In this document: one piece after another, positions 1-34,557 of the stretch | Layout of the letters: each line of letters starts with the position of its first letter | How positions within the stretch are numbered: position 1 is the first letter of the stretch | IMG/VR virus record: IMGVR_UViG_3300034120_002102 | Location: 1 to 34,557 of that record | Strand: one strand, 5' to 3' | Length of the DNA stretch: 34,557 nt | Source: a virus | Notes under the pieces: model-generated | What the model saw: only the letters and a program-made list of their open reading frames with translations | Told to the model about the DNA's origin: nothing | Database searches by the model: none | Translations under genes and position numbers: made by a program

Positions 1-203
1 CCGCCAGCCGTTGCAGAGTTGGCATTGTCGCTGCGAACTTCCAGTACTGTGGTATTGACATTAACATTTATAGTGAAGCTATTTGCCATCAATGTATCTG
101 ACGATGTGAACGACGAAAACAGGTCGCTAGCGGTGCCGCTGGGCGTGGTAGCCCAAATAGCACCATTTATGTTTCCACTGGATCTAGCATAATAAATCGC
201 CAT
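1..203 (-). CDS. Beta-solenoid tail fibre/adhesin, paralogue (partial, C-terminus beyond window)
   Basis: Reading left from the ATG at 203 gives about 67 residues starting MAIYYARSSGNINGAIW. They match the start of the 384-aa protein at 387-1541 almost residue for residue (MAIYYARATGNINGAIW), so this is a second copy of that fibre gene cut by the window edge. It starts 1 nt after the stop of the small gene at 205-390. The same gene order occurs one unit upstream, so the whole module is duplicated. The N-terminal block is probably a conserved attachment region. The variable glycine-rich solenoid would lie outside the window. Receptor binding is inferred. Confidence 0.8.
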   Translation of the reverse strand, partial: MAIYYARSSGNINGAIWATTPSGTASDLFSSFTSSDTLMANSFTINVNVNTTVLEVRSDNANSATAG

Positions 204-204
204 A

Positions 205-390
205 TTACCATTCCTTACTACTTATAAATTGTTGTAAAGCTTGTGTCATAGCTAAAACACAACTTTGTTGTGATTCATTTTGCAGTTCAGGTGATTTGCC
301 CCTATACACAGTGTATGCTGCACTATCAGCAGTTTGTGGACCGCTAATAGGATCTATTCTAGTAAGAATAACTTTCATAGCCATGCTCAT
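205..390 (-). CDS. Small fibre-module protein, N-terminally shortened copy
   Basis: This 61-aa product matches the last 60 residues of the 95-aa protein at 1543-1830 (shared TRIDPISGPQTADSAAYTVY and VLAMTQALQQFISSK). It lacks the first ~34 residues. Its ATG overlaps the TGA of the preceding fibre gene in an ATGA junction, suggesting translational coupling. The bases just upstream still encode, in this frame, a sequence like NYNAGGGM, resembling the SYNASGDRDM of the full copy. That indicates the upstream fibre gene was joined into an ancestral longer gene. Function unknown; perhaps a chaperone or connector for the adjacent fibre. Confidence 0.65.
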   Translation of the reverse strand: MSMAMKVILTRIDPISGPQTADSAAYTVYRGKSPELQNESQQSCVLAMTQALQQFISSKEW

Positions 391-1541
391 GCCTCCGCCA
401 GCATTATAATTTGTTGACCAACACTAGCCACTGTTGCACAATTACTTAATCTTCCAGAAGAAAAAGAAGCCAGGGCTGTTTCAACATCGGCTTGTGTTAA
501 AATTGCTGTGCCAGTGGTATTATCAACAGCAACTCCAAGAGCAACGCTTCCAGCGGATGGAACAGCGCAGGTTCCTGTCAAGTTGCCATTAGCATACGAG
601 ATTCCGCTACGCACATTAGTAATTGCTGGATGACCAGCCGAAGCTGAACTATCTATTAGTGTTTTTTTACCACCAGAAGTACGATAAAATAAAGCAACGT
701 TACTTGTATCATTTAATAAAATAATAGGACCAGATGTTGGCGACATACCCAGGTCGCCATACTCTATTTCGTAAACTCTAGTAGCACTATTTTGAGCCGC
801 GTTCACTCCAACAGTCGCAGATAGGCCCACACTACCATTACCGAACCCGTTGCCTCTGGCTCTCGTCACCGTAACAGTACCAGTGCCGCTGCTGTTCACG
901 CCCGCGCCAGCAGTCCCGCCTATTGCCGTTCCAACAATCACGACAGTTCCAGTGCTAGTATTTGATACTCCAAAAGTAGTTGCAAACGGACCGCCCGTTA
1001 CAGTGCCGGTGATATTGACAGTGCCTGCGCTAGAACTATTTACAAGACCGGTACACCCAGTGGCTGACCCTCCCGTGATGTTTCCGGTAATATTAGTGAC
1101 CCCGGCTCCGGTCATAACCACTCCCGGTGCATTAGTTCCTGTACCACCAATCACATTTCCGGTAATGTTCAAAGTCCCTACGCCGCCATTCGAAACGGCC
1201 CCACCATCGCCAGTGCCACCAGTGATAGAGCCAACTATATTGGCAGAGCCAGCGGCTCCGAAGGAGACGGTTGCACTTCCGCCGGGTGAGCCAGATATAT
1301 TAGCCGTTAAAGTTATTCCAGCACTAAGAGAAAAACTACCACCAGAAGTAGCCCCATTAGCGGTGTCCCTTCTTAATTCAAGCACCGTGGTATCGACATT
1401 GATCGTGACAGTAAAATTATTCGCCATGAGCGTGTCGGCTGAAGTGAATGATGAAAACAGATTGCTAGCAGCCCCACTGGGAGTAGTAGCCCAAATAGCA
1501 CCATTTATGTTTCCAGTGGCTCTAGCATAATAAATAGCCAT
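387..1541 (-). CDS. Glycine-rich beta-solenoid tail fibre/adhesin
   Basis: This 384-aa protein has an N-terminal ~75-residue block shared with the partial gene at 1-203. The middle (about residues 90-235) is a run of ~20-residue units of the form GTVNITGNVTGG followed by a Gly/Asn/Ser turn, typical of a beta-solenoid fibre shaft. The C-terminal ~130 residues are non-repetitive and could be the tip. It follows the 95-aa gene with a 1-nt gap and overlaps the next small gene by 4 nt. The repeat part is clearly richer in G+C than neighbouring genes. Probable receptor-binding fibre, inferred from architecture and position after the main fibre gene. Confidence 0.7.
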   Translation of the reverse strand: MAIYYARATGNINGAIWATTPSGAASNLFSSFTSADTLMANNFTVTINVDTTVLELRRDTANGATSGGSFSLSAGITLTANISGSPGGSATVSFGAAGSANIVGSITGGTGDGGAVSNGGVGTLNITGNVIGGTGTNAPGVVMTGAGVTNITGNITGGSATGCTGLVNSSSAGTVNITGTVTGGPFATTFGVSNTSTGTVVIVGTAIGGTAGAGVNSSGTGTVTVTRARGNGFGNGSVGLSATVGVNAAQNSATRVYEIEYGDLGMSPTSGPIILLNDTSNVALFYRTSGGKKTLIDSSASAGHPAITNVRSGISYANGNLTGTCAVPSAGSVALGVAVDNTTGTAILTQADVETALASFSSGRLSNCATVASVGQQIIMLAEA

Positions 1542-1542
1542 A

Positions 1543-1830
1543 CTACCACCCCTTACTACTTATAAATTGTTGTAGAGCCTGTGTCATAGCTAAAACACAA
1601 CTTTGTTCTGACTCGTTTTGCAGTTCAGCTAATCTACCTCTATATACAGTGTATGCTGCACTATCAGCAGTTTGTGGACCGCTAATAGGATCTATTCTAG
1701 TAGGAATTACTCTCATAGCTATGCTCATATCTCTGTCACCACTGGCATTATAACTAGTAGTAACAGCAAGATTTACTGTTAATTTGTCGTATACTTGATC
1801 ATCAATAGTAATTGGATTTAAACTATTCAT
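1543..1830 (-). CDS. Small fibre-module protein (full-length copy)
   Basis: A 95-aa protein with a good ribosome site (AAGGAG, 6 nt before the ATG at 1830). No known domain recognised. It has no signal peptide or membrane segment. Its C-terminal two thirds are repeated in the 61-aa protein at 205-390. Each copy sits immediately before a solenoid fibre gene, so it probably works with that fibre, for example in assembly or attachment. This role is inference from context only. Confidence 0.7.
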   Translation of the reverse strand: MNSLNPITIDDQVYDKLTVNLAVTTSYNASGDRDMSIAMRVIPTRIDPISGPQTADSAAYTVYRGRLAELQNESEQSCVLAMTQALQQFISSKGW

Positions 1831-1840
1831 TATATTCTCC

Positions 1841-4800
1841 TTATGAATATGAAACCGTTAATCGATCTGTCCAAGCAACATTATTTGCAACACCAGTACT
1901 GCTAATCGTACCACTAGTGCTATAAATTGTTCTTTTGATTTTCCATGAAGACGCACTTACCAGGGTGTTGGCTGGTGCTATTCCAATATAGTTAGTGTCG
2001 CTAACCACATCAGATAATATTATATTTTTAGTAGTTGATACTGTCAAAGTATTAGCATTATCATTATAAGATAAAGCTATACCAGTACCGGCCACTAATA
2101 AACTACTAACTCTATCATCAACCTCTTCTGTAGTTAGTCCTAAGCTACCGCTGACGCTTACCGTGAAAGATGATCCGCTAGGAACAACACTAATATTAGT
2201 TCCGCCAAGTATGTTGGTAACGGGTAATAGACCGCTTACACTACTATTAAAATTCGTGATATCAGAAGATGTATGAGAATGACCACTTACACTTACACTA
2301 GTACCATTAACAGTTAATCCATTAATAAAATTATGAATTGCATTAACTGTTCGATTATTATCCACATGTAAATATTGAGAGTGATCATCATCACCTAACC
2401 CGAACAAACTTCCGTGATCATTCTGAGTAACTCCAGCAATAGTACTAATTACAGATACTCGTATATCAAGAATACTAAGTAAAGTACATTTAGGAACATT
2501 TGTATAATCGCTATCGCCAGCAAATATTAGTCTATAAAGAGGTTTAACTTCACTTAATGGCAAATTAGTAAGATTAATATCGCCCCAAGAGTTATTACTC
2601 TCAGCCGATCCTTGATTACTATCAATTCTTTGACCCATAATACTAATTATAGGATCATCAATCTGATTAGTTGCAAGAATCCATACTGCAAAGTATCTTG
2701 TTGCTCCACCGGGGCTAACATCGGGAATTGTCCAAGTTCCACCACTGAATAAGTTATATTGTGGTCCATTAGCACCATATTTAACAGGATAGTCCGTGGC
2801 AGTATTCTTAACCCACTGACCAGTAGTTCCTTGGTGATAATAAACGGGAATTTGAGCAATCGGGCTTAACTCTTGACAGAACGGATCGGTACTAGAACTA
2901 TCAGTAATATTTATTTCAATATCTTCTTGATAAAGAGTACCGTTGCCAATTGATATAGTTGCATGACTATTACTAGACCCATCTCCACCTAAAACATAAT
3001 TACCAATACTTAAACCGCCAACATATTGTGCGCCAAAAGTAGTATGAATCCACTTGTGAGTGCTAGTGTCCATCACAATACCATGACGTTCTTCAGCAAA
3101 GAAAGTCATTTGTCCACTAGGACCAACTCCACTGTTCCAAGCTACATATGCGATAGGAATATCAGTAGAAAAATCAAAACCCGTAGTTTTATTTGATATT
3201 TGATTATTAATAGTATCAAAATGAATATAATTAATTTGAGTAAGATTTGGTATAGTTAAACTATCACCACTAGTTTTAACAACTTTGATACCTTTATTAT
3301 AATAACTATATGAGCTTCCTGTGGGTTCTATTGTAAAAATATTACCACTAACACTAATTCTACTATCAGTTCTATTGATAAATCCTTGAGGCTGTTGACT
3401 ATCAACATGGACTAAGTTTGTAGAAGCGACGGTATAAACGCCGTTATTATTAGTAATATTAATATCATAACCAGCCAGAATATTTTTAACCGGCAACAAT
3501 CCGCTCACAGAAATAGCAAAATCCGTTATGTCATTACTAACATGAGAATGAATTCCACTGGCATATATTCCGCTAGGCTGTTTGTTGTCCAAAGCGGTTT
3601 GTAAGCCACTCACATCTGCTACAATATGATTGTGACCATCTAAACTATAGTTGCCACTAGGCTGTAAACCGGTTACGCTAACTGTGTAAACATTATTATT
3701 AAAAGACGTTACAGCATAACCACTTCCACTAACGGTTGGAAGTAAACCACTAACTCCGCTAGCAAAATCAGTAATATCATTGATTGATACGGCTCCAGAC
3801 CAAGCGGTCGTTTGAATAGTATTGTCTGCAAAAATTAATCCACTGGGTAATGTTAAACTACCGTTTCTATTAAATATCCATTCAACAGCATTGTTGGGCC
3901 AACCCAAACCAATATAAATTTCACTATTGTCACCAATCTGTATATACTGTTGGCCGTCCGTACTAGCAAGGCCACCTAATGATCCAGAAGGTGATACAAA
4001 CCAACTAGATCCGTCCTGAGTCAGCCCTGGATAGCCCTTAGATATTATACTATTTGTAGGGGTTCTTAAATTACCGCTTGTATCAAAAATCCAGTGATTA
4101 TTATTTGAGTCTGTGCCAACAATAACATCTCCACCATCTTTTTCAATTTTAACATATTGATCATCATCACCTAAGTATATATCAACAGTTGTCGGATCCC
4201 CTGGTACAAGATGAACATGACTATGTTCTGAACTAGAAACTCCATTATTAGTCACAGTAATAAATTGACCAGTTGGCATACCATTATATTCAAAATTGTA
4301 ATATAATTCTGGATCATTTTGGGTCTGTGGATCGGTTGATAATGTTCCATCAACGCTTGTTAGTGTTAGAGTAAATTCAGAGATATTGCTATTAGCCGGG
4401 ATAGTCCAAGTAATAGTTTCTGTATCTGGAGCAGATGTGCTTACGAAAGTTAATTTACCAGTTAATGCTCGACCTAATGATTGTGGAGTAACTCCAGAGC
4501 CAGAGATTGTATAGTTTACTGTTCCAAAATAAGCCCAGCTATTTAGAGTAACTGAAATAGTAATTGGACTACCATATACTATATATCCGCTTGAAGTTAA
4601 GCCCCAGGTTGCTACTGTTGGTCTAATAACTAAGCTCTGTCCAGAAGCTGCTGTGGGTGGCATTAAAGATATTGTGTTATTTGTTTCGCTTAGGATACTT
4701 CCGCTTGGGAATGTTAAAGAACCGCTGCTACTAAGCACAACTTCTTTATCGCCATTGGTTAATCTATCGTGAACATGACCTTCAACACTATAGTTTCCAC

Positions 4801-5941
4801 TCGGTTGTAATCCAGTAGCAGAAACTATAAAATTTGTACCAGATTGTGAAACATTAATATACGATCCTGCACTAATATTTTTAACAGGTAACAATCCGCT
4901 TACAGAAATAGCGAAATCTGTTATATCACTACTAGAATGAGTATGAACTAGGGGGGCTTTATTTGCTAATCCACTAGCTATTGTTGTAGCGAAGTTAGGG
5001 TCATTTCCAAGAGCAGAGGCTAATTCATTTAAGGTATCTAGTGTACTCGGAGCAGAATTAACAAGATTGCTAATTTCATTGCGAACAAAAGCTGTACTAG
5101 CCGCTTGAGTGCTATTAGTGCCGCTGCTTGCTGTTGGTACTGTTGGGATACCAGAAAAATTAGGACTATTTAGTGGGGCGTAGATTCCGCTAACTAAACT
5201 ATTTACTTCACTACTAAAATTTGTAATTTCACTAGCAGAATGAGAGTGTCCAACCACACTATAATTTCCGCTAGGTTGTAGTCCGCTAGTACTGATAGTA
5301 AGCTGATTAGCAGAATCGTTGTAGTTTAATACTATATTTGATCCACCAACTAAAAGATTACTTACTCTATCATCAACTTCTTCACTGGTTAATCCAAAAG
5401 TTCCGGTAACAGCAATAACAAAATTACCACTATTATTAGTTACATTTATTCCACTACCAGAACTAATATTTTTGACTGGTAGCAGACCGCTGACACTACT
5501 ATTAAAGTCTGTTATATGATTAGAGGTATGATTGTGATTAGCTAATGCATAATTACCACTAGGCTGCAAACCAGTAGCAGATATATATAATATATTATTA
5601 TTGTCATCATAATTTACAGATATATATGATACGCCGCTGATAAAAGATCCGACAATATCTTGTACTTGTTCGGTTGATAAAGTAGCTCCACCACTGCTTG
5701 AAATAATTAAAGAAGGAACCTGAGAATTATAGTTTAAAGATATGCCACTACCAGCTACTAATAAACTAGCTATAGTATCATTTATATCGCCGGGTAATAC
5801 TGGTAGATCGTGAATGATACTAATATTGGTTCCACTATAAGAAACCACACTCACATTAATAGGCTCAGAACCTACTTGAGTTTCTATGATCAGATTATTT
5901 AGCGGCGGTTCAATTATTTGAACATTTATATTATTTGTCAT
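1841..5941 (-). CDS. Long modular tail fibre protein
   Basis: A 1366-aa protein built from recurring modules: a 'TSEEVDDRVSNLLVGG' segment, 'LNYND..LTISTSGLQPSGNY', a 'GHSH/HNH' motif, and 'SDITDFNSSVSGLLPVKNI..G'. At least five rounds are visible, including regions near the N-terminus, around residues 330-400, around 750-860, and near the C-terminus. Such arrays are characteristic of trimeric phage tail fibres. The HxH motifs may bind metal ions along the trimer axis, as in other phage fibres. A non-repetitive block (about residues 880-1190) may be a carbohydrate-binding or structural insertion. The start overlaps the stop of the 135-aa gene by 4 nt (ATGA), so the two are co-translated. Confidence 0.85.
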   Translation of the reverse strand: MTNNINVQIIEPPLNNLIIETQVGSEPINVSVVSYSGTNISIIHDLPVLPGDINDTIASLLVAGSGISLNYNSQVPSLIISSSGGATLSTEQVQDIVGSFISGVSYISVNYDDNNNILYISATGLQPSGNYALANHNHTSNHITDFNSSVSGLLPVKNISSGSGINVTNNSGNFVIAVTGTFGLTSEEVDDRVSNLLVGGSNIVLNYNDSANQLTISTSGLQPSGNYSVVGHSHSASEITNFSSEVNSLVSGIYAPLNSPNFSGIPTVPTASSGTNSTQAASTAFVRNEISNLVNSAPSTLDTLNELASALGNDPNFATTIASGLANKAPLVHTHSSSDITDFAISVSGLLPVKNISAGSYINVSQSGTNFIVSATGLQPSGNYSVEGHVHDRLTNGDKEVVLSSSGSLTFPSGSILSETNNTISLMPPTAASGQSLVIRPTVATWGLTSSGYIVYGSPITISVTLNSWAYFGTVNYTISGSGVTPQSLGRALTGKLTFVSTSAPDTETITWTIPANSNISEFTLTLTSVDGTLSTDPQTQNDPELYYNFEYNGMPTGQFITVTNNGVSSSEHSHVHLVPGDPTTVDIYLGDDDQYVKIEKDGGDVIVGTDSNNNHWIFDTSGNLRTPTNSIISKGYPGLTQDGSSWFVSPSGSLGGLASTDGQQYIQIGDNSEIYIGLGWPNNAVEWIFNRNGSLTLPSGLIFADNTIQTTAWSGAVSINDITDFASGVSGLLPTVSGSGYAVTSFNNNVYTVSVTGLQPSGNYSLDGHNHIVADVSGLQTALDNKQPSGIYASGIHSHVSNDITDFAISVSGLLPVKNILAGYDINITNNNGVYTVASTNLVHVDSQQPQGFINRTDSRISVSGNIFTIEPTGSSYSYYNKGIKVVKTSGDSLTIPNLTQINYIHFDTINNQISNKTTGFDFSTDIPIAYVAWNSGVGPSGQMTFFAEERHGIVMDTSTHKWIHTTFGAQYVGGLSIGNYVLGGDGSSNSHATISIGNGTLYQEDIEINITDSSSTDPFCQELSPIAQIPVYYHQGTTGQWVKNTATDYPVKYGANGPQYNLFSGGTWTIPDVSPGGATRYFAVWILATNQIDDPIISIMGQRIDSNQGSAESNNSWGDINLTNLPLSEVKPLYRLIFAGDSDYTNVPKCTLLSILDIRVSVISTIAGVTQNDHGSLFGLGDDDHSQYLHVDNNRTVNAIHNFINGLTVNGTSVSVSGHSHTSSDITNFNSSVSGLLPVTNILGGTNISVVPSGSSFTVSVSGSLGLTTEEVDDRVSSLLVAGTGIALSYNDNANTLTVSTTKNIILSDVVSDTNYIGIAPANTLVSASSWKIKRTIYSTSGTISSTGVANNVAWTDRLTVSYS

Positions 5942-6345
5942 GGGCTACAATTCAAAATTTGTTCATTTTGTGAATATCGTGGAACTATACTAATTAATCC
6001 GTATAATATTCTATATGTATTTTTACCACCACCAATATAAAGATCATCATTACTTTGAATCTCTAAATCATATTTAGCCAATTTAAAATCAAAATTATTA
6101 GTTGTAGTTGCTGGTAATAATAGTGTTATTACGCCATTAGAGCCGTCGATAGTAAATTTATATTCACTATAATCATTATTTAAAGTAGTAAAGGTTTTAG
6201 TCTCATTTTTATTAGTAGTTAATATTAATCTGGCACAATAACCAGTTAAATCAATAATAGCATTATTACTATCTTTATAGGTTAATGACATCCTAAAAGA
6301 AGTTCCTTGCTCAATTGGAAAATCGTACTTTTTACTAGATGCCAT
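5938..6345 (-). CDS. Baseplate/fibre-attachment protein, BppU-like N-terminal fold
   Basis: A 135-aa protein with the pattern 'GTSFRMSLTYKD...IDLTGYCARLIL', a central 'NGVITLLLPATTT' and a final 'YDLEI'. I know this pattern from short phage proteins that resemble the N-terminal domain of baseplate upper proteins and commonly precede fibre genes. The assignment is by pattern memory. It is translationally coupled to the long fibre downstream, so it probably anchors that fibre. The ATG follows a weak GGA ribosome site. Confidence 0.6.
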   Translation of the reverse strand: MASSKKYDFPIEQGTSFRMSLTYKDSNNAIIDLTGYCARLILTTNKNETKTFTTLNNDYSEYKFTIDGSNGVITLLLPATTTNNFDFKLAKYDLEIQSNDDLYIGGGKNTYRILYGLISIVPRYSQNEQILNCSP

Positions 6346-6375
6346 TTTGAATTCCTATAGATAATTTGGCTAATA

Positions 6376-6418
6376 TCAAAAATAGAGTATGATACTTATC
6401 AATACACCTAATACTCTT
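6376..6418 (-). terminator. Hairpin plus U-run after the homing endonuclease
   Basis: On the minus strand AGAGTAT pairs with ATACTCT (plus-strand 6384-6390 and 6411-6417) and is followed by ATTTTTG. The upstream arm overlaps the stop codon of the endonuclease gene. The loop is long (about 20 nt), so strength is uncertain. Confidence 0.5.
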
Positions 6419-7805
6419 ATACTTTTAACATCCATTTGGCCTGGCCACAATCATATATTTTAAATAGATTGTTATCATAGCCACTATTACCAGGGAATTT
6501 TAGCCTATGAAAAGTAATAAATCCATCAGTCCATCTAAAGCTAGGATAAGTATGAACATAATCAAATCCTAAATTTTTTAGATATGATCCCTTACCATAT
6601 CTTCTATCTATAAACGTCATAATGCTGTCGGGTTTTTTATCTTGCTGAGCAGCTTTTAATAGTTTGCTAAAAGAACCAACAACACTATTAAATTTCTTGT
6701 TACAAAACCGGCTAATCTCATAATCATTATTTTTTACTCTTTTGAGTCTTAATGCTGCTACAATTTCATCCTTAAATGTCAAAATATATGTGGCTCCTCG
6801 ACCCTTACCCATCAAATGATTAGTCTCAAAAAAGCTATCAGAGCTTTTATCGTCGATTTTATCTAGTTTACAGTGTCGTGCAAATATTCTGTAACTCTTA
6901 TTTAGTTTATTCAACACAACGCTTTTAACAATATCAAATTTGTCTCTTATTTCGTCCTCTCTAAAAAATAAACTATCATATCCAGCATTATCATAAGTTT
7001 CTTTTTTATTAACATGATAATTTGGATCCATCTTAGCCGCATCACTATGCCAGTATAATCCATCACATTCTATTAATAGATTATCGATTTTAAAATCAGC
7101 AATTTTTGTTTCTAGTCTAAATTGGCAAAAATAATTAAATTTTTCTTCTTGCAAAAAAGATTCAAAGATTTGTTCTAGCTTAGTTTTAGAGGGTTCCATT
7201 TGTAAAGCTTCTTCTATTCCATATTGGGTGACTAGTTTACCAAAATGAGATCTAGAAAAACCTATTTCTGTTGCAATTTCTGGTCGTGTTTTACCGTCAT
7301 AAGTTATTATAATACCTTTGTTAATTTTGGTTTTTTTCATTTTTTTTGCTGCTTCTTTTGCGACATTAGAATATTTCATAATATTATCTACTCCGTATCT
7401 ATCCATCAGGGTTTGCTTCTGTTTGTCTACAATAGATTGTACCAGCATAGGATTTTCATTCCCATATCTTTCTAAATTAGTTTTTTTGATTTGTTGTTTG
7501 AAATCATTAGATTGTAATCTATCCATATTAGTATTTCTAATTTTATCTCTTACTTGCTGTCTCTGTGCCGAATTCTTGACCCCGTGCTTTGCTAAACTAA
7601 TATCTTCTCTTTTTTTATATTTACATTCCAGTTTACCACAAGAATCTTTAGCTACAGGATCTCTTTGTTTTATATAGGACTTATATGCCTTAATAGTATA
7701 GTCATTACAGTAGTCACATTTCACATAAACATTTCTAGAAGAACCAATAGACAAATCCTCTGGTTTATATCCGTTTTTTTCTTTTGTTAATTCCGAATCA
7801 ATCAT
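6417..7805 (-). CDS. Homing-type endonuclease with Vsr-like nuclease domain
   Basis: From the chosen ATG the product is 462 aa. The N-terminal part has a Cys cluster (CDYC, then CGKLEC), a possible zinc module. Next are short repeated blocks ending in 'RYGNENPM' and 'RYGVDNIM', known as DNA-contact repeats in phage homing proteins. A helix-turn-helix-like segment follows (RPEIATEIGFSRSHFGKL). The nuclease core 'IADFKIDNLLIECDGLYWHS' and later 'GYDSLFFREDEI' fit a PD-(D/E)XK fold of the Vsr/EDxHD type. The open frame extends upstream to 7940, but that stretch contains the capsid terminator, so I start at 7805. A selfish gene between capsid and tail genes is typical. Confidence 0.8.
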   Translation of the reverse strand: MIDSELTKEKNGYKPEDLSIGSSRNVYVKCDYCNDYTIKAYKSYIKQRDPVAKDSCGKLECKYKKREDISLAKHGVKNSAQRQQVRDKIRNTNMDRLQSNDFKQQIKKTNLERYGNENPMLVQSIVDKQKQTLMDRYGVDNIMKYSNVAKEAAKKMKKTKINKGIIITYDGKTRPEIATEIGFSRSHFGKLVTQYGIEEALQMEPSKTKLEQIFESFLQEEKFNYFCQFRLETKIADFKIDNLLIECDGLYWHSDAAKMDPNYHVNKKETYDNAGYDSLFFREDEIRDKFDIVKSVVLNKLNKSYRIFARHCKLDKIDDKSSDSFFETNHLMGKGRGATYILTFKDEIVAALRLKRVKNNDYEISRFCNKKFNSVVGSFSKLLKAAQQDKKPDSIMTFIDRRYGKGSYLKNLGFDYVHTYPSFRWTDGFITFHRLKFPGNSGYDNNLFKIYDCGQAKWMLKV

Positions 7806-7860
7806 TGTATTTGCTTTCTTATAAGAGAGATCGGCCCAACCATAAACTCCTTCTATAGTA

Positions 7861-7893
7861 AAATAAAAAGAGCCACCAGTCAAGGTAGCTCTT
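7861..7893 (-). terminator. Rho-independent terminator after the major capsid gene
   Basis: Minus-strand arms AAGAGCTACC and GGTGGCTCTT form a 10-bp stem (one G-U pair) with a short loop, followed directly by TTTTTATTTT. It lies about 37 nt beyond the capsid stop codon and closes the head operon. Confidence 0.85.
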
Positions 7894-7929
7894 CTTATTA
7901 TGTATCTAATTATTAGATATCCTATAATA

Positions 7930-8952
7930 TTATAGGGCACCTAACAATACACGTCTATTATCTAGAACTGCGAATCCTTGCTCTGCCCAGCCGTAGAAAC
8001 CGGCTCTCTTCTGACGATGAAGAGTGTCGTCTTCGAAGATTTGAACTTCTTGACGAACTGGCATAATAAAACTGTCTCTCTTGCGTAGATCAAGACCAAC
8101 AACAAGCTCAACTTTGTCATCACTACCAGAGTAGTTCTGTGGTAGTGTGCCACCAAGAACGTTGCTATAAAATAGCTGGTATTGTTGACCTTCGCCAAGC
8201 TCATCACGATCATGAAGATTTACGCTGAAAACACGATTGACGGTACCATCAGCAGCAGTATAGATCTCACGACGAGTAACTTCGTCGATCTGGTCTAGAC
8301 CCCAGTTACGAATATCTTCCATAGCTTCTGGACTAACATAAAGATCTGTTAACATGCCACGGTTGTTACTGGCACTATTGCCACCGCCGTTTCTACGCAT
8401 AACAGTCTTCATGAGAGATACTAGTCTCTTACTGAAAAGACCTGGATTAGCATCACTATCATAAACTACGATGTTGCGATCAACACCAGCAGCTAATAGT
8501 GTGTGCCAACCGTCATCATTCATCTTTTTTACAAATTGAGCTTCGAGAACTTCCATAGCACGACCAACAACGTCCCAACGGGCATCGCGGGCATACTTTA
8601 GAAGATAATCGATACTAGCGCCAATGTCGTAGGTTGGAACCATGACATAATCGCCCTCAACATGCTTTTGTGGAATATAACCATGATTTGGAATGGTATA
8701 GGCCACAAAGTCTTTTTCTGTACCAGGAGCAAGGAAGTCTAGAGGAAATTCTGGAGTAGCACTTTGAGCAAGTTGGATTGGCTCAAAAATGTTATCTAGA
8801 ATATTGCCACTAAGCACACCTTGACGAAGAGGAAGTTCTAAAGCTTTGGCAAATTCATGATTTGCTGCTAAAGCTTCCTCTTTGTGTAACGAGCCAGACT
8901 TAACAAGAAGATCTGTTAGTTCTGGAGTTGCTTCAAATTTTCTATTGGCCAT
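7930..8952 (-). CDS. Major capsid protein
   Basis: A 340-aa protein from the ATG at 8952, which has an AAGGGAGA ribosome site; the frame is open 6 codons further upstream but without such a site. Length, acidic-neutral character and position directly after the protease/scaffold and decoration genes fit an HK97-fold capsid protein. Segments such as 'GASIDYLLKYARDARWDVVGRAMEVLEAQFVKK' (helix, residues ~105-140) and the C-terminal 'GFYGWAEQGFAVLDNRRV' are consistent with the spine helix and the final strand of such proteins. Strong terminator downstream. The family match is by context and pattern; no search was run. Confidence 0.85.
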   Translation of the reverse strand: MANRKFEATPELTDLLVKSGSLHKEEALAANHEFAKALELPLRQGVLSGNILDNIFEPIQLAQSATPEFPLDFLAPGTEKDFVAYTIPNHGYIPQKHVEGDYVMVPTYDIGASIDYLLKYARDARWDVVGRAMEVLEAQFVKKMNDDGWHTLLAAGVDRNIVVYDSDANPGLFSKRLVSLMKTVMRRNGGGNSASNNRGMLTDLYVSPEAMEDIRNWGLDQIDEVTRREIYTAADGTVNRVFSVNLHDRDELGEGQQYQLFYSNVLGGTLPQNYSGSDDKVELVVGLDLRKRDSFIMPVRQEVQIFEDDTLHRQKRAGFYGWAEQGFAVLDNRRVLLGAL

Positions 8953-8966
8953 GTTTTTCTCCCTTA

Positions 8967-9425
8967 TCATGTTATATTAATGTCTACTTTTACGTAACCA
9001 TCAGCATCTTTAACGCCCATAAAACGACCTACCTTAACACTGTTAGTGCTGACGGTAGTTAGTTTACCATTTGCACCGTAGTAAGCATCAGCACCAACTG
9101 TTGGATCAACGCCAGAAACAACCATATTAGTTGTTACTTGACCTTGACGTAGTAAGGTTACCTTACTACCAGTTTGTACTTCGTCCTTGTGCCAGTTGAT
9201 GTGTTGTCTTGTTAAGTCAAGATTAACAACATCATTAAGCAATAGGCCGGCTGGCTTGGTGCCAGATTGACTAGCGGAATATGTTACAACAGCACTTGAG
9301 TCGTCCATTGCTACGCCGCTACCACCAGTACTATGAACAACAACACCACCACGTTCAGCGGTTGTATCATTGCAGAAGTAAGAAATATCTGTGTAAGCTT
9401 CAATACGATCTGATTTTAAAGCCAT
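8967..9425 (-). CDS. Head decoration/stabilisation protein
   Basis: A 152-aa protein rich in Val, Thr and Gly, between the protease/scaffold and capsid genes. The central part 'GTKPAGLLLNDVVNLDLTRQHINWHKDEVQTGSKVTLLRQGQV' and the C-terminal 'VGRFMGVKDADGYVKVDI' suggest a small beta-barrel with a conserved glycine loop, as in capsid-cementing proteins of many siphophages and myophages. Good ribosome site (AGGGAGA). Only 14 nt separate it from the capsid start. Function assigned by gene order and general character. Confidence 0.65.
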   Translation of the reverse strand: MALKSDRIEAYTDISYFCNDTTAERGGVVVHSTGGSGVAMDDSSAVVTYSASQSGTKPAGLLLNDVVNLDLTRQHINWHKDEVQTGSKVTLLRQGQVTTNMVVSGVDPTVGADAYYGANGKLTTVSTNSVKVGRFMGVKDADGYVKVDINIT

Positions 9426-9427
9426 TT

Positions 9428-10048
9428 TTACTCTCCCTTATTAAGTTTTTTACCTAGTCTAGTACAAACAAAGTCAACTAAAGCAGCTCTGGTATTTTGA
9501 ACTTGTGAATCTTCGTCGCTTCCGACACTAAGACTAACAGCTTCTTCTACTTCGGCTGTTTCGAGCACCGAGGCGTCTACTACAGAAGCCTTTGGAGCAG
9601 TTTTCATTTCTTCAGAATCATCCTCTTCGTCTTCATCTTCCGAAGCCTTTGTTGTTTGTTTAGAGGCGATTAATGAAGCTATAACGCTGAATAATTCATC
9701 ATCAATGCTGTCAAATTTTTCAATTGAACTTTCAGCTGTGTTTTGATCAATACCGCTTTCTACTAAAGAAGCCATTCTTTTCATTTTCTTTTCTTTCTTC
9801 ATCATTTCTTCTTCTTTAGATTTGTAAGCAGCAAGTACCTCGTTAGTACTTGAAAGTTCATTCTGAATAGCTTCTAGAGCGGCCTTCATTTTTTTCATTT
9901 CTTCTTCTTTTTTGGTCATCTCTTCTTCCATCTTTTTGGCCGCTTCAACTTGTTGATCAGTTTCAACAGTTGGTTCTACTACAGTTTGTACAGTTTCTAA
10001 AACTTCTGATTCTGCGACTACTGTAGTATTTTCTGTTTCAACACTCAT
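9428..10048 (-). CDS. Nested scaffold protein (internal start in the protease gene)
   Basis: Inside the protease gene, an AAGGAGAC sequence at 10053-10060 lies 4-6 nt before an in-frame ATG at 10048. Translation from there gives a 206-aa protein (starts MSVETENTTVV) that is exactly the coiled-coil and acidic scaffold half. This parallels the lambda C/Nu3 arrangement, where one gene gives protease-scaffold and free scaffold in frame. The ribosome site is among the best in the operon, which argues for use. Confidence 0.65.
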   Translation of the reverse strand: MSVETENTTVVAESEVLETVQTVVEPTVETDQQVEAAKKMEEEMTKKEEEMKKMKAALEAIQNELSSTNEVLAAYKSKEEEMMKKEKKMKRMASLVESGIDQNTAESSIEKFDSIDDELFSVIASLIASKQTTKASEDEDEEDDSEEMKTAPKASVVDASVLETAEVEEAVSLSVGSDEDSQVQNTRAALVDFVCTRLGKKLNKGE

Positions 10049-10891
10049 AATTGTCTCCTTTAAGTTGGCTTGATTTGAAAATACACCTTCTTCTGAAAAA
10101 TCGTTATTTTTTTCTAAAATTATATTATATTCTGCTAATTCTTTGTTTAGGTATAATTCTTCTTTTGTAAAAATAATACTTTCTGGATTAGCTGGTTTAT
10201 TAACAAAACCCTTACCAGAGAAAGTTATTTGTCTTAAAACTCTACCTATCTTATAGTTTTGATGTTCTCCAAGACCACCATATGCTCTTAAATGCTGTGT
10301 TAAAAATGCTGTTTCTTCATTGCGTGGTAATATATTATACTTACCTGTTGTTTTATTAATTAAACCATAATCAAAACCTTTAAAGAAACACTCCATACTA
10401 ACATATTTACTACCACCTTCTATTTCCCTGATTAGAGATACTGCTCTTTCTTTAAGTTCTGGTTCAGTATATCCTGTATATATTACAGATCCTGTTAAAA
10501 TATGAAATTTTTCAGGTAAATCTGAATACTCAGTATTTTCATTTATAATTTGACCATTTTCATCTATGGGCCAATTTGATGTTATATGACCAACAATTAA
10601 ATTTTCATTATGTTCTAAGTTTGTAGGTTTATGTGTGGGTGTTGATTTTGCTACCCAAACCTCTCTAGGATCAAAAATATCATCATTTTTATTCCATGAT
10701 GTTGTTACTAGTATTGATTGAGTATAATAAAGATCAGAATCTTCAATACCAGCAAAAGATTTATTCTCAATACTAGCTTTAGTTATTTGTGGTTGTTCAC
10801 TTTTTTCGGCTAAAGAAGCATATACTATGGAAGATTTAGCAGATAGGAGTTCAGTTAGTTCGGCGTCTTTTTCGGCTTTATAAATATGCAT
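9428..10891 (-). CDS. Prohead protease fused to scaffold (long form)
   Basis: A 487-aa protein. Residues ~20-260 form a protease-like domain with 'THKPTNLEHNENLIVGHI' and 'GGSKYVSMECFFKGFDYGL', matching the conserved histidine and serine regions of phage prohead proteases (catalytic residues inferred, not proven). From residue ~282 on, the protein is highly charged: a Lys/Glu/Met coiled coil (EEEMTKKEEEMKKMK) and an acidic stretch (SEDEDEEDDSEE), typical of a scaffold that is later cleaved. A nested start at codon 282 would make the scaffold alone. Ribosome site AGGAGT. Confidence 0.8.
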   Translation of the reverse strand: MHIYKAEKDAELTELLSAKSSIVYASLAEKSEQPQITKASIENKSFAGIEDSDLYYTQSILVTTSWNKNDDIFDPREVWVAKSTPTHKPTNLEHNENLIVGHITSNWPIDENGQIINENTEYSDLPEKFHILTGSVIYTGYTEPELKERAVSLIREIEGGSKYVSMECFFKGFDYGLINKTTGKYNILPRNEETAFLTQHLRAYGGLGEHQNYKIGRVLRQITFSGKGFVNKPANPESIIFTKEELYLNKELAEYNIILEKNNDFSEEGVFSNQANLKETIMSVETENTTVVAESEVLETVQTVVEPTVETDQQVEAAKKMEEEMTKKEEEMKKMKAALEAIQNELSSTNEVLAAYKSKEEEMMKKEKKMKRMASLVESGIDQNTAESSIEKFDSIDDELFSVIASLIASKQTTKASEDEDEEDDSEEMKTAPKASVVDASVLETAEVEEAVSLSVGSDEDSQVQNTRAALVDFVCTRLGKKLNKGE

Positions 10892-10911
10892 TATTATACT
10901 CCTGTATTATA

Positions 10912-13077
10912 TTAGCCATACACCATTTGATAAAAATAACTTTTAGTATACTTGATTTCTTCTGCGGTAAGTGGTCTATTAAGTTCTGAGTAAATATTTT
11001 TTGTTAATTTATTGTATAGATTAATTGTGTTTAAAATATCAATACTATTTAAAGTATTGAGTTTTGATAAAACTATATCAGCTGTAACTGCCGACTGAGG
11101 TTCTAAACTAAACAAGATTTTAGTTTTCGTAATTTCTGCTTCGTCATATTCTACGCTAGATAAACTTCTCATATTTTTCTTACTATAAAATTCTAACAAA
11201 TAAGGATTCATTATTTCGTTGATTTTATCTTGAGCTTGTATAGCCCACAGTTGTAAAGATGCTCCTGTTTGCGGACTAAAAGTTTTTGTTTTTCTCTTTT
11301 TGGTATCTGTACTATTCTTGGGTCTACCTTGTTGTGGTTGTCCTGGTAAAGAACTACTAGGTATAGTTGTTTGACTCTTCATTTCTAGTGCTGTCATTTC
11401 GCCACGTTTTTTAGGATCCAAAGTTAAACCTACTTGACTTGGAGTAGCAATACCTAATTGTAAACACATCTTTTTTAGAGTATTTTCATAATTAGCATCA
11501 AAGAATGGGCCAGCTTTTTGAACCATTCTGTCAGCATTTCTAGCTTTATCTTCTCTATTTAATCTACTCTTTTCTGTATCTGGATCAAAACCAAATACTC
11601 TTTGTACTAATTCATCACTGACGATATTACGATCAGCTAGTTGAATAAGTAGGGCTTTTTCTGCGTCTTCATTGCTAAGATCCATCCTGTCGAATTCTAT
11701 TTTAGCTGGTAATCTAAAACCCATGGCCTTTTGAACCATAGCAATTTCTTGTTTCCAAAACATCATTAAAACTTTACGTCCATACTGTAGTCTTTGTGTT
11801 AGTGTTTTGAGACTTATGAAATTATTGGTAGTACCAGCAGCACCAAATGTGCCAGTTAGTGTTGGTGGAATTCCTAAGCCAGCATAAATACTATTTAAAT
11901 GAGGAGCATACTTAGCCTCTCCTAAAAATTGATGAACATTGGTTTTGCTTTCAATAAGCTCTATATCTGGACCCCAAACTAAGTCCATTGTGCCGCCACC
12001 AACATTGGCTTGTAGTATTTGACTCAATTTACTGGCGGCGGCTTGGGTTGGAGCAATTTTATGTTCTAAATTTCCTAATTTAAAAATTCTAATATTACTA
12101 ATTGCACCATCAAGAGCGGCAAGATCTGCTAATTTTAATTTTTCTACAATACCAATATCGTCCATAATACTATAGATCATAGGAAATGCCCATGTTTTCC
12201 AGTCATCTTTTTTATAGTGATAAACAAAAGTTTTGTCTGGATTTAGTAAATATGCTTTTTTAGCCTTAGCGGCTTCTATGATCGCTGATGGCAGTTGATC
12301 AACAATGGCTTTTTCAGCATCGTTTTTAGGAGCATTAATAAGTTTACGTAAACTAGCTGGTAAAGTTATAGCGTATGTTTTATTCTGTACAAAAGAAGAT
12401 AAAGAATCTCCCATAACATCAACACATCTGGGATCTATAAAAGTATATGTCCAAGGAATTTCTCTTTTTTCTACATTACCATCTATAGAGTTAATAACCA
12501 GATCCGGACTAGCTGTAGCTTTGTATAAGCTGTCTGCAACTTTTAAACTAATTTTTGCTGTTTGTCTATTTATTACAACATTACCAACACGATATAGATT
12601 ATTAAGAAATCTTTCGCTGCGTTCTTCGCCCCTAACCTTTTCAAACCAATTTCTATAAAATCTTTCTATTCTTTTATTTGGATGAACAAGTCGTATACCC
12701 TGACTAGCAAAATCACCCATAAGATCAATAACATTTTTTACTAAACCGACACGATTATATATTTGATCTGCTACCGAAAATATAGCCTTAATTTCTGTTG
12801 GAATAGCTTCGTCTGGTCTAAAATAGTCATAGTCTGTTCTGGTTAAACCTGGACGACCAGACATTTGACCGTCTAGATTTATAAAGCTACGAAATCGACT
12901 ATTAGCTGCTGTAGCCTTATTTGTAAATAAACCGTATTCTTCTAAGCTTTTGCTAGATTCATTAAGAGCACTTTGTTTACTCTGTAAATCGGCTTCGTCC
13001 CATGTAACATAAGCATTTTCAGGTAAGATATTAGCACTCTCTATTGCTTCGCTCTTGGGATATTTTTTTCTTGGCAT
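10912..13077 (-). CDS. Portal protein
   Basis: A 721-aa protein between large terminase and protease, the standard portal position. Visible portal-type features are 'GLVKNVIDLMGDFASQGIRLVHPN' (about residues 110-133), an 'RFYRNWFEKV' helix, a central 'LADLAALDGAISNIRIFKLG' and 'YAGLGIPPTLTGTFGAAGTTNNF', which resembles the conserved wing/crown boundary of portals. The C-terminal ~130 residues after a basic 'TKKRKTKTF' linker are extra and may contact packaging or head proteins. No clear ribosome site precedes the ATG. The portal pumps DNA with the terminase and later connects head to tail. Confidence 0.85.
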   Translation of the reverse strand: MPRKKYPKSEAIESANILPENAYVTWDEADLQSKQSALNESSKSLEEYGLFTNKATAANSRFRSFINLDGQMSGRPGLTRTDYDYFRPDEAIPTEIKAIFSVADQIYNRVGLVKNVIDLMGDFASQGIRLVHPNKRIERFYRNWFEKVRGEERSERFLNNLYRVGNVVINRQTAKISLKVADSLYKATASPDLVINSIDGNVEKREIPWTYTFIDPRCVDVMGDSLSSFVQNKTYAITLPASLRKLINAPKNDAEKAIVDQLPSAIIEAAKAKKAYLLNPDKTFVYHYKKDDWKTWAFPMIYSIMDDIGIVEKLKLADLAALDGAISNIRIFKLGNLEHKIAPTQAAASKLSQILQANVGGGTMDLVWGPDIELIESKTNVHQFLGEAKYAPHLNSIYAGLGIPPTLTGTFGAAGTTNNFISLKTLTQRLQYGRKVLMMFWKQEIAMVQKAMGFRLPAKIEFDRMDLSNEDAEKALLIQLADRNIVSDELVQRVFGFDPDTEKSRLNREDKARNADRMVQKAGPFFDANYENTLKKMCLQLGIATPSQVGLTLDPKKRGEMTALEMKSQTTIPSSSLPGQPQQGRPKNSTDTKKRKTKTFSPQTGASLQLWAIQAQDKINEIMNPYLLEFYSKKNMRSLSSVEYDEAEITKTKILFSLEPQSAVTADIVLSKLNTLNSIDILNTINLYNKLTKNIYSELNRPLTAEEIKYTKSYFYQMVYG

Positions 13078-13128
13078 AATAATGATATTGTAATGTGTTT
13101 ACTAATAGTATTAAGTTTTAATACACAA

Positions 13129-15165
13129 TTATCTATAAATTCCACCATATATATTAGAGTTGGCACTATCTACAAACCAGTTTGGCCCTTTATACATTTG
13201 ACCGTCTTTTTTCTCCATATTATCTAAATTGTTTCCAATAATTTCAAAAGATGGAGTTTGTAAGGTTCTATTAAGTTGTCTTGCTAACATATTAGCTATT
13301 AATAAAGCACTATATCTATCTTTTCTTAATTTACCCTTTTTACCATTAGGTAGTTTAACTTCTGGAGTATCCCATCTGTCTCTAGCATTAGGACCGGTAC
13401 TAGTTTGAGTCATTATAATAGTTGTCAATTCATTTTTTAATTCTTCTATTTCTAGTATACATTCACTTTCACTATCATAAAGATTATCTAGATCAGTGGT
13501 CATAATGTCTTTATTTTCTTTATCTAACGCTAGTGCTAAACTGACCTGATCAAACCGTGGAAATAACAAAGCCTTATCTTCTAAATCTTTTCTTAATCCG
13601 TGATTAGCTTGGCTAGTCCAGTCTGCTCTGGCAAACTGTACTAATTCTAATATATGTAAACCTTGTTGATCATCAGTTTCTTTGGCTTTATTAGGATCTA
13701 TAGCTGGCCATATAATACTTTCACCTTCTTCTAATTTATCAGGATCATGTAATGCTTCTTCTATAGCGACACCACCACCTTGAGCATCCATTCCTATGCG
13801 AATACAAGGAAAAGTTTTCATAAGATTACGAATTTTTCTAGAGCAAAATCCATAGAAATCATATTCATTAACTAGTCCTGTTTTTTGTCTATCTTTAAAA
13901 TTATTTCTATTTGTAGTCCAACAATATACTATTCTGGTATGATCTTTATGTAATTCTAATACTACTATACTAAAATTATCTTTTTCACTAGCGGGATCGA
14001 TTCCGTATACATATTGACAGTCGGCTTTTCCTCTAGTAGTAACATCAAATAATATTTGATTATTATTAACAAATACTGGTTTAGTATCATTAGCCACACA
14101 ACTCTCTATAAGAGAACGTCTGAAGAACCCGTCACTATCTTCTGTAAAACATGCAGCATATTCCATATTATAAATACCAGTATGAATAGTAGCTTTTGCT
14201 CTACTAACTTGTTTATCATCCATAAAACCTTTTGGAATAAGCTCATAAGGCACTCGTATAATACTATAATCTCTCCAATTAAAACTATCTGGTACTTCGC
14301 CCTTGAAAATTTCTTCTAGCTTATGTTGATCTCCTCTGCTATTGATAATATCTTTATATCTTTTCCAATACTGTGCAAAATGTTTAAAACTATAATCAGC
14401 AGTACCAGCAATAATAGCTTGATTACCCTTCTTTATTTGAATAGCTTCTAGCTGCTCACTCCATAAGCCGGCCTGTATCATAGCTTGTTTTTTAGCTTCT
14501 TCTTTAACGTTTTGAATAGGACTAGCACTTACAGCAGCGAACCCGGATACTACCGTTTCGTAAATATCTGGACTTATTGATGCGAACTCGTCAGCGATGA
14601 TAATATGTGCTCTAAGACCTCTAATCTTCGAACCGTCGCCCATCGGCACTGCTATTGTCCAACTTTCACCCAGCCTTATAGTGCATCTATCAACATCTCG
14701 ACGCGGACCATCATCGTTTCCACCAAAGATGCTACGAAGTATAGGACTATTACGCCATAAAGTTTCCATATATTCAAATATGATTTTACTTTGTCGAAAT
14801 GCTGCACCAACCACAACAATCTTGGTTCCTGGAACTAACATACATCTCAACATGCAATATAATGCCATTAAGAAACTTTTTCCGAATCCTCTAGAAGCAA
14901 CAAACATTGGAAATGGTCGTATCCAAAACTCTTGAAGTATAGCTATTTGTATAGGATGTAATTCTATGTCAAATAATAGTTTTACTGTTGTACCAAAATA
15001 TTTAGGATTTTTTAATAGTCTTAATAAATGTAGATCGGGATTTTCTATATCTTCTTTGGTTCGACCAATCATAGGATTGTGGTCAATCACTAAGGAGTTT
15101 AAATCCCCTAAGCCTAGCCACACATCATCAAATTGTGTTATTGTCTTTAGGCCCGTATTTTTCAT
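13129..15165 (-). CDS. terL: Large terminase subunit
   Basis: A 678-aa packaging motor. The ATPase domain has Walker A ASRGFGKS (residues ~90-97) and Walker B IIIADE (~188-193). The C-terminal RNase H-like nuclease has the expected three acidic positions: GIDPASEKDN (D390), RIGMDAQGGG (D460) and KDRYSALL (D616). Length is normal and the gene is intact, with no intron or intein. It starts inside the end of the ERCC4-type nuclease gene (38-nt overlap). A GTATTAA/TTAATAC hairpin without a U-run lies just after the stop at about 13090-13128. Confidence 0.95.
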   Translation of the reverse strand: MKNTGLKTITQFDDVWLGLGDLNSLVIDHNPMIGRTKEDIENPDLHLLRLLKNPKYFGTTVKLLFDIELHPIQIAILQEFWIRPFPMFVASRGFGKSFLMALYCMLRCMLVPGTKIVVVGAAFRQSKIIFEYMETLWRNSPILRSIFGGNDDGPRRDVDRCTIRLGESWTIAVPMGDGSKIRGLRAHIIIADEFASISPDIYETVVSGFAAVSASPIQNVKEEAKKQAMIQAGLWSEQLEAIQIKKGNQAIIAGTADYSFKHFAQYWKRYKDIINSRGDQHKLEEIFKGEVPDSFNWRDYSIIRVPYELIPKGFMDDKQVSRAKATIHTGIYNMEYAACFTEDSDGFFRRSLIESCVANDTKPVFVNNNQILFDVTTRGKADCQYVYGIDPASEKDNFSIVVLELHKDHTRIVYCWTTNRNNFKDRQKTGLVNEYDFYGFCSRKIRNLMKTFPCIRIGMDAQGGGVAIEEALHDPDKLEEGESIIWPAIDPNKAKETDDQQGLHILELVQFARADWTSQANHGLRKDLEDKALLFPRFDQVSLALALDKENKDIMTTDLDNLYDSESECILEIEELKNELTTIIMTQTSTGPNARDRWDTPEVKLPNGKKGKLRKDRYSALLIANMLARQLNRTLQTPSFEIIGNNLDNMEKKDGQMYKGPNWFVDSANSNIYGGIYR

Positions 15166-15613
15166 ATATTCTTTTCATTATGCTAACTGCTGTTCTTTCT
15201 GCCGACTCTGGATTATCACAAAATAAAACATGAATATTATAATTGAGTTGAATTTCTACTAAATGTTTCATTATATAATTACCACTAATTCTAAGCTTAT
15301 CCCACATCTTTTTAGGAATATCACTACCCACAGGAAAAGTATATATATCTTCAATATTAAATTCCATAATCATAAAACTATGAGGAATTTCACTCATGCG
15401 CTTTAATACATCTTTAAATCTATTTTCTGTTATATTAGTAGCAATTTCACTAACACTTTTTTTACGCTCTATAGTAAATAAACTTTCTAATCCTTCTATG
15501 CTATAGTCTCCTGTATCTAGTTTTCTTTTACTAGTAGTATGAAAGCCAAATTCCCAAGGAGTTTGTTCTCTAGTATCAACAATAATAGTAAAAGGATCAG
15601 TTTTATAGTTCAT
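15128..15613 (-). CDS. ERCC4-type (XPF-like) nuclease
   Basis: A 161-aa protein with the ERCC4 nuclease signature in order: VDTREQ (residues 12-17), LDTGDYSIEG (D36) and IERKKSVSEI (E49-R50-K51). The GDYxxxG...ERKxxxD pattern defines the XPF family active site; the last position here is Glu (SVSEI). The family cuts branched DNA near junctions. Placed between HNH nuclease and large terminase, it may trim replication branches before packaging. This is an inference from position. It overlaps the HNH gene by 4 nt and terL by 38 nt. Confidence 0.85.
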   Translation of the reverse strand: MNYKTDPFTIIVDTREQTPWEFGFHTTSKRKLDTGDYSIEGLESLFTIERKKSVSEIATNITENRFKDVLKRMSEIPHSFMIMEFNIEDIYTFPVGSDIPKKMWDKLRISGNYIMKHLVEIQLNYNIHVLFCDNPESAERTAVSIMKRIYEKYGPKDNNTI

Positions 15614-15879
15614 GGTTGTGCAGAGTTAAGGATTAGTTTCAAAAAGAAAGGGGCGTAATTTTCTTCATTATTTTTAATCATGTCATGGTGGGTTTTACAA
15701 AGAGTAATACCATTTTGAATGTGATATCTTAAGCCGGGGAAATCGGCCCACTTATTAATATGATGAGCATGTAGTTTATTTTTACTAGAACAATGAGGCC
15801 ACATACAAGAGTATTTATCTCTTGTTTTTACTTGTTTTCTCCACTGTTTATATTGGGGATCATTATAATTTCTCATCAT
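15610..15879 (-). CDS. HNH endonuclease
   Basis: An 89-aa protein with a classical compact HNH module: C25 and C30, the LHAHHI motif (H39-H40), NGITLC (N56) and KTHHD (H64-H65). Small HNH proteins beside terminase genes are known to support packaging-related DNA cleavage in several phages, and that role is likely here. Overlaps the upstream gene by 17 nt and the downstream gene by 4 nt. Confidence 0.9.
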   Translation of the reverse strand: MMRNYNDPQYKQWRKQVKTRDKYSCMWPHCSSKNKLHAHHINKWADFPGLRYHIQNGITLCKTHHDMIKNNEENYAPFFLKLILNSAQP

Positions 15880-16681
15880 TATACTCTAAAGCTTCTGGAC
15901 TAAGTATGGGAGAGTCCACCTTATGATCTGAATAGTTATGATAATCATATAAAGATTTTTTAGCTTTGTCTGTGGCCATAGCTAATATTGCCATTTCTTT
16001 GCCTTCTTTTTCTCTTACAATTTCATCCTCAAGCATTCGTATTAAACCTACCCAGCTACTTTTACCATCTTCTATTCTTTTGATTCTTTGCTCTCTGGTG
16101 GCTTTAAGATCTTTACTAATTTTTTGTTGTTCATTAAGCAGTTTAGTATATTCATTAGTATAACTAGCTATACTATTACGAGCAAAGCTTAGTTGGGTTT
16201 CGAGGTTGGCCAGTTTAGGAATATCTCTACTATCTTCATTCTTTTCATATTCTTTATCTACTAACCTTTGAAGTTTTTCAGTTTCACTAATGTGGCGCTT
16301 GCGTTCTTTCATACTTCGATTAATAAGAATATCAATAGTAATAAATTGTTTGATTTGTAATTCTTCAGCAGGAAGAACGTCCTCTCTGAATTGTTTAACT
16401 AAATTTATCCATGTATCCTCAAAATATTGAAGTTCTCCGCTAGACTCATCAAACTGTCGTGCTATTTCGGGCCAAAATGTTTTGCTGCGTAATTTTCTTT
16501 TTAAAACACTATTTTCATTTGTTTCATCAGTACTAAATAGTTGGTTTTCATCAATATATCGGTTGATAGGATCAATATTACGATTTAGCTGGTTAGCAAT
16601 TTGTTCTATGCTAAGAGTTTTTATATTATCTCTTATAAATTGTTCTTCATCTAAGCTAAGTTGTCCGCGTTTTTTAGGCAT
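15863..16681 (-). CDS. Probable small terminase subunit
   Basis: A 272-aa protein. The N-terminal ~45 residues look like a helix-turn-helix (LSLDEEQFIRDNIKTLSIEQIANQLN). The middle (residues ~120-230) is a long Lys/Glu/Gln-rich coiled coil. DNA-binding head plus coiled-coil oligomerisation plus position upstream of terL matches small terminases, which recognise the packaging site. Sequence identity to a named family is not visible to me. The ATG overlaps the upstream stop by 8 nt. The N-terminus has a similar helix pattern to the 67-aa protein at 17488-17691. Confidence 0.6.
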   Translation of the reverse strand: MPKKRGQLSLDEEQFIRDNIKTLSIEQIANQLNRNIDPINRYIDENQLFSTDETNENSVLKRKLRSKTFWPEIARQFDESSGELQYFEDTWINLVKQFREDVLPAEELQIKQFITIDILINRSMKERKRHISETEKLQRLVDKEYEKNEDSRDIPKLANLETQLSFARNSIASYTNEYTKLLNEQQKISKDLKATREQRIKRIEDGKSSWVGLIRMLEDEIVREKEGKEMAILAMATDKAKKSLYDYHNYSDHKVDSPILSPEALEYNDEKL

Positions 16682-17288
16682 AGTCTTTTAGTATTTCTTG
16701 AAGTCTAATTGTTAGTTTTTTCATATCAGCCTTACTAACCTTTGAACCACTCTTAACTTTAAGATAAATGGTGCGATCTTCTCCATTTAAATATTTTTCC
16801 ACAATAGATAAAATTTCTTTACTAGATATATTATTAATTAAAGAGTCTTCATCACTAGTAAAGCTGTTACCATAATCTTTAACCTCATCAATAGTGGTCA
16901 AATGCATCAGGTTCTTTTTGGTTACATTTCTTTGAGTCCATGATAAATATAAATCACAATCATTTTTATTAGAGTATTTTTCACATCCGCTAGACATTTT
17001 TAAGTTATATAACGGACAAGTTAAGCATGGTTTATCTGGTCGTTGATAATTGTCTCTTTTATAGTTAAAAAGCCGATTTCTTACGTGGGTCCATAAAAAG
17101 TTCTCTAGGGGCCTTTTATGATCATAGTTTTTTAGTCCCTCTAAAGCAAATATGCTTATTTGCTGCTTCATATCTTCATAGTCATGATATCCAAATTTAA
17201 ATTTATATGCTAATTTTTTGCTTATAATATCAACTATTTTAAGAAATTCGTCTTCATTAATCTTGGGTTTTTTCGTCTTTTTCTTCAT
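16674..17288 (-). CDS. Sigma-factor-like protein with Cys-rich insert
   Basis: A 204-aa protein. Residues ~33-82 (YHDYEDMKQQISIFALEGLKNYD, then RPLENFLWTHVRNRLFNYKRDN) follow sigma70 region 2, including the core-binding and strand-opening helix pattern. A short segment with C88, C91, C102 and C111 follows, possibly a zinc site. The last ~50 residues could be a reduced region 4 (YLNGEDRTIYLKV...ADMKKLTIRL). It is second in the packaging operon, so it may direct host polymerase to late promoters. No obvious late-promoter consensus was found in the few intergenic gaps. Confidence 0.65.
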   Translation of the reverse strand: MKKKTKKPKINEDEFLKIVDIISKKLAYKFKFGYHDYEDMKQQISIFALEGLKNYDHKRPLENFLWTHVRNRLFNYKRDNYQRPDKPCLTCPLYNLKMSSGCEKYSNKNDCDLYLSWTQRNVTKKNLMHLTTIDEVKDYGNSFTSDEDSLINNISSKEILSIVEKYLNGEDRTIYLKVKSGSKVSKADMKKLTIRLQEILKDYA

Positions 17289-17406
17289 TATCAGTTATTA
17301 GTTCTGCTAGGGTTTTAGTTTGAACTGCTAGTAAATCTTGGTCTATATTTATATTTTCTTTAGCAGTAACGTGAAGGATGCTGGGTATAATATCGGAATT
17401 ATTCAT
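17257..17406 (-). CDS. Small acidic protein, first gene of the late operon
   Basis: A 49-aa protein starting at the ATG at 17406, which has an AAGGAAC ribosome site 5 nt upstream; the frame stays open up to 17472 but that overlaps the promoter. The C-terminus is acidic (TDNEEKDEKTQD). No domain recognised. Its end overlaps the sigma-like gene by 32 nt in another frame. Confidence 0.6.
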   Translation of the reverse strand: MNNSDIIPSILHVTAKENINIDQDLLAVQTKTLAELITDNEEKDEKTQD

Positions 17407-17426
17407 AAAATGTTCCTTGCGAAAAA

Positions 17427-17454
17427 TTGACCAATGTATAATATATAATATGTT
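17427..17454 (+). promoter_or_regulatory. Possible divergent promoter for the HTH gene
   Basis: TTGACC, 16 bp, TATGTT, followed by an AAGGAT ribosome site and the ATG at 17488. The -10 box is weak, and several TATAAT-like sequences nearby offer alternatives. It interlocks with the minus-strand promoter, so the two cannot be occupied together. Confidence 0.4.
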
Positions 17455-17472
17455 TCGTACACTTTTTGTCAA
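17445..17472 (-). promoter_or_regulatory. Promoter of the packaging/head operon
   Basis: On the minus strand: TTGACA (17472-17467), 16-bp spacer, TATTAT (17450-17445). The transcript would start about 30 nt before the ATG at 17406. The spacer does not contain CCGATA. It overlaps the divergent plus-strand promoter. Confidence 0.75.
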
Positions 17473-17487
17473 AAAAGGATAAATTTT

Positions 17488-17691
17488 ATGGGTACATATA
17501 AAAAATGGAGCGAGCCTGAGCTTCAGTATATCAAAGATAATTTGACCTCTTTTAGTGATCTGGAGTTGGCCAATAAGTTAAGTGAAATGACGGGTGAAAG
17601 CGTGACTTATGGCATGGTTAGACGACAACGACGCAAGATTGGTGTTGTTAAACCAAGAGGCCGACGCAAAAAGAATGTTAGTGTAACTTGA
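17488..17691 (+). CDS. Small helix-turn-helix DNA-binding protein
   Basis: A 67-aa basic protein. Residues ~6-55 (WSEPELQYIKDNLTSFSDLELANKL...TYGMVRRQRRKIGV) look like a Myb/SANT-like or homeodomain-like helix-turn-helix with a Trp at the first helix and a basic recognition helix. The tail PRGRRKKN is positively charged. It is divergent from the packaging operon with overlapping promoters and has its own terminator, the layout of a regulator of that switch. It could also be a small terminase-like protein. Regulation is inferred. Confidence 0.65.
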   Translation: MGTYKKWSEPELQYIKDNLTSFSDLELANKLSEMTGESVTYGMVRRQRRKIGVVKPRGRRKKNVSVT

Positions 17692-17727
17692 TATTTTGAT
17701 TTTGGTATTGATACTGGATTCTTAAAG

Positions 17728-17760
17728 AAGCTAGTTACGTAAGGGACTAGCTTTTTTATT
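17728..17760 (+). terminator. Rho-independent terminator after the HTH gene
   Basis: AAGCTAGT and ACTAGCTT form an 8-bp stem with a 10-nt loop, followed by TTTTTTATTT. It separates the plus-strand HTH gene from the convergent 683-aa gene. Confidence 0.85.
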
Positions 17761-17807
17761 TATAAGAGGGAAACTGGTTAAATTATATTTGTATATTATT
17801 TTGCTGA

Positions 17808-19859
17808 TTAAAGACCAGTATCTACTGAACCAATTTCTAGTTGTGGACATATTTGGAAAGTAGCATTAGCACCAGCGCCTGTATTATTAATACTCATCAC
17901 AAATGATCTTTGAGTTGCTGTATAAACATATGTAAAGTCACTCTCGCCCACAACATCTCCATTTACAATTAATTGATCATTCACACCACCACTAAATGTA
18001 ATCTGTAGAGGAAGAGTATACTCGTTAGGTATAGTTACTGTCCAGGTAGCAACAATACCAGTTCTATCTTCTTGACTGTCTCCGTTTTCGTCGCATTGAC
18101 CACAATAATTAATTACTGAGCAGGGAAGACATTCGCACGTTAAGGGGTCTAGAATTTGACCTTCTGGACATTCTTTTGGATTACTAATGTTATTCATATA
18201 AGTATATAATATAAACAAGTTAGTAAAAAGAGTAGCCAAATCATTTGCTCTTTTAGAGAGTAGAGCCCCTATTTCTTGAGTTAGTTTGAGCATAGACCTA
18301 TCTAGGGCTTGAAGATCCCATCTTAGATTTAATCTTCTTGCCTCAAGATTCCTTGCTTTTGCTTGTAATTTAAGGATAACATCTCTAATTGGTTTTCCTC
18401 TAAACTCAAGATCGGTAAAGTATCCTGAATATTCTATAATATCAGGACCTTGGTATACAGTTATCCTAGAATCAAACATCATATCACTAAGGTCTTGTAT
18501 CATATCTCCTAGTACTTGAATTGGTTTTTTTAGATTTAATGCTTCCAGTTGTAGCCAGTTATAGTCGTTCTGAAGTATCTCTATTGCGACCCTTCGACTT
18601 CTAATCTGTCCTGCGACAGCACATAATCCAGCCTTGGCTATCCCTACTAAGGAAACTAAAGAAGCTATCATCTCTACTGTTACAAAAGATGACTCATAAC
18701 AACCACAACTACCTCCGCCAATCAAAGATCCTCTAGTTTGATTACCAGGACAATTTATACTAAACCAGTTATCTATATTAAAGCCACAATTATTATCGTT
18801 GTAATTATTAGGAGCAGTACAACCTGTAAGAACCAAACAAGGATCAAACCCTCCAGACATTTGTCCATTAATATCTAAGGTACCAACAGTATTTTTAATA
18901 ATTATAAAATCACTAAAAGAAGATGTGTTAGCCAGTATAGATCCTTCTGATACTGAGGTTGTTATGTCCTCATAAATATTTTGTTCTGTTTCTTCATCAT
19001 ATGTAATATGTATAACCATGGGATTATTTTCTGGATTAATACTATCAGAAATAAAAGATAGTTGAAATTCTCCATCAAAAGGCAGTGTGTTCTCTAAACG
19101 ATAAATAATAAAATCATTATTCTCAAATAGTTTTGTAGAATGTATAAAATTTCTGGGAGGTATTTGCGCATTACTAATAATAGTATCATCAAATATCATA
19201 TAGTTATTTGATAAAGATATATTTAATCCTGATTGTATTACTATTGGAGAAGATTCATTAGCATCATTAATTTCTATTAAGGGATTGTTTATTGAGATAG
19301 GATTAGTAGAAATGATCTTAATAGTATCTGGAACTTCAATAGGACTAACGATATTTATAATGTCTATATCTGAAGGAAGTTTAGTCGCTTGGATCGTAAA
19401 GTTTTCATCGGTCCACCAATTATTAATATCCGACCAGTCTGTGCTAGATTCAGAATAAAAATAAAAAGTTATACCTAATGAAGACATATTGTATACTGTT
19501 GGATTAACTGGTGCAAAAAAAACATAATTATTTAGGAATCCTCTAATTAACTTAGTATTTTTGGGATCTCCAAAACTTTCTTGTTTAGGATATTGATTAA
19601 TCTTTCTGTTATTCGCCATATTTAACAAGAAATTACTGGACACAGTAGATAAAGAAGAGGTGGTTTTGGCCGATATTGGTCTGTTATTATTAAAAGCAAA
19701 TACTCCGGAAACGATAGCTTTATCAGCAGTACTATTGTCTATAACTACCGAGCCTGAGCTATTAGTTAAATTTTGACGACTTAAACTAAAAGACAAAGTG
19801 GGACCATAAGCCATGAATTGATTAGCCTGGTTAGAATCTTTAATATAGAATGTTGTCAT
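17808..19859 (-). CDS. Large virion-like protein with Cys-rich segments
   Basis: A 683-aa protein, not recognised as a known family. Residues ~125-175 contain 'WSDINNWWTDENF...LPSDIDIINI', resembling the 'W..NW....P...D.V.I' repeat of bacterial and phage adhesins. Cys-rich stretches lie near 335-385 (CLVLTGC, CGF, GGGSCGCY) and 585-620 (CPEG, CECLPC, CGQC). A hydrophobic segment (~393-417) precedes a helical, charged region (~425-560) with heptad-like patterns, and the C-terminus is beta-rich. It probably belongs to the particle. It stands alone on the minus strand between a terminator and the early region, with a weak AAGAAAG ribosome site. Confidence 0.6.
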   Translation of the reverse strand: MTTFYIKDSNQANQFMAYGPTLSFSLSRQNLTNSSGSVVIDNSTADKAIVSGVFAFNNNRPISAKTTSSLSTVSSNFLLNMANNRKINQYPKQESFGDPKNTKLIRGFLNNYVFFAPVNPTVYNMSSLGITFYFYSESSTDWSDINNWWTDENFTIQATKLPSDIDIINIVSPIEVPDTIKIISTNPISINNPLIEINDANESSPIVIQSGLNISLSNNYMIFDDTIISNAQIPPRNFIHSTKLFENNDFIIYRLENTLPFDGEFQLSFISDSINPENNPMVIHITYDEETEQNIYEDITTSVSEGSILANTSSFSDFIIIKNTVGTLDINGQMSGGFDPCLVLTGCTAPNNYNDNNCGFNIDNWFSINCPGNQTRGSLIGGGSCGCYESSFVTVEMIASLVSLVGIAKAGLCAVAGQIRSRRVAIEILQNDYNWLQLEALNLKKPIQVLGDMIQDLSDMMFDSRITVYQGPDIIEYSGYFTDLEFRGKPIRDVILKLQAKARNLEARRLNLRWDLQALDRSMLKLTQEIGALLSKRANDLATLFTNLFILYTYMNNISNPKECPEGQILDPLTCECLPCSVINYCGQCDENGDSQEDRTGIVATWTVTIPNEYTLPLQITFSGGVNDQLIVNGDVVGESDFTYVYTATQRSFVMSINNTGAGANATFQICPQLEIGSVDTGL

Positions 19860-20165
19860 AAGCGAAACTTTCTTTATTTATTAATATACACAAAGGATAA
19901 TATTAACTAGATTCTTAGAGTCTTAGTATCAATATAAAAATTTCAAAAATTAGATTATTAAATAGGTGCTTACCATCAAGGTTTAGGTAATACTTTTCTG
20001 TTTAGTGTGTGCTTATTGTTTTTGGACCACCCGGCGGTTTAGGCAAAATTGGCAAGATAGGCAAGATAAACAAAAAAACCCCCTGGGCAAAATAGGTAGT
20101 TTACTAGCAAACTGTATGCCAAAATGATGGGAAAAATTTCAGAAAGTTTTTTTGATTTTCTTTTC
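19860..20165. other. Boundary intergenic region between minus and plus transcription
   Basis: About 300 bp without a convincing gene, AT-rich, with short G-rich islands. It contains degenerate versions of the early repeat arm at 20042-20054 (GGCAAAATTGGCA) and 20117-20129 (TGCCAAAATGATG). The last lies 36 bp upstream of the first early promoter, about one helical turn further than in other units. No clear promoter for the 683-aa gene is seen. Confidence 0.5.
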
Positions 20166-20193
20166 TTGATTTGCCGATAACCTAATGTATAAT
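20166..20193 (+). promoter_or_regulatory. Early promoter with CCGATA spacer
   Basis: TTGATT, 16-bp spacer TGCCGATAACCTAATG, TATAAT. Drives the first two small genes of the early region. Confidence 0.8.
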
Positions 20194-20213
20194 CGTGGTA
20201 TAAGAAAGAGAGA

Positions 20214-20402
20214 ATGAAAATGAAAATTGGTGATTTTGCTTTCGTCGAATATAACAACGGCAAACTGTATACGGGTGAGGTTGTGGGCGTGAAGGACATG
20301 TCGGAAAATCGCACGCTCTTTACCGTGAATGATCCTGTGGGATTCAAGTCTCTTTATCTTGACAAGTGTGTCTCGGTTGAAGTTTGGGAAGCCTCTAAGT
20401 AA
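20214..20402 (+). CDS. Small barrel-like protein, paralogue of 21204-21419
   Basis: A 62-aa protein. 'IGDFAFVEYNNGKLYTGEVVGVKDM' and 'FKSLYLDKCVSVEVW' align with the protein at 21204 ('VNDMVVVDHKNGKKYDGRVVLVREL', 'YRSLYLEDCVSCLKL'). The short alternating beta pattern resembles an SH3/KOW-like barrel. The start may be this ATG or the third codon (also ATG), which is better spaced from the AAAGAGAG ribosome site. Function unknown. Confidence 0.75.
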   Translation: MKMKIGDFAFVEYNNGKLYTGEVVGVKDMSENRTLFTVNDPVGFKSLYLDKCVSVEVWEASK

Positions 20403-20414
20403 AAAGGAAAATCC

Positions 20415-20612
20415 ATGAACATTCACGAAATGATTTGCAAACTGGAAAATGAAGGCTTGAAGATTTCCGTGATGAATGATCCGTATACGCTTCATGTAGA
20501 CGGTTATCATCCCCCACAAAGTAAGGGTTTGCCCGACTGGCTTTGGAATTGCAAGGGCTGGGGAGTATCATCGTGCGGATTCGCTCGCGTGTTCATGTTC
20601 AAAATGAAATAA
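20415..20612 (+). CDS. Small hypothetical protein
   Basis: A 65-aa protein with an AAAGGAAA ribosome site, 12 nt after the previous gene and in the same unit. It has an N-terminal helix (MNIHEMICKLENEGLKISVMN) and a Trp/Gly/Cys-rich C-terminal half. Not recognised. Confidence 0.7.
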   Translation: MNIHEMICKLENEGLKISVMNDPYTLHVDGYHPPQSKGLPDWLWNCKGWGVSSCGFARVFMFKMK

Positions 20613-20621
20613 TTTTTTTTC

Positions 20622-20649
20622 TTGCAAATGCCGATAAGGTATGTATAAT
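20622..20649 (+). promoter_or_regulatory. Early promoter with CCGATA spacer, no repeat array
   Basis: TTGCAA, 16-bp spacer ATGCCGATAAGGTATG, TATAAT. It begins 9 nt after the previous stop codon, so there is no room for the usual repeat array. Confidence 0.8.
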
Positions 20650-20673
20650 CGAGGAAAAGAAAGAAGGAATAAA

Positions 20674-20823
20674 ATGACGATTCAAGTACAGAACACGATT
20701 CGCAACCTCGTTGCTCGCCACGGTTATTCTGCTACATTTGTTCAGCATATGGGTGAGGGTATCTGCCTGTACAGTATCGGCGGTATCATGTATCGTATTC
20801 GTGGGGATGGTACGATTCTCTAA
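20674..20823 (+). CDS. Small hypothetical protein
   Basis: A 49-aa protein (starts MTIQVQNTIRNL), ribosome site AGAAGGA. The frame is open to 20641, but that would start inside the -10 box, so the ATG at 20674 is chosen. Helical N-terminus and a beta-like C-terminus (ICLYSIGGIMYRIRGDG). Not recognised. Confidence 0.7.
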   Translation: MTIQVQNTIRNLVARHGYSATFVQHMGEGICLYSIGGIMYRIRGDGTIL

Positions 20824-20855
20824 AAGTTTACTAAATGACATAACGGCAGACAATA

Positions 20856-20953
20856 TGCCAAAATGGCAGGCCGCGGGCGCCATCTGCCAAAATGGCAGGC
20901 GCTGCAAATCTTGTGCCAAACTCTAGCATAGCAAATATCATGCCAAAGAAAAT
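20856..20953. repeat. Early repeat array R1 (four arms, two degenerate)
   Basis: Perfect TGCCAAAATGGCA arms at 20856 and 20885, spacer GGCCGCGGGCGCCATC, then half-preserved arms at 20914 (TGCCAAACTCTAG) and 20941 (TGCCAAAGAAAAT). The period is 29, 29 and 27 bp. The last arm ends 25 bp before the -35 box of the next promoter. Confidence 0.9.
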
Positions 20954-20978
20954 ATTTTTTATCTACGATTTTTTTTAG

Positions 20979-21006
20979 TTGACATTCAAGTATGCCTATG
21001 TATAAT
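20979..21006 (+). promoter_or_regulatory. Early promoter
   Basis: TTGACA, 16 bp, TATAAT. The spacer lacks CCGATA, but GTCGATATAAG follows the -10 box. Confidence 0.85.
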
Positions 21007-21040
21007 GTCGATATAAGAGAAAAGGAAAGAGAGAATTGAA

Positions 21041-21178
21041 ATGAGAATGATTGAAGTGATTACGTCCGATTGCTGTGGTGATGAAATTAGGGGTTATGAT
21101 ATTTGTGCGTGCTGCCTTGAGCATTGTACCCCTATTCTGGAATATGTTTCCGATCCTACCGATCCCGATAGCAACTAA
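21041..21178 (+). CDS. Cys-rich zinc-ribbon-like miniprotein
   Basis: A 45-aa protein with cysteines at 11, 12, 22, 24, 25 and 29 plus H28 (CC, CACC, HC), consistent with a small metal site. The C-terminus is acidic (DPTDPDSN). Good ribosome site (AAAGAGAG). First gene of a three-gene unit. Function unknown. Confidence 0.7.
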   Translation: MRMIEVITSDCCGDEIRGYDICACCLEHCTPILEYVSDPTDPDSN

Positions 21179-21203
21179 CCCTAGAAAGAAAGAGAATACT
21201 ACA

Positions 21204-21419
21204 ATGGTCAGCGTGAATGATATGGTAGTTGTCGATCATAAGAATGGTAAAAAGTACGATGGTCGAGTTGTTCTGGTTCGTGAGTTGCCCAAGGGACATA
21301 TGTTCACTGTGGCTATGAAGCATTATCCTACAGGCACGATGAAGTATCGTAGTCTGTATCTTGAAGATTGTGTTTCGTGTTTGAAGTTGGAAGATTCCGG
21401 CTTTGTGTCTGCTACCTAA
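21204..21419 (+). CDS. Small barrel-like protein, paralogue of 20214-20402
   Basis: A 71-aa protein from the ATG at 21204 (AAAGAGA ribosome site). Shares the 'NGK.Y.G.VV.V.EL' and 'SLYLEDCVS' pattern with the 62-aa protein about 1 kb upstream, so the pair arose by duplication within the early region. The open frame extends further upstream but through the previous gene. Function unknown. Confidence 0.75.
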   Translation: MVSVNDMVVVDHKNGKKYDGRVVLVRELPKGHMFTVAMKHYPTGTMKYRSLYLEDCVSCLKLEDSGFVSAT

Positions 21420-21481
21420 CTAGGGGGGTTGAAAGGTAGTCTATAGGTTTCTACAATCCATCATCCTTTGGAGAAAAATAA

Positions 21482-21817
21482 ATGAGTAAGCCACAAATTC
21501 TGATTGATGCTGACCGTGTTATCCTGTCGTGCTTTGTTGGTATGGCTATTCCCCACCAGCCTAGTCTGGCCGATGGTGTGGTCGGGCCGATTAGGTCTGA
21601 AAAGATTCTCAAGTTCAATCGCAAGGCATTGAAAAGGATCAACAAGCATAAGGCTGAAAAGGTCGATCCTCGTTACAATGGTGGCGATGATACTATGATT
21701 ATCCCCGTTGGTAAGCCTGGTAGTGCTGAACGTAAAGAGGCTTTGGCACAGCAGTATGCTGCTATCATGGCTAGCGGTGAGGAAGTTAGCCCCTTCTCTT
21801 GGAGGGGTGATGACTAA
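21482..21817 (+). CDS. Hypothetical protein
   Basis: A 111-aa protein with a GGAGAAA ribosome site. Basic middle (KFNRKALKRINKHKAEKVDPRY) and a C-terminal 'ERKEALAQQYAAIMASGEEVSPFSWRGDD'. No domain recognised. An 8-bp hairpin (TAATAGTA/TACTATTA) begins at its stop codon. Confidence 0.75.
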   Translation: MSKPQILIDADRVILSCFVGMAIPHQPSLADGVVGPIRSEKILKFNRKALKRINKHKAEKVDPRYNGGDDTMIIPVGKPGSAERKEALAQQYAAIMASGEEVSPFSWRGDD

Positions 21818-21833
21818 TAGTAGTATACTATTA
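21815..21833 (+). other. Perfect 8-bp hairpin overlapping a stop codon
   Basis: TAATAGTA, loop GTA, TACTATTA, starting with the stop codon TAA. Only AT-rich pairs and no long U-run follow, so it is a weak terminator or an mRNA 3' end protector. Confidence 0.5.
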
Positions 21834-21882
21834 TTGTTACTATTCTGTTTTACTATTAGTTACATGGCCCTAAAAGGATAAC

Positions 21883-21953
21883 TGCCAAAATGGCAGGCGG
21901 GGCGGCCGGGCTGCCAAAATGGCAGGCAGTGCAAATGTTGTGCCACAAAAAAT
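21883..21953. repeat. Early repeat array R2 (three arms)
   Basis: TGCCAAAATGGCA at 21883 and 21912 with spacer GGCGGGGCGGCCGGGC, and a degenerate arm at 21941 (TGCCACAAAAAAT), exactly 29 bp apart. The last arm ends 24 bp before the -35 box. Confidence 0.9.
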
Positions 21954-21977
21954 AATTTTTGCCGCTAATTTTTTTAG

Positions 21978-22005
21978 TTGACATTGCCGATACCTAATGT
22001 AGAAT
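21978..22005 (+). promoter_or_regulatory. Early promoter with CCGATA spacer
   Basis: TTGACA, 16-bp spacer TTGCCGATACCTAATG, TAGAAT. Confidence 0.85.
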
Positions 22006-22031
22006 CAGGGCATCACAACGGAGAAAAGATC

Positions 22032-22232
22032 ATGTTTCACGATTTCGATCAAGTGAACGCTGTTCTTAACGCTATGGCCGACGAGGGCATGATCGAGCCG
22101 ATGGTCGAGCCGATTGATGATTCGTCCGTGGAAGTGAATTTTTGGGATTGGGCAGATGTTGTGGGCGTTGTGGAAGAATTCGAGCCGCAGGAAATGGTTG
22201 ACGACAGCGGCGAAGTATGGTACGTTAGTTGA
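22032..22232 (+). CDS. Small acidic protein
   Basis: A 66-aa protein starting MFHDFDQVNAVLNAMADEGM; the upstream in-frame ATG lies in the promoter and is rejected. Strongly acidic (many Asp/Glu, no Lys or Arg seen). First gene of a four-gene unit with the very acidic 87-aa protein. Not recognised. Confidence 0.7.
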   Translation: MFHDFDQVNAVLNAMADEGMIEPMVEPIDDSSVEVNFWDWADVVGVVEEFEPQEMVDDSGEVWYVS

Positions 22233-22245
22233 AAAGGAACAAGTC

Positions 22246-22509
22246 ATGAGTCACCCTGATCCATTGTTTGATCCCGATAACGCTATGGAGGATGATATGA
22301 ATTACGACGATTATAATGATTTTTACGGTGAGCCGTTGGATGATGATGTTGAGATTGTGGATTGGTATGATGATGAAGATGATAGTATGGACGGCGACCA
22401 TGATTCCGCGATGACTTCTGCGGGATGGGGAACCGATGAGGATTACGGTTATTATGGGGATGATTATGATGATACTCCCATGAGCGACGATTACTATGGT
22501 GGTGAGTGA
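22246..22509 (+). CDS. Extremely acidic, Lys/Arg-free protein (possible DNA mimic)
   Basis: An 87-aa protein with 33 Asp/Glu residues (27 Asp, 6 Glu) and no Lys or Arg, interspersed with Tyr and Trp (DDYNDFYG, DWYDDEDD, YYGDDYDD). AAAGGAAC ribosome site, 13 nt after the previous gene. Phage proteins of this character include DNA mimics that block host restriction or nucleoid proteins. Here that is only an inference from composition. Low complexity means it may alternatively be a disordered protein-binding tail. Confidence 0.75.
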   Translation: MSHPDPLFDPDNAMEDDMNYDDYNDFYGEPLDDDVEIVDWYDDEDDSMDGDHDSAMTSAGWGTDEDYGYYGDDYDDTPMSDDYYGGE

Positions 22510-22799
22510 ATACTAAACAAATCAAAAATTGGATCGATTCTTACTTTACTAACAGGAATAATAAGATGATGAAGGTTATTGTAACGCATACTGATACTTT
22601 TGGTGGTGAGCCTAATTATGGTTGGGTGAATCGGCACGAGTTTACTATTAGTCGCTCGGCTGCTCAACACAATATCACTCGACAGGCTAAGGCTTTGGCC
22701 GGTATGACGGGTGTAAAGGCTGATACGTTCGATTATGATACTGGCCTTACTATCAAGCCTCGCGGTTATCATCAGGTTATTTTTGTGGATTTTGAGTGA
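22506..22799 (+). CDS. Hypothetical protein
   Basis: A 97-aa protein if started at the GTG at 22506, which overlaps the preceding stop (GTGA). The alternative ATG at 22566 has an AGGAATA ribosome site and gives 77 aa. The core 'VIVTHTDTFGGEPNYGWVNRHEFTI...QAKALAGMTGVKADTFDYDTGLTIKPRGYHQVIFVDFE' looks like a compact alpha/beta domain typical of phage early proteins of unknown function. Confidence 0.7.
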   Translation: MNTKQIKNWIDSYFTNRNNKMMKVIVTHTDTFGGEPNYGWVNRHEFTISRSAAQHNITRQAKALAGMTGVKADTFDYDTGLTIKPRGYHQVIFVDFE

Positions 22800-22802
22800 G
22801 TT

Positions 22803-22943
22803 ATGAAAAAGAAAAAGATTAGTAATTATCAAAAAGCCTTGGAACGAATGAATCGGGAAACCAATAGAGCGATTGCTCACGTTGAAAATCTAAGTAAACT
22901 TTATAATGAAATGATAAAGGAAAAGGTGGCCGCAAAAAAGTAA
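22803..22943 (+). CDS. Small basic helical protein
   Basis: A 46-aa protein, mostly helical and Lys-rich (starts MKKKKISNYQKALERMN). It follows the previous stop by 3 nt. Its stop is directly followed by repeat array R3. Not recognised. Confidence 0.6.
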   Translation: MKKKKISNYQKALERMNRETNRAIAHVENLSKLYNEMIKEKVAAKK

Positions 22944-22944
22944 C

Positions 22945-22986
22945 TGCCAAAATGGCAGGCGGGCCGCGGCGACTGCCAAAATGGCA
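22945..22986. repeat. Early repeat array R3
   Basis: Two TGCCAAAATGGCA arms, 29-bp period, spacer GGCGGGCCGCGGCGAC. Starts 1 nt after a stop codon; ends 26 bp before the next -35 box. Confidence 0.9.
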
Positions 22987-23012
22987 GGCAAAGATTTTAG
23001 GCATTTTTTTAT

Positions 23013-23040
23013 TTGACTTCTCAAGTTTGATGAGTAAAAT
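23013..23040 (+). promoter_or_regulatory. Early promoter
   Basis: TTGACT, 16 bp, TAAAAT; ACCGATATAA follows directly downstream of the -10 box instead of lying in the spacer. Confidence 0.7.
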
Positions 23041-23068
23041 ACCGATATAAAGGAAAGAGGAAAAACAA

Positions 23069-23275
23069 ATGAACGCTTCGACTACCGATGTTGTGATTCA
23101 TGCTACCACTATGAGTGGTAAGAAAGTTACTGTTAAGAGTTTCGATGTTATCATTCAAAAGGTAGGCATACTCCCGCATAGTGGCCAACCTTTGATTGTG
23201 TTTTTTGTTGTTGACGAAAACGGCCAGCACGGTATCTTCAATCAGAACGAACTCACTAACTATACGGAGCGTTGA
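23069..23275 (+). CDS. Small hypothetical protein
   Basis: A 68-aa beta-rich protein (VTVKSFDVIIQKVGI, LIVFFVVDENGQHGIFN) with an AGAGGAAA ribosome site. Its stop lies 2 nt before the next ATG. Not recognised. Confidence 0.7.
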   Translation: MNASTTDVVIHATTMSGKKVTVKSFDVIIQKVGILPHSGQPLIVFFVVDENGQHGIFNQNELTNYTER

Positions 23276-23277
23276 AA

Positions 23278-23595
23278 ATGATTCATTCCGAAGCGGTATC
23301 TATGGTTCGTGGCAAGCGTAATGCTAATCGTCGCAAGGTTGGAAACAATACCTACGCTGAAATTCTGAGCGATGGTAGCGTGGGGATTATGCTGCACAGT
23401 ACCTACGTTGTGAAGATTCATCCAGACAATACCTACACTCTGAATAGTGGTGGATGGCAGACTCTGACCACTAAGGATAGAATCAACCAGTATAGTCCGC
23501 GATATGTTTACCAGAAGAATTTTGAGTGGTTTGTAAAGATTGACGACAAGAGTTATCCTTTCATGGATGGTATGGTGGTGGGTTGTCCCACCTAA
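23278..23595 (+). CDS. Conserved-type phage early protein ('GGWQT' pattern)
   Basis: A 105-aa protein from the ATG at 23278. The core 'GDGSV/LHSTYVVKI...TLNSGGWQTLTTKDRINQY' is a pattern I recall from small proteins of unrelated phages, in which a Gly-Gly-Trp turn follows short strands. No function is known. The basic N-terminal part is VRGKRNANRRK. Its stop codon is inside the S1 element. Confidence 0.7.
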   Translation: MIHSEAVSMVRGKRNANRRKVGNNTYAEILSDGSVGIMLHSTYVVKIHPDNTYTLNSGGWQTLTTKDRINQYSPRYVYQKNFEWFVKIDDKSYPFMDGMVVGCPT

Positions 23596-23635
23596 CCCTA
23601 CGGGTTTGGATGTGGTGGATGTAGTCAGCGAAAAA
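23591..23635 (+). repeat. Dispersed 45-nt element S1
   Basis: CCTAACCC TAC GGGTTTGG hairpin followed by a conserved GTAGTCAGCGAAAAA tail. Compared with S2, the stem has a paired change (AATCC/GGATT to AACCC/GGGTT), which keeps the pairing. Confidence 0.65.
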
Positions 23636-23660
23636 ACTAAACTAAAGAAAGGGAACACGG

Positions 23661-23759
23661 ATGTTCGATATAAATTGGGTGAGTGTGAGTGTGGGATTTA
23701 TTGTTGGCATTTTTGGTTCTTATCTTGTTCATGATCTTGTTTTTCCAGTAAAGGAATGA
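23661..23759 (+). CDS. Tiny membrane protein
   Basis: A 32-aa protein with one transmembrane segment (WVSVSVGFIVGIFGSYLV). AAAGGGA ribosome site 6 nt upstream. Function unknown. Confidence 0.55.
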   Translation: MFDINWVSVSVGFIVGIFGSYLVHDLVFPVKE

Positions 23760-23760
23760 T

Positions 23761-23838
23761 ATGAATAATAAAGAGAAGATGATTTTTATTTTTATGTGCT
23801 TTATCACTGGTTGTATTGTAACCTATTTGATTAACTAA
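23761..23838 (+). CDS. Tiny membrane protein
   Basis: A 25-aa protein with a hydrophobic helix (MIFIFMCFITGCIVTYLI), AAGGA ribosome site, 1 nt after the previous stop. The pair may act together in the membrane, or may be spurious given their size. Confidence 0.5.
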   Translation: MNNKEKMIFIFMCFITGCIVTYLIN

Positions 23839-23847
23839 TAATTAGCC

Positions 23848-23889
23848 TGCCAAAATGACAGATGGGCCGCGAAAACTGCCAAATTGACA
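23848..23889. repeat. Early repeat array R4
   Basis: Arms TGCCAAAATGACA and TGCCAAATTGACA, 29-bp period, spacer GATGGGCCGCGAAAAC (identical to that of R6). Ends 25 bp before the -35 box. Confidence 0.9.
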
Positions 23890-23914
23890 GGAATTTTTTT
23901 TCTAAAGCGGCGGC

Positions 23915-23942
23915 TTGACAAGTGTCGATAATAGAGTATACT
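23915..23942 (+). promoter_or_regulatory. Early promoter with TCGATA spacer
   Basis: TTGACA, 16-bp spacer AGTGTCGATAATAGAG, TATACT. Confidence 0.85.
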
Positions 23943-23978
23943 GGTGGAAAAGGTTTTCAATAACGAAAGGGTTTGATA

Positions 23979-24389
23979 ATGAACGATATGGTTTATATTG
24001 GTATTGCTGCTGTTGCTGGTATTGCTGCTTTGCTGTTTATTCTCGCTTTGAATGTTTACAACGGCATTCATGGTAGTCTTAGCACTGCTAAGGTTGGTGA
24101 AGTATATAATTTTGACTATGAGCAGCCTTTTCATGGTGAGCGTCAAAGGATTCTTGCTAAGGTTATTGAGCCTGTTTATACGTTGAGCGATGAGACTATT
24201 AGAAAGTTGGATCGTACTAGCAGTTATCGTCGTCACGATTCAATCTTTAAGCGTACTCATCATCTGGTAACTTGCCAGACGTTTGATGGTAAGATTCGAC
24301 AGTTTTATGCTGAACGTGCTACTAATGTTCGTCGATTTCCTATGGGGGATGTATTGATGAAGACCGGCTTGGCCAGCCTCCTCTTTTGA
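23979..24389 (+). CDS. Membrane-anchored early protein
   Basis: A 136-aa protein from the ATG at 23979 (GAAAGG ribosome site). Residues ~5-27 form a transmembrane helix (VYIGIAAVAGIAALLFILAL). The rest is a soluble domain with 'VGEVYNFDYEQPFHGERQRILAKV', 'SSYRRHDSIFKRTHHLVTC' and 'RQFYAERATNVRRF'. The pattern is familiar from hypothetical phage proteins, but no function is known. The N-terminal helix places it at the inner membrane. Confidence 0.7.
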   Translation: MNDMVYIGIAAVAGIAALLFILALNVYNGIHGSLSTAKVGEVYNFDYEQPFHGERQRILAKVIEPVYTLSDETIRKLDRTSSYRRHDSIFKRTHHLVTCQTFDGKIRQFYAERATNVRRFPMGDVLMKTGLASLLF

Positions 24390-24398
24390 GGGGGTTTT
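24377..24398 (+). terminator. Terminator overlapping the end of the membrane-protein gene
   Basis: CCTCCTC, loop TTTT, GAGGGGG, then TTTT. The stop codon lies in the loop region. It comes before array R5, so the array is not needed as the terminator here. Confidence 0.65.
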
Positions 24399-24402
24399 GG
24401 CC

Positions 24403-24444
24403 TGCCAAATTGGCAGCCGGGCCGCGAAAACTGCCAAAATGGCA
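24403..24444. repeat. Early repeat array R5
   Basis: Arms TGCCAAATTGGCA and TGCCAAAATGGCA, 29-bp period, spacer GCCGGGCCGCGAAAAC. Ends 24 bp before the -35 box. Confidence 0.9.
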
Positions 24445-24468
24445 GTTATTTTTTTCGACAAATTTTTC

Positions 24469-24496
24469 TTGACAAGATGCCGATAATCCATATAAT
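24469..24496 (+). promoter_or_regulatory. Early promoter with CCGATA spacer
   Basis: TTGACA, 16-bp spacer AGATGCCGATAATCCA, TATAAT. Confidence 0.9.
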
Positions 24497-24548
24497 GAGG
24501 CTTACATAAGGGATGATCAACTAATCTCAAAGATAATGGAAAACGATA

Positions 24549-24998
24549 ATGTTTACGCTGAAGCACATGAATCGGGTTTTGGGGGAAATCAAGGGACTGA
24601 GCAGCAAAAGTGTGTTTTCTCTGCGAAAGAGCCGTTTGTCCTATAGTCTGTCTCGACTGAACAATCAGCATCGTGGTGCTATTGTGGAGAAGATGATTAG
24701 GGATAAGTTGATTATGCAAGGTCGGAGGGTCAAGTATATCGGGGGAACCAATCCTTTTGATATGCTGGTTGATGGTCAACGTGTTGAAGTCAAGTCTTCT
24801 CTGGCTCGTCAGTTGCCTAGTGGTCGGCATTTTTATCAGTTCCAGAATATCAAGACTAAGAATTTTGATAAGATTGTTTTGGTCTATATTACCCCCAATG
24901 GTGTGAAGACTAAGACTTTCACCAAAAAGACTATGATGAAGAAACTTCGCCGGAATAAGTATTATTCTAACGGAAAGACTCTTGCGGGTGCGGCCTAA
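24549..24998 (+). CDS. PD-(D/E)XK nuclease-like protein
   Basis: A 149-aa protein. 'GAIVEKMIRDKLIMQG' (E47) followed by 'GGTNPFDMLVDGQRVEVKSS' gives the D71...E80-V81-K82 active-site pattern of the restriction-endonuclease-like fold. A conserved 'YQFQNIKTKNFDKIVLVYI' strand follows. The N-terminal ~40 residues are basic (SLRKSRLSYSLSRLNNQ) and may bind DNA. Possible roles are host DNA degradation, recombination or Holliday-type cleavage; the sequence does not decide. The ribosome site is weak (GGAAAAC). Confidence 0.75.
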   Translation: MFTLKHMNRVLGEIKGLSSKSVFSLRKSRLSYSLSRLNNQHRGAIVEKMIRDKLIMQGRRVKYIGGTNPFDMLVDGQRVEVKSSLARQLPSGRHFYQFQNIKTKNFDKIVLVYITPNGVKTKTFTKKTMMKKLRRNKYYSNGKTLAGAA

Positions 24999-25009
24999 AT
25001 TTTGTGCTC

Positions 25010-25038
25010 TTGACAACCGATAAAAGATAGTGTAGACT
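25010..25038 (+). promoter_or_regulatory. Early promoter with CCGATA spacer, no repeat array
   Basis: TTGACA, 17-bp spacer beginning ACCGATAAAAG, TAGACT. It starts 11 nt after the nuclease stop codon with no repeat array. Confidence 0.7.
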
Positions 25039-25059
25039 AGACCAAAGAGGAGAAAAACA

Positions 25060-25275
25060 ATGACTCGTAATCATACAATTCGTGACGAGATTGCTAGTAT
25101 CATGATGGAGTATGCTACTCTGGTTTGTGCTGTGGCTGAGACTCCTAGTACCAATAAGGCTGTGCATAAGATCAAGTTTGATACGGTGTTGGAGTTGAAA
25201 GAGACTACTACAAGTTTGATTATGAAAAAGTTGAATGAGCAAAAGCATAGTGCCGTGTGTGGTAGTTCTAACTAA
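25060..25275 (+). CDS. Small helical protein
   Basis: A 71-aa, mostly helical protein with a strong GAGGAGAA ribosome site. Hydrophobic heptads (IRDEIASIMMEYATLVCAVAE; LELKETTTSLIMKKLNE) suggest a helical hairpin. Not recognised. Confidence 0.7.
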   Translation: MTRNHTIRDEIASIMMEYATLVCAVAETPSTNKAVHKIKFDTVLELKETTTSLIMKKLNEQKHSAVCGSSN

Positions 25276-25287
25276 AGGGTAAAAATA

Positions 25288-25329
25288 TGCCAAAGTGGCA
25301 GATGGGCCGCGAAAACTGCCAAAATGACA
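25288..25329. repeat. Early repeat array R6
   Basis: Arms TGCCAAAGTGGCA and TGCCAAAATGACA, 29-bp period, spacer GATGGGCCGCGAAAAC. Ends 25 bp before the -35 box. Confidence 0.9.
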
Positions 25330-25354
25330 GAAAAATTTTTGTGGATTTTTTTAG

Positions 25355-25382
25355 TTGACAGGCCGATACTACATAGTAGAAT
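25355..25382 (+). promoter_or_regulatory. Early promoter with CCGATA spacer (drives ncRNA A)
   Basis: TTGACA, 16-bp spacer GGCCGATACTACATAG, TAGAAT. The next 470 bp contain no convincing gene. Confidence 0.85.
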
Positions 25383-25389
25383 GATTACA

Positions 25390-25569
25390 GAACAAGTGAA
25401 AACTTGTTGGCTATGTCGGGCCGAGTAGCCGGTAAAAACGGTAGTTGATGTCCTAGGAAACGTCTTCTACAATCGGTCCTAATGATATAAACTTTCGTGG
25501 GTCCATGCTCAGGGACTAGGTTGGGATAAGCCATTATGATAAACCCCGCATGTCTCGGCAGAGATGGGG
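25390..25569 (+). ncRNA. Candidate structured non-coding RNA A
   Basis: About 180 nt after a complete promoter. Visible stems in order: AACAAGT-GAAA-ACTTGTT (perfect 7 bp, GNRA tetraloop, 25391-25408); GGCTA...TAGCC (25409-25430); GTAG-TT-GATGT...ACGTC-TT-CTAC (a double stem with a symmetric TT/TT internal loop); GTCC...GGGAC; and a final AACCCC...GGGGTT with an inner TCTC-GGCA-GAGA. The last stem could end the RNA, but its downstream arm runs into the -35 of the next promoter. No ribosome site or open frame on the plus strand. Not tRNA, tmRNA or RNase P as far as I can tell. Confidence 0.55.
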
Positions 25570-25597
25570 TTGACAACGGGCTTATACGTTGTATAAT
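25570..25597 (+). promoter_or_regulatory. Promoter for ncRNA B
   Basis: TTGACA, 16-bp spacer ACGGGCTTATACGTTG, TATAAT. The TTG is shared with the last stem of RNA A. No CCGATA. Confidence 0.8.
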
Positions 25598-25598
25598 A

Positions 25599-25770
25599 AT
25601 GCCAATCTATGGGGGATGGCATCCTCACCACGACCAATACAACCAGTAACCGCTTGAATAGCAAGGTGATGAAATACTGATCATATTTCTAGGGACCAAT
25701 GTCGTGGGCGGTTTCCACTAGTTTTTACCTGGCCCAAGGGTTAAAAATATCGGGTACTAGATTGGATTAT
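25599..25770 (+). ncRNA. Candidate structured non-coding RNA B
   Basis: Visible pairing: ATGCCA...TGGCAT at the 5' end (25599-25622); a long-range stem CCACGAC (25628-25634) with GTCGTGG (25701-25707); inside it CAGTA (25644-25648) with TACTG (25675-25679), enclosing CTTG-AATAG-CAAG (25653-25665). AACCGC/GCGGTT is an alternative to part of this fold. Nesting of several stems without an open frame supports an RNA product. Function unknown. Confidence 0.5.
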
Positions 25771-25771
25771 A

Positions 25772-25805
25772 GAATCGGGGCGTAAAAGATTCGCTGGTTT
25801 TTTCT
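25772..25805 (+). terminator. Possible terminator after ncRNA B
   Basis: GAATC...GATTC short stem, followed after GCTGG by TTTTTTCTT. The stem is only 5 bp, so this is tentative. Confidence 0.4.
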
Positions 25806-25807
25806 TA

Positions 25808-25835
25808 TTGACATGACGATAAAGAATGGTATAAT
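25808..25835 (+). promoter_or_regulatory. Early promoter with ACGATA spacer
   Basis: TTGACA, 16-bp spacer TGACGATAAAGAATGG, TATAAT; drives a five-gene unit. No repeat array upstream. Confidence 0.85.
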
Positions 25836-25853
25836 GGTGGAAAAGGAGAAAAA

Positions 25854-26078
25854 ATGACTGTATCTGAACTTATTGAGCAGTTGAAGAATTATCCGTCCGA
25901 TATGAGGGTATTGACTCTTGGGTATGAGGGTGGGTATAATGATACCGAACTCAAGACCGAAGAGATTGTGTTCAACTTCTCTAAAAATGATGCTTGGTAT
26001 TACGGGCCTCATGAATGTGTGAAGTATACCGATACTGATACTGGTACAAAGTGTTTGGTAGTTGTGAGGGGAAAATGA
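25854..26078 (+). CDS. Conserved-type phage protein ('ELIEQLKNYP')
   Basis: A 74-aa protein with an AAGGAGAA ribosome site. Its pattern 'VSELIEQLKNYPSDMRVLTLGYEGGYND' is one I recall in many phage hypothetical proteins, a helix followed by strands and a Gly-Tyr-Glu-Gly-Gly turn. Function unknown. Coupled to the next gene by an ATGA overlap. Confidence 0.75.
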   Translation: MTVSELIEQLKNYPSDMRVLTLGYEGGYNDTELKTEEIVFNFSKNDAWYYGPHECVKYTDTDTGTKCLVVVRGK

Positions 26079-26200
26079 TCTATCTTAATCTTAATGAGAT
26101 TGAGCGATTGGCCGAAATCGTATCCGAACTGGTTAAGTTGGGTATGAGTGTTACTGCTGAACTCAAATATGATAGGTGGCAGATAGAGGTATACAAGTAA
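26075..26200 (+). CDS. Small hypothetical protein
   Basis: A 41-aa protein (MIYLNLNEIERLAEIVSEL...), helix then strand. ATGA overlap with the previous gene and TAATG overlap with the next. Not recognised. Confidence 0.65.
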   Translation: MIYLNLNEIERLAEIVSELVKLGMSVTAELKYDRWQIEVYK

Positions 26201-26517
26201 TGGAATGGAATAACTCTCATAAGAATCCACCAACTGAAGGCCAGAAGATTTATTACTTTGGGCCGCATATTGGTATCGGGATTGGACACTATTCTTATCA
26301 AGAGGACAGGGGATTCTTTCCATATCATTACGATGAAAATGGCTTGAAAGTTAATGAAGAAAAAAAGATAGACCTTTGCCCCCATATTTTCACTAACGAA
26401 AAATTTGGAGTTGTTGATGCTTGTGATGCTCCATTCTGGCTTCCTTACGACGAGGAACGAGCAAAGAGTTGGTGTCCGATTATTCCAGAAGAATATACTA
26501 AGGGGTTGTATGACTGA
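26200..26517 (+). CDS. DUF551-like protein
   Basis: A 105-aa protein from the ATG at 26200. 'W....KNPPTEGQKIYYFGPHIGIGIGHYSYQ' and 'FGVVDACDAPFWLPYD' follow the pattern of DUF551-type phage proteins (P-x-E-G-Q-x-V at the start, a Trp-x-Pro near the end). Function of the family is unknown. Assignment is from pattern memory. Confidence 0.65.
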   Translation: MEWNNSHKNPPTEGQKIYYFGPHIGIGIGHYSYQEDRGFFPYHYDENGLKVNEEKKIDLCPHIFTNEKFGVVDACDAPFWLPYDEERAKSWCPIIPEEYTKGLYD

Positions 26518-26683
26518 CGATAGAGACAAGGCTATGGTTTATCTGATTAATTTCTTTAAATCTCGTATGATGACGATGAGTAAACCTAATGTAGATAAGG
26601 CTAAAGAGTTGGTTAGTACTCATGAGATTGCGGTTTCTGAACTTATAGATAAGTATGTGAAATTAGTTTATGAAAACTCTTAG
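26510..26683 (+). CDS. Small helical protein
   Basis: A 57-aa, helical, amphipathic protein. Starts inside the end of the previous gene (8-nt overlap) with an AAGGGG ribosome site, and itself overlaps the next gene by 14 nt. Not recognised. Confidence 0.65.
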   Translation: MTDDRDKAMVYLINFFKSRMMTMSKPNVDKAKELVSTHEIAVSELIDKYVKLVYENS

Positions 26684-26795
26684 TGATATTTGTCCATGTG
26701 GAAAATGTGATATACTAGCATACAAGTATGATCATAACTATGGCATCTTATGGTATTTTTGTGCTGAATGCCATTGGTGGTATGTAGGTAACTAA
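26670..26795 (+). CDS. Zinc-ribbon miniprotein
   Basis: A 41-aa protein with CPCGKC (C8, C10, C13) and CAEC (C31, C34), the two knuckles of a zinc ribbon, with aromatic residues in the second half (WYFC, HWWYV). Last gene of its unit; its stop is followed after 1 nt by array R7. Confidence 0.7.
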   Translation: MKTLSDICPCGKCDILAYKYDHNYGILWYFCAECHWWYVGN

Positions 26796-26796
26796 C

Positions 26797-26838
26797 TGCC
26801 AAAATGGCGGCCGGGCCGCACCATCTGCCAAAATGGCA
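26797..26838. repeat. Early repeat array R7
   Basis: Arms TGCCAAAATGGCG and TGCCAAAATGGCA, 29-bp period, spacer GCCGGGCCGCACCATC, which begins like R5 and ends like R9/R10. Ends 25 bp before the -35 box. Confidence 0.9.
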
Positions 26839-26863
26839 TACCAAAATTTTTTAAATCTTTCTC

Positions 26864-26891
26864 TTGACCATTCCGATACTAATAGTATACT
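26864..26891 (+). promoter_or_regulatory. Early promoter with CCGATA spacer
   Basis: TTGACC, 16-bp spacer ATTCCGATACTAATAG, TATACT. Confidence 0.8.
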
Positions 26892-26901
26892 TAAGGGACA
26901 A

Positions 26902-26994
26902 GTGGATGCGGGCCGTTGGCAGAATGATATCAAAGAAGCCGCGGTTAAATGCAAAGCCGAGTATGGCATAACCCGATCCTCTTGTCTTTCCTAA
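26902..26994 (+). CDS. Possible 30-aa peptide (GTG start)
   Basis: AAGGGA lies 4 nt before a GTG that opens a 30-codon frame (V/M DAGRWQNDIKEAAVKCKAEYG...). The helical, charged composition looks protein-like, but this is the only support. The stop codon is part of the S2 element. Confidence 0.35.
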   Translation: MDAGRWQNDIKEAAVKCKAEYGITRSSCLS

Positions 26995-27034
26995 TCCTAC
27001 GGATTTGCCGGTCGTGCTGATAGTCAGCGAGAAA
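26990..27034 (+). repeat. Dispersed 45-nt element S2
   Basis: CCTAATCC TAC GGATTTGC hairpin, then GCTGA-TAG-TCAGC hairpin and GCGAGAAA. It lies 9 bp upstream of a promoter -35 box. Confidence 0.65.
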
Positions 27035-27043
27035 TTAAAGGTA

Positions 27044-27072
27044 TTGACAACGATTGGTCGATAAGGTATACT
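27044..27072 (+). promoter_or_regulatory. Promoter with TCGATA spacer, probably giving leaderless mRNA
   Basis: TTGACA, 17-bp spacer with GGTCGATAAGG, TATACT. The downstream ATG begins 6 nt after the -10 box, at the expected transcription start. Confidence 0.75.
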
Positions 27073-27078
27073 AGAGAC

Positions 27079-27504
27079 ATGAAAACAAAACAACCACACG
27101 GCGAAGTTCGCTTTCATTTGAGTACAGGCCAGCATTATATGCACTGGCAATTGAAAATTAAGCAAGGTGGCAAGACTGTGGAAGTTTGCTATTTTGATCC
27201 GTCTGAATATCAGTTAGAGATGCGGGGTTGTAAGTTGTGGAATAGGCCAAACAAGGCTAAACAGGTATTTGAGGCTGGTGTGCACGATGTTAGTGGATGG
27301 GTTCGTTGTGAAGAAGTGATGCTACGAAAAACTTTTTTTCCGAAATTGCCTGTTGACAATCTTGAGAAGTTATATTATAATCCGTTGAGAGATCCGCATT
27401 GGCGACGAGAAAGCGATAGCAACGAATTCATTTGGGATGGTAGTGAATACGCTACTTTACTGACTAACGGCAAACAAGTTTACATTTTGGAAGAAAGGGT
27501 TTGA
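27079..27504 (+). CDS. Hypothetical protein, apparently leaderless mRNA
   Basis: A 141-aa protein. 'LSTGQHYMHWQLKIKQGGKTVEVCYFDPSEYQLEMRGCKL' and 'FEAGVHDVSGWVRCEEV' suggest a beta-rich domain. The pattern is familiar from phage early genes but unnamed. No ribosome site precedes the ATG, which sits at the predicted transcription start. The next gene follows by 2 nt. Confidence 0.75.
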   Translation: MKTKQPHGEVRFHLSTGQHYMHWQLKIKQGGKTVEVCYFDPSEYQLEMRGCKLWNRPNKAKQVFEAGVHDVSGWVRCEEVMLRKTFFPKLPVDNLEKLYYNPLRDPHWRRESDSNEFIWDGSEYATLLTNGKQVYILEERV

Positions 27505-27506
27505 AT

Positions 27507-27890
27507 ATGATCAAGTTGGAACTGAGTGTTCGTGAGGCTATGCATCTGGCTACCAGTTGGGCGTACAATAATGATGTCGAACTGTATCATAAGATTGTTA
27601 ACTCTTTTGAACTGGCTCTGGGTGTAAACCAGAATCGTACCGTTACCATCACGAACGGAATGAATCTGGACAATCGCATCTCTTGTATCAAGGCTATTCG
27701 ACTCCACACCGGATGGGGCTTGAAGGAAAGCAAGGATTGGACGGATGCTCTGGTGGGCGGTTGGAAGTACGACAAGTTTGTTCCGGCATCTGCTGGTGCG
27801 AAGCAGAGTATTACTCTCAAGACTCCCGAAGCGGCTGAGAATCTGCTGCGTGATCTTGCTGGTTTGGGTTGTGAGGGTTATCTCTCATAA
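27507..27890 (+). CDS. Protein with ribosomal L7/L12 C-terminal-like domain
   Basis: A 127-aa protein. Residues 58-78 (ISCIKAIRLHTGWGLKESKDW) and ~100-127 (SITLKTPEAAENLLRDLAGLGCEGYLS) follow the L7/L12 C-terminal domain, where bacterial proteins read KIxVIKxVRxxTGLGLKEAKDLVD and later KEEAExxKKxLExAGAxVELK. That domain recruits translation factors to the ribosomal stalk. The N-terminal ~50 residues are not the L12 dimerisation domain. Phages are known to carry ribosomal-protein homologues including bL12, so a role in host ribosome take-over is plausible but inferred. The ATG has an AAAGGG ribosome site. Confidence 0.7.
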   Translation: MIKLELSVREAMHLATSWAYNNDVELYHKIVNSFELALGVNQNRTVTITNGMNLDNRISCIKAIRLHTGWGLKESKDWTDALVGGWKYDKFVPASAGAKQSITLKTPEAAENLLRDLAGLGCEGYLS

Positions 27891-27891
27891 C

Positions 27892-27933
27892 TGCCAAAAC
27901 GGCAGGCGCCGCGGCCAGCCTGCCAAAATGGCA
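27892..27933. repeat. Early repeat array R8
   Basis: Arms TGCCAAAACGGCA and TGCCAAAATGGCA, 29-bp period, spacer GGCGCCGCGGCCAGCC (inverted type). Starts 1 nt after a stop codon; ends 26 bp before the -35 box. Confidence 0.9.
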
Positions 27934-27959
27934 GAGCAAAAAATATTCACGAGACGCTG

Positions 27960-27987
27960 TTGACTAGCCGATACTCTATGGTATGAT
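27960..27987 (+). promoter_or_regulatory. Early promoter with CCGATA spacer
   Basis: TTGACT, 16-bp spacer AGCCGATACTCTATGG, TATGAT. It is followed only ~60 bp later by a second promoter, with no clear gene between. Confidence 0.8.
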
Positions 27988-28048
27988 GATAGCATCACAC
28001 GACAAGACGCCAAACGATCCCAACGCAAAGAAAAGTTCGGATTGGCTC

Positions 28049-28076
28049 TTGACAAGTGATGAGTGGTTTGTATAAT
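28049..28076 (+). promoter_or_regulatory. Second promoter of the 82-aa gene
   Basis: TTGACA, 16 bp, TATAAT, without CCGATA. Tandem with the promoter at 27960, so this gene may have one regulated and one constitutive start. Confidence 0.85.
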
Positions 28077-28117
28077 CTGTTTACTTGGTTGATAACACTA
28101 ACTTGGAAGGGTTTACT

Positions 28118-28366
28118 ATGAAGAAGTTTTCTTTTGTTGTTGATGTTGTTGCTGATGATCTTGATCGTGATGGTGTGGTAGAGTCGCTTCGTTCGTGCCT
28201 GAGTGATAGTCTGCCCGGTGACGTTCACGCTAACGTCAAGGCTGGCGAAGTCAAGAGTTTTAGCGAGCAGGGTTACAAGGTCTGGCGTGCTAGGGTCACT
28301 GGCGTGACTGCCGAGCAGGCTGGCGATGCTCACACCGGCAAGGTCGAGGTCGAGGCTGTTGCCTGA
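28118..28366 (+). CDS. Small hypothetical protein
   Basis: An 82-aa protein (starts MKKFSFVVDVVADDLDRDGVVESL), GGAAGGG ribosome site. A strand-helix-strand pattern with 'GYKVWRARVTGVTAEQAGD' near the end could be a ferredoxin-like fold. Higher G+C than its neighbours. Not recognised. Confidence 0.7.
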   Translation: MKKFSFVVDVVADDLDRDGVVESLRSCLSDSLPGDVHANVKAGEVKSFSEQGYKVWRARVTGVTAEQAGDAHTGKVEVEAVA

Positions 28367-28368
28367 AC

Positions 28369-28396
28369 TTGACAAACTGGACTATGCCAGTATAAA
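28369..28396 (+). promoter_or_regulatory. Promoter for ncRNA C
   Basis: TTGACA, 16-bp spacer AACTGGACTATGCCAG, TATAAA; followed by ~200 bp without a gene. Confidence 0.8.
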
Positions 28397-28403
28397 TAGA
28401 TTT

Positions 28404-28590
28404 TAGGCATAGTGCGGCGGGGTAAAACCCGCGTAATGATTGCTGGTATAAACCAGCCTAGTAGAGTCTAACCAACTAATAACCAGCGTGGTTGCTGGGA
28501 AGGGGTCTGCTACTAGTAATATAACGATGGTAAAGTGGCTCCACCATCAAACCGCATAGCCTCTATGGGACGCCATAGGGGCTTGCGGCA
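28404..28590 (+). ncRNA. Candidate structured non-coding RNA C, upstream of the tRNAs
   Basis: A series of clear stems: GCGGG-GTAAAA-CCCGC; GCTGGT-ATAA-ACCAGC; an outer CTAGTAG/CTACTAG enclosing CCAGC-GTGGTT-GCTGG; GATGG...CCATC; and a strong compound hairpin CCGC/GCGG around AGCC and CTATGG-GACG-CCATAG. No open frame with a ribosome site. It ends where the promoter of the tRNA-Arg gene begins. Large structured RNAs near phage tRNA clusters are known (for example GOLLD), but this one is much shorter and not recognisably related. Confidence 0.6.
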
Positions 28591-28611
28591 TTGAGTGGGT
28601 TCTGTTATAAT
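28583..28611 (+). promoter_or_regulatory. Possible promoter of tRNA-Arg/His/Asp
   Basis: TTGCGG, 17 bp, TATAAT, ending 8 bp before the tRNA-Arg. The -35 box is weak and overlaps the last hairpin of RNA C, so the tRNAs may alternatively be processed from the RNA C transcript. Confidence 0.55.
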
Positions 28612-28619
28612 ATCAACAC

Positions 28620-28691
28620 GGCCCTATAGTTAAATGGATATAACAACTGCCTTCTAAGCAGTTATTGGAGGTTCGATTCCTCCTGGGGCTA
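28620..28691 (+). tRNA. tRNA-Arg (anticodon TCT)
   Basis: 72-nt cloverleaf: acceptor GGCCCTA/TGGGGCT, D stem GTTA/TAAC, anticodon arm ACTGC-CTTCTAA-GCAGT, T arm GGAGG-TTCGATT-CCTCC. CCA not encoded. Reads AGA. Confidence 0.9.
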
Positions 28692-28693
28692 CT

Positions 28694-28766
28694 GTGGCTA
28701 TAACTCAATTGGTAGAGTAACAGGTTGTGATCCTGTTTGTTGTGGGTTCGAATCCCACTAGCCACC
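28694..28766 (+). tRNA. tRNA-His (anticodon GTG)
   Basis: Acceptor GTGGCTA/TAGCCAC, anticodon loop TTGTGAT in a CAGG/CCTG arm, T loop TTCGAAT, discriminator C as expected for tRNA-His. CCA not fully encoded. Two bases after tRNA-Arg. Confidence 0.9.
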
Positions 28767-28772
28767 CATTTA

Positions 28773-28846
28773 GGGAGCGTAGATCAATTGGTTAGATCGT
28801 TAGCCTGTCACGCTAAAGGTTGCGGGTTCAAGTCCCGTCGCTCTCG
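28773..28846 (+). tRNA. tRNA-Asp (anticodon GTC)
   Basis: Acceptor GGGAGCG/CGCTCTC, anticodon loop CTGTCAC in a TTAGC/GCTAA arm, T arm GCGGG-TTCAAGT-CCCGT, discriminator G. Array R9 begins 4 bp later. Confidence 0.9.
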
Positions 28847-28850
28847 CTTC

Positions 28851-28892
28851 TGCCAAAATGGCAGGCTCCGCGGCCCATCTGCCAAAATGGCA
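28851..28892. repeat. Early repeat array R9
   Basis: Two TGCCAAAATGGCA arms, 29-bp period, spacer GGCTCCGCGGCCCATC, whose end is the exact reverse complement of the start of the R4/R6 spacer (11 bp). Ends 26 bp before the -35 box. Confidence 0.9.
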
Positions 28893-28918
28893 TACGAAAT
28901 TCTTTCAAGTTTTTTCGT

Positions 28919-28946
28919 TTGACAAGCCGATACTCTAATGTAGAAT
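28919..28946 (+). promoter_or_regulatory. Early promoter with CCGATA spacer
   Basis: TTGACA, 16-bp spacer AGCCGATACTCTAATG, TAGAAT. Confidence 0.9.
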
Positions 28947-28967
28947 ACTGAGACACGGAGAACAAAG

Positions 28968-29678
28968 ATGAAAACTGCAAATGGTAATGATAAGTTGGGC
29001 AAGGAAAACTGCATAGTTGTTAGTCGCCCGGTTGGCGATACTTGCCCGCCCGATTGTGATTTTCTCGGCAATGGTTGCTATGCTGAGGACTTGGAAAATA
29101 TCTATCCGGGTGTTCGTCCCGCTGGTATGCAAAATCTTATCACGGAAAAAAATCGTATTCGTTCTATGCTTTTAGATGCTGTCAAGAAAAATAAAGATGT
29201 TCGCTGGCACGAGCGTGGCGACTTTTTCAAGGATGGCAAACTTGATAATGAGTACGTTGATAATGTATTGTGGGCTTGTGAGAGTATTCTTGCTAGTGGT
29301 GGTAGTCTGCCGACCATGTGGGCCTATACCCATATTTATGATACTCGACTGTCTCTTGAACTTGGCAAGTATATAAATATGTATGCTAGTATCCACGATG
29401 GTGAAGATATGAAACAAGCCAAAGCCGCTGGTTTCAAGCATTTCGCATGGTGTGATAGTGATACTAAGATTGCCCCCAAGCGTCCGCGTAGTAAGGCTAA
29501 GGCTGACGCATGGCGTAAAGCGTTGCCTAAACTGGTTGTGTTAGAGGGCGAAAAGTTTATTACTTGTCCGGAAATTCGTCGTGGTCGTGGTGTTGTGACT
29601 TGCACAAAAACCAAAAATAGCGTACATTGTGATTTGTGTCCGCGTGGCTTGGCTAATGTTCTTTTTCCTTCTCACTGA
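28968..29678 (+). CDS. Cys-motif phage protein, distantly Gp37/Gp68-like
   Basis: A 236-aa protein with a GGAGAA ribosome site. The N-terminal signature 'TCPPDCDFLGNGCYAE' (C26, C30, C37) and a C-terminal cluster 'CTKTKNSVHCDLCPRG' suggest one or two metal sites. In between, 'VRWHERGDFFKDG', 'MWAYTHIYD' and 'FKHFAWCDSD' give a barrel-like succession reminiscent of the Gp37/Gp68 (DUF5131-type) phage proteins, which have a related CxxxC...CYA signature. Function of those families is not established. The family link is tentative; the gene looks intact. Confidence 0.6.
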   Translation: MKTANGNDKLGKENCIVVSRPVGDTCPPDCDFLGNGCYAEDLENIYPGVRPAGMQNLITEKNRIRSMLLDAVKKNKDVRWHERGDFFKDGKLDNEYVDNVLWACESILASGGSLPTMWAYTHIYDTRLSLELGKYINMYASIHDGEDMKQAKAAGFKHFAWCDSDTKIAPKRPRSKAKADAWRKALPKLVVLEGEKFITCPEIRRGRGVVTCTKTKNSVHCDLCPRGLANVLFPSH

Positions 29679-29688
29679 GACTATTACA

Positions 29689-29922
29689 ATGAGTAAGTAT
29701 TATATTAAGTGTGGTAGTTTAGAGTTGATTTATTCTGCTCCTAATTCTAAGCCGGTTGAGGCTGCTCAAATTGCATTGTGGGAAACTAACCAGTTTGATG
29801 TATTAGATGAGTACTTTTATATTGATGAGCGTGGGTATAGAGATTATATTACTGCTGATAAAGAAACTAAGGTAATTAGTTTAAGTAAAGTGGCTAAGTT
29901 GGCGGGGTGGAAACTGGAGTAG
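29689..29922 (+). CDS. Hypothetical protein
   Basis: A 77-aa protein (starts MSKYYIKCGSLELIYSAP). 'EAAQIALWETNQFDVLDEYFYIDERGYRD' and 'VISLSKVAKLAGWKLE' look like a small alpha/beta domain. Weak ribosome site; 10 nt after the previous gene and probably co-transcribed. Its stop is 1 nt before array R10. Confidence 0.7.
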   Translation: MSKYYIKCGSLELIYSAPNSKPVEAAQIALWETNQFDVLDEYFYIDERGYRDYITADKETKVISLSKVAKLAGWKLE

Positions 29923-29923
29923 C

Positions 29924-29965
29924 TGCCAAAACGGCAGCCTCCGCGGCCCATCTGCCAAAAAGGCA
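29924..29965. repeat. Early repeat array R10
   Basis: Arms TGCCAAAACGGCA and TGCCAAAAAGGCA, 29-bp period, spacer GCCTCCGCGGCCCATC. Downstream the promoter is degenerate: CCGATA (29990-29995) is present only 24 bp after the array and no -35 box precedes it, as if ~10 bp had been deleted. Confidence 0.85.
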
Positions 29966-30002
29966 GACTAAAGTTCTAGCCATCGAAAGCCGATAAAAAA
30001 GT

Positions 30003-30404
30003 ATGAAACGACGGTTGACAAACGGAGAGCGTATGATACAGTGGGTAGGAGTAGCGATTGCTTTGTTAGGATTTGTGTGGAATAGTGTAAAAGATTATCA
30101 GAAGGGTGAGATACACCTACCACAAATACCAAAACAAAAACAATTGACAAAAAGTGTTTATCCGGTACAATACTGTTTAATGGCTTATGATCCTAACATA
30201 GATAAGGTTTTCTATTTACACGATAATGGTATATGGTATGATTACGCTCCACAACAACGACGATATGAGGCCACGCCGCAAGTACGGCAAGTTCAAGATC
30301 AAGGCCAAACATTCATGGGAAATGGCTACGGGTCACAGAGAAGATCGCCGGGATACGTCTATGGACAACAGGCCCAAGCGTCAACGAACACGGCACGATA
30401 TTGA
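30003..30404 (+). CDS. Membrane-anchored hypothetical protein
   Basis: A 133-aa protein if started at 30003; an ATG at 30033 preceded by GGAGAG gives 123 aa and may be the true start. N-terminal transmembrane helix (WVGVAIALLGFVW), then 'DYQKGEIHLPQIPK', a compact segment 'YCLMAYDPNIDKVFYLHDNGIWYDYAP' and a Gln/Gly-rich tail (~45 residues) of low complexity. The tail overlaps another open frame (30265-30435). Confidence 0.65.
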   Translation: MKRRLTNGERMIQWVGVAIALLGFVWNSVKDYQKGEIHLPQIPKQKQLTKSVYPVQYCLMAYDPNIDKVFYLHDNGIWYDYAPQQRRYEATPQVRQVQDQGQTFMGNGYGSQRRSPGYVYGQQAQASTNTARY

Positions 30405-30435
30405 CAAAAGTTGGCGAGACGAGTATGATATGTAG
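30265..30435 (+). CDS. Possible overlapping basic protein (+1 frame)
   Basis: A 56-aa very basic frame (MRPRRKYGKFKIKAKHSWEM...RPKRQRTRHD) overlapping the low-complexity end of the membrane protein. Its composition looks protein-like (KYGKFKIKAKHSWEMATGHRE), but no ribosome site is seen. Either frame could be the real one in the overlap, or both. Confidence 0.4.
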   Translation: MRPRRKYGKFKIKAKHSWEMATGHREDRRDTSMDNRPKRQRTRHDIDKSWRDEYDM

Positions 30436-30439
30436 TCTT

Positions 30440-30511
30440 GCCGATGTAGCACAACGGTAGTGCAATTGATTTGTAATCAATAGGTTGAAGGTTCAAATCC
30501 TTTCGTCGGCT
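30440..30511 (+). tRNA. tRNA-Thr (anticodon TGT)
   Basis: Acceptor GCCGATG/CGTCGGC, D stem GCAC/GTGC, anticodon arm ATTGA-TTTGTAA-TCAAT, T loop TTCAAAT. CCA not encoded. Confidence 0.9.
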
Positions 30512-30512
30512 C

Positions 30513-30583
30513 TCCGGGATGGTGAAACGGTATCACAGAGGACTTTGGATCCTTTATTCTACGTTCAAATCGTAGTCCCGGAA
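30513..30583 (+). tRNA. tRNA-Gln (anticodon TTG)
   Basis: Acceptor TCCGGGA/TCCCGGA, anticodon arm GAGGA-CTTTGGA-TCCTT, T arm CTACG-TTCAAAT-CGTAG. One base after tRNA-Thr. Confidence 0.9.
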
Positions 30584-30601
30584 TAGTTGGTTACATAATG
30601 A

Positions 30602-30673
30602 ACACGGGTAGCATAATGGTAATGCCCCAAACTGTTAATTTGTCAGATGTAGGTTCGAATCCTACCCCGTGTG
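30602..30673 (+). tRNA. tRNA-Asn (anticodon GTT)
   Basis: Acceptor ACACGGG/CCCGTGT, D stem GCAT/ATGC, anticodon loop CTGTTAA, T arm GTAGG-TTCGAAT-CCTAC. The outermost pair of the anticodon stem is C-T, a mismatch. Confidence 0.85.
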
Positions 30674-30677
30674 TTTA

Positions 30678-30764
30678 GGAATCTTGGCCGAGCGGTTTAA
30701 GGCAGCTTTTTACTAAAGAGCCGAGGGTTAAAATCCTCCGGGGGTTCGAATCCCTCAGATTCCG
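30678..30764 (+). tRNA. tRNA-Ser (long variable arm; anticodon reads ACT)
   Basis: 87 nt with acceptor GGAATCT/AGATTCC, D arm GGCCGAGCGGTTTAAGGC typical of tRNA-Ser, anticodon arm GCTTT-TTACTAA-AGAGC, long variable arm (GAGG...CCTC), discriminator G. The anticodon would be ACT where GCT is normal for AGY serine codons. Confidence 0.75.
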
Positions 30765-30769
30765 TCTTG

Positions 30770-30815
30770 CCTAATCCTACGGATTCGGTTAGGGTGGTTG
30801 TAGTCAGCGAAAATC
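30770..30815 (+). repeat. Dispersed 45-nt element S3
   Basis: CCTAATCC TAC GGATTCGG hairpin and GTAGTCAGCGAAAATC tail, 5 bp after tRNA-Ser and 14 bp upstream of the next -35 box. Confidence 0.65.
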
Positions 30816-30829
30816 TAAAGTTTTGGGAG

Positions 30830-30857
30830 TTGACAAGCCGATAACACAGTGTATAAT
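30830..30857 (+). promoter_or_regulatory. Early promoter with CCGATA spacer (tRNA-Ile/Glu)
   Basis: TTGACA, 16-bp spacer AGCCGATAACACAGTG, TATAAT; 8 bp before tRNA-Ile. Confidence 0.9.
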
Positions 30858-30865
30858 CAGTTCAC

Positions 30866-30939
30866 GGGGCGTTGCAGCCGGTAGTTGCACACACTCTTAT
30901 AAGGTGTTCAAAAGGTAGGTTCGACTCCTACACGCCCTA
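30866..30939 (+). tRNA. tRNA-Ile (anticodon TAT)
   Basis: Acceptor GGGGCGT/ACGCCCT, D stem GCA/TGC, anticodon arm ACACT-CTTATAA-GGTGT, T arm GTAGG-TTCGACT-CCTAC. TAT reads AUA directly. Bacteria usually read AUA with a CAT-anticodon tRNA carrying lysidine. Confidence 0.85.
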
Positions 30940-30970
30940 TTCGGAGGCTGACGTTTGAGTTATGGTGAGT

Positions 30971-31043
30971 GGCCCTATAGTATAATGGTTTAGTATACCG
31001 GGCTTTCATCCCGGAGATCGGAGTTCGATCCTCCGTAGGGCTA
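30971..31043 (+). tRNA. tRNA-Glu (anticodon TTC)
   Basis: Acceptor GGCCCTA/TAGGGCT, D stem GTAT/GTAT..., anticodon arm CCGGG-CTTTCAT-CCCGG, T arm CGGAG-TTCGATC-CTCCG. It ends directly at the next -35 box. Confidence 0.9.
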
Positions 31044-31071
31044 TTGACAGTGGCGTTCGATAGGATATAAT
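31044..31071 (+). promoter_or_regulatory. Early promoter with TCGATA spacer
   Basis: TTGACA, 16-bp spacer GTGGCGTTCGATAGGA, TATAAT, abutting tRNA-Glu. Confidence 0.85.
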
Positions 31072-31088
31072 ACCAAAAGAGAGAAGAA

Positions 31089-31256
31089 ATGAAAAAGTTG
31101 CGTATTTATGATATTGTGATGGAGAGTGGTGAGAAGCATCTGAATGATATTATGGTAGAAATGAATGAAGGATTTGATTGGACTGATGTTTTCTTTACTC
31201 TTGAGCAGCAACTAACTTTCCCGGTTGATAGTTATAGTTATGAGGAAATAAACTAA
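31089..31256 (+). CDS. Small acidic protein
   Basis: A 55-aa protein (starts MKKLRIYDIVMESGEK), AGAGAAG ribosome site. C-terminal half is acidic and aromatic (FDWTDVFFTLEQQLTFP). Lies between two tRNA genes, so its mRNA end is probably set by tRNA-Lys processing. Not recognised. Confidence 0.65.
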   Translation: MKKLRIYDIVMESGEKHLNDIMVEMNEGFDWTDVFFTLEQQLTFPVDSYSYEEIN

Positions 31257-31264
31257 TCGTTCAT

Positions 31265-31336
31265 GGGCCTGAAGCATTAGTAGTGATGCAATAGACTTTT
31301 AATCTATTGAACGGGGTGCATGTCCCTGCGGGCCTA
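31265..31336 (+). tRNA. tRNA-Lys (anticodon TTT), degenerate elbow
   Basis: Acceptor GGGCCTG/CGGGCCT, D stem GCAT/ATGC, anticodon arm ATAGA-CTTTTAA-TCTAT, T stem CGGGG/CCCTG. The D loop (TAGTAGTG) lacks the GG pair, the T loop is TGCATGT in place of TTCxAxT, and position 8 is A. The acceptor and anticodon arms are intact. Confidence 0.7.
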
Positions 31337-31337
31337 C

Positions 31338-31365
31338 TTGACAGTTGACCGGTTTGGTGTATAAT
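31338..31365 (+). promoter_or_regulatory. Early promoter
   Basis: TTGACA, 16-bp spacer GTTGACCGGTTTGGTG, TATAAT; no CCGATA. Starts 1 nt after tRNA-Lys. Confidence 0.85.
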
Positions 31366-31384
31366 GGGAATAAGGAGAAAAGTT

Positions 31385-31525
31385 ATGACTTATGAATATG
31401 ATTATGAAAGTATTCTAGAAGATACCGACGATCTTTATGACGATGACGAATATAGTATGGAAGATGTAGAGAGTGATTGGGATAACTATTATCATAATAT
31501 AACTCAAGAACTGGTTGACGACTGA
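31385..31525 (+). CDS. Very acidic, Lys/Arg-free protein
   Basis: A 46-aa protein (starts MTYEYDYESILEDTDDLYDDD) with AAGGAGA ribosome site. About 40% Asp/Glu, many Tyr, and no Lys or Arg. Same composition as the 87-aa protein at 22246-22509. Possible DNA or nucleic-acid mimic; inference from composition. Confidence 0.7.
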   Translation: MTYEYDYESILEDTDDLYDDDEYSMEDVESDWDNYYHNITQELVDD

Positions 31526-31536
31526 TCTTTTCTCCG

Positions 31537-31624
31537 ACGGATGCAACTTGGTGGGACAAGTATCTATTATAAGGAAAACAATCCTTTCTTCTTTTCTCTG
31601 TACGTTCGAATCGTACCATCCGTT
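31537..31624 (+). other. tRNA-like element without usable anticodon
   Basis: Acceptor-like ACGGATG/CATCCGT, D arm ACTT-GGTGGGAC-AAGT, and a perfect T arm GTACG-TTCGAAT-CGTAC. The 38 nt between D and T arms do not form a normal anticodon arm (AAGGA/TCCTT with a 6-nt loop lacking U33 is the best). Either a decayed tRNA or a processing signal; the next ATG is 5 nt after its end. Confidence 0.6.
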
Positions 31625-31629
31625 TTGCT

Positions 31630-32124
31630 ATGAATATAATGAATAATCCTATTGAAGATATCAGAAAAACAGACACCGGCATTATTCAAGGTGCTAGTCA
31701 TACTTGCCACGTATTGAATCATAAGATTCGTACAAAGATTATTATCAAAGCAGTATGCGATCTGAGAAAAATTTCTGATGAATTTGATAGTATTGCTTGT
31801 TGTGGAAGTAGTGGCCTTATGGTTGTTCCACAAGTAGCGGAACTATTGAATAAAAATATTGTTCTAGTAAGAAAGGAACAAGAAAAACGTTATTCAAACT
31901 TTGCCATAGAGGGAATAGCACCTTTTAGGTATATTATCCTTGACGACCTTATATGTAGTGGCGATACTGTTAGGCATATTAGACGCACAATACAAGATGA
32001 ACACCCCAGGAGTAAATGTATAGGATTATATTGTTATCTTCCTAAAGAATGTGCATATAGTGATGATATTAGTGGGTCAAAAATATGCCAGCGTGATATG
32101 GGAATACCCCTGCTGAATATTTAG
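31630..32124 (+). CDS. Phosphoribosyltransferase-like protein
   Basis: A 164-aa protein. Residues 102-113 (IILDDLICSGDT) are the PRPP-binding loop of type I phosphoribosyltransferases. 'DSIACCGSSGLMVVPQVAELL' (~53-73) matches their 'G..S.G...A..LA' first loop, and 'NIVLVRKE' the following strand. The substrate cannot be told; it may act on nucleobases or, like other phage versions, on other small molecules. No ribosome site precedes the ATG, and a second ATG lies at codon 4. Directly behind the tRNA-like element, so mRNA processing there would leave an almost leaderless message. Confidence 0.75.
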   Translation: MNIMNNPIEDIRKTDTGIIQGASHTCHVLNHKIRTKIIIKAVCDLRKISDEFDSIACCGSSGLMVVPQVAELLNKNIVLVRKEQEKRYSNFAIEGIAPFRYIILDDLICSGDTVRHIRRTIQDEHPRSKCIGLYCYLPKECAYSDDISGSKICQRDMGIPLLNI

Positions 32125-32125
32125 C

Positions 32126-32167
32126 TGCCAAAACGGCAGCTTCCCCGGCTCGCCTGCCAAAATGGCA
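32126..32167. repeat. Early repeat array R11
   Basis: Arms TGCCAAAACGGCA and TGCCAAAATGGCA, 29-bp period, spacer GCTTCCCCGGCTCGCC (most divergent). Starts 1 nt after a stop codon; ends 24 bp before the -35 box. Confidence 0.9.
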
Positions 32168-32191
32168 GAAAAATTTTCTCAATTCAGTCGC

Positions 32192-32219
32192 TTGACATAC
32201 CGATACTGTATTGTAGAAT
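32192..32219 (+). promoter_or_regulatory. Early promoter with CCGATA spacer
   Basis: TTGACA, 16-bp spacer TACCGATACTGTATTG, TAGAAT. Confidence 0.9.
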
Positions 32220-32263
32220 GAGTGGAGTAGAACGAAGAAACGATAACACGAAAGGGTTAGAAA

Positions 32264-33208
32264 ATGCCTGCTGCTGTTGAGAAGATGATGTTTGTTGGTG
32301 AGACGCCTTGGCATGGCCTGGGTAATCAGTTGGATGAGGCTCCGTCGATTGGCGAGGCTATTGATGCCGCTGGTCTTGACTGGGAAGTTGGTCTGAAGGA
32401 TTTGCAGACCGTTGATGGTGTTCCGGTTTCGCATCGTGCGACATATCGTAAGACCGATGGTAGCATCCTGGGAGTGGTCGGGCCGCGTTATACGCCCCTC
32501 CAGAACCGTGATGCTTTTGATTGGTTCCAGCCGTTCCTCGACGCTGGTGAGTGCAATCTGCATACTGCTGGTTCACTCCACAGTGGTCAAAAGGTTTGGG
32601 TGCTTGCTCAACTTAACCGCGACAATAGTGAAATTGTCAAGGGTGATGAGGTTTGCAAGTTTATCCTGCTGAGTAATAGTCATGATGGTTCGACTGCTAT
32701 TCGTGTTGGATATACTCCGATTAGAGTGGTTTGTGTGAATACGTTGTCTTATGCTCACAAGCATACTAATAGTCAACTTATTCGCATCCGTCATACTCGC
32801 TCCAGCCAGAAGAATCTGGAACAGGTTCGGGATATCATGGATAATATCAATGCTGGTTTTGAGGCTACTGCGGAGCAGTATCGGTTTCTTGCCGGTAAGA
32901 CTTTTAACCAGAAAGATATCGAGAAGTATGTTAAGATCGTTCTGAATATCAAGGGTGCTGACGAGGATATTAAGACTCGTACCCGTAATATCATGGACGA
33001 TATTCTTACTAGGATCGAAGGCCCGAAACAGGCCGCTACCAATGTTCGCGGAACTTGGTGGGCAGCCTATAACGGGTTTAATGAGTACCTGAATTATGGT
33101 AAGGGTCGCACGACCGACAATAGGCTCGATAGCCTCTGGTTCGGTCAAAATGCGAACGAGAATAATAAGGCATTGGAAACTGCCCTGGAGTTTGCCAACG
33201 CTCTCTGA
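32264..33208 (+). CDS. DUF932 phage/plasmid-like protein
   Basis: A 314-aa protein, normal for the DUF932 (TIGR03299) family. Family features seen: 'ETPWHGLGNQLDEAPSIGEAIDAAGLDWEV' at the N-terminus, 'YTPLQNRDAFDWFQPFLDAGE', 'KVWVLAQLN', 'FILLSNSHDGSTAIRVGYTPIRVVCVNTL', and 'GTWWAAYNGFNEYLNY' near the end. The family is common in phages and plasmids; its function is unknown. GAAAGGG ribosome site. G+C is higher than in neighbouring genes and the gene has its own promoter, repeat array and strong terminator, making a self-contained unit. Confidence 0.9.
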   Translation: MPAAVEKMMFVGETPWHGLGNQLDEAPSIGEAIDAAGLDWEVGLKDLQTVDGVPVSHRATYRKTDGSILGVVGPRYTPLQNRDAFDWFQPFLDAGECNLHTAGSLHSGQKVWVLAQLNRDNSEIVKGDEVCKFILLSNSHDGSTAIRVGYTPIRVVCVNTLSYAHKHTNSQLIRIRHTRSSQKNLEQVRDIMDNINAGFEATAEQYRFLAGKTFNQKDIEKYVKIVLNIKGADEDIKTRTRNIMDDILTRIEGPKQAATNVRGTWWAAYNGFNEYLNYGKGRTTDNRLDSLWFGQNANENNKALETALEFANAL

Positions 33209-33237
33209 TCCTTTCGTCGGTGGAATGCAGGCAAGAG

Positions 33238-33275
33238 GCCGCTGCTGGGCAACTGGCAGCGGCTTTTTGCTTTTT
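33238..33275 (+). terminator. Strong rho-independent terminator after the DUF932 gene
   Basis: GCCGCTGC and GCAGCGGC form an 8-bp GC-rich stem with a 10-nt loop, followed by TTTTTGCTTTTT. Confidence 0.95.
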
Positions 33276-33285
33276 ATAGACAGGC

Positions 33286-33327
33286 TGCCAAAATGGCAGG
33301 CGGGCCGCGAAATCTGCCAAAATGACA
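33286..33327. repeat. Early repeat array R12
   Basis: Arms TGCCAAAATGGCA and TGCCAAAATGACA, 29-bp period, spacer GGCGGGCCGCGAAATC. It follows a complete terminator, so it is not required for termination here. Confidence 0.9.
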
Positions 33328-33367
33328 GGCAACTTTTAATTTCTTAATATCCTTTGTCTATTGTGCC

Positions 33368-33395
33368 TAGTGTGCCAGAGACGATACAATATGAT
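33368..33395 (+). promoter_or_regulatory. Degenerate early promoter
   Basis: TAGTGT, 16-bp spacer containing ACGATA, TATGAT. It fits the family geometry but has a poor -35 box and lies 40 bp from array R12. Confidence 0.35.
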
Positions 33396-33436
33396 GTAAG
33401 TGCTTGGAGTCAGAGGAGTTAGGAGAAGAATATAAA

Positions 33437-33505
33437 ATGAAATATAATACTAGAATCAACTATCTTTTGTACTATCTAAACGTGCCGGATTGCTGGTCTT
33501 GTTGA
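33437..33505 (+). CDS. Possible 22-aa peptide
   Basis: ATG after AGGAGAAGAATATAAA gives MKYNTRINYLLYYLNVPDCW plus two residues. It ends inside the S4 element. Very short; could be a leader peptide or chance. Confidence 0.3.
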   Translation: MKYNTRINYLLYYLNVPDCWSC

Positions 33506-33518
33506 TAGTCAGCGAAAA
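33481..33518 (+). repeat. Dispersed 45-nt element S4 (5' part degenerate)
   Basis: Keeps GGATT, GGTC and GTTGATAGTCAGCGAAAA but the first hairpin is disrupted. The surrounding 33400-33750 holds no convincing gene. Confidence 0.6.
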
Positions 33519-33555
33519 TAACCCTATAATAACAACTCTATCTAGTCCTAAGTCT

Positions 33556-33651
33556 ATGAATCTAAAGGACTTGCATCGAGATCGAGACTATGGTATACTA
33601 GAGGACGAAGAGGATAGTAAATACTATAGTAATAAATTAGTATTTTTATAA
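33556..33651 (+). CDS. Doubtful 31-aa frame
   Basis: MNLKDLHRDRDYGILEDEED... without a ribosome site. The same bases include a promoter-like TTGCAT, 17 bp, TATACT (from 33572), so it may be regulatory and not coding. Confidence 0.25.
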   Translation: MNLKDLHRDRDYGILEDEEDSKYYSNKLVFL

Positions 33652-33670
33652 TCCCATTATGATTGTATCA

Positions 33671-33714
33671 CCTTATCCTTCGGATTTGGCGGTCTTAGTG
33701 ATAGTCAGCACAAA
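33671..33714 (+). repeat. Dispersed 45-nt element S5
   Basis: CCTTATCC TTC GGATTTGG hairpin, then GTGATAGTCAGCACAAAA, about 40 bp upstream of the next gene. Confidence 0.6.
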
Positions 33715-33754
33715 ATAGGGGTCTTTTGATTATGCAAGAAGTGAGGGAATTTGA

Positions 33755-33982
33755 ATGATTAAATGTTTTAGTTTTGTTCTTGGCCACAAAAACGCCCAAG
33801 AGATTGTTACTGATCTTAATGCTATGAAGAGTAATAGAAGTAGTCCTTTTTATATAAGATATGATAGAGATAAGGATTACTCAGTTGATGATAGTTATCT
33901 TATTGTTGGAAATGTTACTAAGAAAGATTGGGACTATCTGAATCTTGAGAGTGATTTTATGGAAGCGGAGTTTATTCTATGA
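33755..33982 (+). CDS. Small hypothetical protein
   Basis: A 75-aa protein (starts MIKCFSFVLGHKNAQEIVTDL), GAGGGAA ribosome site. Helix-strand pattern with an acidic C-terminus. First of four tightly linked genes at the right end. Not recognised. Confidence 0.65.
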   Translation: MIKCFSFVLGHKNAQEIVTDLNAMKSNRSSPFYIRYDRDKDYSVDDSYLIVGNVTKKDWDYLNLESDFMEAEFIL

Positions 33983-34095
33983 TTGAAAATATTGTACTGG
34001 GTGTTTATATTCTGTTTATTGTTAGTATGAGTGCTATTAATTATTTCATTAGTATAGGATATGCTGATAATATGTGGTTTAATAAAAAGGATTAA
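33979..34095 (+). CDS. Tiny membrane protein
   Basis: A 38-aa protein with one transmembrane helix (IVLGVYILFIVSMSAINYF). ATGA overlap with the preceding stop. Function unknown. Confidence 0.55.
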   Translation: MIENIVLGVYILFIVSMSAINYFISIGYADNMWFNKKD

Positions 34096-34096
34096 A

Positions 34097-34240
34097 ATGC
34101 AAATAGAAATCTCTAAACAAGAAGCATGGAAACTATTAGATGCTATAAAAACCTATAGTAAAGATTATGCTGTTAATGGGGCTGTTCAAAAAACTTTTAC
34201 TAATCTGATTAAGAAATTGGAGATTATTACTAATGGTTAA
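34097..34240 (+). CDS. Small helical protein
   Basis: A 47-aa, all-helical protein (MQIEISKQEAWKLLDAIKTY...), AAAAGGA ribosome site. It overlaps the next gene by 8 nt. Not recognised. Confidence 0.6.
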   Translation: MQIEISKQEAWKLLDAIKTYSKDYAVNGAVQKTFTNLIKKLEIITNG

Positions 34241-34424
34241 AGTTACAGATAAAAATCGTGATCAAATAATTAAAGAATATGCCTCCCAACTAATTGATAA
34301 TATGGATTGGGATTCTCTCTATGCTTTTGCTTATGAACAATTGGTGCAGAGTAAAGATCTTATCGATAATGTTCCTCTTGAGAATGAAATTCTTGAATAC
34401 TGTCCGGACATTCTGAATGACTAG
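34233..34424 (+). CDS. Small acidic helical protein
   Basis: A 63-aa protein. 'IIKEYASQLIDNMDWDSLYAFAYEQL' resembles short phage proteins of unknown function with an 'MD...L..F....L' helix pair. It ends with an acidic segment. Confidence 0.65.
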   Translation: MVKVTDKNRDQIIKEYASQLIDNMDWDSLYAFAYEQLVQSKDLIDNVPLENEILEYCPDILND

Positions 34425-34429
34425 AAAAC

Positions 34430-34557
34430 TTTTGGGCTGTTAGATTATTATAGTGTTGACCAGTTTCTTGTCAAGTTACCCATTGAGCAGGAGGAGTTTA
34501 TTAGTACTATTTTTATTCTTAGCGTTGTGGTTGGTATAGTTAGTGGTATTAACTCTC
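34430..34557 (+). other. Open frame without clear start at the right edge
   Basis: A frame from about 34438 encodes LLDYYSVDQFLVKLP followed by a hydrophobic helix (FISTIFILSVVVGIVSG) and runs out of the window. There is no ATG, GTG or TTG at its head. The 8-codon frame ATG ACT AGA at 34418 would need a -1 shift to join it. Possibly a gene with an unusual start, or a remnant. Confidence 0.35.

What the first reader, a model, noticed from the sequence alone, without database searches (positions are those of the whole stretch)
25355..25569. Candidate structured RNA A
A complete promoter drives ~180 nt with no gene. It shows a perfect 7-bp hairpin closed by GAAA, a double stem with symmetric TT/TT loop and a GC-rich final stem. 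The order and tightness of stems exceed what is expected in AT-rich phage spacers.
Basis: partly seen in the sequence, partly recalled or inferred. Interest (0 to 1): 0.6.

Follow-up and report, generated by a model that had tools for sequence, protein, structure and literature searches.

The report
Phage array of swappable structured RNAs
The short "candidate RNA" is the first bead of a chain of compact folded RNAs that large freshwater phages shuffle like cassettes next to their tRNA genes; these RNAs match no known RNA family and their job is unknown.

Summary
Window 25355-25569 holds a promoter, one complete structured RNA cassette (M1, 25390-25481) and part of a second (M2, 25496-25632); a third (M3, 25643-25798) follows. 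The 3' limit was set by a promoter look-alike inside M2 that relatives do not keep while keeping the fold. M1 and M2 contain pseudoknots supported by covariation (M2: 24 of 43 pairs with two-sided changes; M1: 7 of 28). In 131 loci I found 116 arrays built from 29 provisional cassette families (8 seen in one or two loci only), joined by short A-rich linkers. There are 51 compositions among 87 untruncated arrays, in an almost fixed order, usually beside tRNA genes. All 20 large phage records tested carry the core. In the arrays searched Rfam 15 matched nothing but tRNAs; no annotated phage or plasmid record matched the array queries. Precedents are T4 RNAC/RNAD and ROOL/GOLLD, but membership was not met. 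Most likely it is an array of trans-acting stable phage RNAs; cassette turnover hints at, but does not show, a role against variable host factors.

The parts
25288..25331 (+). pair of CTGCCAAA-type palindromes just upstream of the array promoter; lineage-specific repeat, role unknown
   Evidence: family D3 copy at 25282-25340; sequence
25355..25382 (+). sigma-70-type promoter of the array, TTGACA-N16-TAGAAT
   Evidence: 11 of 12; M1 starts 8 nt after its -10 hexamer, as in 16 of 18 M1-headed arrays listed
25390..25481 (+). cassette M1 (92 nt): hairpin 25391-25408; pseudoknot 25409-25413/25426-25430 crossing 25418-25424/25473-25479; inner stem 25441-25444/25467-25470 and 25447-25451/25460-25464
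   Evidence: 28 loci; covariation
25482..25495 (+). linker M1-M2, AUGAUAUAAACUUU
25496..25632 (+). cassette M2 (137 nt), core of the array: closed multibranch domain with an internal pseudoknot
   Evidence: 103 loci; 24 of 43 pairs with two-sided change; model R1 match 146.6 bits, but the window sequence was in the training set
25570..25597 (+). promoter look-alike TTGACA-N16-TATAAT (12 of 12) inside an M2 hairpin; probably not a promoter
   Evidence: not kept in L010 and other M2 copies while pairing is kept
25633..25642 (+). linker M2-M3, ACCAAUACAA
25643..25798 (+). cassette M3 (156 nt): conserved closing helix and core with exchangeable arms
   Evidence: 101 loci; 6 of 16 consensus pairs with two-sided change
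25798..25803 (+). U-run after M3, possible transcription end; a minority feature (12 of 104 arrays)
25808..25835 (+). next promoter, TTGACA-N16-TATAAT, for the downstream gene
   Evidence: 12 of 12
25854..26078 (+). ORF of 74 aa downstream; N-terminus similar to phage families of unknown function
26904..26979 (+). cassette M4, here solitary; starts about 13 nt after promoter 26864-26891
26984..27040 (+). 57-nt two-hairpin element (D5) directly after M4; five copies in the window

Best explanation
Window 25355-25803 is a transcription unit for a modular noncoding RNA: three independently folding cassettes (M1-M2-M3) strung on short unpaired A-rich linkers. It is one example of a single-copy array that large freshwater phages build from a pool of about 29 provisional cassette families and recombine at the linkers. 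SHOWN by comparison: the cassettes, their structures (pseudoknots in M1 and M2), the linkers, the almost fixed order, the turnover of whole cassettes, and the promoter that places a structured cassette at the predicted 5' end. INFERRED: the RNA acts in trans as one or several stable structured RNAs, made alongside the phage tRNAs (as T4 RNAC and RNAD are), and binds host or phage proteins or ribosomes. INFERRED AND WEAKER: cassette turnover reflects changing host targets, for example host RNA-degrading or RNA-sensing defence proteins that individual cassettes occupy as decoys (about 0.25). Whether the chain is cut at the linkers is open.
For: Covariation: M2 24 of 43 pairs with two-sided changes (shuffle mean 12.6, 0 of 500 reach it; 98.1% of cells paired against 36-42% when slid), including a pseudoknot whose pair 37-118 is CG in 32 and GC in 18 of 50; several changes on a tree built without the pseudoknot and neighbouring helix columns (8 for 37-118, 10 for 39-138). 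M1 7 of 28 pairs. Of 14 families with at least 5 distinct sequences, 12 exceed all 200 shuffles. Arrays: 116 in 131 loci; 51 compositions in 87 untruncated arrays; M2 before M3 93 to 0; 23 pairs of loci with M3 at least 98% identical but different cassettes recorded (for pairs with L120, L123 or L139 this may be locus truncation). Linkers 49% A, 5% G; AATACAA in 178 of 309; mean unpaired probability 0.67 against 0.38 in cassettes, 89 arrays. Ends of cassettes pair with each other in 112 of 167 against 1075 of 4175 shuffles. Promoter of at least 10 of 12 within 250 nt upstream in 113 of 118 groups, a count that includes solitary M4 (no matched control). Core in 20 of 20 large phage records, at one locus in 19 (the 20th has it at both contig ends). 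tRNA within 5 kb downstream, same strand, in 45 of 47. Against a cis role for one gene: 60 of 104 arrays run directly into a ribosome-binding site and ORF, and those ORFs fall into at least 12 clusters without detectable similarity.
Against: No transcript was measured. 60 of 104 arrays run into an ORF without a U-run, so the array may be part of an mRNA. Solitary M4 sits at the predicted start of other transcripts (44 of 56), which fits a leader role for that cassette. M4 shows no two-sided change and one, M17 none above shuffles (53 of 200), and nested folding energy is near chance for M4, M9 and M14. Fifteen of 29 families have too few sequences to test, and eight rest on one or two loci. 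The RNase E consensus does not resemble the linker (recalled), so processing there is not implied. No host was identified. Nothing tests the decoy idea.
Confidence: 0.7

Rival explanations
1. One large multi-domain RNA that acts as a whole, like ROOL or GOLLD: the cassettes are domains held in a fixed order by tertiary contacts or oligomerisation, and the linkers are internal flexible segments.
For: Almost fixed domain order (M2 before M3 93 of 93), M2 and M3 together in 73 of 87 untruncated arrays, one locus in 19 of 20 genomes, phage origin near tRNAs. ROOL and GOLLD are phage or prophage RNAs near tRNA islands with disordered internal linkers (passages of PMC12286853).
Against: Each cassette tends to be closed by its own terminal helix (112 of 167); cassettes also occur alone (58 solitary M4) or on the other side of the core (N28-M5 before M2 in 12 and after in 6); no Rfam match.
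Confidence: 0.3
2. A 5' leader: the array stabilises, or controls translation of, the mRNA that follows, with the structured head cassette blocking 5'-end-dependent decay.
For: A head cassette begins at the predicted transcript start (8 nt after the -10 for M1 in 16 of 18, 13 nt for M4 in 20 of 23 array listings); 60 of 104 arrays run directly into an RBS and ORF; solitary M4 follows a promoter and is followed by element D5 (44 and 42 of 56).
Against: The ORFs that follow belong to at least 12 clusters without detectable similarity; in the window a U-run and a new consensus promoter separate the array from the gene; a leader needs neither up to eight different cassettes nor their turnover.
Confidence: 0.2
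3. Two separate short RNAs: RNA A (25389-25569) and a second RNA from the promoter at 25570.
For: A 12 of 12 promoter match at 25570-25597.
Against: That stretch is an M2 hairpin and pseudoknot strand with two-sided covariation; in L010 it reads TTGCCT...GATAGT and is no longer promoter-like although the fold is kept; M2 pairs 25496-25500 with 25628-25632 across the supposed boundary.
Confidence: 0.04
4. Chance folding of a spacer with no function.
Against: Conservation and covariation in M1 (15 rows) and M2 (50 rows).
Confidence: 0.01

Closest known systems
Bacteriophage T4 stable RNAs RNAC and RNAD (species 1 and 2)
   Same: Phage-encoded structured small RNAs of 139 and 119 nt beside the tRNA cluster (NC_000866 annotation); roles unknown (passages of PMC3014915, and PMC9697503). 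RNAC ends in a tRNA-like T arm (sequence), as do cassettes N21, N24, N27 and N28.
   Different: Two fixed RNAs, not a shuffled array; nhmmer found no family match to RNAC, and the one N26-RNAD match is weak and not reciprocal.
ROOL and GOLLD RNAs
   Same: Large phage or prophage RNAs of unknown function near tRNA islands; ROOL has multiple pseudoknots, GOLLD a conserved and a less conserved region and sometimes tRNAs in its linker (passages of PMC12286853).
   Different: No Rfam match; built from separately closed, exchangeable cassettes on repeated linkers; oligomerisation untested.
Phage tRNA arrays
   Same: Runs of compact RNAs with short spacers, cassettes gained and lost, tRNAs interleaved in some arrays.
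   Different: Most cassettes are not tRNAs by ARAGORN or Rfam; conserved order and linker.
Pistol ribozyme (RF02679), present in the same window
   Same: A pseudoknotted small RNA in the same region of the phage (pseudoknot recalled).
   Different: Self-cleaving ribozyme; no cassette in the ten loci matches its model.

Membership tests
Any Rfam 15 family | Covariance-model match to the M1-M2-M3 region | tested here: not met
   No match at E up to 10 in 25270-25860
Any Rfam 15 family | Match for the other cassettes | tested here: not met
   10 loci, 36,492 bases, E up to 0.5: six rows, four tRNA and two weak matches below gathering. One tRNA row (L036 5309-5408, 32.5 bits) overlaps the tRNA-like cassette N28. 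Families first seen later in other loci were not all searched at this threshold.
ROOL / GOLLD | Rfam covariance model | tested here: not met
   (that both families have Rfam models is from PMC12286853)
ROOL / GOLLD | RNA-only homo-oligomer cage | not testable with these tools
   needs cryo-EM or native gels
T4 RNAC / RNAD | Sequence homology to T4 RNAC | tested here: not met
   RNAC as query, best E 7 in 131 loci
T4 RNAC / RNAD | Sequence homology to RNAD | tested here: inconclusive
   N26 profile matches inside RNAD at E 6.7e-4 in 3 kb; a profile of seven RNAD copies finds no N26
T4 RNAC / RNAD | Location beside phage tRNA genes | tested here: met
   tRNA within 5 kb downstream, same strand, in 45 of 47 arrays with 5 kb held
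T4 RNAC / RNAD | Accumulates as a stable RNA during infection | not testable with these tools
   no expression data
tRNA | Full tRNA fold with anticodon | tested here: not met
   M1-M3 of the window are not called by ARAGORN or Rfam. N28 is tRNA-like: ARAGORN calls related copies tRNA-Gly with a 27-nt insert.

The most novel reading that the evidence does not exclude
The arrays are RNA-made counter-defence or host-takeover islands. Each cassette is a decoy or inhibitor of a different host factor (for example an anticodon nuclease, another RNase or an RNA-guided defence), and phages swap cassettes at the linkers as integrons swap gene cassettes: a combinatorial arsenal made of RNA instead of protein.
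Probability: 0.2. Interest if true: 0.97.

Novelty: categorically new. Interest (0 to 1): 0.85.

Why it matters
If the arrays are made as predicted, large phages carry a combinatorial set of structured RNAs that no family library or annotated phage record searched here contains. That would turn an isolated old puzzle (T4 RNAC and RNAD, roles still unknown) into a comparative problem with on the order of a hundred arrays, a conserved order and natural deletion variants. It would also supply a set of new pseudoknotted RNA folds for structure work, and a way to test whether phages use exchangeable RNAs, not only proteins, against their hosts.

Tried and rejected
Rfam at E up to 10 for the region: nothing. 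Annotated phages: window array, L025 array and L036 array at E up to 0.1: no match; N26 alone at E up to 10 gave two 19-20-base matches with E of 1 and 3, taken as chance; plasmids with the L031 array: no match. The tool warns that records near the window's own genome may be left out. Bacterial genomes: the M2 pattern hit one contig, a 4.6-kb piece of an alphaproteobacterial MAG, which looks like a misbinned phage piece (inference), so there is no evidence for mimicry of a host RNA at sequence level, for M2 only. LR756511 (595-kb uncultured phage with the best match to ORF 32264-33208): no M2 match.

T4 RNAD homology of cassette N26: the shared stretch (GAGA..CCGG.TCGCTA) is striking to the eye, but the reverse profile search failed; left as inconclusive. 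RNAC: no match. Terminator view: only 12 of 104 arrays have a U-run within 14 nt, so a built-in terminator is not general. L126 was a pattern hit without any cassette; 3 of 131 loci gave no family hit (128 did).

Caveats on counts: loci are cut where stored data end, so 29 of 116 arrays are within 200 nt of a locus end and were left out of the 87. The promoter count had no shuffled control. 131 loci are not 131 genomes: for example L013/L057, L024/L103, L038/L082, L040/L042, L086/L142, L090/L118 and L098/L134 lie on shared contigs. Four M2 rows with large deletions (L052, L065, L087, L096) were left out when A2 was aligned (54 listed, 50 used). For M3 the window row was put in for L074, and L065 was left out (48 listed, 47 used). 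To A1 I added L045 and L085, which were not in the list; the window row was added to A4.

Full report
WHAT WAS CLAIMED AND WHAT IS THERE. All are present. Energy alone does not make them special (z -1.13, 29 of 200 shuffles as stable). Comparison does. A neighbouring protein (24549-24995) led to two relatives, L009 (98% identical protein) and L010 (71%). In L010 the 'second promoter' of the window at 25570 reads TTGCCT...GATAGT, so it is not kept, while the surrounding sequence is.

FROM ONE RNA TO AN ARRAY. A pattern from the second conserved block hit 51 stretches of viral contigs. Reading their flanks showed separate blocks joined by linkers of the type ACAATACAA, present in different combinations and sometimes alternating with tRNAs. 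Scans with an 18-mer of block M4 (64 stretches) and an M3 pattern (69 stretches) enlarged the set to 131 loci, 1.22 Mb, window included. Profile searches gave 29 provisional cassette families; numbers of loci: M2 103, M3 101, M4 84, M18 37, M1 28, M9 19, M5 18, N28 18, others 1 to 11. Eight of them (M15, M16, N22, N23, N24, N25, N26, N29) rest on one or two loci and should be read as candidates. Of 116 arrays, 87 have at least 200 nt on both sides; these show 51 compositions of 1 to 8 cassettes; 78 hold M2, 82 hold M3 and 73 hold both. The order is strict for most pairs (M2 before M3 93 to 0; M1 before M2 27 to 0; M3 before M9 18 to 0), with exceptions such as the N28-M5 block, before M2 in 12 and after in 6, M7 (after M2 in 6, before in 3) and M6 (7 and 1).

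STRUCTURE. M1 (15 rows, 14 distinct): 28 pairs, 99.2% of cells paired, 7 pairs with two-sided change (shuffle mean 2.4; 0 of 500), 30.9-52.0% of cells paired when slid; it includes a pseudoknot 20-24/37-41 x 29-35/84-90. Helix 29-35/84-90 itself never varies and so gives no covariation support. M2 (50 rows): 43 pairs, 98.1% paired, 24 pairs and 185 cells with two-sided change (means 12.6 and 51.6; 0 of 500), slid versions 36.1-41.7% paired. The M2 pseudoknot 33-38/117-122 keeps 99.7% of cells, and pair 37-118 switches CG/GC 32 to 18; on a tree built without columns 33-44, 109-129 and 133-138 that pair changes at least 8 times; recombination could inflate such counts. M3 (47 rows): 6 of 16 RNAalifold pairs with two-sided change, with arms that are exchanged wholesale. 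M4 (20 rows): almost invariant, one pair with two-sided change and none in the subset, so its fold is unproved. Of 14 families testable by a simple shuffle, 12 exceed all 200 shuffles; M4 and M17 do not. This shuffle does not correct for relatedness, and 15 families had too few sequences.

ANATOMY OF THE UNIT. M1 starts 8 nt after the -10 hexamer in 16 of 18 M1-headed listings (one 9, one with the best-scoring site elsewhere); M4-headed arrays start 13 nt after it in 20 of 23. So a folded cassette lies at the predicted 5' end. Linkers are 49% A, 22% C, 5% G, 24% T (cassettes 28% G); 178 of 309 contain AATACAA; ACAATACAA occurs 67 times in 461 kb where base composition predicts 7.2. Linkers are mostly unpaired (0.67 against 0.38). 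First and last 14 nt of cassettes share at least 4 pairs in 112 of 167 sequences and 1075 of 4175 shuffles. After the last cassette 12 of 104 arrays show a U-run within 14 nt and 60 run into an RBS and ORF without one; the ORFs found form at least 12 clusters without detectable similarity.

DISTRIBUTION. Model R1 (M2) finds the core in 20 of 20 phage records of 152-244 kb: one place in 18, two adjacent copies in one, and both contig ends in one. The 20 were chosen because they held a cassette, so this shows copy number, not prevalence. No M2 in a 595-kb phage. No match in 50,697 annotated phage records with three array queries or in 72,556 plasmids with one. One bacterial MAG contig. The window phage is distant from known ones: its terminase is about 26% identical to that of Bacillus phage Slash over 70% of its length.

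MOSAICISM. 23 pairs of loci have M3 at least 98% identical yet different recorded cassettes. The clearest: L024 (M1-M2-M17-M3) and L027 (M5-M2-M3) with identical M3, and L072 (M4-M2-M11-M3-M9) against several M4-M2-M3-M9 arrays. Pairs with L120, L123 and L139 may reflect truncated loci.

WHAT IT MOST LIKELY DOES. A single-copy, tRNA-adjacent, promoter-driven array with independently closed, covarying, exchangeable domains, and different genes downstream, is best explained as a source of trans-acting stable RNA. Whether it works as separate RNAs or as one chain is open (0.3 for the second). A leader role is a real rival (0.2), strongest for M4, which also stands alone at the start of other transcripts (44 of 56 with a promoter, 42 of 56 followed by element D5). 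Exchange of whole cassettes at constant sites resembles loci under changing pressure, hence the decoy or counter-defence reading, which nothing here tests.

COMPARISON. T4 RNAC and RNAD are the nearest precedents: phage RNAs of unknown role (passages of PMC3014915; PMC9697503) next to tRNAs, RNAC with a tRNA-like T arm like several cassettes here. RNAD is found in 704 annotated records; neither is matched by Rfam at gathering. Homology was not met for RNAC and is inconclusive for RNAD. ROOL and GOLLD (passages of PMC12286853) share phage origin, tRNA proximity and elaborate folds but not the cassette plan. My novelty label concerns that plan, a shuffled array of many unrelated structured RNAs; single phage RNAs of this size are not new in kind. 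Literature searches whose listings did not show such arrays: (open-licence PMC only; preprints and most subscription papers are not held).

Noticed in passing
28376-28438 (+): Pistol ribozyme (51 bits, gathering 34.5) between the array and the tRNAs; also found in 3 of 12 related loci scanned (L068, L089, L047).
   Followed up: partly
20117-33338, many copies: Paired CTGCCAAAATGGCAG-type palindromes lie upstream of many promoters in the window (10 and 13 copies in families D1 and D2); possible operators or terminators. Some other phages of the group have different repeats in the same place.
   Followed up: no
23585, 26984, 30764, 33469, 33665 (starts): A 57-nt two-hairpin repeat (CCTAATCC..GGATT, then GCTGA..TCAGC) occurs five times in leaders or after a tRNA and follows solitary M4 in 42 of 56 loci.
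   Followed up: partly
window promoters, e.g. 25355, 28919, 30830, 32192: Many promoters share CCGATA in the spacer shortly after TTGACA (families D6 and D8), which suggests one phage-specific promoter class.
   Followed up: no
28620-31336: ARAGORN tRNAs; Rfam at gathering misses one of these (30866-30939) and adds one at 31265-31336.
   Followed up: no
L065 4926-5026, L087 9282-9382, L088 7361-7461 and other N28 copies: tRNA-like cassette N28 with T arm and acceptor-like ends but an enlarged middle; ARAGORN reads some as tRNA-Gly with a 27-nt insert.
   Followed up: partly
L064 6894-6968 (-), L040, L077, L121: After cassette M9, ARAGORN finds tRNAs with unusual anticodon loops (for example 'gaga' or two-letter calls).
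   Followed up: no
L018 3724-3826, L111 8142-8241: Cassette N26 shares a hairpin with loop UCGCUA and flanks with T4 RNAD; weak and not reciprocal.
   Followed up: partly
L104 (RFNS01000242.1): A contig binned as an alphaproteobacterial MAG from Lake Lanier carries M4, M3 and M2 and looks like a phage piece.
   Followed up: no
6417-7940 (-): Homing endonuclease-like ORF among the structural genes (PHROG 3339, E 3e-61).
   Followed up: no

Follow-up and report, generated by a model that had tools for sequence, protein, structure and literature searches.

Large structured non-coding RNAs such as GOLLD and ROOL are found near the tRNAs of phages. Pistol self-cleaving ribozymes have likewise been found near phage genes, where their job is not established (PMC4604425, PMC6154101), and the HDV-like theta ribozymes of gut phages lie beside phage tRNA genes and were proposed to process tRNA transcripts (PMC10879173). 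In addition, the RiboJ insulator is a synthetic part built on a self-cleaving ribozyme (PMC6206723). Here we describe RNA C, an element in front of a tRNA cluster in a 34.6-kb viral record, the whole of which is referred to as the window.

RNA C resembles GOLLD and ROOL as a structured RNA near phage tRNAs; however, its domain of about 155 nt has another architecture and no Rfam match. The original prediction had singled out GOLLD-like RNAs for comparison; neither GOLLD nor any other large phage RNA in Rfam matched, which leaves a GOLLD identity unsupported, and pistol was the only family recovered for the element. Like the theta ribozymes (PMC10879173), a self-cleaving ribozyme here adjoins phage tRNA genes, but theta ribozymes have an HDV-like fold and a proposed role at the tRNA 3' trailer, whereas the one described here is of the pistol class and lies 5' of the tRNAs, its cut separated from them by a structured RNA. 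A theta identity was rejected on that 5' position and because no HDV-like Rfam family matched. The likeness to RiboJ holds in the proposed sense that a 5' ribozyme would standardise the 5' end of the downstream RNA; this ribozyme is of another class and natural, and what follows it is a conserved RNA, not an mRNA. With the pistol class itself (RF02679) the element shares P1, the loop-to-strand pseudoknot, P2, P3, the G^U step and the phage setting (PMC4604425, PMC6154101). It departs from the class in that P2 consists of three A-U pairs only, a promoter −10 can be read from the conserved UAUAAA, and the ribozyme is linked with another conserved RNA domain and with a tRNA operon. In a search of open-licence papers, neither a structured RNA linked to a pistol nor a pistol ahead of phage tRNAs was found to have been described. 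One pistol fixed across a phage lineage before a conserved RNA domain and a tRNA gene offers a concrete case for finding what pistol ribozymes do for phages.

A pistol ribozyme and a second conserved domain

The 82-aa gene upstream, which has no Pfam or PHROGs match, is followed at once by RNA C and then by tRNA-Arg, tRNA-His and tRNA-Asp (table 1). A further tRNA at 31265-31336 of the window was detected by Rfam and missed by ARAGORN. The closest relatives, found via a GP88-like protein at 28968-29678 that has no isolate phage match, are contigs from uncultured phages and reach 243 kb.

On the plus strand, 28369-28611 folds with a minimum free energy of −95.8 kcal/mol, compared with a shuffle mean of −69.6 (sd 5.2; z = −5.02, 0 of 200 shuffles as good). 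Every stem named in the original prediction, which claimed at least five in succession, is present. The minus strand also folds strongly (z = −5.7), so the strand cannot be told from folding alone; the plus strand was assigned because of the Rfam pistol match, the co-oriented tRNAs and the pseudoknot covariation on that strand. RNA C consists of two parts, the pistol ribozyme (28376-28438) and a domain spanning roughly 28434-28593. Structure extends to about 28588-28593, and the remainder, 28594-28611, is mainly promoter. The structure of RNA C is conserved among related large, uncultured phages. The proposal of a structured RNA beside the phage tRNA cluster was borne out by covariation, but it had overlooked that the first 63 nt belong to a known class.

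The pistol match lies well above the RF02679 gathering cut-off of 34.5 bits. The conserved active-site residues of the class (UUA[A/G]GC, GNGCG, G^U) are present as UUAGGC at 28403-28408, GUGCG at 28412-28416 and G28433-U28434, with G28414 corresponding to G40 of the class, and cleavage is predicted at G28433^U28434. In relatives, the loop-strand pseudoknot covaries, with compensated changes at columns 9-64, 10-63 and 11-62, and P1 alternates between ACTGG/CCAGT and ACTCG/CGAGT. By every feature of its sequence that could be tested, the first part of RNA C is a pistol ribozyme.

Table 1. Features of the RNA C locus in the window
Feature	Position (strand)	Description
Promoter of small upstream gene	28049..28076 (+)	TTGACA-16-TATAAT, 12/12 consensus match
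Small upstream gene (82 aa)	28118..28366 (+)	ORF list; conserved in relatives with and without RNA C (blastn)
Promoter-like pair overlapping ribozyme	28369..28396 (+)	TTGACA-16-TATAAA; −10 is the ribozyme's conserved UAUAAA
Pistol self-cleaving ribozyme	28376..28438 (+)	Rfam RF02679, 51.0 bits, full length 1-68/68
Pistol P1	28376-28380/28387-28391 (+)	
Pistol pseudoknot	28381-28386/28408-28413 (+)	P1 loop with strand
Pistol P2	28400-28402/28435-28437 (+)	Only three A-U pairs
Pistol P3	28417-28421/28428-28432 (+)	
P4 hairpin	28442..28457 (+)	GCTGG/CCAGC; alignment and single-sequence folds, judged by eye, not scored separately
P5	28458-28464/28510-28516 (+)	Both-side changes at 4/7 pairs
Pseudoknot 1	28471-28474/28489-28492 (+)	ACCA with UGGU in P7 loop; 97.1% of cells paired
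P7	28483-28487/28494-28498 (+)	Both-side changes at 4/5 pairs
Pseudoknot 2	28502-28507/28537-28542 (+)	GGGGUC with GGCUCC in P8 loop; 96.1% of cells paired
P8 hairpin	28526..28548 (+)	GATGGT/ACCATC; 97.4% of cells paired, compensatory change at 3/6 pairs
P9 compound hairpin	28552..28588 (+)	Conserved GGGACGCC tip; 94.2% of cells paired, 5/16 pairs compensated
Second promoter-like pair	28583-28588, 28606-28611 (+)	TTGCGG, spacer 17, TATAAT; between RNA C and tRNA
tRNA-Arg(tct)	28620-28692 (+)	ARAGORN and Rfam RF00005
tRNA-His	28694-28767 (+)	ARAGORN and Rfam RF00005
tRNA-Asp	28773-28847 (+)	ARAGORN and Rfam RF00005

The downstream domain comprises stems P4, P5, P7, P8 and P9 and two pseudoknots, with P5 enclosing P7 and the 5' strands of both pseudoknots. 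We aligned 26 distinct sequences with MAFFT on sequence only and scored P5, P7, P8, P9 and both pseudoknots; the pairs that close the structure as a whole were assessed only by eye. In the scored structure, 92.7% of cells pair, compared with 31-50% when the partners were slid by 1-3 columns, and both-side changes occur at 24 of 44 pairs. None of 500 shuffles equalled the covariation, a control that overstates significance for related sequences, whereas the slide control and the number of distinct compensations do not rest on the shuffles. All six pairs of pseudoknot 2 show both-side changes in this sequence-only alignment; its 5' strand follows GAA, and its variants include GUUAUCG/CGAUAAC (L023), GUUAUCC/GGAUAAC (L263) and GCGGCU/AGUCGC (L166). 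In pseudoknot 1, two of the four pairs changed in a compensatory manner, A-U to G-C in the L154/L278 group (GCCA/UGGC) and C-G to U-A in L323 (AUCA/UGAU). By eye, P4 also stays complementary despite sequence change (GCCGG/CCGGC, GTGGG/CCCAC, GTTGC/GCAAC). The compound hairpin described in the original prediction is real and corresponds to P9, in which CCGCA/TGCGG is followed by AGCC/GGCT and then by CTATGG-GACG-CCATAG. An Rfam search of 28434-28593 gave no match besides the pistol up to E = 5, bar an insignificant 9.6-bit tmRNA hit. With no Rfam 15 family to its name, the domain is a candidate for a new structured-RNA family.

Distribution and natural variants

Pistols above the RF02679 cut-off occurred in 16 of 50 related records, one per record. 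A first pattern for pistols was too loose; a second was specific, with a complementary P1 in 158 of 162 matches, and about a hundred further phage pistols were found by pattern scan, nearly all with complementary P1. A covariance model of the domain found full copies only in this lineage, directly 3' of a pistol, and the ribozyme was altered only in L155, L149 and L301. In L155 the domain is kept and pistol P1 carries a 4-nt deletion. The other two, which belong to different subgroups, carry a two-hairpin insert (GGGCTAACGCCC plus a second hairpin) in the pistol linker after AUAAA (L149:5413-5500, L301:2605-2690). No domain copy was found in 50,697 isolate phage records, where the sole pistol-like match was a partial one in Cellulosimicrobium phage DS1. 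In bacterial genomes, the P9 pattern occurred in two contigs (L324, L325) that the covariance model did not support, and these were set aside as chance.

The ribozyme and domain precede tRNA-Arg(UCU) in nearly all carriers. The tRNA association is strong within the lineage, but it is not absolute: in L166, L168, L197 and L212 no tRNA stands behind the pistol and domain, and in L166 a small ORF comes next. L050 lacks the domain, and only a 6-nt leader lies between its pistol and tRNA-Arg. L110 and L222 have domain copies with the last hairpin replaced, and P9 alone is retained in L146-L148 (as GGGAAACC) and in L163-L164. In eight further relatives (L124, L128, L130, L138, L140-L142, L144), tRNA-Arg is accompanied by an unrelated short hairpin instead of RNA C. 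L312 contains two pistols 219 nt apart (L312:2782-3063); the second precedes the domain and tRNA-Arg, and the first is immediately followed by a small ORF that has a ribosome-binding-site-like sequence of its own. Because of variants such as L050 without the domain, L166 without the tRNA, L155 with a damaged ribozyme and L149/L301 with an insertion, a role in maturing phage RNA is directly testable.

Neither of two broader rules held for pistols in general. Stretches following pistols were on average no support for a rule that pistols precede structured RNAs (mean z −1.44, compared with −1.06 for random stretches), and a position before tRNAs holds for the RNA C lineage and is rare elsewhere. 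Separately, in several unrelated phages (L282, L207, L260; L254, L258, L245; L026; L032) a pistol is followed by another strongly folding RNA that ends in an intrinsic-terminator-like hairpin and T run; these are possible further pistol-matured RNAs.

Transcription, proposed maturation and alternative readings

Judging from the sequence, transcripts from the promoter of the small upstream gene can read through into the ribozyme, and no plus-strand terminator-like site is listed between that promoter and the tRNAs. The strong promoter that had been placed upstream of the element overlaps the ribozyme instead (TTGACA 28369-28374, TATAAA 28391-28396), and its transcripts would start near 28403-28406, inside the ribozyme. 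It was absent from the standard promoter scan because that scan requires a final T in the −10, which TATAAA lacks. A −35 with at least 5 of 6 matches lies 15-17 nt before the ribozyme UAUAAA in 20 of 30 pistols of the lineage versus 3 of 84 other pistols, counted over rows that are not independent. The second promoter-like pair, whose −35 is within the 3' arm of P9, stands ahead of the tRNA here and recurs between P9 and tRNA in over half of the relatives; the TATAAT between domain and tRNA is absent in L005, L052, L070, L113, L126, L127, L137, L268, L312 and L323. A perfect TTGACA was commoner in carriers without the internal promoter (8/12 versus 3/14, p = 0.045, among related rows).

We lean towards a model in which the pistol cuts a structured RNA off read-through mRNA and RNase P, acting at the tRNA, makes the 3' side. 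In vivo, read-in transcripts from the upstream gene would form the ribozyme and cut themselves at the predicted step, severing the mRNA and giving the downstream RNA a fixed 5'-OH end. Because nucleases dependent on a 5'-monophosphate do not act on such an end, it would favour the stability of the RNA. Transcripts from the overlapping promoter, if it is used, would start after P1 and provide nearly the same downstream RNA uncut; because they would begin inside the ribozyme, only read-through transcripts could self-cleave. RNase P at tRNA-Arg position 28620 would separate the domain from the tRNA and release it as a structured non-coding RNA of roughly 160-190 nt, which, we infer, most likely either acts in trans as a stable RNA or shields the tRNA transcript as its leader. 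In the roughly ten carriers without the TATAAT the domain runs straight into the tRNA, which suggests that the two share a transcript split by RNase P. In L050, freeing the tRNA transcript by cleavage would be a sufficient role for the pistol. The full-length pistol match, the covariation of the domain with both its pseudoknots, the position of full domain copies directly behind a pistol and the enrichment of the overlapping −35 in this lineage also favour the release model. Against it, most carriers, the window included, have a promoter-like sequence between domain and tRNA from which the tRNA could be made without RNA C, and RNA C appears dispensable for the tRNA, since several relatives carry tRNA-Arg behind just a short leader hairpin. 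In addition, the element of the L166 group precedes an ORF, not a tRNA, P2 in this window has only its three A-U pairs, and nothing in the window, such as a terminator, directly marks the 3' end of a discrete RNA.

The pistol and domain might together be only a leader, a 5' processing and stabilising module of the tRNA-Arg transcript discarded after RNase P. Although we judge this unlikely as a full account, it carries some weight: the position before tRNA-Arg is nearly constant, relatives without RNA C have a different stable hairpin at the same place, and in L050 the pistol alone stands at the tRNA. However, four carriers have no tRNA behind the element, the covarying tertiary structure is more than a throw-away leader needs, and an extra promoter bypasses the element in most carriers. 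It seems rather improbable that the domain is a cis-acting, riboswitch-like sensor governing its pistol or the tRNA operon. On this reading, ribozyme folding would be promoted or prevented when the pseudoknots bind a ligand or a tRNA, for instance by pairing of AAUG (28435-28438, the 3' strand of P2) with CAUU (28589-28592); most members could form this pairing, but L005 and L137 could not. In favour of a sensor, a pair of pseudoknots whose joining residues are invariant (here AUAA and GAA) is typical of RNAs that bind ligands, the P2 3' strand pairs with the P9 3' end in the single-sequence minimum-free-energy fold of several members, and L149 and L301 have hairpins inserted in the pistol linker; yet the domain and pistol stand before different downstream genes, and no Rfam riboswitch matched up to E = 5, although a new class is conceivable. 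By analogy, a natural allosteric pistol whose domain senses a ligand or tRNA and regulates phage tRNA supply would work as glmS does, but with another ribozyme and target; we consider this quite improbable.

We give little credence to the pistol as a pure insulator against read-through mRNA from the upstream gene, which it would destroy or trim, with the domain a separate neighbour. Such a role would fit the restriction of cleavage to read-through transcripts that the overlapping promoter implies, the first pistol of L312 directly before an ORF, and the lack of unusually structured RNA after most pistols elsewhere; but every full copy has pistol and domain together as one block, the three altered ribozymes excepted, and L155 retains the domain after damage to its pistol. 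That the element is absent from several relatives with the same flanking genes would also suit a chance fold or a functionless mobile-element remnant, an explanation made hardly credible by covariation that no shuffle reached and by compensation at every pair of pseudoknot 2.

Two other repeated elements were observed in the window. About 13 copies of a double palindrome (CTGCCAAAATGGCAG, a GC-rich spacer and CTGCCAAAATGGCAG again) lie between genes at 20838-33331, approximately one per kb; they precede promoters of the form TTGACA..CCGATA..TATAAT and look like a repeated operator or terminator unit. A 57-nt element with the hairpin AATCC-TAC-GGATT and a conserved TAGTCAGCGA occurs in five copies (at 23585, 26984, 30764, 33469 and 33665), one of them directly 3' of tRNA-Ser, and is possibly another structured RNA.
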